DNA from: Nymphaea colorata
Taxonomy: Eukaryota; Streptophyta; Magnoliopsida; Nymphaeales; Nymphaeaceae
DNA length: 64,000 nucleotides
Direction: 5' to 3'
Assembly: GCF_008831285.2 (NCBI RefSeq)
Contig: NC_045147.1
Location: forward strand, 19,474,581 to 19,538,580
Of this stretch, positions 1 to 64,000 are shown in pieces (the stretch's first letter is position 1; each line of letters begins with the position of its first letter). Made by a program: the position numbers and the translations under genes. The notes under the pieces were generated by a model, which was given only the letters and a program-made list of their open reading frames with translations, was not told the origin of the DNA and made no database searches.

Positions 1-835
1 GTAGTACATTGAACTGTGATACTGATATAAAGTACAGAAGAACTGAAAATCACCAACATTCAATTGCTCACACTATATAGAATCACCTCTAAAAAAGAGG
101 GAAATGTTCCAACTAAATCCCCACTGAGCAGGATGGACAAATGTGGTAGTTCAACAACCACTTCTTCCATTCATATTCCTAGTCTTTACTCACGTGCCAA
201 TTTTTTTTCTTTTTCAATTTCAGAATCTTATGAATGATGACACTGACCACTAATTTGAACAGGTAAACGGTGTTAGCAACCATATGTTTGGTATTTGAAT
301 GTATTGTTCTCCCATTAACAAGGCAAGTTGGAAATATTTCTGTTAATGTTCCAGGTACTAACGGTATGCCTTCTATGGCCTGATAATGTTGGATATGCTG
401 GTCTGAAGTAATTTTGTTTTAATACTTGCAACTGTTATTTGTTATTCTTTTCACATGTATAAGTGCTATACCAAAAGATATCACACCATTAGTTGTTGCC
501 AGTAACAACCAAAAAGTTCTGACAAACTCCAGTAGGGGCCAAGTCGACAACAATACTACTATAATTGTGCTTGTGCATCAATAAATACATTGTCTGCCAC
601 TCAGTTCCTACTTTTGAGTTATTCTCTTCAAATTGCTGTAACAGTTTACTACTATTATTTGAGATTCTTAGACTACTAGGTGAACATTGTTTGCATATTT
701 ATGTCTCCATGTGGAATATGATAGTGGAACTCCAACATTGCATCGTTAACTTCTTGACTCTTGTTTGTTTGTTGTGTGATGTTAATTAATTGATTTTCCA
801 AGGCAACACCACTTATCGTGTTTTTTCTCCTTCAG
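1..835. other. Probable intron or upstream part of the DnaJ gene; no exon recognised
   Basis: AT-rich sequence before the first exon I can support. The exon at 836 has a normal acceptor and a continuing reading frame, so most of this stretch is probably intron of the same gene. Short open frames here have no recognisable domain. The exons for the J domain must lie further left, outside the window. Confidence 0.5.
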
Positions 836-3800
836 AAGGGTAGACAAGGCTTCTTTCCATCTGGGTTTTCTCATTCTGAAGCAAAGGAGGATGACTCACA
901 TGAGGAAGTAAGAAGAATAGAGTGCAAAAAGTGCAACAAATTTCACATATGGTCTCATACGAGTAGATCTAAAGCTCAAGCAAGATGGTGTCAGGTTTCA
1001 TTTCTGACTTCCCTGATTTCGCTTCATTGTACAACTTTGGGTTGTAACCATGATGAGCCTGTATATTTGCTGATAGTGAAAAGATTATTTTTGCATTGTA
1101 GGAGTGCAAGGAATTTCATAATGCAAAAGACGGGGACGGATGGGTTGAGCAATGTGGCCATCCATTTCTTTTTGGAATGTTGCAAAAGGTATTGCTTCTG
1201 TCTAACCTTTACCTATTTCTAGCCCAAGTCAAAGTTACCTTCCGCTCTCTGGCTTCAATATAGCTTCTTCAAATTATTTTTGAAGATGTTAACAATATAT
1301 CCAGATTCTTCTGAAATGACACTGGAAAATTCTGTAATTTTTTGATATATTCTGGTTTTGTAGGTTGATCCACCTCATGCTTATGTTTGTGCAGACAGCA
1401 AGATATATGATGCAACTGATTGGTTTCTTTGCCAGGTATTTACTCATATATAGTAATCATCAAGGTATCATGGTGTTTTCTCTTCATAGTCCATCCATGG
1501 TAGGTAAATACTTGCAGGTTTGGTTTTTAAATTTTTTGTGTTCATTTGGGCAATCAATTTCCATCCTTAAATTTCCTTCTGGTGTAATGTCAAAATAAAA
1601 TTTATGTAGCTATAGTCGAATCCTCGTATTAACATCACTCGCAGGTCTTCCATCTATCCATTATTCTACAATGTCGGCAGAATATGCTGATTACCTTTTG
1701 TTTTAGGCCAATTTCCAAGTGAACATCCTTGCGGTTAGCCAGTTATATAACTTTCTGGAATAGAATATAAATGGTTCAGGTCTTACCCAAACCTAAGCTG
1801 AAGCTAATGTCATTTAGACTGCCTCGCACCTGTCTAAGCTAAGAATTGAACAGCAGTATGTGTTAATAGGTTTGTGTACTCGTTTGGGTCTCAATTTAGT
1901 CTTGAGTTGAGCTTGAGCATGAAGTGGTTCTAAATCTCTATGAGTTCATCTGTCTGAGCTTCCGGTGTGCACAGGTCGTAATTGTTGGACATCCATGTTA
2001 ATTCAATCAGCTGTTGTTTTTAGCGAAATTATATATTAACAACATCGTGAGTGCATTGAAAAAACTAATCAATTTATCAATTCACAGAGTATAAATGAAG
2101 TTACTAAATCGGGTTCCACTTCAAGTTGTGCCTTAGTGGGGCTTGTGTTTTGGTCAGGAAAACTAAAATAGCTTTATTCCAGAAACCAAAACAGGTTGTA
2201 TACAATTGCCAGCTGGATCAGTTTCATTGACATAATTTATATAATCATTAAAGTCTGGTACTTGTGTATTGTCCAATCAGGTTTAATTCCTTTTTCTTTA
2301 TACTCAAGACTGCCCTTTGGGTCTATATAAGATTGGATTGGATAATGTCTAATTGGTCAGCTTGCGCATTTGGTTTTTGATAATAGTCACAATGTCATTC
2401 ATGGTTTTGTCAGTGAGGTTTTTCTTGGGTATTAATTGAAAATTTTGTTTTCCTCAAGAAGATTTAAGGAAAATCTTGATAGTTCAAAACCATTTAAAAA
2501 TACGTTACCAATAATTGAGAAATTTATGAAATTGTAATTATTTTACCAATGTTTTTACACAAAAGCATTGATAAAACTAAAATAGTTATTAAAATGTAAA
2601 AATAAGCCCAAAAAGATAAGATATGAAAAAATTTCTTTTTTTGACAAAATCTTACAAGAATATCATGTGATTTTTTCGACTTGCAAATATTTCAGAATAA
2701 TGCAACATTTTCGGTCTTTCCATTCAACTTGCTTTTGGAAATTTTATGTGAGGTTTCAAAAATACGGCTAATATTTGTTACTATGGTCTTTTGGAAAGAT
2801 TTGCAGTTGTACCCCTAGAAAATATAGCTCAATCTACTGTCATTTAATCAGGCATTATTTACATCCACACGATTGAGGATCTAAATGTCAAAATTTTTGC
2901 AATCAGGTTTATGCAAATAACACAAATTGAGAACTATGTTGCACAGATGCAACTAAACAGCCTGCCACACCCATTTTGACACAACATGGGTGCTGGTGCT
3001 GGTGGAACTCCAACACAGCAACGGATATGGTCAATGTGTATCCGGGGAGAGGTGCAAAACTGGCCATTTTAGAGGCATGCCCAGCTAAACGAGCCCTAAT
3101 ACAAAAATAATGACTAAAATATACTTGATAAATAAGGCTATTATATATATGTATATACTCGCCATGTCTGCACCTAAAACTTTTTAAAAATTACCCGATC
3201 TGCACCTGTATCTGCTCCTGCTCCAGCAGAGGCATCCTGGACCCATGTGACAGATTTCAATCCTTAAGTTTCTATCCAATTAATAGCAGAGAAATGTGAT
3301 TCACTTTGTTTTTAGTTTCTATTGACAAAATAGGATAAGGTTTGTTATATTGTCATTATTTTATGCTTCCACTGAATTTATTCATGTGATAGCTATAAGC
3401 CTCTGTTGAATGATGTGCCATGATTTATCTTATGTTTGTGAAAAGGACTTATCTTTTAAGACCATCGACTTGGTGGTGTTCACTACATATTTAAACACTT
3501 CATCATCCATATTTTCTGATGTTTCTGTCTCAAATTTTAAGCTTTTGATTGAATTTTTTGGTATCCAACTGTTTTGTCATTTGTATCTAAATACTTGTAT
3601 TTCTATGTGCGGGCACATGCATGCATGTATATATCGACAGCGTAGTGAGTGGTCAAAATCATCTTTGTTACTACGTAACAGCATTGACCCATGATAACGA
3701 AATAGAAATGACTTTTTTCGTTTCTGAAATATTTAGTTATCATTTTACAGGGAATGAGATGTCCTGTCAACACCCACAAGCCCAGTTTTCATGTGAACAC

Positions 3801-4038
3801 AACTGTTGCCACAAAGCATAACATGAGAGCGGGTAGTTCAGCTCACAGAACGGGAACCATGCCACCTAGCATGGATGAGACCATGACAGAAGAGGCCTTC
3901 TTTGAATGGTTACAGAACGCAATGCAGTCAGGAGTCTTTGAGAGCAACGGCACCTCAGAAAGTTCTGCCTCTAGGAGTAGCAATGGGCCCAAGAGCAGTG
4001 CCGGCAAGAAAAAGAAGCGTGGAAAGAAGCAGTGGTGA
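836..4038 (+). CDS. DnaJ co-chaperone with C-terminal Jiv90 (DNAJC14-type) domain, 3' exons only
   Basis: Four exons join in frame: 836-994, 1102-1188, 1364-1435 and 3751-4038 (stop TGA 4036-4038), all with AG/GT borders, giving the last 201 residues. The protein shows two Cys pairs, ECKKC and WCQEC, which suggests a small zinc-binding unit. The following pattern (GDGWVEQ, then KIYDATDW, then a Cys, then THKPSFHVN) matches the Jiv90 domain at the C terminus of DNAJC14-type J proteins. The end is Ser-rich and finishes in a very basic tail (GKKKKRGKKQW). DNAJC14 homologues are Hsp40 partners of Hsp70 linked to ER-membrane proteins in animals; the plant role is not established by this sequence. 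The J domain and any membrane segments would be upstream of the window. Intron 3 is 2.3 kb, unusually long beside its neighbours. The family call is firm; the exact orthologue is not. Confidence 0.82.
1436..3750 (+). other. Large intron of the DnaJ/Jiv90 gene
   Basis: A 2315-bp intron with GT at 1436 and AG at 3749-3750 (CATTTTACAG). The content is AT-rich. A short TA-rich patch lies near 3141-3160. I saw no coding frame with a recognisable domain and no intact element. Confidence 0.7.
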
Positions 4039-4154
4039 TTTGAAGCATCTTCTATTTTCTTGCATAGTGCCAATTACCATGTGTATCTAAGCACATCCTT
4101 CCGTTGAAGAGTGTTATACCCCATATATGCTCATGAATCCTGGCAGTCACTTCA

Positions 4155-4160
4155 AATAAA
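4155..4160 (+). terminator. Candidate poly(A) signal of the DnaJ gene
   Basis: AATAAA lies 117 bp after the stop codon, in TTCAAATAAAGC. The position suits a plant 3' UTR. It is a short motif and could be chance. Confidence 0.45.
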
Positions 4161-5580
4161 GCTTGCCAAAGCAGTGGCTTTTCCGAGCTTATGCTTCATG
4201 TCATTTCCAACCTTGTGACTTACTTCTCGAGGCAGAGCATTATATGGAAGTTTTTTGAATTCAAACTTCACTGTTTCATGTGGCTTCTTTGTTTCCTTCG
4301 TCTGGTTTCCTATCGTGAATTCGATTTGCACGAGATGGTTACTTGAAATGACCTAGATTAAAGCTTCAGGCACATGGACATCATAAAAGGAATATAAATG
4401 TCACTTCACGCTCGGATGTTGATTGATATAATCATCTTGGTCGTAATTTACCGCATGAGTACTGCGTCTAAAATGAAACTTGTGATTAGAAAAACATTGA
4501 TCTTGCACTAAGCCTGGTGCCTTGCTCTTTCCTCTTTCTTTGGATGGCTGAGGAGCCCTCATTGAGGATCACGTACATTCAATGGGACTGCCTTCTTACA
4601 AGATAAAAGCACCGCATAAGAACATGATGTCCTTGACTTCTGTGCTTGAACCGATGTACACTCACACCATGATCTGATCTTGGCTTCATCAATTCGCCTC
4701 AGTATTCAGTAACCGCATGCATAAAGCACAAGCTGGGTTTCAGAGATCGAATTCCTTTTTCACCAAGTATACTTTGTGCAAGATGGATACGGTAGAGAGA
4801 TCAAAATGAACACGATACTCTGCAATATACGCTCAGACAACTCTTGCACTTGTTAAGCAACATCGATCTCTGATATAGTCTGGCCAAAGACCAATTCTAC
4901 TTGGTTCCATGGTCAGGTCTAGAGGGACACGATATAGGTTCCAATAAAGAACATACACTCAAAAAAATATATTATTCTAAGACCATGTTTTTATACATTA
5001 ACATATTAAGTGATCATTTATGTACACTAGTTACTCCCTTTTCATTAAAAAAAAAAAACCCATTTAGGAGTAGCACAATTTTCAGATAAGGATTCACTTT
5101 TCTGTTAGTATGGGATCTTAGAGGGAGCTTAGGTCAATCTCCACAACTTGGCATTTACTTTGTTAAGAGTTGCACATAATGCTTGGTTCAAATTATTTCT
5201 CATTTATTTGGGTGAAATGAATATGGATATCGGTAAGCCCCACTTAAGCTGATTTAAAAGAAGGGGCAATATGAAGAAATTCGAAGGACCGTTGTCTGAA
5301 CTGATGCAATCACATAAATTTTCCCTCGAAAAACTTGTAACAATTTTTATCAAATGCTTAATTTTCTTACAAACTTCATGCGCATGCGACAGCTAAAAAA
5401 TGGATGAACTAGGCATAGACTTAAAACTTCTGTTGGTGAAGAAGCTGTCAACAATCCAAAACTAAGGACAACAGTACATATCAATCGCCCAGTCTGAACG
5501 ATAATACAGAACATTGATTTACTTTGAAATAAATATCCAAAATTGTGGTGGTGCTTCCTCCACGGAGAATAGACTTCAGC
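4161..5580. other. Convergent intergenic region between the DnaJ and ICP55 genes
   Basis: Two genes end toward each other here (stops at 4038 on + and 5583 on -). The stretch holds their 3' UTRs and unremarkable sequence. I see no further gene, RNA gene or clear transposon. Confidence 0.6.
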
Positions 5581-6153
5581 TCACGGGCTTCCATATCTAA
5601 GCTGCTGGCCGTAGTTCAAGAGAGATCTTATTTGCTGTATTTCTTTTGGCAGGGAACCAGTTAGGACCTGTCACAACCAATGGAAAGAGGCATCAGACGC
5701 AGAGCAAATAAATTTGCTTGTTTGCATAAACATATCTGCAGTTTATCTAAGAAAAACTGGGGCTACATGCACGCTGCAATAGAAATACCTCATGGCCAGT
5801 CTCCGTAATGAGTACTTCATCTTCGATGCGGATCCCAATTCCTTGAAACCTGGCATACCAGTATAGTTTGTATAGTCGATTAACTAAAAAGCGAAGGTTA
5901 CAAGAAAATGATTCGAATTTCAAACACATACCTGTCTGGAACATCCAGTGTGGATGGGATATAAACTCCTGGTTCAATCGTGATGACCTGCAGAAGCATA
6001 AAAAAAATTAGGGTACAGATTTTACAGTCAGATTGAGTGCAACCAAAAATAATTAGTGGACAGCAGGAAGGAGAAAAAGTTTCCTCTTCAAAGCATGCAA
6101 GTACAACCCAACAAACCCAAGGGGTTCCAATTTCAAACAAGTTTCCATATCAC

Positions 6154-6198
<45 letters not shown>

Positions 6199-9100
6199 AG
6201 GAGATTCTGATTAAACAATGATATTGAAGATCTCCCTCACAGAGAGGTAAAATTTACTCACAACTCCTGGCTGCAGTGGTCGGCTGTTGCTAATAACCGA
6301 ACAATCATGAATATCCATCCCAAGATAATGACCTGTCTCAAGAAAAGATATGTCAATCAAGGATGTATGCATTAATTTTTTTTCTTCAATTTAATAACAA
6401 CAGAATCATGTGAGCTTCATTTTAAACTTTTCATGATTTCTATGAAGCACGTTACAAGGTGACTGTATGATTCTTGCAGCCATAAAATTTTGATTTGACT
6501 CCAAAATTAAGACACTTATTTAGCATATCCTGGTAAGAGTGGAGTACCTATTGACGTTGGATTCAGCTGGTTGTAAGAATTTGAGGATCTTGGATGGCCT
6601 TTCAAAATTCCAAGCTCTTTAAGACCTTTCTGAAGCATTTGAACCTGTAGACGCAGAATAAGTAGGAACAACTTGAATTTTATTCAAGTGGTTAGATTTA
6701 ATCTGTTGAATGCATGTCATCCAAATAAATCCCCACCTCGAAAGCTTGTAGAAGTGGCACATGCTGGCTAATGAATCGTGACGTCCTCTAAAACTTGATT
6801 CAAGCCGCTTCTATCAGATTTTCAAGTCATTGGAACTACGCTTAAATTTTTCCACCCACAGAGTGTCAACATATGCTTCAAATTTCTTTTTTCTGGAATT
6901 AGACTCTAATCTCCTAACTTCTTGTTTCATATCTTCATACACTCATATTTCACAGACTTCCGCAGCAAAGGCATTACTTTATTGGCTATCATGCTACAAC
7001 GATAGAAGTAAAGCAACTTCAAAATCCTAATAACTCAACCTTTTGTTGCTACATCAAGATACCATGTTTAAATCTTCACAAGAATACCTCCTACAAAAAT
7101 ATAACATCAACACCGACATGACAGCTTTAGCAGTGATTCTCCCAATCAAGCCCTTTATTAGCTTTTGCTCTAAGCAAAGGTCTCCATCAAACAACCTATA
7201 AACTATATACAACAATACTTACCCAACAATTGAGCAAACAAAACTAATATGTGACAGCAATTTAAAATGCAGAAAGTCCAAAAAAATTATACCGAATAGT
7301 TATGAATTTCTTGAATGCTTATGCCAGGCTTGCAAAGCTTGATACACTCTTTATTGGTCTCCAATATGAGTTCATAAAGAATTTCCTGTCATCCACACAC
7401 ATGAGCATAAGGGAAGTTCTATTCCAAAAAATATATCCATTTAAGATCATCAGGTAACTAACAGTCCAACAGAAAAAGGTTCCCCATTAAGCAGCTACAT
7501 CATTTTGTAGACTACTTGCGGCGGTTTGGCTTTGCAGACACATGAGGGGCATTAATGTTATTTGCATATATATCCAGAAAAAAGTGAGTTCAAATGTGCC
7601 ATGCAGACATGCCTAAAAGGCAGCATACTCATGTCAACACTTAAGAACAGGTGCCCAAACAGGACACAAGCAGGACTCAATCAAAACCAAGACAGGTTTG
7701 GTCAGTTCACCTTGTAACCTTTAGAGTTTAGAACTTTTTAGTACTATTTTGCTTTGTCAACTACCTTAGAGTCTTAGACTTCTCATTCGAAAATCTTTAA
7801 TTTTTGAAGTATTTTATGGTATGCAGCTTATCAAGGTACTCATTATTTGTTGACAAGCTCATTCTTATATATATGTTTTGCATCCCCATACCCAAAAATT
7901 CATTTAAAAAAAAATTTGCCTTGCACGTGTCCAGAACAACACCCATGTAACATAGCCATGTTGTTCTTGCAAGAATGAACATGTTAAATTGATAACAACA
8001 TCCTCAACCATTGTATAAAACATTCTTCCATGTCATGCATAATTATTTCCAGAAATATACATTAATGATGAACACATGGCTTGCAATTTTATCCTTATTA
8101 AAAGTAAGATTGCAAGGATTATGCATGTTCATTGGTACTGTAAACAATACATCAAGCACCAAATCTCAAAAATCTTCCTTTTCATGAAGAATCTTGTAGG
8201 ACATGTATGGAGGAGGTGCACATGACTGTAAATCAGGCCTGATCTTGAGAATACAAATGCTTCAAGAGATACACTCTTGAAGATCCCAACAACTTCAATA
8301 GGTAATACACAACCAAACCTCAAACTTGAGGAGAAGATACCAAATCTATTAATCTCAAGAGAAGAATACACAAGAGAGGCCTAAAAGCCTTAACCAAACA
8401 AGGGACAACAGTCCCATATATATAGTACAATGAAAGGGAGAGAAGAAGGAGGAGTTGGCTGTTGGGCCAGCTCCAACGGCTAGAAATCTAGCCGTTGGAA
8501 GCTGGTCCAACAGCTAGTTCCCTTTTACAAAAAAGGAAAAGGTAAAAATAGAAAAAGAAAAGAAATAAAAAATACATAAAAACGAAAAGGAAGCAAATAA
8601 AATAAAATACATAACACCTATGCATACATAGATATTCATATATACAAATCATATATGAAACATATGTATACTTACATAATGTCTAATATTTAAATTCTAA
8701 CACCCCCCCTCAAACTTACGGTGTGATCACCGAAAGTTTGCCAAGAAGAAACTGAAAACGTGCTGAAGCAAGTGCTTTGGTGAAGAAATCTCCAAGTTGA
8801 TATTCGGAAGGGACAAAGGATATATCGATTGTTCGGCTAAGATATTCTTCTCTCACATAGTGACAATCCATTTCAACATGCTTCGTCCTTTCATGAAAAG
8901 TATGATTGCTAGCAATGTAGATGGCACTTTTATTGTCGCAGCAGAGCTTGGTTGCTTCATTTAAGTCAATTCCAATGTCCTTCAATAAGTTTTTTAACCA
9001 TACAATCTCCATGGTGGTGGTGGCCATGGCACGATATTCTGCTTCAGTTGATGATAGAGAGACTTTATTTTGTTTTTTGCACCTCCACGAAATAAGAGAG

Positions 9101-12100
9101 TCACCTAGAAAAACACAAAAACCGGTGGTGGAATGCCTGTTATTAGGATCTCCACCCCAATCAGCATCAGTATAGGCAATCATATTCAAGTTTGATGAGG
9201 ATGATAGAAAAAGTCCTTTAGTGATTGTGTGTTTGACATATCGAACAATCCTCAATGCGGCTCCCATGTGTACAGAAGTGGGTCTTTGTTGAAACTGACT
9301 TATGACATGTACCGCATGTGATATGTCAGGCCTTGTAATGGATAGATATGTGAGAGCTCCAACCAATTGACGAAATGGAGTGGGATTTTCTAGAATTTCT
9401 CCATCATCAATCTTCATCTTTACTCCTAAGGCTTCAGGAGTGTCTACCACCTTATCATCAGTGATACCTGATCTGCTTATAATGTCATTGGCAAACTTCA
9501 TTTGTGAGAGTAAGTATCCTCTTCTACTATAAGCTACTTCAATACCAAGAAAATATGTTAGTTTACCCAAATCAGTCATTTCAAATTCATTCTTTAGAAA
9601 ATCTTTTACCTGCATAATTCCGTTGGCATCATTACCTGTAATAATCATATCATCTACATATAAAAGTAACACAATTATACCTATAGCAGTATTTTTAACA
9701 AACATAGCAGTGTCAGAATAGCATGATTTAAAACCTTGTTTGAACATAACATTGCTAAACATGTCAAACCAAGCTTTTGGAGCTTGTTTCAAGCCATATA
9801 ATGCCTTTCTAAGATAAAGAACTTTTCCTTGAGGTAAATCAAGCCCAGGGGGTGAATCCATGTATACCTCTTCATTTAAGTATCCATTCAAAAAAGCATT
9901 TTTGACATCCAATTGATATATAGACCATTGTTTAATGAAGGCAATGGCAATAAGAGCTCTAACAGAGGTCATACGAGCAACAGGGGCGAAGGTTTCTTCG
10001 TAATCAATCTCATATTCTTGGGCATATCCTTTGGCAACAAGTCTAGCTTTATACCTTTCAAGTGATCCATCACTTCTAGTCTTGACTTTGTAAACCCACC
10101 TACATCCTATTGTCCTTTTCCCTATAGGAAGAGACACAATGTCTCAAGTTTTATTGTCTTCAAGGGCTCTAAGTTCATTGTTCATTGCTTCAATCCAATG
10201 TGGGTTAGTTTTGGCTTCAAGATAGGATGAAGGTTCAACATGAGAGTGAATAGCTAATAAGCAAGCTCTATGTTTTGGGGAAAAAGACTCATAGGAAACA
10301 AATTTTTGAGGTGGATGAGAATCTCTTTGAGATCTTCTAAGAGTAGGTTGAGACTCTTGGATGTTTTGTTGAGACCTTCTCTTATAAACTATAACTTCTC
10401 TTGGTGATCCATCACTTCTTGGTGAAGATCTATCAAAAGGAGTATTCTCAACCTCATTTTGAGCATCATTATGTGAAGAAGGCAAAACATCATCATCATT
10501 ATCAACATCATCATCATTTATCCATAAAAAAGAATAGTCATCTTCATGCTTGGGTTTATTTTCATTAAAGCCATTTTCTTCTTCTAAAAATATCACATTT
10601 CTTGAAACATACACCTTATCTTTTTCAATATCATAGCATCTATACCCTTTTTGAGTTTCGGAATAGCCAATAAAGACACATTGAATAGCCCTAGATGAAA
10701 GTTTATCATTTTTGTCATTTAAAATGAAACATTTGCAACCAAAGACTTTGAATCTTTTATAAGTTGGCTTCAAGTTAAAAAGTTTTTGAAAAGGTGAAAT
10801 ATTTTCTAAAACTTTAGAGGGCATTCTATTAATCAAGTAAATGGATGTTAAAATTGCTTCAGCCCAAAAATTTTTTGGAACATTTTTTGATATAAGAAGA
10901 GCTCTTGTTGTTTCAAGAATATGTCTATGTTTTCTTTCGGCGACTCCATTTTGTTGGGGGGTTTTGGGACAAGACTTTTGGTGTATAACTCCCTTTTCTT
11001 TTAGGAATTCTTCAAATTCATTGGAAATGAATTCTCCCCCGGAATCACTTCTAAAAATTTTAAGGTTTGCATCAAATTGAGTTTTGATCATGTTATAAAA
11101 GTTTTTAAAATTCATAAGGACTTCGGATTTGCGTTTAAGAAAGTAAACCCAAGCATATCGAGAGTAATCATCCACAAAAATGACATAATAAAGCAAACCA
11201 CCTTTAGACATAATAGGAGCGGGACCCCATACATCCGAATGCACTAATTCAAAAGGTGTTTTTGCAACAAAATTTCTATTTCCAAAAGGTAAAGCCTTAA
11301 TTTTGGCTTTAATACAATCATCACAAGAGATCATTTCTTTACATTTCTCTTCCAAAAAAGGGATACAAGACATTTTTCCTAAACTTGAATGCCCAAGTCT
11401 TTGATGCCAAACTTGAATGTCACTCTTCTTGACTATATTGCAAGTAGGGTTGGAAAGATCCAAATAGTCAACATAGTAGAGATCATTTTTCCTAGAACCT
11501 TCCCCAATCGTCTTCTTGGAAAGATGGTCCTGTATCAAAAATTTATTTTGTGAGAAGACAATATCGCATCCATGATTTGTTATTTGAGAAACCGACAAGA
11601 GATTTAAGTTAAGTTTGGGAATAAATCTAACTTTTGGTATTTTAAAAACTTTTGAATTAAAATTTTGATCAATATTCCCAACACATTTGATTTCAAGAGG
11701 AGTTCCATCGGCGGTTTTAACAAATGGACACGATTCTTCCTTAGTGCATTCGGTAAGCAAAGAATTACAAGGGGTCATATGAAATGAAGCTCCGGAATCA
11801 AGAATCCAAGAGTACTTACTTGATGATGTAGATGCCACGGTTGCTCCGGAGATTGGAGAAGTCCCTCCTCCTTTGAAAAGCGGTTGAAGAGCATCAATAA
11901 GCTTTGGTTGGAGGGCACTTACAAGTTTGTCTAGGTCAAATCGATTGTTTTCTTCATACATTGTCCCAGCCACACTTGTCTTTTTATCAAATCTCCTCAA
12001 TTTAGGACATCTAAGTTTGGTATGTCCTTCTTCTTGACAATGGAAACATATAATCTTCTTGTTGCCATTATTGCTATGCTCATAGTTTCGATTAAAGTGA

Positions 12101-15100
12101 GGAGGCCTATAAGTTCTCATATGAGCACCGGGTCTTGAGGTAGCAAGAACACTTTCACTCTTGTCTTTTGAAAAATTGAGTCTATTCTCCTCCATTTGAA
12201 GTTCCGCTATGGCTTCGTTCATAGATGGCACTTTATGCCTATGGAGCAAGGAAGTTTTGACTCCATCATATTCCGATCTAAGACCAAGAATAAATTTATA
12301 AAATTTCTCCCTTTGGATTTGTTTTTCTCTAACTCCAATGTCTCTTGGATCATACCATTCGGGTTCAAATAGAGCAAGTTCGTCCCATAATTGCTCCATT
12401 TCTCCAACATATTCTTTAATGGTCTTGTCTCCTTGTTGGAGACTTGCAATCTTCATTTGAAGATTGCACATGTAGGCCACATCCTTCATAGTGTGGGTTT
12501 TCTTGAGGAATTCCCAAGCTTCATGAGCAAAATTATGTTTTGCTATTTGGCCCATGGTTGTAGTATCAACACAAGCAATAATCCAAGTGATAATCTTGTG
12601 GTGTCCTATCTTCCACTCTTCCCATTTTCTCTCATATTCATTCATAGCCTTGTCTTTTTCAACTCCATCTAGTTCTTGAGCTTTACCATCTATGGTCTTG
12701 GTGAGGACTAATTGAGGTTCACTTTTTGACCCATCAACGAGTCCCCATAGGCCTTTACTTCTAATAAAATGTTCCATAGTTTTTGCCCAAGAAACATAAT
12801 TTGATGAAGTTAATTTGGGAAGAGGAGTAGAAGAAGTTCTTTCATCCATAATGTGTACCTTGTAAAAGAGACGTTGAGGTAGTGCTAGGATGAAAAACAG
12901 CCACACAAAAATGAAGCTTTCGACGCGTCAAGGACTGCCACAATCTTCACCACCAAGGGAGCTTTATCCCGTCACAAATATCACCAAAAGAGGCCAGCAA
13001 AATAACAGCACCTTCTTGTGTCAAATTTCAGCCAACAATATATCGAACACTTGGAGTGCTTCACAGCTCCAAGGAAAGAGTAATAATTGGATCTTCCAAG
13101 CTTGAAAGACAGCAACACAAAGAGCCAAAACGAGGCTCTGATACCATGTAAATCAGGCCTGATCTTGAGAATACAAATGCTTCAAGAGATACACTCTTGA
13201 AGATCCCAACAACTTCAATAGGTAATACACAACCAAACCTCAAACTTGAGGAGAAGATACCAAATCTATTAATCTCAAGAGAAGAATACACAAGAGAGGC
13301 CTAAAAGCCTTAACCAAACAAGGGACAACAGTCCCATATATATAGTACAATGAAAGGGAGAGAAGAAGGAGGAGTTGGCTGTTGGGCCAGCTCCAACGGC
13401 TAGAAATCTAGCCGTTGGAAGCTGGTCCAACAGCTAGTTCCCTTTTACAAAAAAGGAAAAGGTAAAAATAGAAAAAGAAAAGAAATAAAAAATACATAAA
13501 AACGAAAAGGAAGCAAATAAAATAAAATACATAACACCTATGCATACATAGATATTCATATATACAAATCATATATGAAACATATGTATACTTACATAAT
13601 GTCTAATATTTAAATTCTAACAATGACTACCGCAATTCTACATCCTTTTGCTTCTTCATGGTGGAACTGCAGTGCATGGCCTTTCTACTATAACTTGTCG
13701 TCCAAGGTTCTTCCAGCAGTTAGCACATTACTTTTTCATGTAATCTTGTTCACAAAAGTTACACACGTTATAATTTAGTAAAGTTGTTGATTGGCGAGAT
13801 GGCTTTAAACTTGGAAACAATTCTTGTATGAGAGACAGGACTCCGGATAATTCAAATCAACGTAATGTAATTTGATGCCTGGTTCGTTGATAAATTGATT
13901 CACATAATTATAATACATCAAGGTCGGTATTGTAGACCATGTTTATTTTGGTTGAATAACAGACAATCAATGTGTTTTTCAACTGGCAAATACTGTGTCC
14001 TCAAACATCAAAGTGTTTGTAGTTGGTAGACTGTACCACATGGATGCAGTTGCTGTTACAAGGATTTAGACAATTTTATGGAGTTGAAAGTGTGACCCGT
14101 ATACAAGAAGACATGATGCAGACTCAAAGTGAATAATCCACGTGACAGATTGCCAGAAACCCGAAAAGTGTGGCAATAAGAAAGAGAATGGAGTGCAACC
14201 AGAGTGTCTAATGAAGTCCATGCCAGATACTGAGGGCACAAAGATGTCTGCTGTACACAAACTTTCCATGAATATTTGTTACAAATACAGTGCGTAGCAC
14301 CATACTATAGGAAGTGAGGTACTTTTATGGACTCATAGAAATTGTAGGTTGACAAAAATAATTTTAGTCTCTCCATGTGAATTAAGGTTTGTATTCTGCT
14401 AGAGATTGTCGTTGCATGTATGACGTCCAACTCTGTCCAAAGCCACCTCCAAAAGGACACTAAAATTCTTACACGAACCTACAATGTGTGCTCTTACATG
14501 ACCAAGAAACTATGTAGAGGACCTACAATTCCACAAGAACAAGAGTACCGATAAATGCACTTGAGTTAAAAACAGGAAACAAGCAACAACATCCACACAA
14601 AAGCATTTGTGGTTTGTGCCAAGTTGCTACTTTTATGTGACTCTCTACCTTGAAGTTGTTAGGCCATATAAGCTAAGCATCCACAGAAACATAGTTGATA
14701 ACATCACTAATTTTTAACATATGGCCACCAATTGCTTCAATCCTTCTTTTCTGAAAGAGGCGTTATATTAAAATTAACAAGCTAAATGATTGTACTTTTT
14801 TAAAAATAGAAACAAGTTTAAATTACGAATCATCACAAAGCACATTTTATGACTCAAGTTTAATTGGGACAGTTTAAGTGAGACTAACTAAAAAACATAC
14901 GGACAATTCTGGATTCACAATACCAACATTTCTGCAACTTCAAGAAAAATTTAGATGTGTATGTTGATGCCCGCATACCTGACTTGGAGAGAAGCCGCCA
15001 CAAGGTGGCCATGTACGTGTTATATCACTAAGATAACCATGCAATTCACATCCAACATCCATTAATACAAGATCATCATCCCTGATCTATCAAAGGACAG

Positions 15101-18100
15101 CTTGCTTGTTACAATAAATCTAACTTTGTAAGTTTGTACCATTATGATAGCAAAAATGTAAACTTGCATATACTTACTCTTTTATCATTCCGAGAATAAT
15201 GAATTACGCTACCATTTTCTCCACCTCCAACAACAGGATTGAAACTAGCAAAATAGAACATGTTACGTTAGAATGTTCCAAGCTAATAGATTCAGGAGGA
15301 GCTACAGAAAAAAAAATGAACTTGTAACCTGAGACTGCTATAAACAGACAACAAAGTTATATCGAATCGAAAAGAACATGTTAAATGTATTTCCGAGATC
15401 TGTTTCCAAAATATTACCTGCAGCAATATAAAGATGTAATGAAATGCATGAAATTTGAGTGAGATCAGAAATGTGTTACTCTTACAATGAAGAGAATAGC
15501 ATGTGAAAACATACTTTCACTAGAACCACCATGTCCTTGTCAATTATTATTGATATATGTGGTTTTCATTAATTCAGAATGGCACTAACCTTCATCTGTA
15601 TTGAACTATGAGCATCGTTAAAACTATATGAAATGTCTGAAATTTAAGGGCTTCACTTATATCAGAAATGTTCCCTCCTTCAACAAAGAAAGCATGTAGT
15701 GAAACATATTTTCACTAGAATCATTATGTGCTTGTCAATTATTACCTATATGACTTTTCATTATGAATGGTACTGTCTGCATCTGAACCATGAGCAGTTC
15801 AGGTTTTATGTTTTGTTAAAACAATTCAAACAACAATTACTCCAACGTATTACAACAATTCTTTTCTGGTGAATGTTGCCACCTTCTTTAAGTAAAAGAT
15901 TTCTTATATGCATATCACTTTCATTTAGCTGAAAGATGTCTCACACACATCATTCTATGGACAAATTTATTTCCACTCTGGCTAATTGCCTATTAGCCAT
16001 TAGAAATTTTTGGTATGGTCAGTACTAATGGCACATAATTGCAATTCATCATTTCCCTTCCATAATATCCTCGTAGTTCAAGTCTTCGCCCGATTCACCA
16101 AGGAATCTTTTGGATTGATAGTGACAAGAATATCTTTAGGTCCCAAAAACTGCCTGATTGTATGGTGAATCATTCTATATTATGATCTCCATAAATTATG
16201 AAATGCACACTCTACACCTAGAAAGCGAAGAAAAAATCGACATGTATTCATGATATTGACACTCTGCAAGTCATGTAGCAGTTTACATGAAGATACCAAG
16301 ATGTCTGCATTTTCCACCATGCTTAAATGATATTCAATACAAAATAACTAATGACCTCTTAAACATCAAAGTCATACAGGAATTCTTACGCCATTCTTTG
16401 GGCACCTCTCAATTTGCATTCATACTCAACTTTAGCTGCCAAAATACCCTCATGAGGAGATGACGTAGAGAATAGCATTGTCTGCAGAATGGCCTGCCGA
16501 TGAGGAGAAATATAAACAAATTGAGCTAATAAAACAGTACCATAAGATTGTCAAAGAAGAAAATCTTAACTAAATCTGAAAGCAAAATTGGGGCTTAGTT
16601 AACTCTCAGTGGTCAATACACTAAATTAAGAACTGCAGAAGTACAACTCAGAATTCTAGTACAAGGCAACCTAGAAATACATCATTACTACTGAACAATA
16701 TTGATAGGATAAAAGAACAGGATATCATAGCAAGAGCTAAACTTCGATAATGGAGTAATAATTAAATGAAGCATCAATGCATCAATAAAGTTAATTAAAG
16801 AAGATTGATCACCAAACACAACTAGAAACCGAAACATACGCACCTGCACTCAAGGAAGACTACAAAAAAAAAAAAGAAGCAAATATGAAGATCATATTGC
16901 ATATAAAATCCTCCAAATTGATGGACCTACAAATATTTCTGGGATCTGCTATGTAATCATGTTTTCTCAAAGTATAGTATAAATGAGGTTAGCAAGACAC
17001 AATACCATCAATAACAACCAAACTGTCATAGCCCTAGTTGATTAATTTGACCTTATGTAAAAGTATGTCTATGCACACACGTCTGATCTTAAGGAGGGAA
17101 GCCCAAGGGCAAGTGGCATGAGCTATCCAGATAGATTCAAAGCGGCGACTCTAAACAGTACCTGGCATGCAATTGATGCTGATTCCTTCATTAGCTTAAG
17201 TTCTGATGGTGATTTTATCCATCGCATCTCATGGGTATATTTCCCAAGATCTTTGATTCTCCGATCACGACTCGCCTTACCAAGAGCATCAAAATTCAAG
17301 CAATTTGGCAACGATGTACCAACATTAAGGAATAACATTGATGCCTTATCTACCATATCTGGAAGAATCTAAAATAGAAATCCAAATCAGAAAAATTCAT
17401 GCGCATTATACGTTTGCAGCATACATGTGTACAAGTTTATGCTGCTCACAGCATAAACAAGTCAACAAAAATTAATGATTATAATCACAAATTTAATCAA
17501 AATAAATTGATACAACTGAGACAAAAATATTGACTTAATGAATAGATGACACAGGGAAAATACATCCCCTTCACAACTACATATCATTTTCCCTATCTTA
17601 AAAATTAAAAACAAAAAAATGAATAAAAATGTTACATATTGAAACAACTTACTTCACGCATTTTACCAATTGGAAATGCTTTCTCTGCCTTAAATGTGTC
17701 CAAAGCTGCATCAACACCTGCAACTTGTCCCTGCCAACTTACTTCCTGTATCATAGATTACAGTAGTCCTCGACAGATAAATACAGTATATTTGAGGAAC
17801 CAATAAGCAAGTGAAACAATTATACCGAAAATATGTGTAAAGGGCTAAGAAAGACAAAGTGACATTCTAGCAGAACATGTAAAAATTTTAGTACTAAAAG
17901 GCAAACAACAAATTTTCATTCACACCAACTTTTGCTTGTTGAAAATGGTACCTACTACAAAACAAAGCATTTGAATATGCTTGCAAATAAGCTTGTAAAA
18001 AGGAACAAAGCTAAACCCCCACGTGGCTAAAAGATGCATGCAACTATACCCATTAGGCAAGTGCCAGATTGTACATTAACGGGTGGTATTAATTGGACGA

Positions 18101-21100
18101 TGTTATGGGAGATATTCCTAATATTTCAAAATGTTAATATCACTTGTTCTGAAAAGATTCTAGATCATCTATTATTTTATTAAATTATTTCAGATACATT
18201 CAGTGTCTATCAAGATCTGCACAAACTTAACTGGATGATCTTGTAGCAGATGTTACCAATACTCAGAAAATGTTAATCTTGCTTTATTTATTATTATATT
18301 AAAATACTGAAGATAGATATAGTATATTTAAGATACATCAGGCTTAGAAGATCCACAGCCAGAGCTCCTCAAATGTATAAGGAAAGTACTTTCTCTTGTT
18401 AAAGGGAGAAATTGAGTGATTTATTCTCATGTCATACATCCATTGCAAGAATATACCAGTATTACCTAAATATTCTTCCATTTCAAGTGTATGACACAAA
18501 ACAACACACCATAATACAGCAAACGAATGGATAAATGAAAACTACTATTACATGATCTCATATTGCAATTAAGGAATCTGGCTGTACCAAATTGCAATCC
18601 TTTATTTGAAGGTACGTCTACATTAAATATTTCCACATTGTCCAGGGACTTACTGTGTGACTTTGAACCATTAGATGCTAAGAATAATCACTTATTCCCT
18701 TCCACCAAAGAGTTTTTTCATCATCACATGTCCTTGTTTTTCACTTGCCATAACAAAATTTTCATTAGCTTTATAAATAGCTTCTTATTTATATTACTTC
18801 CAACTTCAAGCATTTAATTATCATGACAAGAAAACACACAGAGTGACTTCCTTGTTCACACATAGAAAGAAGCATTACCAACAAACGTCTGAAGTTGATA
18901 CCAACGATAATATAATTTGCATAAATTTCTACAATTCTTCAAATGAGCAAATCAGGTGAACAATAGAAAAGGAAAAGGTTCAAACAGGAAAAACATGGAT
19001 GATGTTTACATACTTGGGGACTTTGTTCAGGCATAAACATCCATAATCCAAAGTCCTTACTTAGAACAGCTACACCACCAGGTTGCTGGCAACCAGTGAT
19101 GTAAAGGTAATCAGATTCCTGTCTAAATGGATAAGGTACCACATCAGTCATCAGTTTTACAGGAGCAGATGCAAGGATAGCCAGACTTCCTTCTGGTAGC
19201 ATCTCCAGTAACTTCTTTCTCCTTGATATGTACTCAAGTTCTGTAATGCCAGGTGTTATTTGTCCTTTCTCCAGCAACTGAGACGAGATAATAAAAGCAA
19301 GTAATAAGTGAAGTAGTGAACCCAATCCACAAATGGAAGATGGATAAAAGTGCCTCAAACTTGTTAACAAACAAATGGTTAAGCTTTAAGACAATGGCTT
19401 TGTTCCAAGAGGTATGTGCGAAAAAGCAATCACTTCTATAGCTTTTTTTTTTAATGTCAAGTTGTCATTTGTCAACTGACACCATAACACCACGGTTGCA
19501 AGTTTAAAAACTAAAGTTAGTCAGGGAAGAGGATCTCAAGAACAAACAACCCAGCCAAACATTTTCTTTGTTGAATTCTGTGAACAAAAGCTTCACTGGG
19601 CCTTATAGCATGCATTAGAGTGTGTGACCATTGCACTGGAAGATGTGCATGCACTGTAAATGAAGTTTGGTCCTTTTGTGGTTTCTGAACATATGCATGT
19701 CTGCAGTAGATGTAAAACAGACAATATGTTTGTTTTGCATTCATATTGATGTAAATTTAACATTTGTACATGAAAATTTGAAATAATAGCAACCCTGATG
19801 TACGGGAGAAGAACCCTTGATGGTCATGTAACAGGATAGATTCCAAGCGACAGTTGGCCTCTATTACCTTGATAGAAGGTGGCTTCCATATGCTAAGTTA
19901 TATACACGGATTTTTATGTAGTACCCTAGTATCTCACTTCAACATCTGGTTTCTCTTGCATAGGATTCCCAATGAACTATTAGAGACTTCAGATGAATGG
20001 CCTAAAAACTTGGTTTAAGGACCTATCCATGAACCATATATCAGACAGATACGTTTTGATTCTCTTTCTAAATATCCTTATATACAGGTTATCTTATAAA
20101 GTTTACAAAAAAAAAACAAAAATGTAACTTCAGTAGAAAAAATAAAAAACAAGTTGAAGATTACAAAAGCAGATTATAATATATGCAAGCAAATTTTGGC
20201 AACAAGTGGGTTTGGTTGGGACCCAACAAACCACATGTGATGTTTGAATTTTACAACATGCGTCTACGCTTTTCCTTGTTACTGTTGTTTATGTGTTACA
20301 TCAATCTTTCTCTTCTAGAAAATTTGGAAATATGTTGCTTATATCAAACTAAGAAATATATTTCTGGAAATCTGGAAATATGTTTCTTTATCATCAAGCA
20401 CAGAAACAGTCATCACACACACATCAAAATGGGAATTGGAAAGATTTTTCTCATTCCATTTTTCCAGGAAACATATTTTCAGAAATATATTTCCAATTCC
20501 ATATTTCCAAGCCATCAAACACTACCTATCCTAGTGAAGCATCATACCCAGGATGGAAAATCCTGACATAATTCATTCATCCTATCCTAGAACATACTTG
20601 AAAGAACATACTTGAAAGTTCCTTCGCATTAAACCCAATTCCTGGATGGAGGATAATTGGAAAAGGACCTTCACCTGCCACTAGCTACGAAGCTCCAGTA
20701 AGGTATTGAGAGGGCTGTCACAGTCAAGTGTGATCCTGTTGCCACACAAAAGTCAACGAACATTTTTCCTGTAGAGGTACGGTGGTTCTGATTGCAGCGG
20801 TCATTATTGTGTTTCTCCTGTTTCAACAGGTTGTACGTACAAGCGACCAAATTAACATTGGCATATCTCGGTGTCGAGATTGAGAATGATAAATAAAGAG
20901 AATCAATCTTGAACTATCAAAAGAAAGTCATCAAGATTGATATGACATCAATCTTTCAGGATTCTGTTTAATCCTTCAAGACCGATTTTCTTCTATCGCT
21001 CCCAATCTTGAAATTCTTGTTTGTAAAACTGGAGCCGAAGTAGTTAATATAGCTTTGATCCGGATCATGCGATGCCAAATATTTCAAAAAAAATGGAGGA

Positions 21101-21644
21101 ATTCCCATATCACAGCCTCCTCATTAACCCTTTGGTGCAATGGATAGAGAGAAGGAAGGGAAAACAATAAGATATCAAAACCACTATCCTCATTGCAGCA
21201 TAGACTGTAATAACTAACAATTCTTGTTTCCCAACAAGATGAAAACGCCCAACAGCCCCAAGCAATGCCGACCTTTAGAGAACTCTATACACAATTTATG
21301 AGACAACTCAATAACATCATCTTCCCCCACTTGAACCTAAAAGACGAACAAAAAAAGAAAAAGCATATAGCACGTCTACAAAGGACGGATTCAGAGAACG
21401 GACCTCAGGGTGTGATGAATGTGTTGGCTGCCCTGCATCAAAGACCGTCTGAGCACAATGCATACCTCTTCTCCAGCGCTTCAGGAGCGCCACGCCACAC
21501 TAAAACAACAAGCAGCAAGACAATAGCCGATTCCCAATTTAAAAACCCATTAAAAGTAAGTGCCAATAAATCAAAAAATGCGAGTTTGCTACTTACTCGT
21601 TGTTGCGCGCGCCACCCGAATAAGGTTCTTCCCGCACTGTACAT
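5581..21644 (-). CDS. ICP55: Mitochondrial intermediate-cleaving peptidase, Xaa-Pro aminopeptidase family M24B
   Basis: Exons on the - strand, in order: 21644-21597, 21499-21466, 21432-21404, 19277-19014, 17745-17653, 17368-17162, 16493-16390, 15244-15178, 15086-14979, 7385-7293, 6644-6548, 6332-6262, 5987-5932, 5849-5789, 5667-5581. They total 1419 nt (472 aa plus stop); all phases close and all borders are GT/AG. The first 27 residues are Arg-rich with no acidic residue, fitting a mitochondrial presequence. Then come an aminopeptidase-P N domain (SHPELLEKGQITPGIT about 34-49; TGCQQPGG about 98-105) and the pita-bread catalytic domain. Expected metal ligands are D292 (LMDVG), D303 (SDITR), H383 (GHYLGMD), E410 (TIEPG) and E433 (IRIED), all present. 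The family trims one residue from proteins after presequence removal, stabilising them. The gene looks intact, but its ninth intron (7386-14978, 7.6 kb) holds a copia element in sense orientation. Confidence 0.93.
6159..6195. repeat. (GA)n microsatellite in an ICP55 intron
   Basis: About 18 GA units between the exons at 5932-5987 and 6262-6332. It reads as a CT tract on the gene strand, upstream of the acceptor of the 5932-5987 exon. Confidence 0.9.
7386..8221. other. ICP55 intron 9, part left of the copia insertion
   Basis: AT-rich intron sequence between the donor-distal exon at 7293-7385 and the copia target-site duplication. No recognisable coding or RNA feature. Confidence 0.6.
8222..8226. 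repeat. Target-site duplication (ATGAC), left copy of the copia element
   Basis: ATGAC lies directly before the TG of the left LTR; the same five bases follow the CA of the right LTR at 13623-13627. Confidence 0.92.
8227..8702 (-). repeat. 3' LTR of the copia element
   Basis: A 476-bp LTR, TG..CA, identical by eye to 13147-13622 (constant offset 4920). It holds a long hairpin (8458-8514) and a TATA-like run read on the - strand near 8413-8425. Confidence 0.95.
8703..8711 (-). promoter_or_regulatory. Polypurine tract of the copia element
   Basis: On the - strand this reads GAGGGGGGG directly before the TG of the 3' LTR, the usual place for the plus-strand primer. Confidence 0.85.
8716..10143 (-). 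pseudogene. Copia polyprotein, reverse transcriptase and RNase H part (after the internal stop)
   Basis: Open frame of about 475 codons in the same frame as the gag-integrase part and separated from it only by TGA 10144-10146. It starts at the RVT_2 motif (PIGKRTIGCRWVYK). The RT catalytic motif YVDD is intact (LLLYVDDMIITG, about 160-163 of the segment counted from a GTG codon at 10137). RNase H shows TDADWGG and STEAEYRA. The C terminus ends five bases before the polypurine tract, as in complete elements. Without readthrough it has no start of its own, so it would not be made from this copy. Confidence 0.93.
10144..12849 (-). pseudogene. Copia polyprotein, gag, protease and integrase part, ending at a premature TGA
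   Basis: I start it at the ATG at 12849 (MDERTSS), because the 19 upstream residues (from 12906) are hydrophobic and unlike copia gag. In order: UBN2-type gag; CCHC zinc knuckle (C268-x2-C-x4-H-x4-C281); aspartic protease DSGA (351-354); integrase HHCC (H482, H487, C509, C512) and DDE residues D539, D602 and E638. An acidic, Ser-rich linker follows. The frame then meets TGA at 10144-10146, where related polyproteins usually have Trp (DNKT-x-DIV). This single base change is the only break I see in the whole polyprotein. Gag, protease and integrase could still be produced. Confidence 0.93.
13135..13146 (-). promoter_or_regulatory. Primer-binding site of the copia element (initiator Met tRNA)
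   Basis: On the - strand TGGTATCAGAGC follows the 5' LTR directly. This is the standard complement to the 3' end of plant initiator methionine tRNA. Confidence 0.93.
13147..13622 (-). repeat. 5' LTR of the copia element
   Basis: A 476-bp LTR identical to the 3' LTR by line-by-line comparison. It is followed by the second ATGAC target-site copy at 13623-13627. Confidence 0.95.
13628..14978. other. ICP55 intron 9, part right of the copia insertion
   Basis: Intron sequence between the copia target site and the exon at 14979-15086. Short frames near 14056-14269 show no domain. Nothing else supported. Confidence 0.6.
19278..21403. other. ICP55 intron 3, with a foldback repeat
   Basis: A 2.1 kb intron between exon 3 (21404-21432) and exon 4 (19014-19277). 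Sequence near 20319-20389 is repeated in inverted form near 20465-20510 (runs such as GGAAATATGTTTC and its complement), so a MITE-like foldback sits here. Clear terminal repeats or a target duplication were not found. Confidence 0.5.
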
Positions 21645-22310
21645 AATGCTCCTTCTAATGGATCAATAAGGCCGATACAAAAAAAAAATCGTAAGAGGAG
21701 AAAGGAAGGGAACTGCGGTTTTGGTTGGGTGTTTCGCGCGACACGTTTTGCCGCTTCAGTTTAACAGTCGAGAAGAGAAACCCGCATCCTATAACATAGT
21801 GCTTGTCGTCGCTCGGTATTCTATATCACATAAATTTGGGGTTTTCAAATTCATGCGTGGAATTATGGGAGTTGATGACCTTTGGGCAAATCCTTTAGTA
21901 ACGTTTTTAAGAAATTTGTTATTTGGACGGAAATTAGAAGCTTGAACTGTGTTCTTGTCATATAAGATATTTATTTGTTATTTAATGGAATCATCCAATT
22001 ATTCTTTTCTAAGCACTTTTCGATATAAAACACAGTTTTAATTCGTGAAATTTCTCATTTGTAACACTTGAACAATGGGCGACGAGGCAGAAGTATTCTT
22101 GCCTGTTGTATATAGTTGAGGATAAATTCAAAAATTAAAAATTTCATAAATGTTTGATTCCACTTAACGGACATTGATTTAAGGCCCTCTCTTTGCATAA
22201 TTAAGCCTTTTATTTTTTATTTTAATTAGTTCTTAGCTTCGATGTTCAGCAAATGAATTTACGTCATTTGAATGACGCTTGTATGATTTACTTCTTTCCT
22301 TTCTTAAAGG
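21645..22310. promoter_or_regulatory. 5' flank of ICP55, presumed promoter region
   Basis: Sequence directly upstream of the ICP55 start codon (ATG at 21644-21642, - strand). It should contain the promoter and the 5' UTR. I could not pick a convincing TATA box or start site. Confidence 0.4.
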
Positions 22311-22513
22311 GACGTTTGATATATTCTAGAATCATAAAATTTGAGAATCAAACTGCTCATTTTTAAGGAATTAGAATTATTAAACAAATGGGGTATTTTG
22401 TTTCTGGAATTAAGAAACTAAAACTTAGAATTTTGATTCCATTTCTAATTTGAGGAGGAACTATGATTATGGAATTTTCATTCTTGAATGAAAATCCCAA
22501 ACCATCAAGCGTC
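22311..22513. mobile_element. MITE-like foldback element
   Basis: The left end GACGTTTGATA pairs with a right end ATCAAGCGTC about 200 bp away, and the inner flanks also look complementary (GAATCATAAAATTTGAG against runs in ATGAAAATCCC). Size and AT content fit a MITE. I did not establish the superfamily or the target-site duplication. Confidence 0.5.
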
Positions 22514-22889
22514 ATTTTTTTTAGTAAAAAAAAGTTTAGTTGTTATATTCCTCAAAAAGAAAAGCAAAGACGACCCGCATTTCATTTCCCCCTCGGCTAT
22601 TTGACTCGTTCCATCACCTTTTTCTTATTACTACAATTTCATTTATTATGGTCTTTAGTTCACTGGTGATAGCGCATGTTGAGTGATGATGAATTGCTTT
22701 TCTTTCATATTCTGGGGTTCTTGCAAGATCTGTTTTCTAATAGACGACGAACTTTTCAAGTTTCAACAGCAAATCACGAATATGGTAGGGTCAGAGCTGA
22801 TGATTCCTCTGTCGCTCGTTTCTTTATTTCTCCCTTCCGGCTTTTCCCATCTCGCTTGCTAATCGACGACATACTTTTATGTTGAGATG

Positions 22890-24310
22890 GCCGAAATTGC
22901 TTCGTTATCGTTTGTTCTCAGATGGGAGGATGTAGAAGGGCATGAATTTTTCTGTCAGAATGAGATGATGGCTCTCCAGTTTGAGGCATTTTGTTGTTCA
23001 TAATGGTCAGAACTTGCTTTTTTATCGCTGTGGTCGTTCTAGCTCATCGTTGTTGCTGATTATGAATCTGAAAGAGCTGCCTTCCGTGTTACTAAGGACG
23101 AATCTCTGTCCCCATCGGATGTGCTCAATGATACCAGAGGTGATGGGATCAAATGAAAGTGTCCGCGCACAAAAACAGCATTCAGATCAATATGCAGTCT
23201 TGAAGCGGCTTGAACAACGAAAAGGATGTCTGTGTTGCATCAGAGTATTTCAGATTGGTGTGTGAGACTAGAAAGCTCATGCACACCACACCCGCCTAAC
23301 CTGATATATCACTTGCCAGTTGCAGATGCACTTTGTGAGATGGAAAATATAAAGCATTGTGGGGATTCAGACCTAACACGATGAGGTTTACTTTCTCGAT
23401 GAGGGACTTCTTCAAGAAAGCTTTATGTTGATATTGTCAACTGGAATAAAATGCTAAAAGGAAGGTTGTAAGCTCAATATAGTTGCATAAAACACCATTT
23501 TATGTGCTCTTTGCTCAACAGGAAGTTGCGTAAGGTTATACCATCTTTCAGTAGGATGGTGATCAATGAGTTCTTTAAATGGGTTTGCAGAAACTGGTAA
23601 TTTGGAAGGTGTTCAGAGATATGGAACATGATGATAGAAAAAAACTAGGTATTGAATCCAATGTCATGGCATATACTGGATATGGAACTAGGTGTGAACC
23701 CCATGTTGTCGCATATGCTAGCATGGTGGAACGTTGTATAAGAAATCCACAGTTAATAAGGTCAAGCAGATTATTGAGAAAAATTTGGCTGTTAAATTGT
23801 TCTACAATCACAATAACTTACAATGCATTCATTGAAGGATTGTGCAATCAAGTCAAATAGAGTGGGCTGTCCATGTATAGCAGGAACTAAAGAGAAACCA
23901 CGCTCGCTCACCGAACATGACAACCTACTATGAGTTGCTGCCTGCTCTGCACAGGGAAGGATACTCTGTTAAAACCTTGACTCTTCTATTGAGATGTTAG
24001 AAGCTAATTCACATTTCGATGTTTTCACGTATAGCATTCTCATTTATGGTTTGAGTTGCATTTCTAAAAAGAGGGATGTTTCCTCTTTTTTGACAAAATT
24101 GTTTGTTACAGAAAGTAGGCCAGATATAACTACATTTAACACAATAATTCATGCTTACTGCAAGGAAGGTGATATAAAAACAACAAATCTGTTTTTTGGA
24201 GTAATGGTTTCTGGTTGCTGACGGGTGCTACCCTGATTATATTACTTACAGCACTCCAATAGTTGGCCTCTATGAAAGGCCTGATGTGGAAGAAGTTTGA
24301 ACCTTTCTTT
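22890..24310 (+). pseudogene. Pentatricopeptide repeat (PPR) gene remnant
   Basis: Segments in all three + frames read as PPR motifs broken by stops and frameshifts. Examples: NLIYHLPVADALCEMEN (about 23302-23350), LNGFAETGNLEGVQR (about 23575-23625), ITYNAFIEGLCNQVK (about 23815-23858), DVFTYSILIYGLS (about 24018-24056) and PDITTFNTIIHAYCKEGD (about 24121-24174). The 35-residue spacing and the pattern (D/N)xxTYNxLIxGxC are typical of P-class PPR proteins, organelle RNA-binding factors. No ATG-led frame exceeds about 95 codons, so this is a decayed copy. The part before 23280 is uncertain: only weak hydrophilic segments could belong to the same gene. Confidence 0.75.
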
Positions 24311-27058
24311 ACTCAGTTAACTGTACTGTAGGTATTATGCCCAAAACTACCACCACATGGAATGCCTTAACTGTACTACATGCAGGTTCATTTCTTTTGT
24401 TATAGGGTGTTTGCTGAGTCATATAGTCAGAAATTCTGCTGCACAATAAAGACCTCGCAAATTATTCTGTCATATGAGCTGCTGCTGCTTATTCTCGGAT
24501 TTATTGCTTCCATGTTTCTCTTTTAATTACTTGGGTCTCGAGAATATCTACAGGTGGTTGATGGAGTAGGAGAACTACTGAGTTGTGCTTAAGAAAAGAA
24601 ACCCCTGCTTTTCTGTCTTGCTACCTAACTGAAAACACAGTAACTCACCGCAACTGCATCAGGTTCACATTGCTACTTTTCATCCTTTCCTTGTCAGTTT
24701 CATCAGAATGTTGAACTAACGCCGAAGAAAACTCCGTTTTTCTTTTTTCTCTTCGATAAAAATGGTTTTACGAAGCATTCGTTTAAAAGAACGTGGAATA
24801 TTGAAATAAACTATTTTGTTTCGACTTTCGACGATTCGTTCTCTTTTACCTTCTGTGGGACGGGCATGTGGAGTATGGAGTAATTCATCTTGCAGTGACA
24901 GATACTGAACATGACAGAATCTTGCAAAGTTTTTCATGGACCATATTTCTGAAAAATCCCTTTAGTATTTGTCTGAGACCTGCAAAGATTAGATTCCTTA
25001 TTATTATCAATCTCTCTCAAACAGAGAAATAAGTGATTCAGAGAGCTTCTATTAGTCGAGATTCTGCTAAGATCAGGTGAAACATAATTGCACAAGGTTG
25101 TGTCAATTACATTGTAGTAAGTCGATTTCGATCCATCCATAAGGTGCCATCTTTGTGAGCAGACTCTAAATATCAATTCTTGAACCAATCATTTTGATGG
25201 CTACGCAGGACCTTTATGGATCGAAGATTTAACAACATGAGTTATAAATCTTCACCTGTGCATGCCAAAGAACTGGACCGAATCATGTCATCACCACCAG
25301 AATTTTGAAAAACAACGCAAAGAAATATTGTTTGAAATGGAACTACGAAGTAGTAGTAAAACTACGTTTCGTCCATCCTCTGCTCCAGAGTGATTACCTG
25401 TGGAATGACTAATATGATAAACCAAAATCACTTTAAAATCATTCGCCTTTTGAAACCCAAAAGATCATAGCAAAAGACATTTGGAAAAAAGTGGTAAAGA
25501 TAGTGAACAAGGGCTTTAATAAATCTATTACAAGAAATGGAGTCATTAATGGTGCTAAATAGGTGCCAGCAATAACAGACGACGTGTCAGCAAAAATATT
25601 ACTGATGCGTCAATAAAAGATCTGCCAGTGGTACATTGCCGACGAAATCTAAACACGTCGATAACGCCGGCACGTGGATTTTAGATCCCCAAGTAAACAA
25701 GCAATAGATTTTTCTTGTTTTTTTTGCCAGGCAGATGTATTTAAGGCTCTTATTAATTGAAACTGAGGAAATATGCAGTTCACAATGAGAGTGTCATTAC
25801 TTTAACTTAGCTATTGAAGAAGTCACAATGAAAGTAATTATACCTGGGACACGTCATAACAAGAAAATTAATTGCAATTAAATGTTTCACATGGACTTTA
25901 AATTTTATACGGATATACGGATTGGGAAGTGCAGATAGATTGGCCTGAACTTATCATGTTAGATATGAATCAGTAATGTACAATTCAAGTCTGTATGCCG
26001 AACAAGATCCGATGACATAGAGCTAGCACAAATATCTGGCAAGACATAGTTTAAGGCATATCATTAGAACGTGCAGTTATTTTTCTTGTTGAAGCTGAAT
26101 TTAGATTGGATCTTGAACAAGTCTAAGCAAGAAAGAATGACGGTTCAAGCTGTGATCCAACTTAAAAGCTTGACTCAGATCAGAATAAACAAGTCCAAAC
26201 TAGATCATGATGCATACTCGGTCATGATTCAGATCAAAATATAAATGTGTCTAATCGAAATTAATGAATTCCAAAAGAAAGGCATTTGGGTGCAATCTTG
26301 TTTTGTACAGAAAAGGAAAAGCAGACAGAGAAATTCAAAATGTAAACATAGATGGAACATTAAAAGCGATACTGAATACAGTAAAAGCTTCAAATCAATG
26401 TAAACATAGATGGAACATTTAAAGCGACACTGAAGACAGTAAAAGCTTCAAATCGAAGCTGATAAAGCATCTCTCTCTCTCTCTCTTTGGCAATGGCTAC
26501 CTGAAACCTTTAAGACAGTAATTGGTTGCCCTGCGGAAGTTACCTCCAATGTGCCCTCAGCCTGGAGTAATACTTTAGGTATCAAAGCCAGATCTCTGCA
26601 GATTTTTTTTTTCTCTTACTCACTTTTCTTTACAGAATATGACAAAATTAGTTTTCCTTTATCAACAGAGTCACCATTTTGGATAAAATAAGAATATTAT
26701 ATATATATATATATATATGAAGTCGGATTTTTTTTTCTGTGGAACACTAAATATACAATTAACAAATTTTCAATTGACATTGGGACATTGGGCTCCATGG
26801 GGTGTACGCCCCACGGAGACCCCAAGTCTCTCCGCCCTTATATATATGAAAATCGAAAGATGACTATGACCTTTTAGAGTTATCCAATCATCTAACAAGG
26901 GTCTATCTAATCTAACGTGATAGATGGTTAAAAAAAAACAAGAAAAAAAAGGTGATGGGTATAGTCCCTAAAAAAAGTCAGTACAATGACCGTAGCATGG
27001 TTCATGATAGCATTAACAATCATTTACGGTTTAGATTTTAACTATCCAGCATGTGAAA
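24311..27058. other. Intergenic region; no gene supported
   Basis: No frame with a recognisable product. It holds a 58-bp tandem duplication (26342-26457), a short CT tract near 26470-26487 and a TA run (26697-26717). Near 25525-25690 a stretch with repeated GACG/CGTC words starts with ATTACAAGAAATGG, faintly like a CACTA transposon end. I could not find a partner end. Confidence 0.5.
26342..26457. repeat. 58-bp tandem duplication
   Basis: Two adjacent units starting GTAAACATAGATGGAACAT and ending GTAAAAGCTTCAAATC differ at only a few positions. Confidence 0.85.
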
Positions 27059-27080
27059 TATATATATATATATATATATA
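27059..27080. repeat. (TA)n microsatellite
   Basis: About eleven TA units, 125 bp before the much longer TA array at 27205. Confidence 0.85.
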
Positions 27081-27203
27081 GGGCTGCAAGGACTGCAAAT
27101 GGTTCTTAGAACCATCATCCACCATAAACCATCATTAATGCTCATGTGGTGGTTTTTTAGCGACACTTTTTCAATTTTTAACCTTTTGACAAATAGTAAT
27201 GTG

Positions 27204-27324
<121 letters not shown>

Positions 27325-28400
27325 TGTGGGTGTGTGAGAGATGCGGCACAAGATATGCAAATTAGAAAAGACAAAAAAAAAAGTGTGCGGAAAGAGCATT
27401 AGTATTCCAGAAAACCGTTGCCAACTCTGAGGGCAGCTGGTTTAGCGGCGGTCTTTGTTTTATAACGGATGGTGTACAACAAAAGGGTGAATTTGTCGCA
27501 ATTGAGAAGAAAAGGTGTGGATAAGAGAAAGTAACACAGTGACGATTGTTGGAGACATAACAAAATATTTGCAAAAAATCGCCCGAAAACTATGGGCCAA
27601 CCAAAACTGGGAATTATCTAGGAAACATACATACATACATACTAGTAAAACAAAATATATGGAGAATACATCTTTTCAAACTATGGGCCGATTGAATACT
27701 TGCCCACTAAGCCAAGTGGACGAAATCATATGCAAATTGGAGAAGGGCAAAGCTTTATATATTACCAAATCATACCAAACAGCATCTATCATGGAACTCT
27801 GGTTGAAGCCATCTTCTCTAAACATATTTTGCTGTTAAATATTCATTAATTTTATGAAGTTCTTCCTGCAGGCTCTGCATTTTCTGTTTTATTATGATGT
27901 ATACGGATCATATTGCACAGTGCTGAACTGGTTGGGAACTGCCCAGCCACACACTTCCACTGTCTAAAAAAGAAAAATTTAAGTTGCTGATTCCTTGAAT
28001 GCCAATTATAACATATAAATTATATATTCAACCAACTAATGTTCTATTTTGTTTCCAGCCTATTCCAAAAATACACAGATATTATGCTTGCAATGTCGTT
28101 GTTTAATATATTTTAGCACCAAACTGGAATATCGAACGTGACGAGTTGACTTGTAGGGATCACCAAAATATCTTTCATCCAACGGAATGAAAGCTGCATA
28201 AAATAGTTCCTTATTTTTTGGCTTTCATGGAAGAGGACCACCCCAAGCGCATAAAAGAGAATTTAAAAACAATTAGTGGAAAGAGTAAGCAGGCATTTAG
28301 TTATCATTAATATATAATTTAGGCCATGTGGTTTTTTTTTTTTTTTGTATGTTTCCCCCTTCTTCCCATCTGATTGGGTTTTACTATGTTGAATCCTTTA

Positions 28401-28617
28401 AGGGGTGTTTGATAGCCACGGATCTAAGTGCAAGATGATTTGAGATCATTGGGAATTTCAGATTTTTAGTTTTAGGGTTTAAAGTTTAGGGTTTAGGGTT
28501 TACTGTCCAACCGCAAATATGAAGTTTAGTCATAGATAATGGTAAAATCCGCTGTTTGTTCACATAAAAAAATTTTAAATCTACATCCAACATGAGTTCC
28601 GAGCTATCAAACACACC
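28401..28617. mobile_element. Tourist-like (PIF/Harbinger) MITE containing telomere-type repeats
   Basis: Terminal inverted repeats GGGGTGTTTGATAGC and GCTATCAAACACACC bound a 217-bp element, each flanked by TTA (28398-28400 and 28618-28620). The TTA target site and a GGGxGTTTG-type end fit PIF/Harbinger MITEs. Inside, about 28466-28501 carries TTTAGGG-like units, including GTTTAGGGTTTAGGGTTTA. It has no coding capacity. Confidence 0.75.
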
Positions 28618-28620
28618 TTA

Positions 28621-29234
28621 ATATATTTTAATTTGACTCCACCAGCTACTTAATATTTCTATCATTTAACAATATTTCTGGCGAGTTACCAACTTGTGAG
28701 CGACTAGTGGCGGAGAGTATTGAAGGGAACTAATGAAGAGAGCCTGTTTGTTGTTCAGATCATTAAATTAAAATCTCAATACATGTCGTGCACTGGGACC
28801 ATTTATATAACGATATTTTGGATCGATTACATGTTTTTCATACTATAGTCTTCCTATTAAGCAAGCTTCTTTAGTAAGTATCTCACCTAATTAGGTCAAA
28901 TGCGGAGAACAGAACCGCTCCTCTCTTGGAACGAGTCAATCAAACACGTAGGTGTCCATTCCAGGGATGGATGGAACGCTAGGTCCGTTACGGGCAGGCA
29001 CGGTTACCGGAACGCGCATTGTGCGCAATTAAAGGGAGCGCGTGTTCATAGGGGACCGAGTCCACAATCCCTCGCTGGGGAAAGTAATGTTGAGGCTGGT
29101 TGGTGAGGTGCGCGGAAATTACTGTTCCATGGGCTGGTACGACCTCATTAAGTAGGACAGCACGCTGACCTAAATTTAAAAATTGCCATATATAATTGGT
29201 TTATCTTAGGAGATATTATTTTGCCAACCTTTTT

Positions 29235-29289
<55 letters not shown>

Positions 29290-32200
29290 GAGACATTTCT
29301 ATCCAAAACTGTAGAGCTTTCACACATGCTGGATTTAAATAAAATAACCACATCTTTATACTAGTACTCGCGGAAGGCCTCTTACTGTTTGTTTCCCAGT
29401 CAAGGAAAATCCCTGTATATATTCTGACAAAACTATATATTTTCATGATAAAGTATATGAAAGACAAATGGACCTTCATGTTCCACGCAAAACACCGTGA
29501 GCACCCCGAGAGAGGTCCTACTTTTTCAAAAAGAGAGTTCATGGAAATCTCGAAAACTTAATATATGGCTTTTGATCCAAACCTGAATTCTTTATAAAAA
29601 GATGATCAATCTGCCACAACGTGACGACCTTGCGCGTTCACGAAGTTGCACATGACACTCATTTAATGGCCCTCCTTTGTTACATATCGCAAGGTTTCAG
29701 TTGCACCGAACACAGCATGAACGTTTCGTCATTTGCTTTTCTTCTGTTATATTCAGTTCAAATCTAGGGTCCCAAAGTATTATACACACAGATATATATA
29801 TATATACATAAAAGTTCCATCACCTTATCTAGCAATACCAATTGAAGTTTGAACCAATTGGCCAAGTTGGTGAGGGCATTTGATACATTTAAAATGCGAG
29901 AAAGCTTTATAACTACTACTTAATTCCTAAGATGTTCTCTAGAGGAGGAGAAGTGTTTTCAAAAGCATTTCTTCAATTATTAATTGAGAAGCCGATGACT
30001 CATTGGTGGTACATGCCCCTTCATTCCAGGGATGAGCCAGAATGAAATGGCCGTGGTGCTGGCAGCCGGCAGGATCATTGAGTCGTTTGGGAACAGTAAG
30101 ATTATGTTACTGTTTCATTAAGATTATGTTACTGTTTCATGCATTTAATCTAAAAATTGGTTAGGTTTTTGGACACTTTAAAATATTTTATAAATCTACC
30201 CCACTTTTTAAAACTTCTCTTTAGAAAAATTAAATGTTCTCGGTCAAGCGCGCGAACCTAACTGGACAGGTAAATCTATGGGGCCGGCTCGTATTGGCAT
30301 CAGTGCGGAAGCGAGCCTAGCACACATTATCTGATGGGAAAGCATTGGCATCATATAAAATGGATGTTTGGTAGATCAGAATCGCACACTCTCTACGATT
30401 AGGGCGACTTGGATAGCAGAAATTTAAAGTTAGGAAATGGTTTTAAAAGTTAGAATAGATTCATTAGAATGAATTTACTTCAAATTTTGAGACAAAATCA
30501 TTCGACAGTAACAATCTGTTGTCGGTGTCAAACAACCTCTTTAGTGCTCAGAATTTGTGACCTGAATCCATTTTCGGGCACATCTGCGGAATCCAAACTG
30601 GAATTGGATATCAACCATCGGAGCCGTGATGGACGGGAATCTTTATTGTGAATACTGTCCATTAAATGAGGTTCGTTTTAGAACACCAACAGCTTTGATG
30701 ATCTTCTGTTGGGCGCTATGAGATTACATAAAGCATACCAGAATCCAACTGTCATCGTTAAATCGTTTGTCGCCTTCTGTTGGGCAAGTTCACAGTGTTT
30801 GAACCAATGTTGTAAATCTGAAAATCAAGGAAATTCGGCTGATTCAGTTGTGAATCGATGAAAAATATTAAAAAGCTATTACTTGAAAGAAAAAATGAAA
30901 ATACGTATGAAAGTATTAAAGCTCCATTTTCTTTTCTAAAGTTCACATGACGGCTCCCTGCTCACTTCCCTATTCACACAGCATTATTTAATTTAGTTAT
31001 GCTAGTGTAATATTTTTCAAAGAATTTACATTAGGTTTCCTTCGTGTACCTGTATTATTTTCATTTATTGATAACTTTTTTTTTTTTTTCGTCGAGGAAA
31101 ACTTAGCGCGAGACAACTTTATTAAAGGTCCCCTGCGATGTCTGTGCTAAAGTACGACTTGGTTTCAAACAATGACTATTTTTACGCGGACATAGGAAAT
31201 CACTTAGTGAAATTTGTTCAAGATTAATAAGACTCGTCTGCAACCAAACGCCTCAGTAGATACCCACGGAGACTTTACGACTCAGGGCATTCCCATTTCC
31301 CGGTGAGGCCCACAGGCACATGCACGGCTTTTTGTCTCTCAATAATGTCATTTTGGTGTTCTTAAACATTTAATTATTGGAAGGCGGAACAGAACAAGTT
31401 GCTTTGTATCATCGAGGCATTCTTCCAATCAAACGACCTCTTATGCTCATGAAACCTGTGATCGATATATTAAAAAACAAAAGATGACGTTTCTTTTCTT
31501 CTTTCTAGGCAAGGTTGGGAGGCGATTTTCCGGCTGAACGGGGACTCTTCTTCACTGCCGCTATGTTTAATATTGAAGACTCTTCGTGCTCATTTAATCT
31601 GCTGTAATGGAAGTTTTGAATTCCCGATTGTTTTAGCTCGACTCGGAGCTAAAATGAAGCTAGATCTGTTGAGATTGTGCATTATAGAGAAGGACGACTC
31701 TAATGCAGGAACATTGATATAGGTGGAGACATCATTGCTGACGAAGATCACAGCAAGCATGAAAATAACAGAGAAGTAGATGGTAGCACAGCTGTTGCCA
31801 AGTAAGGTTTTCAAAATAAGAGATGCCCAGCTCGTCATCAAATCAGGAAAGATAAAACAATCTTTGAAAATCATAGCAGAAATCCTTTATAAATATCAAG
31901 GGCTTGTTTTATGGATTTCAAGGCCTATGGCCTTGAGTTGGTAAAGAAAATATAGTCCACGTTAATCTCTTTGAGTTCTTTTTTTTTTTCTTTTTTCTGA
32001 ACCACATGTTGTCTAAGCTTCAGTAACACACTGTCATGGCGTGACCATGATCTCCTCTTTTTTTTTCCCATTTTCTTTGGGCGCCAGGGAAGTGCATTTC
32101 CTGTAATAAGGATTTGTCGGCAGAGAGAGAGAGAGAGGGCGATCATTTCTTTTACTAGGAGTTTTTTTCTTCCAAAAAAAGAAAAAACACGTAGGTCGCT

Positions 32201-33725
32201 TGATCTATTATCCCTGATCTGTGGTTTTTCGTTTACTTTGTTTTTCTTTTTTTTTTTCTTTTGCCGTCCTTTGTTTTGTTCGTGACTACTTGTCATCAAA
32301 TTTTGTTAATGAATTTTGACTATTTTGATTGGTTCTTGGACAAGGATTATAAACTGTTCACTGCTTCGAAGGAGCGTTTACAGAAAGGAAAAAACAAAAA
32401 AAAACAACACACACATAGAGAGAGAGGCGACGAATACTTCTACAAAATTTACAAAGATTTAATTTCTTTATGTATGCCCAATTGCTGGTTTTGTCAAATA
32501 ATTGATAAGTAGAAGCCAGAGTAATAAACTAACTTTTCTTTTCCCCAAAAAAAATTTCAGTCAACCCCGGTTCATTGGTTTGGATGACTGCTTACTTCAA
32601 TTGATGGACTTGACGCGCGCCGATGAGTATACGGTTAGAGGACATGTAAAGCTAAACTTGACAGCTGATATTGTTTATTTAAGTTTTTATAAAATTATAT
32701 ATGAAAAGATGCACATGAGGTCATAAACCCCGACCTTCTTCAGCTCTAGAATTTTAAATTCTTTTAAGCGACTTCACTTCAACAGAGTTGCAGGAAGATT
32801 TAAAAACGAGTAAGCTAAGGTCACCACCTGTCTCACCTTCTTAAGTTGCGCATTTACAGGTACTCTTCAGTCATAAGTATTATGACAACAATTACTACAG
32901 TTGCTGGTAGATATTGGTGGTGACATCTGAGATGACTTCAATTCGAAGAAGACTAATGCTTTCTATTGATTGAACTATTGAAATTTAATTTCCTCTTTGT
33001 TTTGTTTTTTTCTTAGTCGTTCTAAATTAAAGTGCGGGCATAATCTCGGGTATTGGACTTTGAACATCAGCCTTAGCAGTCTTAATTAGAAGCAGCTTTA
33101 GAAAGAAGGAAGCAGAAAGGTGAAGAGAAAACAATTTATTTCACAAGATATCGTCTGCTCTCTGGTCATCTAACTTCCATGTACATGTTGAGAAGTAGAC
33201 GAAGAATGTACATTAATGGAGCTCTAGAAAAATTCAAGCTGGTCGTTGGGGTTAGTTCGATCTCTCTCTCTCTCTCTCTCTCTCTCTTTTGTTTTTAAAC
33301 TTCCATTGTCATTATCATTTGCATTACCCACTTTTAAAGTTTGTATAATTGTCAAACCTGAAATGAGATTTTGGTTCTTCTGGTTAATTGGATTTCTCAC
33401 TGTTTTTCTCTCAGCCATCTAATGTATAAATCAGAGCAATGCTCAAGCTGTCCATTTCTCATCGATATAATCATAATATAAACAAAAAAAGAATAAATGG
33501 AAGCTTCATTAATCCATATCAAAGAATATTGTACACGTTTCAGAAGTCGGATAAAAAATAATACAACGAAGGTTTTGAAAAAAAAGAAAAAGAAAAAAAA
33601 AAGGACCTAAGGGCCATTTGTTTCGGTGGGAGAAATCTGTATAGAAAGCTCACAGGCTACGGTATTTTGAACTCTACTCTTTAGTTTCTGTCATCATTAA
33701 AACCAACCTAAGGAGTTGGGGCTCT
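28621..33725. other. Intergenic region downstream of GPAT; no gene supported
   Basis: It includes a CT/TA compound repeat (29237-29289), a 22-bp tandem repeat near 30095-30141 (AAGATTATGTTACTGTTTCAT twice) and a CT run at 33261-33288. A small frame at 28900-29106 is GC-richer than its surroundings but resembles nothing I know. A minus-strand 94-codon frame at 31590-31874 is also unrecognised. Confidence 0.5.
29237..29289. repeat. Compound microsatellite (TC)n(TA)n
   Basis: About 32 bp of TC repeats followed by about 21 bp of TA repeats. Confidence 0.92.
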
Positions 33726-34682
33726 TTATCTGGAAGGGACAATGCCTTCATTTCCAGCCAAAACCAAGTATTTGTCCTTCCTTGTCAGCATGGTGCATTC
33801 AAAACCTAATGCATCTGCCAGCATCTTCTGCACATGGTTGGCCACTTCATACCTTGACCTATGACCCTCGGTGCATGTGAGCTCCTGAGGCAATTTCTCG
33901 AAGATCTCAACATAGTAGGCAGGGAAAGGGTTCATGAGGAAGAAGAGAGGGTCAAGGCACTTGAGTCCACTGGCCGTAGTACCGTAGAACATGCTCACCG
34001 AAACATTGAGTGCAACAGGCACTATTTCATCTGTGAGCTCAGCAAAGAGCGGGCTGAACCTCAGCAGGTAGGGCTCTCTGCAGGTGGTTCCTTCTGGACA
34101 CACGGCCAAGTCTCCCTTACTCAACAGGGACTTCATCTTCTCCCCATCTTTCATTCTGTCCCTGGTAAGCCTAGCCGTTCTGATTGGTGACAACAACTCG
34201 GAGATCCTGCTGAGGCTGTAGGTGACAGCAGTGACTGGCCTGTGGAGGGCGCCTGATAAGTAGAGTGGGTCCAGCAGTGTCCTGTGGTTGCACACATAGA
34301 GCACCCCACTTTCTCTGGTCCTCGGCGTGCCGTGAACCTTTAGCTGGAGGCTTAGGCCGAGGAATGAGCCCACAAACATGGCTATGCTGTACGGACAGAA
34401 GAGGCCCACCAGCGACCGGAGAATTGCCAGGAGGAAGCCTAGCGGCAGCCAGATGAACATGGCCAGAGTGGCCAGGGGAGTTGGCCGGAAGGCCAGCCTA
34501 CCATCATGGAAAATCAACGGCTTGGGATACATCTCTTTTGGTAGCGCCGTGCCTCTGCTTCTTTTCTCTGATGCACCCACCATGTAGGCCTCCTGCGCAA
34601 CAAATAAATGTGGAACATAAATGATCAACAGTGCCAGATCGGTAGGAATTTATTAGAAGCTCAGTTCCAACTGTCACACACA

Positions 34683-34723
<41 letters not shown>

Positions 34724-36300
34724 GTATATTTTGGCTTACATGTGAGAACATACAATTTGTGTGACTGTACGTGAAGGTGTGAGCTTTAGCTTTTCCCGTT
34801 TTACTTTTATGACGAAATAATTGTTTCAAAACTACTATATGTAAGCAGAATTCTAATTGATAATCAGCATTCAGATTGCTGGATCCAGTTTATATTTATA
34901 ATTTTTTTGCAATCAAACACTAGAGCAGATGTAACTTTTTGAATGTAAAAGATGTTGAGAGTACAGTTTCTGAAAAACTAAAGCCTAAGAAATTTGACCA
35001 TGATAAATTTCTCTCTTGAGGCACTTGTGCTTGCTCCGTTCTCGAATTGTTCTTATGAGATGGGAAAGCGTTTGGTTACCAACAGAATTGATGAGGAAGA
35101 TATCAGAAAGGACAGATGACCAGTCTATCAGCTCTGCTCTTGACCAATTCACTTTCGTGTTTGACCAAGCAATTCCGTTGCGAGGCCGCTGATCAGTCGG
35201 GGGCCACCTCTCAATAAAGCAACTCCATTTTAAACCATTTGTAATATGGGGAACAACTCAATCAGATCACATGATCGTCATGGCTTACACCCACGAAAAC
35301 AAGAGAATCAATTCGTTGCAGCAAAAGGAAATTTTTTTAGAAAAACTCTCTGCCTCTGACATGCTAAAGACTACTATTTTCATCAACGTGACGGAGTCTA
35401 AGACTGTAAGTGGTCAAATGGCAGAGAGTGCCTTTCACGTGCCTCGTTCATATTTCATGAGCTTCTTATCTCGAAGCTTCTTTGACCTCGAGAACCAACA
35501 CAGACTCTCTCACTCTCTCTGCGAAATAAAATTCATAAGAAACCAAGCAAGAATATCGAAGGAGAAAGTAATGAAGTATCTACCTTGCAGCAGGAGAGCC
35601 AGTGATAATCACTGGCCTTGATGTTTTCAAGACCAACATCAGCCTTCTTTTCGCCAAACAAATTTTTCAGAACCACCACCATCCTGCCCATTCCACCGCC
35701 TCTCTGCAACAAACCAGTGTAATAACCTCCCGCCGCACTCAACTCGCTGCCCACCACCAGATCCACGCCCAGATAGTCCAGCAAGAACCCCTCAATCATC
35801 ACCGTCGGCAGACCACTGAAGACCACCCTCTTCTGAGCACTCATCAACGCCTGGAATCCCTCCAGATCAACATCCTCGAGGAAGAACTTGGGCAGCACGG
35901 ACCTGCCCAGCTTGAACCCTTCCTTCTTCAACCCGCAGAAGCTAACGAACACCATAACCCTCAACCTGAGATCTTCGTTTAGGAGGAAGAGGAAAGGGCT
36001 GGTGAGAAGCAGGAGAAGGGCTCTGAGGAGGCTGCCCCCCTCGAAGGCGACCAGCATGAAGTAGGCGAAGGTCGAGTCTGATCTCAGGAGTGCACTGTCA
36101 AGATGGCAGAGCATGGTCTTGGTGGAGATGTCGTCTATGGGGACTTTGGTGGCAGAAGGGCAGGTGGCGAAGGAGGCCCTCATGCCTCTGGAAGAATGGG
36201 AACGTGGGTATCTCAGTTTTCTCAAGGGGACAAAGGGGAGCCTCAGGGCTCTCAGGAAGGAATGAAGAAACACAGAAAACAGCATAAGATTATCAGCCAT
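33726..36300 (-). CDS. GPAT: Glycerol-3-phosphate sn-2-acyltransferase, GPAT1/2/3 clade
   Basis: Two exons on the - strand, 36300-35584 and 34592-33726 (GT/AG intron of 991 bp), give 527 aa, a normal GPAT length. I chose ATG 36300 (MADNLML) because it begins the conserved hydrophobic N terminus. Residues about 55-235 form the HAD-like domain. Its first motif reads CHLDSALLRSD in place of the DxDGTL phosphatase motif, so phosphatase activity is probably absent, as in clades other than GPAT4/6/8. The acyltransferase domain has NHRTLLD (341-347), TARLTRDR (378-385), PEGTTCREP (405-413) and VPVALNV (430-436), so catalysis looks intact. Hydrophobic spans near 278-298 and 300-322 suggest membrane anchoring. 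The family acylates glycerol 3-phosphate from acyl-CoA. Members of this clade have been tied to anther and pollen lipids in other plants; that role is not shown here. I cannot separate GPAT1 from GPAT2/3. Confidence 0.93.
34593..35583 (-). other. Single intron of the GPAT gene
   Basis: Donor AAG|GTAGAT and acceptor GCGCAG|GAG on the - strand. It contains a (TA)n run at 34691-34720. The intron position, before EAYMV, is usual in plant GPATs. Confidence 0.9.
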
Positions 36301-36384
36301 GCTGCTCTCTCGCCTTCTCTCCGTCTCTTTCTCTCGCTTCTGATCTATATCGGTTTGGCGAGGAGAAGGTGGAGGAGTGATGGT

Positions 36385-36393
36385 CCTTTTATA
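36385..36393 (-). promoter_or_regulatory. TATA box of the GPAT gene
   Basis: TATAAAAGG on the - strand lies 85 bp upstream of the start codon, leaving a 5' UTR of roughly 55-60 nt. The leader between is AG-rich (GAGAAAGAGACGGAGAG). Confidence 0.7.
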
Positions 36394-36409
36394 GTGCAAC
36401 TTTAGCATA

Positions 36410-39400
36410 GTTTACTGCTTCATATTCCGGTACATGAATTTATTTCATAGAATAAGGCTAATAAATTTTGGTTGGTTTGGGCTTAAGGGGAGAGCGGCTT
36501 CCTCCCACCACCCTCCCTCGGAATCCAGGTTTGACGTTTGAAAACATAAAACCTAGCCAAGTCAAACGAGAAGCATCACTCCTCCATTCCGATTCACTAT
36601 TTCCTACTCTCATCAATAAAATAAAGCAAGGTTTGGTGGTTACCATTTTAGGTGGAATTTGGTCTACTCGATCAACGTCCAAGACTTCTCTTTTTTGACT
36701 TGAACAAAAGAAAAGAGTATTTCATTATGTCATCCAAATCTTGAAGCAACGCACGCAACAAGTATTCACCAAAGGAAAGGGGGTGGAGGAATTTTTTATA
36801 AAATAATGAACTTTTTAGACCTTTTTTTTTTTTTTACTTTTTCATAATCCTTGTTTACTTTTTAAATTGTTTTTTTCTTTTCTATCTTATTAGGGGCATT
36901 TTAGTCATTGCATATTCTTATACATAATTTTTCATGCGCACATAACTAAGGTATGAGACTTGCTTTTGATGCTGCCGTCCCCCACCATACCTTAACTTGC
37001 ATGTCGGCCTTTGTAGCACACAAATTGACGTTTCAAAGATTCAAAACAAAAACTAACTTGCTGCTGGTGTCTACATTTATTCCAACCCCATTATGAAAAA
37101 AAGCTAAATAACAGAGGTAAACTCAAATTTGAATTCATGCGACTATTCTTTGAAATGTTGAATACTCGAGCACGAGTGGGCTTTATGCCATTTCGTTGAA
37201 AGTTGAAGAGACCCTTTGTAAAATCCGGGTATTCTTAATTAGAACAGGAGGAGGACTGTTTGACTGGGGTTGCTTAATTGAACAGGGAAAAAGAGTCCCC
37301 ACACGGAGGCGATTGCAGCTCATACTCTGCACAATCAATTCGACCGTTGCGTTCAATCACAATCCCACACTCCGTTTGCCGAAGACTGTGCGCGGGGGAA
37401 CCCGTCCTTCCCGGTCCGAACCATTTATTCAAAGACGACATTTGGAGCTAACGCGTTTGCTCACTGAACAGCACTAACTCGGGCCTGACCCAAATTCAAA
37501 TTAATAGAAAATGAAAACTCTCTCGTTTTATTTATCGGATATACGTAAATATTTGATCAGATTTACTTCAAAATAAATATCATATATCCAATGCATTTAC
37601 ATTTTAAAAATCAACTAGATTCGGTTTAAAATTTGGATTCAGATTTAGATGTGAATCCAAATATCAGATGCGCATTGGATTAAGAGTGTGAGATCAGATT
37701 CTGATTTTAAATTCAAGTATGACTTTTTTTTTCATTAACTCTCTAATCCACATATATAAACGTTTGAAAAAGCAGATATGATTGAAAGCACATCTCATAT
37801 GAATTTGATCCATTGACATTGTTAACATCAGTAAGGTGTGATGGCACATCTCATGATCACATATTACCGGGCACTTTAAATGCACAATATTGTTTATAAA
37901 GGCTCTTTCCTGACCTAGATATACAGTGTTAGTCACAGTCGATGTCTTAGAGAGCTGGTAAACCTCTTTCTCAGAGCGCTTTTGGTATTCTATTCTTTAG
38001 ATTCCATTCCATGAATGTGTAACATATGGGCACATCCATGGAACACATATATTTCGAAGAAAGTAGTGTTCCTGTCACCAAACGCTCACTTAATTACTTT
38101 ATTTTCAACCCTAACTCGTCCAGATTCAGGTTATTCTAAAAGTCGACCGAGTCAACAAGTCTACCCACAAACCGAGTGAGTTGGTGATCCGATCATCTAT
38201 CGATCTGATTTGCCACCTCTAGGTCAAACAACCCCTTGTTTCTTTGACCTTTGTGACTCCTCTTCTTTTAAGGGAAAAAATATGGGCCTTATGTGGCACG
38301 TTCCAAAACAATAATAAATTGTTTTTCCACTAAGCACTAACGAAATATGTGTTATTTATTTCTTTAAAAACCATTGGGCAGTTCGGCCATATATAGCGAT
38401 CAGAGTGCGTAAGATCGAGGAGACGTGCTCCCTGCCAGAGAATACTGCTAATAATCAGACTTTTTTGGATCCGAAATAGACCCAAAGTGCCGATCTATCA
38501 AATCAGTATGATGCCTAACAAAAAAATGACATCCCAACAAAGTTTCTTCATTACTTAGTCCATGATATTGAGTGTGTACTGTGTTCCATGGTATTGATAA
38601 GATTGGAACTCTGAACTCAGTTTTGAGGAAGGAAGACTTGCGCCAATGGACTGTTGAAGGAGAATGAGAACAGTAAAAGAAGGCCATTGCATTGAGGCAT
38701 TCAACTGTGTACTTCCCATCATTCATCAACATCAGGCGAAGAAGAAATTTGAAAGACACCAGAATCTTTCCACCTACGGAGTCCCTAATTATTTACCAGC
38801 AAAGTAAAAGAGCAAATTGTTTAATCCGACCTAAAGGGGCATAATGTAACCGGACAGTAAAGCGGTTCACATTCAAAGATCTGGAAGTTTGAATTTCATG
38901 GTCATTATTATGATTTAGCGTGTTATTCATCAGGGTGGCTAATTCAAATAATGGTAAGCCCAACAACCGAATTAAAAGATACATTTCCAAATCAAAACCT
39001 TAGAAGCATAAGAGTTTCACCTTAGAGTTTTACCACTGAATGTGATTTCTCCTAGCTGAACTTAAAAAAAAAAAAAAAAAGAGTCAAAATCCAGCTGACC
39101 AAAACCTGGGCCGTCAGGTGTCCAACCAAAATGTGGTCGGCCAAAATTGACGAAACTCTATGAAGAAGCCATGTTAGACCCATTCGCGTCCGTGTTCTTT
39201 GTGATCCGCACATTTATTGTTCTTCTTTTCCAAGTATCATTTTGTTATCCTGTCGAATTGAATGCTCCCACTTATTCATACAAACCAGATAGAACACGGT
39301 AGCTACCCAATTACAACCATCAAAACGTAGCGTATGCGTTGGAGTTCTCGGTTTATATATATATATATATATATATTCTATGTATGTATGTAGTAAAAGC

Positions 39401-42400
39401 ACGGGCAGAGAACATTGAAGGGTATTTGAATTTCATAATCTCATTGCCTATTCACTCGTAGAAAATCCTTATAAATGTCGATGGTAAAAATTTATATGAT
39501 AAAATTCAACTATGAAAGCTACTGATGAGATGGTAAAGATTTATATGATAGCATTCAACTACGAAAGCTACTCATGAACTGAACCCTGCGTTAATGCTGT
39601 GGCATGACAACCCAGACAGTACTCTTTTTTATCAGTTGCTTTAAATACCGAGACAGATGTTGGTTGTCTAGCCTGTTTAAAGTTGTAAATATTTAATTTC
39701 CTCCAATATATATAACGACAAATTAAAGATTAACACCATAAAACTACTTTTTTCAAGAGAGTAAGTGGCAATCACGTCTTTTCATCATTCCATGTACAGC
39801 ACCTATCATCTGAGATATTTTTCCAGAGTTGCAGCGGTCATAATCAAAGTTCATGAAATTATTTGCCAATTGAATAAATCTGAAACTACGTTGACTTATT
39901 ATGATCTACTCAATCCACTTAGTTATTGTGATCTACTCAACTTGGTTGATAGTTTATAAAATGACACTACAAACTACATATATTTAACGTAAATGACAAA
40001 ATTTAGGTTAAGGAAAAGCTTGACTGCCCAAGTAAAATCTGCTTCAATCAAGATTAATTGTCTGGAACGTTCAGATGGTGTCAAACATAGGAAATAAAAA
40101 CTCCACAGATTTTCATCTCATTTTAAGTATAAACTCTGGTGAAAAAGGAGGGAGGTAGTTACATGAATCTGGGTGCACGGTGCATGACATGTAGACCCAT
40201 GACCCACTTTGAAGATGACCCTAGCCCACCGTTAAGAGCAAGTGTCATGCACACAGTCCTGTGGCACAAACCTTTATATCGAGTACATGCATATAACCAC
40301 CTGCCAAGAGCTAAAAGAGTTGACTTTCTTCACTCACCCAACTGTGCCTGCAACACTATTTATAGATTGCAGGACCTCCACACGCCAAAGAGGACCCCAA
40401 TCTCGTATAGAGTTATTGCTATCTTTTGGGGGAAATTATTTTCAAAATTATAATTTAAGTAAACACAAATGAAATTTTAAAACTTTGTGACAGTAGACAA
40501 ATATTTGAAATTCTGTGTATCTGTAAGCCAAACTCTTTACTTTCCAACGGCCTATGACCAAGGAATCCGATTGTAGTAAATTAAAACTTATCCTACTTCT
40601 TTACTTATTTTTGTGGTTCTTTCCACCACTTCAAAGAGATGTCACGGCTTTCCTTTTTATGTGCGGTTCGTTATAGAATTCACAAAGCATGCTTCAGAAC
40701 ATTTTACGGTTCAAAAGAATAACGAATTAGGTCGTAATAACGGCGACAAGATTTATAATCCAAATCCCTTTCAAAGGACTACAAGCTTTTTGGGTTTACA
40801 ATGCCCATACCACATGTTGTGACTTGGAGAAATATGCATGTGCGTTAGGATGGCGAAGAGTCGTGGAAGAGATGGGATGAGAAGTCATTATCAAGGATTA
40901 CCGAGCATTACCGACAGAGGAATTCTAAAGCCAAAGTAGTCCCATCCACATCATACTTGCTGCCAACCACTTTGCGGCCGCCCCTTTACTTCAACCTTAC
41001 GCGAAAATGGCCTGTAACCTACCTAGCTCATCCATTCAAACAAGCAAGGGACAATTGCTCGTGGATTTTGTGCCGTCAATCGCTGATCTAGTCAATTTTA
41101 CAAGAACTTCTTGCAGGCAATCAATGAGTTTTGGCTTTCTCAATGGCAACGCCATTTATCTCTCTTATATGTATATATATATACACACACGTGCATGCAG
41201 TACTGCATAATGAACAGATGCATGCATACATGTGTCTGCATGCGCAGCGCGTTTAGTTAAACCTCTGGCTCCGGTCGGGCCCAATGTCCATTTAAAGTAG
41301 CCGTAATCTCATAATGTGGCAGATGGGGGATTATATATTTGCATTGAACTGTGGCCATGGAGTTTAATGGCCATAACAGAAACTGCGGGATTCGAACCTC
41401 CGGGAGGGAGCAATCTCAAATCGCAGCCCTGCCTTCTGTAATTGTAGGTTAAATAATATAAGAGAAAAATGTTCTCCCTTGCTCAGGATTTGGTCGCTTA
41501 AAGGACTTCTCAAAGAAACGAGATCAAGAGTTTCGTGCCAACGTATATGCTTGATTTAACAAACGTTCAACTTAAGCATTTTAATTGGTGAAGGATGGGT
41601 GGGCGCGCGTATGGAAAAAAACGCGTTTGTTTCAGATGCCAAGATCACACGCATGCAGTTGTTTGCTTGAAAAATGCACGTCTAGCTAGTAGAAATATCC
41701 AGGTCTGGTTGATCGAGCGCGTATATTTATATGTTTCGTGTATGATGTGTGTGTGGGTAAACGAACTATTGAAAAAAGTGATCTGTTTATTAAGATGCAT
41801 ATTTACGAAGATGAAGAATCTATCTCCAATAATAAATTTGTGTAAGAAGTAACTGAGAAGATAGTGTATCATTTTCCTCTCTCTCTCTCTCCCGCTAAAG
41901 TGTATGATTCTAATTTCTAAAGTTCAGTGCATTTGTACCACATTTAGTAGACGATGTCAACCGGGAGAGGTGATAGGTAGGGTTAGCTGGTGGCATTGAA
42001 TGGCCGCGTTTGACTGATAGCCCACTGACTGGCAATATGAATGCTAGCTGCTGCTCCCGCTGCCGGCCGGCCGGCCAACCATCCGGCTGACTACTGGGGT
42101 TCTCCCTCACAGGCGGCCTACCATGTGCAGCAACAGAACACCAGCCTGATAGCGCTTCGTCCATTTCTGCCCATCCATGTGAGACTGTTTCCCCTCCGAG
42201 TCCGTTGGGGGCCCCATCGAAACAGCAGAACCTCGTCACTGTCTCTATCATCACCGTCCGTCATCATCCTTGGCATCTCAGCTTCATGGCGTCCACTGAT
42301 TATGGCTCTTTTCAGGAAAACAACTGTGGACTCACAGTTCGATCGCTTCAAACTCATGTATATCAGCTACCGATCTACTGCATTTTCGATATTTTCTGAT

Positions 42401-43322
42401 ATTATGGACATCACCTCTCTCGATTGTTTCGAGATATGTATGTTAGAAATCAATGACATTAAGTCCTGTACGCCATGTTTCCGAGGTGCAGACTTTTCTG
42501 TGCTTCCCAGTACATTGGTATCATGACATGAGATCTAAGGAGTACTTCTGATGTACCATCTGTATTAGTAGCTTTTGCAGAAGTTTTTCTTTGATAAAAA
42601 CACAAAACTATCATGATTTCTAGTTTTAGCTTTCTTTCAAAAAGGGGCTTTGATCAATAAACTGTTTTTGGTGAGTTCTGGGGAGTTTATAATTTCAGTT
42701 TGGTAGAATTAAATGATCATACATAGCGGCAACATCATGGAATTAAAAATATTTTTATAATAAAAATACCCTTACGTGAAAATTGAAATGGTAGAACACA
42801 GCCGCTTTCTGCTGATACTGAAGTCGTGCATGCCAGGAAATTACACGATAACGCGTACTGTTTTTTAAAAAAAATATCATGAAAAGTCCACGCCTAGGCT
42901 TCAATCCGTGATAGCAAATCAATCGATTTGATTTGGTGGCCAACTAAGCTTGTTATAAGTCAGCTTACAATTATTTTTTAAAACACCTCTAAAAGTTTAT
43001 ATGTTTTTAACTGATTTACGGAATATCGTCCCAATGATCGTTTGACTTTGTTATCATTACATATATTCGATTACTGTAGAAGACGATACAAAAAGTCACT
43101 GGCAAGATATTCAAACAGGAATATTCGTATATTTCGGATTAGACTTCAGAGTTGTTACATGTATTAAAATAGCAGTACTGCGCATCCCAAAAATATTATG
43201 TATCGGAATGTTATTCACATACATATAGCGCGACTTGGACCATTAACAACTCCAATAAAGTGGGTCTGACCCTTCAGTTTTTCATCCGATCACCATCAAT
43301 ACATTAATCAGCCAATCAGTGG

Positions 43323-43325
<3 letters not shown>
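36410..43325. other. Intergenic region upstream of GPAT; no gene supported
   Basis: Mostly AT-rich DNA with poly-A/T runs (36820, 39064), a TA run at 39354-39375 and a GCCGGCCGGCCGGCC run at 42062. Two ends, GAGCGCTTTTGGTA near 37974 and the inverted TCACCAAACGCTC near 38076-38088, suggest a MITE of about 115 bp. Frames at 41910-42526 (both strands) are GC-richer but match nothing I recognise. A TATA-like CTATTTATAG at 40356-40365 has no convincing gene after it. Confidence 0.45.

Positions 43326-43375
<50 letters not shown>
43326..43375. repeat. (TA)n microsatellite
   Basis: About 25 uninterrupted TA units. Confidence 0.95.
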
Positions 43376-43378
<3 letters not shown>

Positions 43379-44194
43379 CACAATAGCAAAAAAAAATAAA
43401 AACAATGATCATAGCAATAAGAAATAAAGTAACAAGAAGAAACTGTTGTCTACAAAAACTGAAACATGATGAACTATAAGAACAATGCTTTTATCATGTA
43501 AAATTCTGATCGATCGCCATAACCTTTTCAAAACATTAAGAGTCAAGGCCTTCCAATTGTATCATAAAAAAGGTGTTACAGGGCATTTCATAAGAAATAC
43601 ATTGCGTTTAGAAGTTTAAAAGCCGCCTTTCTAGTACATATGTTGCATTCGTTTATTCTCTTTAATAAAAGTGGGGAGATGACCTCCCATCCGCATTGCA
43701 TCGGCAAGCACGCATTTCCAGCTAGCTAAAACACATAGTTGAAGAATATTATTTTGGGTTTAGAGGACGACGGCATTGACATTCACAAGATGTCAAGATT
43801 CATTGCCATAAAGAATTGAAACATGAAATCTAATATTCTTGCTCTAATATGCTTTCTTCGTGTTCTAAGTGTCAAAATACCCCTTATCTCAATATCCACC
43901 ACAATTCCGTTTGGTCGAAAAGAGTATTAAAATATTGATCTATTCATTTGGAACATCTTAAGCAATTAGGTAGCCAACAATCGTTTAAAGATATGCACGT
44001 CTAGCTGTATACAAGTTATATTTCTTTGGGACAAGTTCAAGGCAGCCACGGAACTGCAACGAGAGTTAGGGACGGTGAGAGGCTTGAGGGTATAAAAGTT
44101 TTTTATATTACAATAATAAATGTTACGTTAGACAGCGGATCTAAAGTATATATGTATACCGAATAATAATAAGTTAATTTTCTGGCCCACTGTT

Positions 44195-44800
44195 AGGTCC
44201 CATTTGAATACATGGAACTTTATTATAGGGCTAAAGCTATAGTTCAAATTAATTCGGTGGAATGTTGCAGCTGTAAACAAATACAAAAGTTTGGTGCTGA
44301 GAGTTTTGGAACCATTAAGTAGGGTTTGAATACATAGAACTAAACACCGGAGCTTAAAACTACCGGGTATTTAGCATTTGGTATTTTTTTGGTGAAATTT
44401 TTGTTCTACTTCCCCTTTACCCCATTAATTTGATTTTATGGAACTTTTGTTTGGACATTGGGAAGTTAATTGGCAAAAAATTTAAAGCTCTTCCTATTTA
44501 GGTGTAACTTTAATACCGGTGCTAAAGTTTCACAACTGCTCCAAAACTCCTGGTACTAAGGTCATGTTTTTGTCTGCAACTGGAACTTTCCACCGAATTT
44601 GAATTCCAACTCTACAGTATACTTCTATATATTCAAACATGCCGGTATAAAATTTTAGTACCAACATTAAAGTTTCATTTAAACAAGTGGGACTTTTAAA
44701 GTTCTACCTGATTCGGTGGAACTTAAATGCTAAGAATTAATTTTTTTGTCTGTTAACTTTTCAATGCCCAGAACAAAAGTTCCATGAAATCAAACAAAAA
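44195..44800. mobile_element. Nested foldback (MITE-like) cluster
   Basis: The left edge (TTTGAATACATGGAACTTTATTATAGGGC, abbreviated by its core ACATGGAACTTTAT) is matched in inverted form at the right edge near 44765-44795. A second inverted pair lies inside: 44201-44285 against 44562-44640 (both contain ATTCGGTGGAA and TTGCAG). Further direct copies of the core (ATGGAACTTTTGTTTGG near 44440; GTTTGAATACATAGAAC at 44324) suggest several insertions of one family. No coding capacity. Confidence 0.6.
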
Positions 44801-47599
44801 AACTCTTTTATCCTATATAAAATTTTGAAAAGTTGTATTTTAACCCTGTTAAAATTTTGAAACTTTAATTCGGCCCAACTCATGAATGTCTTAAAGGCGA
44901 ACACCATCGAGAGTCTCACGTTATAAGGGTTCAGCCATCGAGAGACGTGATCTGCTCTACGAAACAAACGGCGAACAGATCAAGTGAAGCATCCATCGTA
45001 GTCCAAGAAATGGCTTGCTAGGGGTACATTTAGACGTTCGAAACTATTCTTTGGTGTGAGAATATGTCTCGGGAATGACTGAAGAATTAAAATTCGTGAA
45101 TATTTTCCTGTAAAAGTTGATCTTTCGAAATCTAGAAAAATCAACCGTACTGTTTATGTTTCTCATTTGTTAACATGGCCGGCCCCGCTTTGCTAACAAT
45201 CCTTAAATACGAGTAAAACTTTGCTGAATTACAGTTCGACTGTACTGTTGCTTAAAAGAAATAACAACGTACAATACTATTTATTTTTCGCATAAGATTA
45301 AACAACAGTACTTCACATGAAATAATGAATATAATTTAGTACCTACCTTAATAAACGTACTTTGCGCACCTTATCTTATAGTTTGACTGAATAATCGGCG
45401 ACATATGTGCAGAACGTGAAGCATCATGGGAACAGAAGGCCGCAATTGAAGTGTGGGAAAAGCTTCGTTAATTTCCAGGCAATTTTTTCTTTTATAATCT
45501 CAAAAGGGAGCCGCACATTTTTGAGTTCCAGATATTTGACAAACTTAATTTTGTTGAAGACTATGACGTAGCAGCCTGACTTTGTTCTTCGAATTTGGTA
45601 AATTGTTGATATCCACAACATAGAAATTCGGTGACAGGGAAAAGGATGAGCAGAACCTGAAAACCGTGACCCGAGACCATCTGCGCTCCTGAATGAAGGC
45701 ACATGCATTTCTCGAAAAAGCAGGAAAAGTCGCGAAAGAAACTATTTCCAACGTAAACTTCTTGGGAAGTGGGGTCTTGAGAAACTTTGAGTGAGGAGAA
45801 AGCAGCAGGAGCACACAAACAGAACATGCATGCATGTGGATGATGCATGCATGCACGCACGCGCCAATCAATCTAGGTTGTTCCTAATATTCTTTTGGGT
45901 TTCAGGTGGTTAAGAATCAACATCATGGGATCTAATGAAATTCCAAAGACCGGAAATATTGCTAAGATTCAAAGACCTAGTGCATCAGGGAATTGTTATT
46001 GGAAATAAGTCTGAAATAAACACTTCTGAGAAATGTGATGTGTTATCTCCTCCAAATCAACACCATCGGTAATGTCCGTAGCTGTATCTTCCATGGATGT
46101 GGGTGAAAAATTCACTAGACCACGTTAAACCACTCATCTTTTATTTTTTCAAGAATTCTGTTGGGGTATTGAGATTTTGATCTTGTCCAACATAAGATGC
46201 CATTTGGTTGAGCATGAAAAGGATAGAATGGACGTTTAGTTAAGTTAGGTAAAAGTTAGGCTACATCTAAATCAAATCCAAACCGTACCCTATTTAAGTT
46301 AAAGGTCCTAATGAATCCAACCTCTGATGAAGTGGACGGTGCTGGCACTTCGCCGTGCCGGCAGTGGCATACAGGTCAATAACTTGTTCAGCTTGGATAT
46401 AGAGTGCACATATTAGTTAATTGGATATGCCGCCAACGCCATACATTAATGGATCGGAAACCTGCCAAATAGTGACGCACGTATCATGAATGTGATACAC
46501 TTTTTACCAAGTTAGGGTCTCAAGAGATCAAGTTTGGATCAGTTAGATACATAAGAAAACAGAGTGAAATAACTGGGGCAACCATACGTTAAAAAGTGCA
46601 GAATTTCAGAACCATTATCCATCTTTCTACATGTCTATGCCTTCTTTGAGAACGTCGAGCATGAAGTAAATAATCTACATAAATGAGAGTCATCTAAGCC
46701 TGATGAAGATAAATTTCATGAACATGTACTTGTGTTTAATCTCTAATTAGCTAATAAAATCTCTCACGGATCACCCGTCCAATGGGCATAACCTAGTCCA
46801 AGCTAATTTCCATTCAAAAATTTATTAGTATTATTAACGAGCTGAGGTAGAGCTTATTTTTGCCGAACTAAATAAGAAAGCACAGCGTATCAAATTAAAT
46901 GTGGACATCTTGAACTTGAACATCTTAATTAAGTCCGGCTGTAGCCCTTGCTAGCACAATAAAAATCAAAGACTTCAAACATGGGACTTGGACACCTTTG
47001 CTTATGGCATCTTAAACGGGTGCTACTGATCATATTCCATCTAAGTGGCTACGGCCGTACTGCCGACCCTTCTTCATCAAGCAGAATATTTTCTCAGTTA
47101 ATATCACCGATATAGTCGCCGGTATATGAATATGCCATATACTGTACGGCCTAAAAAGTCACCGTTGACGATCTTTAGGTCGCCAATCTATGGCGGTGAC
47201 GCCTTCCACCGTTGTAGCCAACCGGTCACACCTTCACCGCTGTAGCTCCAATGCATATCCGGTGACACTGCTGTAGCTTCGTTTTCTGCTTACATGGCAG
47301 TTTGGGGAAATATATAATGAAGACAAAATCAGAACTGGATATAATTACCATCAATCAAAGACCAGATCACATGCTTACCTTCACTGATTCACTTGGTTCC
47401 ACACAATGCCTAAAACTACCGTTGGATGAAGATCTCCATTGTTTGCTAAAAGCCTAAAATCCACCATGCCATTGACCTTGTCCAACTGCCAAGTGTCAAC
47501 TCTAAATCAGTGCAAAGTGAAAAGCAACAAGTGCTTTGGACTAGATAGAGTATCACTGCTCAAGCAGGTAGGAATGGCATTAAATTTTAAATAGAGCAG
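44801..47599. other. Intergenic region; no gene supported
   Basis: No recognisable coding frame. Between about 47100 and 47285 words such as TCACCG and CGGTGA recur in both orientations, which is common in subterminal regions of plant DNA transposons. No terminal repeats were found. Confidence 0.45.
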
Positions 47600-47740
47600 T
47601 AATAAAGTGTAACATAGAAAATGAATTCCAATTCTCAAGATACATGCGCCTTGCAGCTGCAATAGCTTCTTCAGTTAGTGGCTTTTGAATGAACCTCGCA
47701 TTGCATTTGATGGATCTTGACACCAACTGTTCCTGACAAG
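47600..47740 (-). other. Possible exon of an unrecognised gene
   Basis: On the - strand CTTGTCAG (a good acceptor) precedes an open segment reading EQLVSRSIKCNARFIQKPLT and then EEAIAAARRMYLENWNSF. It looks more protein-like than nearby frames (charged, helix-forming, little low complexity). A stop follows 12 residues later (TAA about 47582). I do not recognise the family and no neighbouring exon is certain, so this may be a terminal exon or chance. Confidence 0.3.
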
Positions 47741-47831
47741 CACAAATATGCATTATAAATTGCCTTTTTGAGACTAAACTACATAACATAGATGAACAGA
47801 CATAAAAATATTTTATCAAACCTATTGTCAT

Positions 47832-49599
47832 GTAACAATGTTTATCTGTAAATGGTGCATTAAATGTTAGGAAGTATCAACTTCTAGTCCATCAACCAGG
47901 GAATGGACATGACTGGAATAAGCATTCTTTGAAAAGCTTCCAGGATGTCATGTCCAGCAAGAATCACTACAACCACCAGCGTTCAATAACATCAGATGGA
48001 TGCAGGACCAACCCTAGCTCCTCTATCACCAGGTAATCATAAGATGCAAGTTACAGAAACAAATAATCTTTAAACAATGTTCTCAGGGTCTCATAATAGC
48101 TTCCTCATAGAAATCAAGAGAAGAAATACTGTATGCTTGAATATTCCATCTGTTAATACATCAATTAGTCGGTGCTCCTTAACAAGATTTTTCATCTATA
48201 TATATGGTTTCTAAGTGGTTCAACAACTTGTCTCCAGTTATCAGCACTTTGTTCTCTTTTACTGCCTCGTCACTATTACATCACTGGTAGGCTTAGGATA
48301 TCCACCAATTGACCAACCATGAAGCAATGTCTGGCCAATTGTTGTTCTCCTCTAACCATTCATTATTAAACTTTGAGAATCTTAAGGCTTTCTACTTTGC
48401 CTCTTCATCCAGCAGTCTTAGGATTTCTGTGGGATTCCTTCAAATGGATTTCTCTGCATAAGCATTTGAAATTGTAAGACAAAACTTTCAAAAGCATGGC
48501 TCGGTGTAGAAAATCATAGAATGATTGCATCCCTAACATGCAACCGAAGGAGAAAAGTGAAAAATATAAGGAAAAGAACATCGCATCATAGTTGTCAGAA
48601 GATGGGACAATATGAACACTAACTGTAGACACTTCACAAAATTTTCTTGAGGTATTCTAGTTGATATTTTGCAAGATTTAGTATGAACTACGATCGAGCT
48701 GTGGTTGTTAAACAGAGAACCATGAACTAGGATCAACATTGACAAGCAACACCAACTTTTCTATGCGCATTGTTTTGATAACCAAGCTTCCCACCCCATT
48801 CATCAAAGAATTGAAAGCAAGCATAGTTTTCACAATGAATCACAGTGTGCAAAGTAAAATCAGTCGACTTTCTTTTCCTTTATAAAGCCCTATATCAAAT
48901 TCCAGTATAAACTTCTACATCCTTTTTTTCTTTCGTTTTTCAGGTCTCCTCTCTTTCCTAAAATTGACAGGAGGATTGTTGTACAGAGAAAAAAAATGAG
49001 AGAGCAAGAGAAAAGATGGGTTTACGTGTGTGTGTGTGTGTGTGCATATATTTGTCCATTTATATTAGTAATGAATGATTGTAAAAGCATAAGAGCTATG
49101 CAGTAGTTAGGTGAGATGACTTAAAAACATTAAAAATGTCTTGAATTGGATACGTTAGATATTTCCTATGGCATTGCATGATAGAGACTCGAGAATCTTT
49201 TCTCTAAGAACAGTCAACAAATAGGCTGCAGAGTGCAGACACCTCAGTGTGGCTAAGATCAATGTGGCGCCACTTTATTGAATAATGAAAAATCTACAGT
49301 GAGCACTAAGGCGTAAGAACATCCTACTAAGTTTAATAGTGGATAGAAGAGGTTACCACTATAGTACTATACTGTTGTTCCTCTCCAAAACTCAAAATGA
49401 GCTTTCTGAACATGTTCGACCTGTCATTTGAAACATGTACTATACAGTTGGATATTTATAAGTGAACCTTTGATTGCCTAGACAATCTTTAGTTCATATA
49501 GGTTATCTTTGTACTGATGGCAGTTAGACATATGGTGAGGAAGTCCAGAACTGCCCTCACCACCACACACATTTTTATACTTGAAATCAGGTGAAAAAA
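47832..49599. other. Flank left of the composite retroelement; no gene supported
   Basis: AT-rich with a (GT)n run at 49027-49043. Short frames have no recognisable product. Confidence 0.5.
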
Positions 49600-49604
49600 G
49601 TTAT
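49600..49604. repeat. Target-site duplication (GTTAT), left copy
   Basis: GTTAT precedes the TG of the left outer LTR and is repeated directly after the CA-end of the right outer LTR at 60795-60799. Confidence 0.75.
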
Positions 49605-49795
49605 TGGAACAACCCGACCCACTCCTAGGCTCGGGCCCCTGGTTCGACGGATCCCAACCCGCCCCCTAGCAGTTTCGATTCCAATCCTAAAAAGGCTAGG
49701 AACCAAGACAATCATCTCATTAATAGCCTTCCTTTATAAGCCCTTGAAGATCCCTCACAATCTTCGATACGGGGCTAAACTTATGGGGTGTTACA
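49605..49795 (-). repeat. Left outer LTR (TRIM-type, 3' LTR)
   Basis: 191 bp; on the - strand it starts TGTAACACCCCATAAG and ends GGGTTGTTCCA. It differs from the right outer LTR by scattered substitutions and at its last three bases. Confidence 0.8.
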
Positions 49796-49858
49796 ATCCA
49801 CACCCCTTAAGGCACACGCGTCCGCGCGTGTGGGACCCCAGGTCCGAGTGTTGAACCG

Positions 49859-49870
49859 ACTCTGATACCA
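49859..49870 (-). promoter_or_regulatory. Primer-binding site between gypsy LTR and TRIM-type leader (left arm)
   Basis: On the - strand TGGTATCAGAGT lies four bases after the gypsy LTR end (GTGACA). The leader that follows is the TRIM-type one, not a gypsy gag leader. Confidence 0.8.
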
Positions 49871-49874
49871 AAGT

Positions 49875-52569
49875 TGTCACGACCCAATTTTTGACACCAT
49901 TTTTTTTTTCTTTCCATTTCTATAATAGCGGAAGCAACATTGAGTCATGACCAAACAGTTAAAATGAACACAAGTCCACAAATTACAGACGTAGTGCCCA
50001 GAATGCCAATGCCCGTCCATCACAAAGCCTGAGGTCGTCACTCCAAGAGCCGAAATCTATCAAAGACTACCTGTAGAGATAGAAAGAAGGGTCAGAGTTC
50101 CTCTGAGTATGGAGAAAATGAAGCCATGAATGGAACATGGCCCAATAAAATAATATTTTTCTTTTGTAAAACAAATATCTTCAAATCTTAGCACATATTG
50201 GAGTTACGTCACATTATCAGAAACAAAACGAAGTGTGCACAACCTCCAAAATTTCGTAGGCTTCCAACCGTGGTTCTCTGACAATGTCATGGTCATCGTG
50301 CCCAACAACAGAAATCCCCGTAGGCACTCACGGGCAGAACAAAACATTTCTTCACCAGGCGATCCAACGAATCGAGGGTACCCGCAGTGAAGCCTCCTGA
50401 GATATCCCAGATCGCCGCTGCAGCAGCATGGTCTCTCTAGGAACCCGGGGTGAGAGACCAGGAGACGTCTCGCTCCCAAACAGAAACAGAACAAAATCCC
50501 GGGCCCTTGTGCCGCCCAATACCCTGTGGGCCCTCCAGTACAGACAAAGGAGTGGGCGACAACAGTGAGCCTCGCGCACCACTACCTCCCGGGACAAAAC
50601 CAAACACTGGGCAACAACAAAAGCTCGCACTCACATAAACCATCGCACAAAGCCCACGTTTCGCCTTCGAATTTCAAATGTGAGGGTTTTTCCTTACTAG
50701 ACCTTGTCTAATACCCCTCTCAGAAACCGCCCTCAGGCTCGGTTTCCCAAACAGAAGCAATAGGCCATTTTCTAGTTCAATTTAATGGCAACAAAACAAA
50801 GTCGAGTTGACAATGCATCTATACAAGTATATTACGTTAAAAAATCTCACATAGTATGTTGTAATCATCGTATAGAACAAAAGATTTCCGAACCCTTATT
50901 CTGAAATTTTAAATAAAACTAAGGGTACCACAAAGCAATAATACATAACAATTCATTTTTTTACTGAAATTTCAAACAAATATATGGAAACCCTCTTTTG
51001 GTGATTTCTAAGAACTCGGAAGGTGTTATTTCGTATGAGATATTAGGCTTATATTGAAAAGAACTTTTACGAGCCTCTTTTTGCAAAAGATTTTCATTAA
51101 AGTGTTGCGGCATGAGTGCTTAAAAATTATAACAGCTTTTTCGTAAATTTTGCTAATAAGGTGGACCCGTTTTGTAATTTTTTTGAGTTTTGTTATAAAA
51201 ACGGATCACACTCGTTTTTCTTCATTTCTCGCCCTTGTTTTCTCTCTCTCCGCACGAGAGCTCCTCCCCTCCGCTCGTTCGACCGACGGTGGCTTCCACC
51301 GCTTCTTCAACAACACAAAATCAGCAACAGGGAGGGACTTCTTCCCGTGAGTACCAACGCGAGGGTTCCACGTCGCCGCGCACCATCCGACCGACAGTGG
51401 AGCTTCCACCGGCGCGCCACCACTTCCCGTCGTCTTCAAAGGGGGAACGAACCCGGGAGAGAGAGTTGTCTTCCTCTCAAGCCATCTCTGTCCAGCGGCA
51501 GCGACAGTCGCCGCCGACCAGCCCAGAGAGCAAAATGGGGCAGCAGAAACCCACGACCCGTCCTCGGTTTCTCTCAACACAAAGAGGGTGTAGGTAGGTT
51601 CCGGTGGTTGCAATAGTGGACTGGTCGAGGGCAACCAGTCTCTCACGGTGTTCCCCTCTCTTGAAGCCCTCAGGTAAAAGCAAGAGTGAAGAAAACAAGA
51701 GAACGTCTCTTCTGTTGGTGTCAGTGGCAAAGGAAAAAGAGTCATGGGCATCGTTGTTCACGGAGGTGGACGTCCGAACAGAAGTGTTCGTCCATCATCA
51801 GAGATTTGGGAATGTGGCCCAATCTCACGGGGATAAATCATACCCGTTATCCTTTATTTTCGCAACTTTGATATCACCATTCATACATGCATGACTATGT
51901 TTATCCCTCTGTTTCTCTTCTATGGTTGTTTTGAATCCTCTTCCAGAGCCCTCAAATTAGAGAGACATGCCCTGTTAAGGGTCGTTTGTGGTTTTGATTT
52001 TCTCACATGAATTGCACAGCATAATACATGAACTCGAAGCTTTCAAAACCCAATTAGACGAGCATATCATACATTGCATATATGAATCTAACATGCTTTA
52101 TTTCTAGAACCTCATGCTTGGATTCATCTCTAGGCATATGCATATACAGATTCACTTATAAACATAACTACCCACTGAAAATCAACCAAGAAATATACGA
52201 CTACATGCTTCATTCAAAACTGAAATTTCCCATACCTTTGAAAATCTGAAGCAGACTTCCAGCAACAACCTCGTTCCTTCTCAACGGCCACCAATCTCAA
52301 ACTCAACAAAAAGAAGAGCAAAAGTGAGGACGTCCCTCACTCTCTCTCTATTGCTGAACTCTCTCGTTTAGTGTTGCAGCAAAACGAGTGATTAGTTGTT
52401 GTAAATTGTGGTTAAATAAGCCCTTTTCAAGTCTCCCCAAATTACCATACGAGTTTCGCTTTTAGTTTCTTTTCCCCCCACTCCATTTCCCCTTTGCAGT
52501 TATAACCTCCCATTATGGTAAACGTGACGGTTACAAAAAGATAAGGGAAACGAAATCGTGGGTCTTACA
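49875..52569 (-). repeat. Gypsy LTR, left arm
   Basis: About 2.7 kb, TGTAAGACCC...GGGTCGTGACA read on the - strand. The length is in the range of Tekay/Del chromovirus LTRs. A GC-rich block near 51230-51700 gives long frames on both strands, but none resembles a known protein. The mirror copy is 57553-60246. Confidence 0.9.
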
Positions 52570-53905
52570 TCCTTCCCCCCTAAAAAGAAATTTCGTCCTC
52601 GAAATTTGAGTGTACCTTATTGAAACAATTGGGGATAACTCTTTCGCATGTCTTCTTCTGGCTCCCACGTACATTCTTTGCTGCCATTCCACTTGAACTA
52701 GTGGGATGGTCTTCTTCCGCAACACATGCTCCTTCCGATCTATGATCCGAAGCGGTTTTTCCTCTGTTGTCATGTCCTCTTGCAAATCAACTTCTTCGTA
52801 GTCTATCACATGCGAAGGATCAGGTATATACTTCCTTAGCATCGACACGTGAAATACTGGATGAACATGACTATACTGCGGTGGAAGTGCAATTCGATAT
52901 GCAACCTCGCCAACTTTTTCCAGAATCTCGAACAGACCAATGTATCTTGGGCTCAATTTCCCCTTCTTTTCGGATCGAAAAACACTCTTGGTGGGTGATA
53001 TCTTGACAAATACATGATCTCCTGCTTCAAAAGCTAGCTCTCTTCGTCGTTGGTCTGCATAACTTTTTTGTCGACTCTGAGCAGCCAAAAGTTTCTTTCT
53101 AATCATGTTGACCTGATCAGTGTAATGTTGGATCACCAAAGGGTCCTCAATCTTGTTGTCTCCTATCTCAGTCCAACATGATGGTGATCTACAAGGTCGG
53201 CCATAAAGAGCTTCGAATGGAGCCATTCCAATGCTAGAATGATAACTGTTGTTGTAGGCAAATTCGGCCAACTTTACATGTTTATCCCATTTACCCTTCC
53301 ATTGCAACACACATACTCTTAATCAAGAGTCTGAATGGTTCGCTCAGATTGCCCATCTGTTTGCGGATTAAATGTTGTACTCAGTTTCAATTTTGTTTCC
53401 AACGCTTCCTGTAATTTTCTCCAAAACTTGGATGTAAATCTTGGATCTCTGTCGGAGATGATTGATTTAGGGATTCCATGCAGTCTCACAATTTCATCAA
53501 CATATAAATCAGCTAGACTTTCAAGTGATTGCGAAATCTTGATGAGAAGGAAATGTACGGATTTAGTTAGTCGGTCCACCACTACCCAAATAGCATCGTG
53601 CTGTCGTCGAGTACGTGGTAACCCCACTACGAAATCCCTGGTGATGTCTTCCCATTTTCATGGAGGAATTCTATTTGTTGCATCAAACCACCTGGTTTCT
53701 GATGTTTTACTTTAACCTGTTGGCACACCAAACATCGTGAGACGAACTCAGCGATCTCTTTCTTCATTCCTGGCCACCAAAAGTTTATTCTTAAATTTTG
53801 GTACATCTTGGTGCTTCCCGGATGTATAGTATAACTCGCTTTGTGTGTCTCTTCAAGCAGCTTGTTTTTCACCTCTGGATCATTCGTAACCCACAATCTA
53901 CCGTT
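52531..53905 (-). pseudogene. Gypsy integrase and chromodomain segment, left arm
   Basis: Three frames in succession: 53896-53627 holds the HHCC zinc-binding region (HPGSTKMYQ, CLVCQQVK); 53627-53319 holds the integrase core (WVVVDRLTKS, SDRDPRF, QTDGQSERT); 53310-52531 holds the rest of the core (HSSIGMAPFEALYGR), the GPY/F region and a weak chromodomain-like tail (RIIDRKEHVLRKKTIPLVQVEW, quoted by its end LVQVEW). Breaks lie between HENGK and GLPRTR (frameshift) and after QTLD (stop and shift). The architecture is that of a Ty3/gypsy chromovirus, probably Tekay/Del. The final frame runs past the purine tract into the LTR. The same breaks occur in the right arm. Confidence 0.92.
52570..52581 (-). 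promoter_or_regulatory. Polypurine tract of the gypsy element, left arm
   Basis: Reads AGGGGGGAAGGA on the - strand, directly before the LTR. Confidence 0.9.
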
Positions 53906-53996
53906 TTGCGAAATGCTGTTTTGGGAATATCTTCATCCTTAATTCGCAATTGATGGTATCCCGACCTCAAGTCTATCTTAGAAAACACTTTTGCTT
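53906..53996 (-). pseudogene. Reverse-transcriptase N-terminal fragment, left arm
   Basis: On the - strand it reads [20 protein letters not shown] and then EDIPKTAFR, the first part of the RT palm. It is joined directly to integrase sequence (GRLWVTND), so the rest of RT and RNase H is missing at this join. The missing part lies alongside in the opposite orientation. Confidence 0.85.
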
Positions 53997-53997
53997 C

Positions 53998-54775
53998 CTT
54001 TCGCACACGTTATGGGCATTATGAGTTTCGAGTGATGCCTTTTGGACTCACAAATGCCCCAGCAGCTTTTATGGATCTCATGAATCAGATATTTCACGAG
54101 TACTTAGACCGATTCGTTATAGTGTTCATTAACGATGTGCTAGTATACTCAGAGTGTGAAGCAATGCATGCGGCACATCTCGAGATAGTGATGAAGATAT
54201 TGAGACAAAATCAACTGTATGCTAAATATTCCAAGTGAGTTTTGGCTAGACAAAGTGAATTTCTTGGGACACGTAATCTCTAAGGAGGGAGTGGCAGTTG
54301 ATCCGGCCAAAGTGAAAGCTGTACAATAATGGGATGCGCCAACTAATGTGTCAGAAATCAGAAGTTTTCTTGACTTGGCAGGTTACTACAGGAAGTTCAT
54401 CAAAGATTTTTTGAAAATTGCAATCCCAATGACTAAACTGGTATGGAAAGGAGTGAAATTTACGTGGACAGAAGATTGCCAGAAGAGTTTTCAGATATTG
54501 AAAGACAGTTTGACTAGTGCCCCAATTCTAACACTGCCAAATGGGAGGAAAGGATTTGTTGTATATACCTATGCTTTAGGAACAGGTTACGGAGCGGTGC
54601 TTATGCAAAAGGACAATGTTATAGCTTATGCCTCTAGGCAATTAAAACAACACGAGAAGAACTATCCAACACATGATTTGGAATTAGGAGCTGTGGTATT
54701 TGCATTAAAAATATGGAGACATTACCTTTATGGTGTGGAATTTGAAGTATTTTTTTACCACAAATCACTCAAATT
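53998..54775 (+). pseudogene. RT C-terminal and RNase H fragment, left arm, inverted relative to integrase
   Basis: It starts at TTTCGCACACG ([10 protein letters not shown]), exactly where the N-terminal RT fragment stops. The RT motif normally ending in two Asp reads [10 protein letters not shown], so the first catalytic Asp is Asn. A frameshift follows QLYAKYSK, and a TAA interrupts KAVQ-WDAPTN. The RNase H part begins at [16 protein letters not shown]; its first catalytic region reads YTYALGTG, where an Asp is usual, and HKSLK is preceded by FY in place of TD. The segment is therefore dead. It ends in LTR-derived sequence at about 54780. Confidence 0.9.
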
Positions 54776-55345
54776 CTCGTGGGAAGGAACGAGGTTGTTG
54801 CTGGAAGTCTGCTTCAGATTTTCAAAGGTATGGGAAATTTCATTACCTCTATTTTCAAAGGTATGGGAAATTTCAGTTTTGAGTGATTTGTGGTAAAAAA
54901 ATACTTCAAATTCCACACCATAGAGGTAATGGAATTTGCATTAAAAATATGGAGACATTAGGATGGAATGAAATTTCCCATACCTGACATTGTCCTTTAA
55001 TGCAGGTATGGGAAATTTCATTCCATCCTAATGTCTCCATATTTTTAATGCAAATTCCATTACCTCTATGGTGTGGAATTTGAAGTATTTTTTGGTGTGG
55101 AATTTGAAGTATTTTTTTACCACAAATCATATGGGAAATTTCATTCCATCCTAATGTCTCCATATTTTTAATGCAAATTCCATTGCCTCTATGGTGTGGT
55201 ATGGTGTGGAATTTGAAGTATTTTTTTACAACAAATCACTCAAAACTGAAATTTCCCATACCTTTGAAAATAGAGGTAATGAAATTTCCCATACCTTTGA
55301 AAATCTGAAGCAGACTTCCAGCAACAACCTCGTTCCTTCCCACGA
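54776..55345. repeat. Mosaic centre of the palindrome
   Basis: Short pieces recur in both orientations: the RNase H tail (ATGTCTCCATATTTTTAATG ... GTGGAATTTGAAGTATTTTTTTACC) and a piece of the gypsy LTR (AGGTATGGGAAATTTCA). A perfect sub-palindrome with arms of about 100 bp is centred near 54995. The non-symmetric spacer between the large arms is about 54982-55133. A 60-bp LTR piece (GAACGAGGTTGTTGCTGG..., as at 57845) is fused to RNase H on each side. Confidence 0.85.
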
Positions 55346-55346
55346 G

Positions 55347-56124
55347 AATTTGAGTGATTTGTGGTAAAAAAATACTTCAAATTCCACACCATAGAGGTAA
55401 TGTCTCCATATTTTTAATGCAAATACCACAGCTCCTAATTCCAAATCATGTGTTGGATAGTTCTTCTCGTGTTGTTTTAATTGCCTAGAGGCATAAGCTA
55501 TAACATTGTCCTTTTGCATAAGCACCGCTCCGTAACCTGTTCCTAAAGCATAGGTATATACAACAAATCCTTTCCTCCCATTTGGCAGTGTTAGAATTGG
55601 GGCACTAGTCAAACTGTCTTTCAATATCTGAAAACTCTTCTGGCAATCTTCTGTCCACGTAAATTTCACTCCTTTCCATACCAGTTTAGTCATTGGGATT
55701 GCAATTTTCAAAAAATCTTTGATGAACTTCCTGTAGTAACCTGCCAAGTCAAGAAAACTTCTGATTTCTGACACATTAGTTGGCGCATCCCATTATTGTA
55801 CAGCTTTCACTTTGGCCGGATCAACTGCCACTCCCTCCTTAGAGATTACGTGTCCCAAGAAATTCACTTTGTCTAGCCAAAACTCACTTGGAATATTTAG
55901 CATACAGTTGATTTTGTCTCAATATCTTCATCACTATCTCGAGATGTGCCGCATGCATTGCTTCACACTCTGAGTATACTAGCACATCGTTAATGAACAC
56001 TATAACGAATCGGTCTAAGTACTCGTGAAATATCTGATTCATGAGATCCATAAAAGCTGCTGGGGCATTTGTGAGTCCAAAAGGCATCACTCGAAACTCA
56101 TAATGCCCATAACGTGTGCGAAAG
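55347..56124 (-). pseudogene. RT C-terminal and RNase H fragment, right arm
   Basis: Mirror copy of 53998-54775 with the same FIND motif, the same frameshift and TAA, and the same YTYAL change. The 68-residue RT frame (56090-55884) is identical to its partner. Confidence 0.9.
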
Positions 56125-56125
56125 G

Positions 56126-56216
56126 AAGCAAAAGTGTTTTCTAAGATAGACTTGAGGTCGGGATACCATCAATTGCGAATTAAGGATGAAGATATTCCCA
56201 AAACAGCATTTCGCAA
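56126..56216 (+). pseudogene. Reverse-transcriptase N-terminal fragment, right arm
   Basis: Mirror copy of 53906-53996, joined on the + strand to the integrase segment. Confidence 0.85.
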
Positions 56217-57591
56217 AACGGTAGATTGTGGGTTACGAATGATCCAGAGGTGAAAAACAAGCTGCTTGAAGAGACACACAAAGCGAGTTATACTATACAT
56301 CCGGGAAGCACCAAGATGTACCAAAATTTAAGAATAAACTTTTGGTGGCCAGGAATGAAGAAAGAGATCGCTGAGTTCGTCTCACGATGTTTGGTGTGCC
56401 AACAGGTTAAAGTAAAACATCATAAACCAGGTGGTTTGATGCAACAAATAGAATTCCTCCATGAAAATGGGAAGACATCACCAGGGATTTCGTAGTGGGG
56501 TTACCACGTACTCGACGACAGCACGATGCTATTTGGGTAGTGGTGGACCGACTAACTAAATCCGTACATTTCCTTCTCATCAAGATTTCGCAATCACTTG
56601 AAAGTCTAGCTGATTTATATGTTGATGAAATTGTGAGACTGCATGGAATCCCTAAATCAATCATCTCCGACAGAGATCCAAGATTTACATCCAAGTTTTG
56701 GAGAAAATTACAGGAAGCGTTGGAAACAAAATTGAAACTGAGTACAACATTTAATCCGCAAACAGATGGGCAATCTGAGCGAACCATTCAGACTCTTGAT
56801 TAAGAGTATGTGTGTTGCAATGGAAGGGTAAATGGGATAAACATGTAAAGTTGGCCGAATTTGCCTACAACAACAGTTATCATTCTAGCATTGGAATGGC
56901 TCCATTCGAAGCTCTTTATGGCCGACCTTGTAGATCACCATCATGTTGGACTGAGATAGGAGACAACAAGATTGAGGACCCTTTGGTGATCCAACATTAC
57001 ACTGATCAGGTCAACATGATTAGAAAGAAACTTTTGGCTGCTCAGAGTCGACAAAAAAGTTATGCAGACCAACGACGAAGAGAGCTAGCTTTTGAAGCAG
57101 GAGATCATGTATTTGTCAAGATATCACCCACCAAGAGTGTTTTTCGATCCGAAAAGAAGGGGAAATTGAGCCCAAGATACATTGGTCTGTTCGAGATTCT
57201 GGAAAAAGTTGGCGAGGTTGCATATCGAATTGCACTTCCACCGCAGTATAGTCATGTTCATCCAGTATTTCACGTGTCGATGCTAAGGAAGTATATACCT
57301 GATCCTTCGCATGTGATAGACTACGAAGAAGTTGATTTGCAAGAGGACATGACAACAGAGGAAAAACCGCTTCGGATCATAGATCGGAAGGAGCATGTGT
57401 TGCGGAAGAAGACCATCCCACTAGTTCAAGTGGAATGGCAGCAAAGAATGTACGTGGGAGCCAGAAGAAGACATGCGAAAGAGTTATCCCCAATTGTTTC
57501 AATAAGGTACACTCAAATTTCGAGGACGAAATTTCTTTTTAGGGGGGAAGGATGTAAGACCCACGATTTCGTTTCCCTTATCTTTTTGTAA
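56217..57591 (+). pseudogene. Gypsy integrase and chromodomain segment, right arm
   Basis: Mirror copy of 52531-53905 in frames 56226-56495, 56495-56803 and 56812-57591. It has the same two breaks. One visible amino-acid difference is KHHKPGG here against KHQKPGG in the left arm. Confidence 0.92.
57541..57552 (+). promoter_or_regulatory. Polypurine tract of the gypsy element, right arm
   Basis: AGGGGGGAAGGA directly before the LTR start TGTAAGACCC. Confidence 0.9.
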
Positions 57592-60246
57592 CCGTCACGT
57601 TTACCATAATGGGAGGTTATAACTGCAAAGGGGAAATGGAGTGGGGGGAAAAGAAACTAAAAGCGAAACTCGTATGGTAATTTGGGGAGACTTGAAAAGG
57701 GCTTATTTAACCACAATTTACAACAACTAATCACTCGTTTTGCTGCAACACTAAACGAGAGAGTTCAGCAATAGAGAGAGAGTGAGGGACGTCCTCACTT
57801 TTGCTCTTCTTTTTGTTGAGTTTGAGATTGGTGGCCGTTGAGAAGGAACGAGGTTGTTGCTGGAAGTCTGCTTCAGATTTTCAAAGGTATGGGAAATTTC
57901 AGTTTTGAATGAAGCATGTAGTCGTATATTTCTTGGTTGATTTTCAGTGGGTAGTTATGTTTATAAGTGAATTATATATGCATATGCCTAGAGATGAATC
58001 CAAGCATGAGGTTCTAGAAATAAAGCATGTTAGATTCATATATGCAATGTATGATATGCTCGTCTAATTGGGTTTTGAAAGCTTCGAGTTCATGTATTAT
58101 GCTGTGCAATTCATGTGAGAAAATCAAAACCACAAACGACCCTTAACAGGGCATGTCTCTCTAATTTGAGGGCTCTGGAAGAGGATTCAAAACAACCATA
58201 GAAGAGAAACAGAGGGATAAACATAGTCATGCATGTATGAATGGTGATATCAAAGTTGCGAAAATAAAGGATAACGGGTATGATTTATCCCCGTGAGATT
58301 GGGCCACATTCCCAAATCTCTGATGATGGACGAACACTTCTGTTCGGACGTCCACCTCCGTGAACAACGATGCCCATGACTCTTTTTCCTTTGCCACTGA
58401 CACCAACAGAAGAGACGTTCTCTTGTTTTCTTCACTCTTGCTTTTACCTGAGGGCTTCAAGAGAGGGGAACACCGTGAGAGACTGGTTGCCCTCGACCAG
58501 TCCACTATTGCAACCACCGGAACCTACCTACACCCTCTTTGTGTTGAGAGAAACCGAGGACGGGTCGTGGGTTTCTGCTGCCCCATTTTGCTCTCTGGGC
58601 TGGTCGGCGGCGACTGTCGCTGCCGCTGGACAGAGATGGCTTGAGAGGAAGACAACTCTCTCTCCCGGGTTCGTTCCCCCTTTGAAGACGACGGGAAGTG
58701 GTGGCGCGCCGGTGGAAGCTCCACTGTCGGTCGGATGGTGGGCGGCGACCTGGAACCCTCGCGTTGGTACTCACGGGAAGAAGTCCCTCCCTGTTGCTGA
58801 TTTTGTGTTGTTGAAGAAGCGGTGGAAGCCACCGTCGGTCGAACGAGCGGAGGGGAGGAGCTCTCGTGCGGAGAGAGAGAAAACAAGGGCGAGAAATGAA
58901 GAAAAACGAGTGTGATCCGTTTTTATAACAAAACTCAAAAAAATTACAAAACGGGTCCACCTTATTAGCAAAATTTACGAAAAAGCTGTTATAATTTTTA
59001 AGCACTCATGCCGCAACACTTTAATGAAAATCTTTTGCAAAAAGAGGCTCGTAAAAGTTCTTTTCAATATAAGCCTAATATCTCATACGAAATAGCACCT
59101 TCCGAGTTCTTAGAAATCACCAAAAGAGGGTTTCCATATATTTGTTTGAAATTTCAGTAAAAAAATGAATTGTTATGTATTATTGCTTTGTGGTACCCTT
59201 AGTTTTATTTAAAATTTCAGAATAAGGGTTCGGAAATCTTTTGTTCTATACAATGATTACAACATACTATGTGAGATTTTTTAACGTGATATACTTGTAT
59301 AGATGCATTGTCAACTCGACTTTGTTTTGTTGTCATTAAATTGAACTAGAAAATGGCCTATTGCTTCTGTTTGGGAAACCGAGCCTGAGGGCGGTTTCTG
59401 AGAGGGGTATTAGACAAGGTCTAGTAAGGAAAAACCCTCACATTTGAAATTCGAAGGCGAAACGTGGGCTTTGTGCGATGGTTTATGTGAGTGCGAGCTT
59501 TTGTTGTTGCCCAGTGTTTGGTTTTGTCCCGGGAGGTAGTGGTGCGCGAGGCTCACTGTTGTCGCCCACTCCTCTGTCTGTACTGGAGGGCCCACAAGGT
59601 ATTGGGCGGCACAAGGGCCCGGGATTTTGTTCTGTTTCTGTTTGGGAGCGAGACGTCACCTGGTCTCTCACCCCGGGTTCCTAGAGAGACCATGCTGCTG
59701 CAGCGGCGATCTGGGATATCTCAGGAGGCTTCACTGCGGGTACCCTCGATTCGTTGGATCGCCTGGTGAAGAAATGTTCTGTTCTGCCCGTGAGTGCCTA
59801 CGGGGATTTCTGTTGTTGGGCACGATGACCATGACACTGTCAGAGAACCACGGTTGGAAGCCTACGAAATTTTGGAGGTTGTGCACACCTCGTTTTGTTT
59901 CTGATAATGTGACGTAACTCCAATATGTGCTAAGATTTGAAGATATTTGTTTTACAAAAGAAAAATATTATTTTATTGGGCCATGTTCCATTCATGGCTT
60001 CATTTTCTCCATACTCAGAGGAACTCTGACCCTTCTTTCTATCTCTACAGGTAGTCTTTGATAGATTTCGGCTCTTGGAGTGACGACCTCAGGCTTTGTG
60101 ATGGACGGGCATTGGCATTCTGGGCACTACGTCGGTAATTTGTGGACTTGTGTTCATTTTAACTGTTTGGTCATGACTCAATGTTGCTTCCGCTATTATA
60201 GAAATGGAAAGAAAAAAAAAATGGTGTCAAAAATTGGGTCGTGACA
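57553..60246 (+). repeat. Gypsy LTR, right arm
   Basis: 2694 bp, TGTAAGACCC...GTGACA, nearly identical to the left-arm LTR in inverted orientation. Because the two LTRs face in opposite directions, they cannot be the two ends of one normal element. Confidence 0.9.
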
Positions 60247-60250
60247 ACTT

Positions 60251-60345
60251 TGGTATCAGAGTCGGTTCAACACTCGGACCTGGGGTCCCACACGCGCGGA
60301 CGCGTGTGCCTTAAGGGGTGTGGATTGTAACACCCCATAAGTTTA
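60251..60345 (+). other. PBS and TRIM-type leader after the right gypsy LTR
   Basis: TGGTATCAGAG follows the LTR after four bases. The leader then carries the GC hairpin CACACGCG-n4-CGCGTGTG (60289-60308), a purine tract (TTAAGGGGTG) and the LTR start TGTAACACCCC. The same leader occurs at 49796-49870 and 60526-60602 in the other orientation. Confidence 0.8.
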
Positions 60346-60360
60346 GTCCCGTATCGAAGA

Positions 60361-60510
60361 TTGTAACACCCCATAAGTTGGGTCCAAATGTTTTCTTATT
60401 GAAATAAAACAATGTCTGATTTCTTTATGTTTTGGTCATGACTCAATGTTGCTTCCGCTATTATAGAAATGAAAAGAAAAAAAATTGGTGTCAAAAATTG
60501 GATCGTGACA
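60361..60510 (+). repeat. Junction debris with a second, diverged gypsy LTR end
   Basis: 60361-60426 contains another TGTAACACCCCATAAG start followed by unique sequence. About 60428-60510 is a partial copy of the last 80 bp of the gypsy LTR in + orientation (TTGGTCATGACTCAATG ... GGATCGTGACAACTT) with several differences from 60168-60250. Confidence 0.8.
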
Positions 60511-60590
60511 ACTTATGGGGTGTTACAATCCACCCCCCTTAAGGCACACGCGTCCGCGCGTGTGGGACCCCAGGTCCGAGTGTTGAACCG

Positions 60591-60602
60591 GCTCTGATAC
60601 CA
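60591..60602 (-). promoter_or_regulatory. Primer-binding site of the outer TRIM-type element
   Basis: TGGTATCAGAGC on the - strand, one base after the right outer LTR, complementary to initiator Met tRNA. Confidence 0.85.
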
Positions 60603-60603
60603 C

Positions 60604-60794
60604 TATAACAACCCGACCCACTCCCGGGCTCAGGCCCCTGGTTCGACGGATCCCAACCCGCCCCCTAGCAGTTTCAGTTCCAATCCTAAAAAGGCTAGGA
60701 ACCAGGACAATCATCTCATTAATAGTCTTCTTTTATAAGCCCTTGAAGATCCCTCACAATCTTCGATACGGGACTAAACTTATGGGGTGTTACA
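60604..60794 (-). repeat. Right outer LTR (TRIM-type, 5' LTR)
   Basis: 191 bp, colinear with the left outer LTR with scattered substitutions. On the - strand it starts TGTAACACC and ends GTTGTTATA, where the left copy has GTTGTTCCA. GTTAT follows on the + side at 60795-60799. Confidence 0.8.
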
Positions 60795-60799
60795 GTTAT

Positions 60800-62939
60800 G
60801 GAGGGGGAAGCCTCACTTTCTTCACTTGCTAGCGTAACAGAGAGCACTATCAAGGCAGCCAAGTTATCCTTGAAAAGTATAATAAGTACTGAATACTAAT
60901 TTATGACCAATCAGTTAGTTACTCCCTTAAACAGAATCCAATTTTCAGATCGATAAATTAATAACACCCTTAAACAAAATCCAATTTCCGGTAATGTGGG
61001 TCTTCTACACATCAATGTGTCTTTGGCCCTTCATTCAAGTCATGTTGAAGATTTGTACATCTAAGCATGCTGGTGAAAGCATTTGAGGTTTTATAAATCC
61101 AAGCATGCTTTTATTGTTGGCGTGGTCCAAAAGCTAACCAACATAAAATATATATATATTGGCATTAAGAATTTAAGAGTTTCTTAGAGCAGGAAATTTT
61201 TGACAGAGCTTAGAAGTTTAGTCTTTTTTACTTTTTTTAAAAACAGATCCTGTTACTAATGAAGAGTTTCAGTTCGTGGGGAAATCACATGCAAATTCAG
61301 AAGTGAAAAGTATGTGCAAAATTCAAACACCAGAAGGTATACAAAGGTAAAACATAAGAACTTGATCACAAAATTCTGAAATGCTTTTCACGATTCGTGT
61401 GGCCTTCAAAAGAAAAATGAAATTACAACCTTTCCATAGTTGCAGCAATATTCATTACTACCACAAAACCTAACTTTTAATGTTTCTTGCATAGGGTCAT
61501 TAGATGAGGACAACAAACCATTGAATGTTGAAGTTAATTATTGGTCTATAATCATCGAAATTCTAAGCTCCTGAGGATGAGCAGCTGTTTCTGATCATTA
61601 TACCAGCTTCTATGGGATCATATTTTGTAGAAAAGACTCAAAAATGTTGAATTGAGATCATCACAAATCTGAACAAATTTATGAATCCCAACATGAAGAC
61701 CATCTCCTTCTCTCTCTCTCTCTCTCTCCCCCCCCCCTTCTCTCTTCATTTTTTCAGACAGCATATTGAGGTGTTTGAAAAATCAGGTGTAGACTAATAA
61801 TGAAACAGAGGAGAAGGATCAAGTATGAAAGATCATATGAGAATTAGAGAATAGGATGTATGGCCTCCGAGCAACAAGATTTCACCAGAGCTGCGAGAAA
61901 AGAGCAAATAGACGAAATACAGTAGAGAGAGACGGAAAAGAACAGAGAGAGCAAGTTCGACCCAAAACATCAGTTTTTCCCAATTGAAGAAAAAGGAAAA
62001 ACTCTATTCCTACTTATCAAATCATAGAGCACTATCAATAGCAAGCAACAAAATGAGAAATTGCCAAGAGTGAGACAAGGAAGCAAATTAGACATATACC
62101 CTTCAATCCAAACATCTTGTGCAAATCCAAGGAGGCACATAGAGGCTGGTATTTTGAACTAGTTTAGTGTGGAAAAATAGCATGTCAAAATAAACAGCGA
62201 AATAAGTTCTTATGCAGTACATATTCTGAGACTAAAGCTTCATTTTCATGAACTATCAAACAAAGATCCCGTTGATGGACAAAAAAGTGTCTAGTCTACT
62301 GCATTCATGAAAATGAATGCCAATCTATTTTACCATGATAGCAAATTTAATTTCGTTCAGTTTTTTCTTAAAAATTTTGAGATGAGTAACAAGGTCCAGA
62401 AAACAAGAGTCATTATCTCACATACATAGTCCAATGAGACTCCTGCTTCATACATATGAACATAACCTATATCTACAGCTACATTAATCACAAGAGGGCA
62501 ACACAAATTACTCACCTTATCCAAGATTCAATGATGGAGCCATTGACTTGTGAATGTATGAGAATGATAAACAAAGGAAGCCTTTTCAAGTCAAATGATG
62601 AGTTTTCCTCTCAAATGGCATCCACACTGAATCTTGCCACTGATACACAAATGTAATACAACAAAAACGTAAATAAAGTATGAAAAAGTACATGAAGTGA
62701 TTATTGTAAATATATGCCAAAGCTTTTTCAGAATGACTAAGATGATCTTCAACCAATTTATTACGAGCAAAATCATCTCAAAAGAAGAGCCACACAACAA
62801 GCTGATTGCAACCAAAAACTGCATGACACCAAATACTGTATAACTAACGCCAAAGGCAAAAGAAAATTGGATATGACATAGCCACATTTAAATATATCTT
62901 ACTTTTCGATTATAACACAGATTGCACAAGGAGGCAAAC
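60800..62939. other. Flank right of the composite retroelement; no gene supported
   Basis: A CT-rich run ending in CCCCCCCC lies at about 61709-61738. Short minus-strand segments near 60808-60865 (open, reading KDNLAALIVLSVTLASEE) and 62115-62160 look weakly protein-like. I cannot link them to each other or to a family. Confidence 0.4.
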
Positions 62940-63004
62940 CTTGATACTCTGGGACCACCCAGGAGTAGACGTTGAGTCTGACAAACCTTATCAATGAAAA
63001 AATT
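62940..63004 (-). other. Possible exon of an unrecognised gene
   Basis: On the - strand AATGCAG precedes an open 65-nt segment reading NFFIDKVCQTQRLLLGGPRV, followed by a GT donor (TCAAG|GTTTGC). It may belong with the candidate exon at 47600-47740, which would place the composite retroelement in an intron of that gene. This is inference from two short segments. Confidence 0.25.
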
Positions 63005-64000
63005 CTGCATTTAGGAGACATGTTGCCACAAAGATCCAATTTCAAAATTTCACTAGTTCACTATAGTCTGCATATGATGCACAAAATGCATAAATAAGTG
63101 TGTCAAAAGAATATAAATTTGTTCAGATCATAAAACACTGCTTCTCTTAATGCAAGTGTATCCTAGATCAGAATTAAATCAAGACTAATAACAAGTACAA
63201 AGGCCAACCCCTGCTCAACAAGAGAAATTAGAGTCACATTTTCACCAAATTTGGCTTCACAGAATTTAGATTATCCAAGTCTGAACCATTTATATTCATG
63301 GTTAGGAAGCAAGAACATTTAGAGCATCTCCTGCTCAAGGGAGAAAAAGACAAAATGAATAGCAAGGGACCAACAAGTCCATCTTCAACCAATGCGGTAC
63401 AAGTGGTCGGAAATCACCAATTACCCATGCAAATATACTCTTAAGGTTTAAACCTCACAAAAAGTTCCCACTTAAGAACAGAGCCCTATTCAACCGCATA
63501 TGCAGTTCAACCCAAATGTGGAACTACAGTATAACTTCTATTAGTTATTTCTGATAACGATAACATGTTTTGCTAGTGGTTCTTACCCTGAGGGGTTGAT
63601 CTTCTTTTCACTACAAGCAAATATCAAGGCACAACTTCTATCAGTTATTTCTAATAACAACTTTAACTTTTATCTGTTTTACCAGTGAATTTTTACCCTT
63701 ACGGGATTGTCTTTTTTCCACTGGATGCAAATATCAACATTCATTATTGTGTATATACTATGAACTATGAAGCATATAAGGCACGACACCAACTCAGTCG
63801 ATCACAATACACTGGAATTTACCTCAAAAAGCAGCCACATCAAACGACGTCAGTTACTGAACAACCAACTATTTCTCACCAATTTAGAAACAAATCATGG
63901 TCAAAGCTTGGTTATGACATTTTACCATCAAATCCGTGTCACAAAGATACAGGGAAACTTGATTTATAAAATTGGGGAGTAACTTAAATACGTAGAGAGA
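63005..64000. other. AT-rich sequence; nothing supported
   Basis: No recognisable gene or element. A short direct repeat occurs (CTTCTATTAGTTATTTCTGATAAC near 63535 and a similar run near 63636, quoted by the core AGTTATTTCT). Confidence 0.5.

Follow-up and report, generated by a model that had tools for sequence, protein, structure and literature searches.

A near-perfect palindrome of rearranged Ty3/gypsy sequence within a short-LTR retroelement frame in Nymphaea colorata

Chimeric LTR retrotransposon insertions produced by template switching and flanked by 5-bp duplications are known in grasses (Sabot and Schulman 2007, PMC1950507). The insertions described there contain three LTRs along with two complete cores, their outer LTRs are highly similar, and the main text of that paper mentions no inverted arrangement, with 0 occurrences of "inverted", "inversion" or "palindrom". 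TRIM elements are defined by terminal repeats of 100-250 bp, a PBS, a PPT and a length under 1000 bp (PMC6934838), and the TRIM Veju is described in a review as having gained foreign sequence by template switching (PMC13317346). No palindromic LTR retrotransposon was found among the titles and abstract openings listed by searches of open-access PMC papers. One way in which plants are proposed to recognise a mobile family for the first time is through inverted transposon duplications. Here we describe a unit at 49605-60794 of a 64-kb window from Nymphaea colorata (the window being the whole stretch analysed, to which all positions refer), a chimera that joins a TRIM-like frame with short LTRs to the 3' part of a Ty3/gypsy element and that contains a near-perfect palindrome.

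The palindrome and the outer frame

The head-to-head palindrome proposed in an earlier sequence-only reading proved to be real. BLAST of the window against itself gave one large inverted pair, 49757-54982 and 55130-60364, with 99.43% identity over 5236 aligned columns, 19 mismatches and 2 gap openings (1 base and 10 bases long); of the other inverted pairs listed, the longest measured 199 bp and lay within the centre of the palindrome itself. An ungapped repeat finder placed the arms at 52150-54922/55200-57972 and 49757-52146/57975-60364, and the proposed mirror rule was reproduced, with 110121-x fitting the outer part of the arms and 110122-x the inner part. The off-centre spacer of about 150 bp was recovered as 147 bp between the arms, but this interval holds the true axis, near 54995 (inner hairpin 54896-54986/55003-55093, with a 16-nt loop at 54987-55002), and on its right side a direct duplication of about 123 bp (55007-55129/55130-55238). 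The predicted RNA fold of the centre was -516 kcal/mol, compared with a mean of -159 for 20 shuffles.

The palindrome lies inside a larger insertion with GTTAT on either flank (Table 1); equal 5-mers at this spacing occurred by chance at 74 of 52795 window positions. The two LTR1 copies are direct terminal repeats with outer ends TG...CA, identical at 180 of 191 positions (94.2%) without gaps, and a PBS-like motif stands just inside the 5' copy and a PPT-like tract just before the 3' copy, with 75 bp from PBS to PPT. The unit 49605-60794 thus has the direct terminal repeats, target-site duplication, PBS and PPT of an LTR retrotransposon insertion. The 5-bp duplication lies outside TG...CA direct terminal repeats, as it does for an ordinary copia element in the same window (identical 476-bp LTRs, duplication ATGAC), which speaks for a single integrase-mediated insertion. 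The earlier description of the locus as built from a gypsy retrotransposon is incomplete: the outer frame comes from another element, which has short LTRs and a PBS and PPT of its own, one target-site duplication surrounding everything. The motif TGGTATCAGAGC at 60591-60602, a putative PBS assigned by motif, is the one quoted as the PBS of Cassandra (PMC7215508). The 49796-49870 segment was identical at 75 of 75 positions to its right-arm copy (60251-60325) and at 73 of 75 to the right-outer copy (60528-60602). No ordinary short copy of the LTR1 element was found within the 64-kb window.

Inverted repeats with microhomology at their turn-points are typical of a missed hairpin adapter or a fold-back chimera, and an artefact of assembly or sequencing was considered on this account. 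An adapter artefact would mirror the flank too, whereas the outside flanks are unlike, with no match between 45001-49604 and 60800-64000, and an adapter artefact was judged unlikely for that reason. The 19 substitutions between the arms, 13 of which are transitions, together with only 2 indels, also speak against an artefact, as do the asymmetric ends and the duplication framing the whole unit, and we consider this explanation very improbable.

Table 1. Positions of the features of the integrated unit and its target-site duplication.
Feature	Position	Strand	Basis or remark
Target-site duplication, left copy GTTAT	49600-49604	.	Exact 5-bp match to 60795-60799, directly outside LTR ends
LTR1, 3' copy, 191 bp, TGTAAC...TTCCA on minus strand	49605-49795	-	Direct repeat of 60604-60794
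PBS-like TGGTATCAGAGT (TGGTATCAGAG at 49860-49870), short leader, PPT-like TTAAGGGGTGTGGAT (49796-49810)	49796-49870	-	
ACTT spacer, LTR2 end to PBS	49871-49874	-	Direct reading
LTR2, long gypsy 3' LTR, left arm, TGTAAGACCC...GGGTCGTGACA	49875-52569	-	Between integrase-side PPT and PBS
Gypsy PPT AGGGGGGAAGGA, left arm	52570-52581	-	
Integrase region, left arm: H2C2, rve core, SH3_Tf2-1; several frame changes	52531-53932	-	Pfam PF17921, PF00665, PF24626
RT5, upstream RT fragment, left arm	53908-53994	-	P0340 and P0303 matches
RT3, downstream RT fragment, left arm, strand opposite RT5	53993-54235	+	P0340 residues 46-126; Ty3 705-780; PF00078 106-188
RT connection and RNase H, left arm, homology to ~54776	54237-54776	+	P0340 residues 128-307; PF17919, PF17917
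Centre: mosaic of short RNase H and LTR2 pieces, both orientations	54777-55345	.	
RT connection and RNase H, right arm	55346-55885	-	
RT3, right arm	55887-56129	-	
RT5, right arm	56128-56214	+	
Integrase region, right arm; frame changes as in left; last open frame continues into LTR2	56220-57591	+	
Gypsy PPT, right arm	57541-57552	+	
LTR2, right arm	57553-60246	+	
Right palindrome arm, outer end: PBS-leader-PPT followed by 39 bp of LTR1 beginning	60251-60364	+	
Restart at LTR1 beginning; GATTGT (6 bp) common at junction	60359-60379	+	
Stretch with end of second, slightly different LTR2 (from 60431), ending GTGACAACTT	60380-60514	+	
LTR1 beginning, PPT, leader, PBS, right-outer copy	60510-60602	-	98% to 49778-49870
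PBS TGGTATCAGAGC, right-outer copy of outer element	60591-60602		
LTR1, 5' copy of outer short-LTR element	60604-60794	-	Direct repeat of 49605-49795
Target-site duplication, right copy GTTAT	60795-60799	.	Matches left copy

Gypsy-derived arms, centre and junctions

Each arm carries the LTR, gypsy integrase, RT and RNase H that had been reported, but the RT is not intact: its two halves lie back-to-back on opposite strands. RNase H and integrase likewise occupy opposite strands within each arm instead of the ordinary Ty3/gypsy one-strand order of RT, RNase H and integrase, and the arm content is best described as a rearranged Ty3/gypsy derivative and not an ordinary member. LTR2 was assigned by its structure as the gypsy LTR, and no full copy of it was found in the 64-kb window outside the palindrome. 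In the left-arm integrase the PF00665 match (26.3 bits) is under its 32.6 cut-off, and tblastn of P0033 runs through frames -3, -2, -1 and -2 between 53902 and 52623, the first open frame overlapping the RT5 piece and the last continuing through the PPT into LTR2. The left RT5 fragment was matched by P0340 residues 21-48 (53994-53911) and P0303 residues 10-38 (53994-53908), with E of about 1e-11; taken alone it matched more weakly (Ty3 residues 678-706, E 0.023; PF00078 positions 64-96, 20.5 bits, under cut-off). The RT motif aligned with Ty3 YLDD shows a D to N change. No match to P0342 residues 1-43, the RT start, was observed in 49501-60900 at E 0.01, and no gag or protease match to Pfam was seen in the few frames scanned.

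The RT reversal, RT-integrase fusion, truncation and frame changes are identical in both arms, and because these breakpoints and frame changes are common to both, the arms are on their sequences copies of one another. This bears out the earlier argument that ordinary nested insertion fails as an explanation. Plant genomes often contain inverted neighbours and nests, which would favour a pair of separate gypsy insertions facing opposite ways inside an older element; the shared scramble junctions, fusion, truncation and frame changes rule this out unless one copy was derived from the other, and the mirroring of PBS-leader-PPT-LTR1 at both outer ends and the lack of a direct duplication at the LTR2 borders (AAAGT versus ACTTT) leave it a negligible probability. 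The simpler possibility that a gypsy dimer, already palindromic, had inserted into LTR1 was also rejected: a direct duplication is lacking at the LTR2 borders, and the palindrome continues across the PBS, the leader, the PPT and 39 bp of LTR1.

Two protein searches returned gypsy relatives of 51-73% and 49-70% identity among the best 120 listed in each. The named relatives among these were from plants, except one labelled Klebsiella (49-70% set), and several in the 51-73% set carry the chromodomain PF00385; the gypsy part of the arms may belong to the Tekay/Del clade. For the chimeric RNase H-LTR2 tail, the top identity among the best 120 of 8000 scored proteins was 70% over 79% of the query, and the widest coverage was 91% at 58% identity. 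The complete LTR1 ends, PBS, PPT and duplication are what a multicopy, non-autonomous palindromic family still mobile with this structure would possess, but no high-identity cover of the chimeric tail was present among those best 120, and reverse transcription would probably be impeded by a hairpin of 5 kb; such a family seems to us most unlikely. Searches of Rfam at gathering thresholds and with ARAGORN under the bacterial code each gave 0 matches. The LTR1-start DNA pattern had 0 matches in viral contigs and the LTR2-PBS border pattern 0 in prokaryote and viral contigs, results with no bearing on plants, and of the 2 stretches of viral contigs matching the RNase H piece by pattern, neither encoded a relative. 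In a tblastn search of plasmids, the integrase piece gave 2 unannotated Bacillus plasmid matches of 27-28% identity.

The centre contains, within about 220 bp, six exact donor matches of 12-60 bp, the shortest of which (12 bp) could be due to chance. Five centre junctions have no overlap and carry 6, 8, 11, 8 and 1 unmatched bases (54777-54782, 54843-54850, 54923-54933, 54961-54968 and 54986), while overlaps of 5, 6 and 5 bp were observed at three junctions. AACTT (5 bp) is common to the end of 60380-60514 and the next piece, and 60380-60430 had no match anywhere in the window. Both LTR2-to-LTR1-element borders lie at LTR2 plus ACTT, at 60240-60251 (mirrored in the left arm) and 60505-60514. 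The first may be the LTR-PBS border that belonged to the gypsy element from the start, in which case the switch lay in or after the PBS, and the second could be explained by microhomology alone, because AACTT also belongs to LTR1.

Origin and divergence of the palindrome

The reading that we favour, with moderate confidence, is that a template-switched, folded-back reverse transcript was integrated once as a malformed DNA copy of an LTR retroelement. A TRIM-like RNA (LTR1-PBS-leader-PPT-LTR1) and a decayed Ty3/gypsy RNA would have been reverse transcribed in one particle, the polymerase changing template from LTR2 to the LTR1 element at the primer-binding site, then inside RT with the strand reversal at 53993/53994, and several times within the 220-230 bp before the axis. 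The nascent strand would then have folded back at the centre and been copied out to 39 bp inside LTR1, generating the head-to-head arms, after which two more jumps at 5-6 bp of common sequence would have reached the LTR1 end. Insertion of this product with two LTR1 ends by integrase would have produced the 5-bp duplication, and the arms may subsequently have been partly homogenised by gene conversion. Both the setting and this order of steps are what we infer from the following features. This reading is favoured by the PBS-like motif after the 5' LTR1 and the PPT-like tract before the 3' LTR1, and by the position of both borders at LTR2 plus ACTT; in the standard scheme, minus-strand DNA starts at the LTR-PBS edge. 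It is also favoured by the junction overlaps and six centre donor matches, by the identity in both arms of RT reversal, RT-integrase fusion and frame changes, and by the template-switch chimeras with 5-bp duplications known from grasses (PMC1950507).

The repair of DNA breaks can likewise produce reversals of strand and jumps at microhomology, and the unmatched bases at the five centre junctions also stand against a folded-back transcript. A close rival, which we regard as possible but tentative, is fold-back at the DNA level in an older chimeric LTR1 insertion that already had its duplication. After an internal double-strand break, one broken end would fold at a short inverted repeat, repair synthesis would copy its own arm outward, and jumps at short homology would precede rejoining to the other end. 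The centre does resemble a series of short templated insertions, of which some show microhomology and others do not, and the arm source was already decayed (common frame changes, D to N), unless the arms decayed in concert. With respect to the two LTR2 borders, their position at the primer-binding-site edge is not favoured by DNA breaks, and the confinement of all breakpoints to the element likewise argues against the DNA-level rival.

Divergence was compared within the unit. The LTR1 copies differ at 11 of 191 positions and the arms at 19 of 5226 (Fisher p = 2.4e-9), a contrast which counts against a folded-back transcript and for which DNA-level fold-back accounts directly, as an old LTR1 pair with young arms. 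A single reverse-transcription cycle should give identical LTRs, so that the LTR1 divergence requires that there were two parent templates or that the insertion is old and its arms were converted. Differences were also uneven along the arms: the longest stretches with at most 0, 1, 2 and 3 substitutions measured 1551, 2580, 3347 and 3511 bp, lengths reached in 487, 19, 0 and 2 of 20000 random placements, and thus exceed a uniform clock, as in a gene-converting palindrome. The outer part of the arms differed at 14 of 1644 positions and the inner part at 5 of 3582 (p = 1.9e-4, the cut being picked after the positions were seen). Taken together, the LTR1-versus-arm contrast and the uneven arms suggest that the arms underwent gene conversion, that the palindrome arose later than its frame, or that there were two parent templates, the last of which yields the same uneven pattern as gene conversion. 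The earlier proposal that the palindrome is young or kept uniform by gene conversion is compatible with the uneven differences, but youth applies to the arms and not necessarily to the insertion, the LTR1 pair being more diverged.

Significance and comparison with known systems

Any transcript started in the right-hand LTR1 would run through both arms and is predicted to form a hairpin of about 5 kb. The locus could be an unusual by-product of known processes, and could have a role as a natural RNA hairpin. We consider it rather unlikely that fold-back cDNA is a successful integration substrate in plants, with reverse transcription making palindromic elements that have two usable LTR ends and an LTR promoter on a 5 kb hairpin, and that would act as silencing triggers against the gypsy and short-LTR families at once. 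If palindromes do form in reverse transcription and then integrate, silencing triggers need not depend on chance chromosomal rearrangements. Within the locus, the LTR1 pair, the outer arms and the inner arms also provide separate clocks with which insertion age might be told apart from gene conversion.

Like plant Ty3/gypsy elements of chromovirus type, the arms carry RT, RNase H and H2C2/rve/SH3 integrase, but they differ in the unmatched RT start, the split and inverted RT, the frame changes and the lack of gag and protease in the few frames scanned. The frame fits the TRIM description in its 191-bp direct repeats, its PBS directly after the 5' repeat and its PPT before the 3' repeat, whereas the whole unit is about 11 kb, of which about 10.7 kb is mostly palindromic gypsy sequence (PMC6934838). 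As in the complex insertions attributed to template switching (PMC1950507), two elements form a chimera with an extra internal LTR and one 5-bp target-site duplication around the complex; unlike those cases, the present unit has an inverted, truncated and scrambled interior, and its outer LTRs, a pair for which that paper takes high similarity as a criterion, are only 94% alike, far below the arms. Mu killer of maize, as described in PMC3440606, is also a natural inverted transposon duplication with a potential long hairpin RNA, but it derives from a DNA transposon and has documented silencing, whereas here the hairpin is predicted from sequence and the duplicated arms are enclosed by a single integrated retroelement frame. 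The palindromes of the willow W chromosome (PMC7023750) resemble the present one in having arms more alike than their age suggests, although they are described as 20-kb, gene-bearing arms on a sex chromosome for which conversion was tested between species.

The palindrome and its gypsy arms

Comparison of the window with itself gave a single large inverted pair, which lay at the coordinates and followed the pairing rule (x with 110121-x or 110122-x) that the sequence-only reading had given for a near-perfect gypsy palindrome. The alignment of the two arms spans 5236 columns at 99.43% identity; it contains 19 mismatches and opens 2 gaps. The order of parts within each arm is presented in the table; LTR2, the long gypsy LTR inside each arm, was assigned as an LTR by its structure. 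The split in RT was visible with P0303, P0340 and P0342, three of the four RT relatives used as queries, while the fourth, P0329, starts too late to span the upstream RT piece. Ty3 structures agreed on the split, their residues 705-780 matching at E 4.2e-12 and residues 678-706 weakly, at E 0.023. Residues 1-43 of P0342, the RT start, had no match at the locus, and neither gag nor protease was seen in the few frames scanned. Listed relatives bearing an organism name were from plants, except one labelled Klebsiella, and several carried a chromodomain; we take Tekay/Del to be the name for gypsy elements of this kind.

Both arms show the same RT break and the same joining of the RT piece with integrase, and their frame changes (54235/54237, 53672/53669, 53322 and 52676) agree. 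Because these features are common to both, the arms are, judged by their sequence, copies of one another. The gypsy sequence either had decayed before duplication or has decayed in concert, as the frame changes show, and the RT motif aligned to Ty3 YLDD reads FIND. Since the coding parts that were seen are broken, the unit probably does not make its own proteins.

Features of the inserted unit and of other parts of the window
Feature	Position	Strand	Description
Inserted unit	49605-60794		exceeds the palindrome
LTR1, 5' copy	60604-60794	minus	then one base, then TGGTATCAGAGC
LTR1, 3' copy	49605-49795	minus	purine-rich TTAAGGGGTGTGGAT directly before
Left arm	49757-54982
Right arm	55130-60364
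Arm, innermost part		one strand	RNase H and downstream RT part
Arm, next outward		opposite strand	upstream RT piece (84-87 bp), integrase (H2C2, rve core, SH3)
Arm, beyond integrase			purine tract AGGGGGGAAGGA, then LTR2 (~2.7 kb), TGTAAGACCC...GGGTCGTGACA
Arm, beyond LTR2			ACTT, PBS-like motif, short leader, PPT, 39 bp of LTR1
Match to P0340 residues 21-48	53994-53911	minus
Match to P0340 residues 46-126	53993-54235	plus
Central mosaic	54777 to ~55345	both	short RNase H and LTR2 pieces
Inner hairpin	54896-54986/55003-55093		16 nt between
Ty1/copia element	8227-13622	minus	identical 476-bp LTRs, ATGAC duplication
Perfect TA run	27205-27300		48 copies
Perfect TA run	43327-43375		24.5 copies
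Plant-type telomere repeats	28471-28502		TTTAGGG, ~4.6 copies, 84% matches, inside chromosome
Two open frames	33726-36411	minus	acyltransferase; RAM2-like HAD domain

The outer frame and other features of the window

The outermost 191 bp at both ends of the unit (LTR1) are direct repeats, 180/191 identical, with outer ends TG...CA, and GTTAT lies directly outside both; matching 5-mers at such spacing were found at 74 of 52795 window positions. The outer parts form the ends of a short-LTR retroelement and resemble, in repeat size, a TRIM as defined in PMC6934838. PMC7215508 gives the sequence that follows the 5' LTR1 as the primer-binding motif of Cassandra elements in plants; the motif in the arms, TGGTATCAGAGT, differs from it by one base.

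The right arm ends 39 bp into LTR1, at GATTGT, and these six bases (60359-60364) are shared with the start of another LTR1, where the sequence resumes. In the next ~135 bp, the part from 60431 onward is the terminus of a second LTR2 with slight differences, again up to GTGACAACTT; the outer element then joins with AACTT in common (60510-60514). The stretch ahead of this second LTR2 end (60380-60430) had no match elsewhere in the window and may derive from a different LTR2 subfamily.

There are two separate places where LTR2 stops at ACTT, which marks the edge of the primer-binding site. In the standard scheme this edge is the 5' end of minus-strand DNA. We take these endings as the best hint of reverse transcription, though they number only two: the first may be where LTR and primer-binding site met in the gypsy element itself, and at the second there is microhomology with LTR1 as well.

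The Ty1/copia element has the same end pattern and is a recent insertion; its gag-integrase (927 aa) and RT (475 aa) occupy two long contiguous frames in the same register with one stop between. The acyltransferase and HAD frames are probably exons of one GPAT gene, the best listed match to the HAD frame being 93% over 82% and other listed matches 40-55%. This gene and the plant-type telomere repeats mark the host as a plant.

The centre, divergence and origin

The left half of the centre contains exact arm matches of 60, 32, 45, 27, 17 and 12 bp, the last of which may be chance. One neighbouring pair of donor matches overlaps by 5 bp, and the other five junctions hold 6, 8, 11, 8 and 1 unmatched bases. 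The spacer had been described as off-centre, and it does look so, but this is produced by a direct duplication of ~123 bp on the right side. The predicted RNA fold of the minus strand at 54700-55440 is strong because of the palindrome (-516 kcal/mol; 20 shuffles averaged -159).

The LTR1 copies differ at 11/191 sites (10 transitions) and the arms at 19/5226 (13 transitions; Fisher p = 2.4e-9, with 39 of the 191 left LTR1 positions also part of the arm). The 75-bp block from primer-binding site to purine tract is identical between arms, with 2/75 differences from the right-outer copy. Arm differences were uneven: the outer 1644 bp hold 14 and the inner 3582 bp hold 5 (p = 1.9e-4, with the dividing point, 51400, picked after the positions were seen). 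The longest arm stretches with at most 0, 1, 2 and 3 substitutions measured 1551, 2580, 3347 and 3511 bp; of 20000 random placements, 487, 19, 0 and 2 respectively gave stretches as long. These differences fit a palindrome younger than its frame, two parent templates, or partial gene conversion of the arms in an older insertion. Fold-back break repair within an older insertion ranks second as origin, a tentative but close rival. To a malformed cDNA integrated once, the most likely origin, we give about an even chance; template switching and fold-back would have produced that cDNA before one integration.

Possible activity and comparison with known systems

LTR1 contains CTTATAAA, which we take to be TATA-like, with a putative promoter role. 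A transcript started in the right-hand LTR1 would form a long hairpin, and silencing by this locus is only predicted. According to PMC3440606, Mu killer of maize, a locus with an inverted transposon duplication, can silence its family, and the new model proposed in the paper's discussion is one of shorter antisense transcripts, not the long hairpin.

PMC1950507 describes template-switch chimeras, each within one 5-bp duplication, from wheat relatives, rice and maize; both cores of those chimeras are complete, and their outer LTRs are highly similar. The words inverted, inversion and palindrom do not occur in its main text, and no inverted chimera is mentioned, whereas the present interior is inverted.
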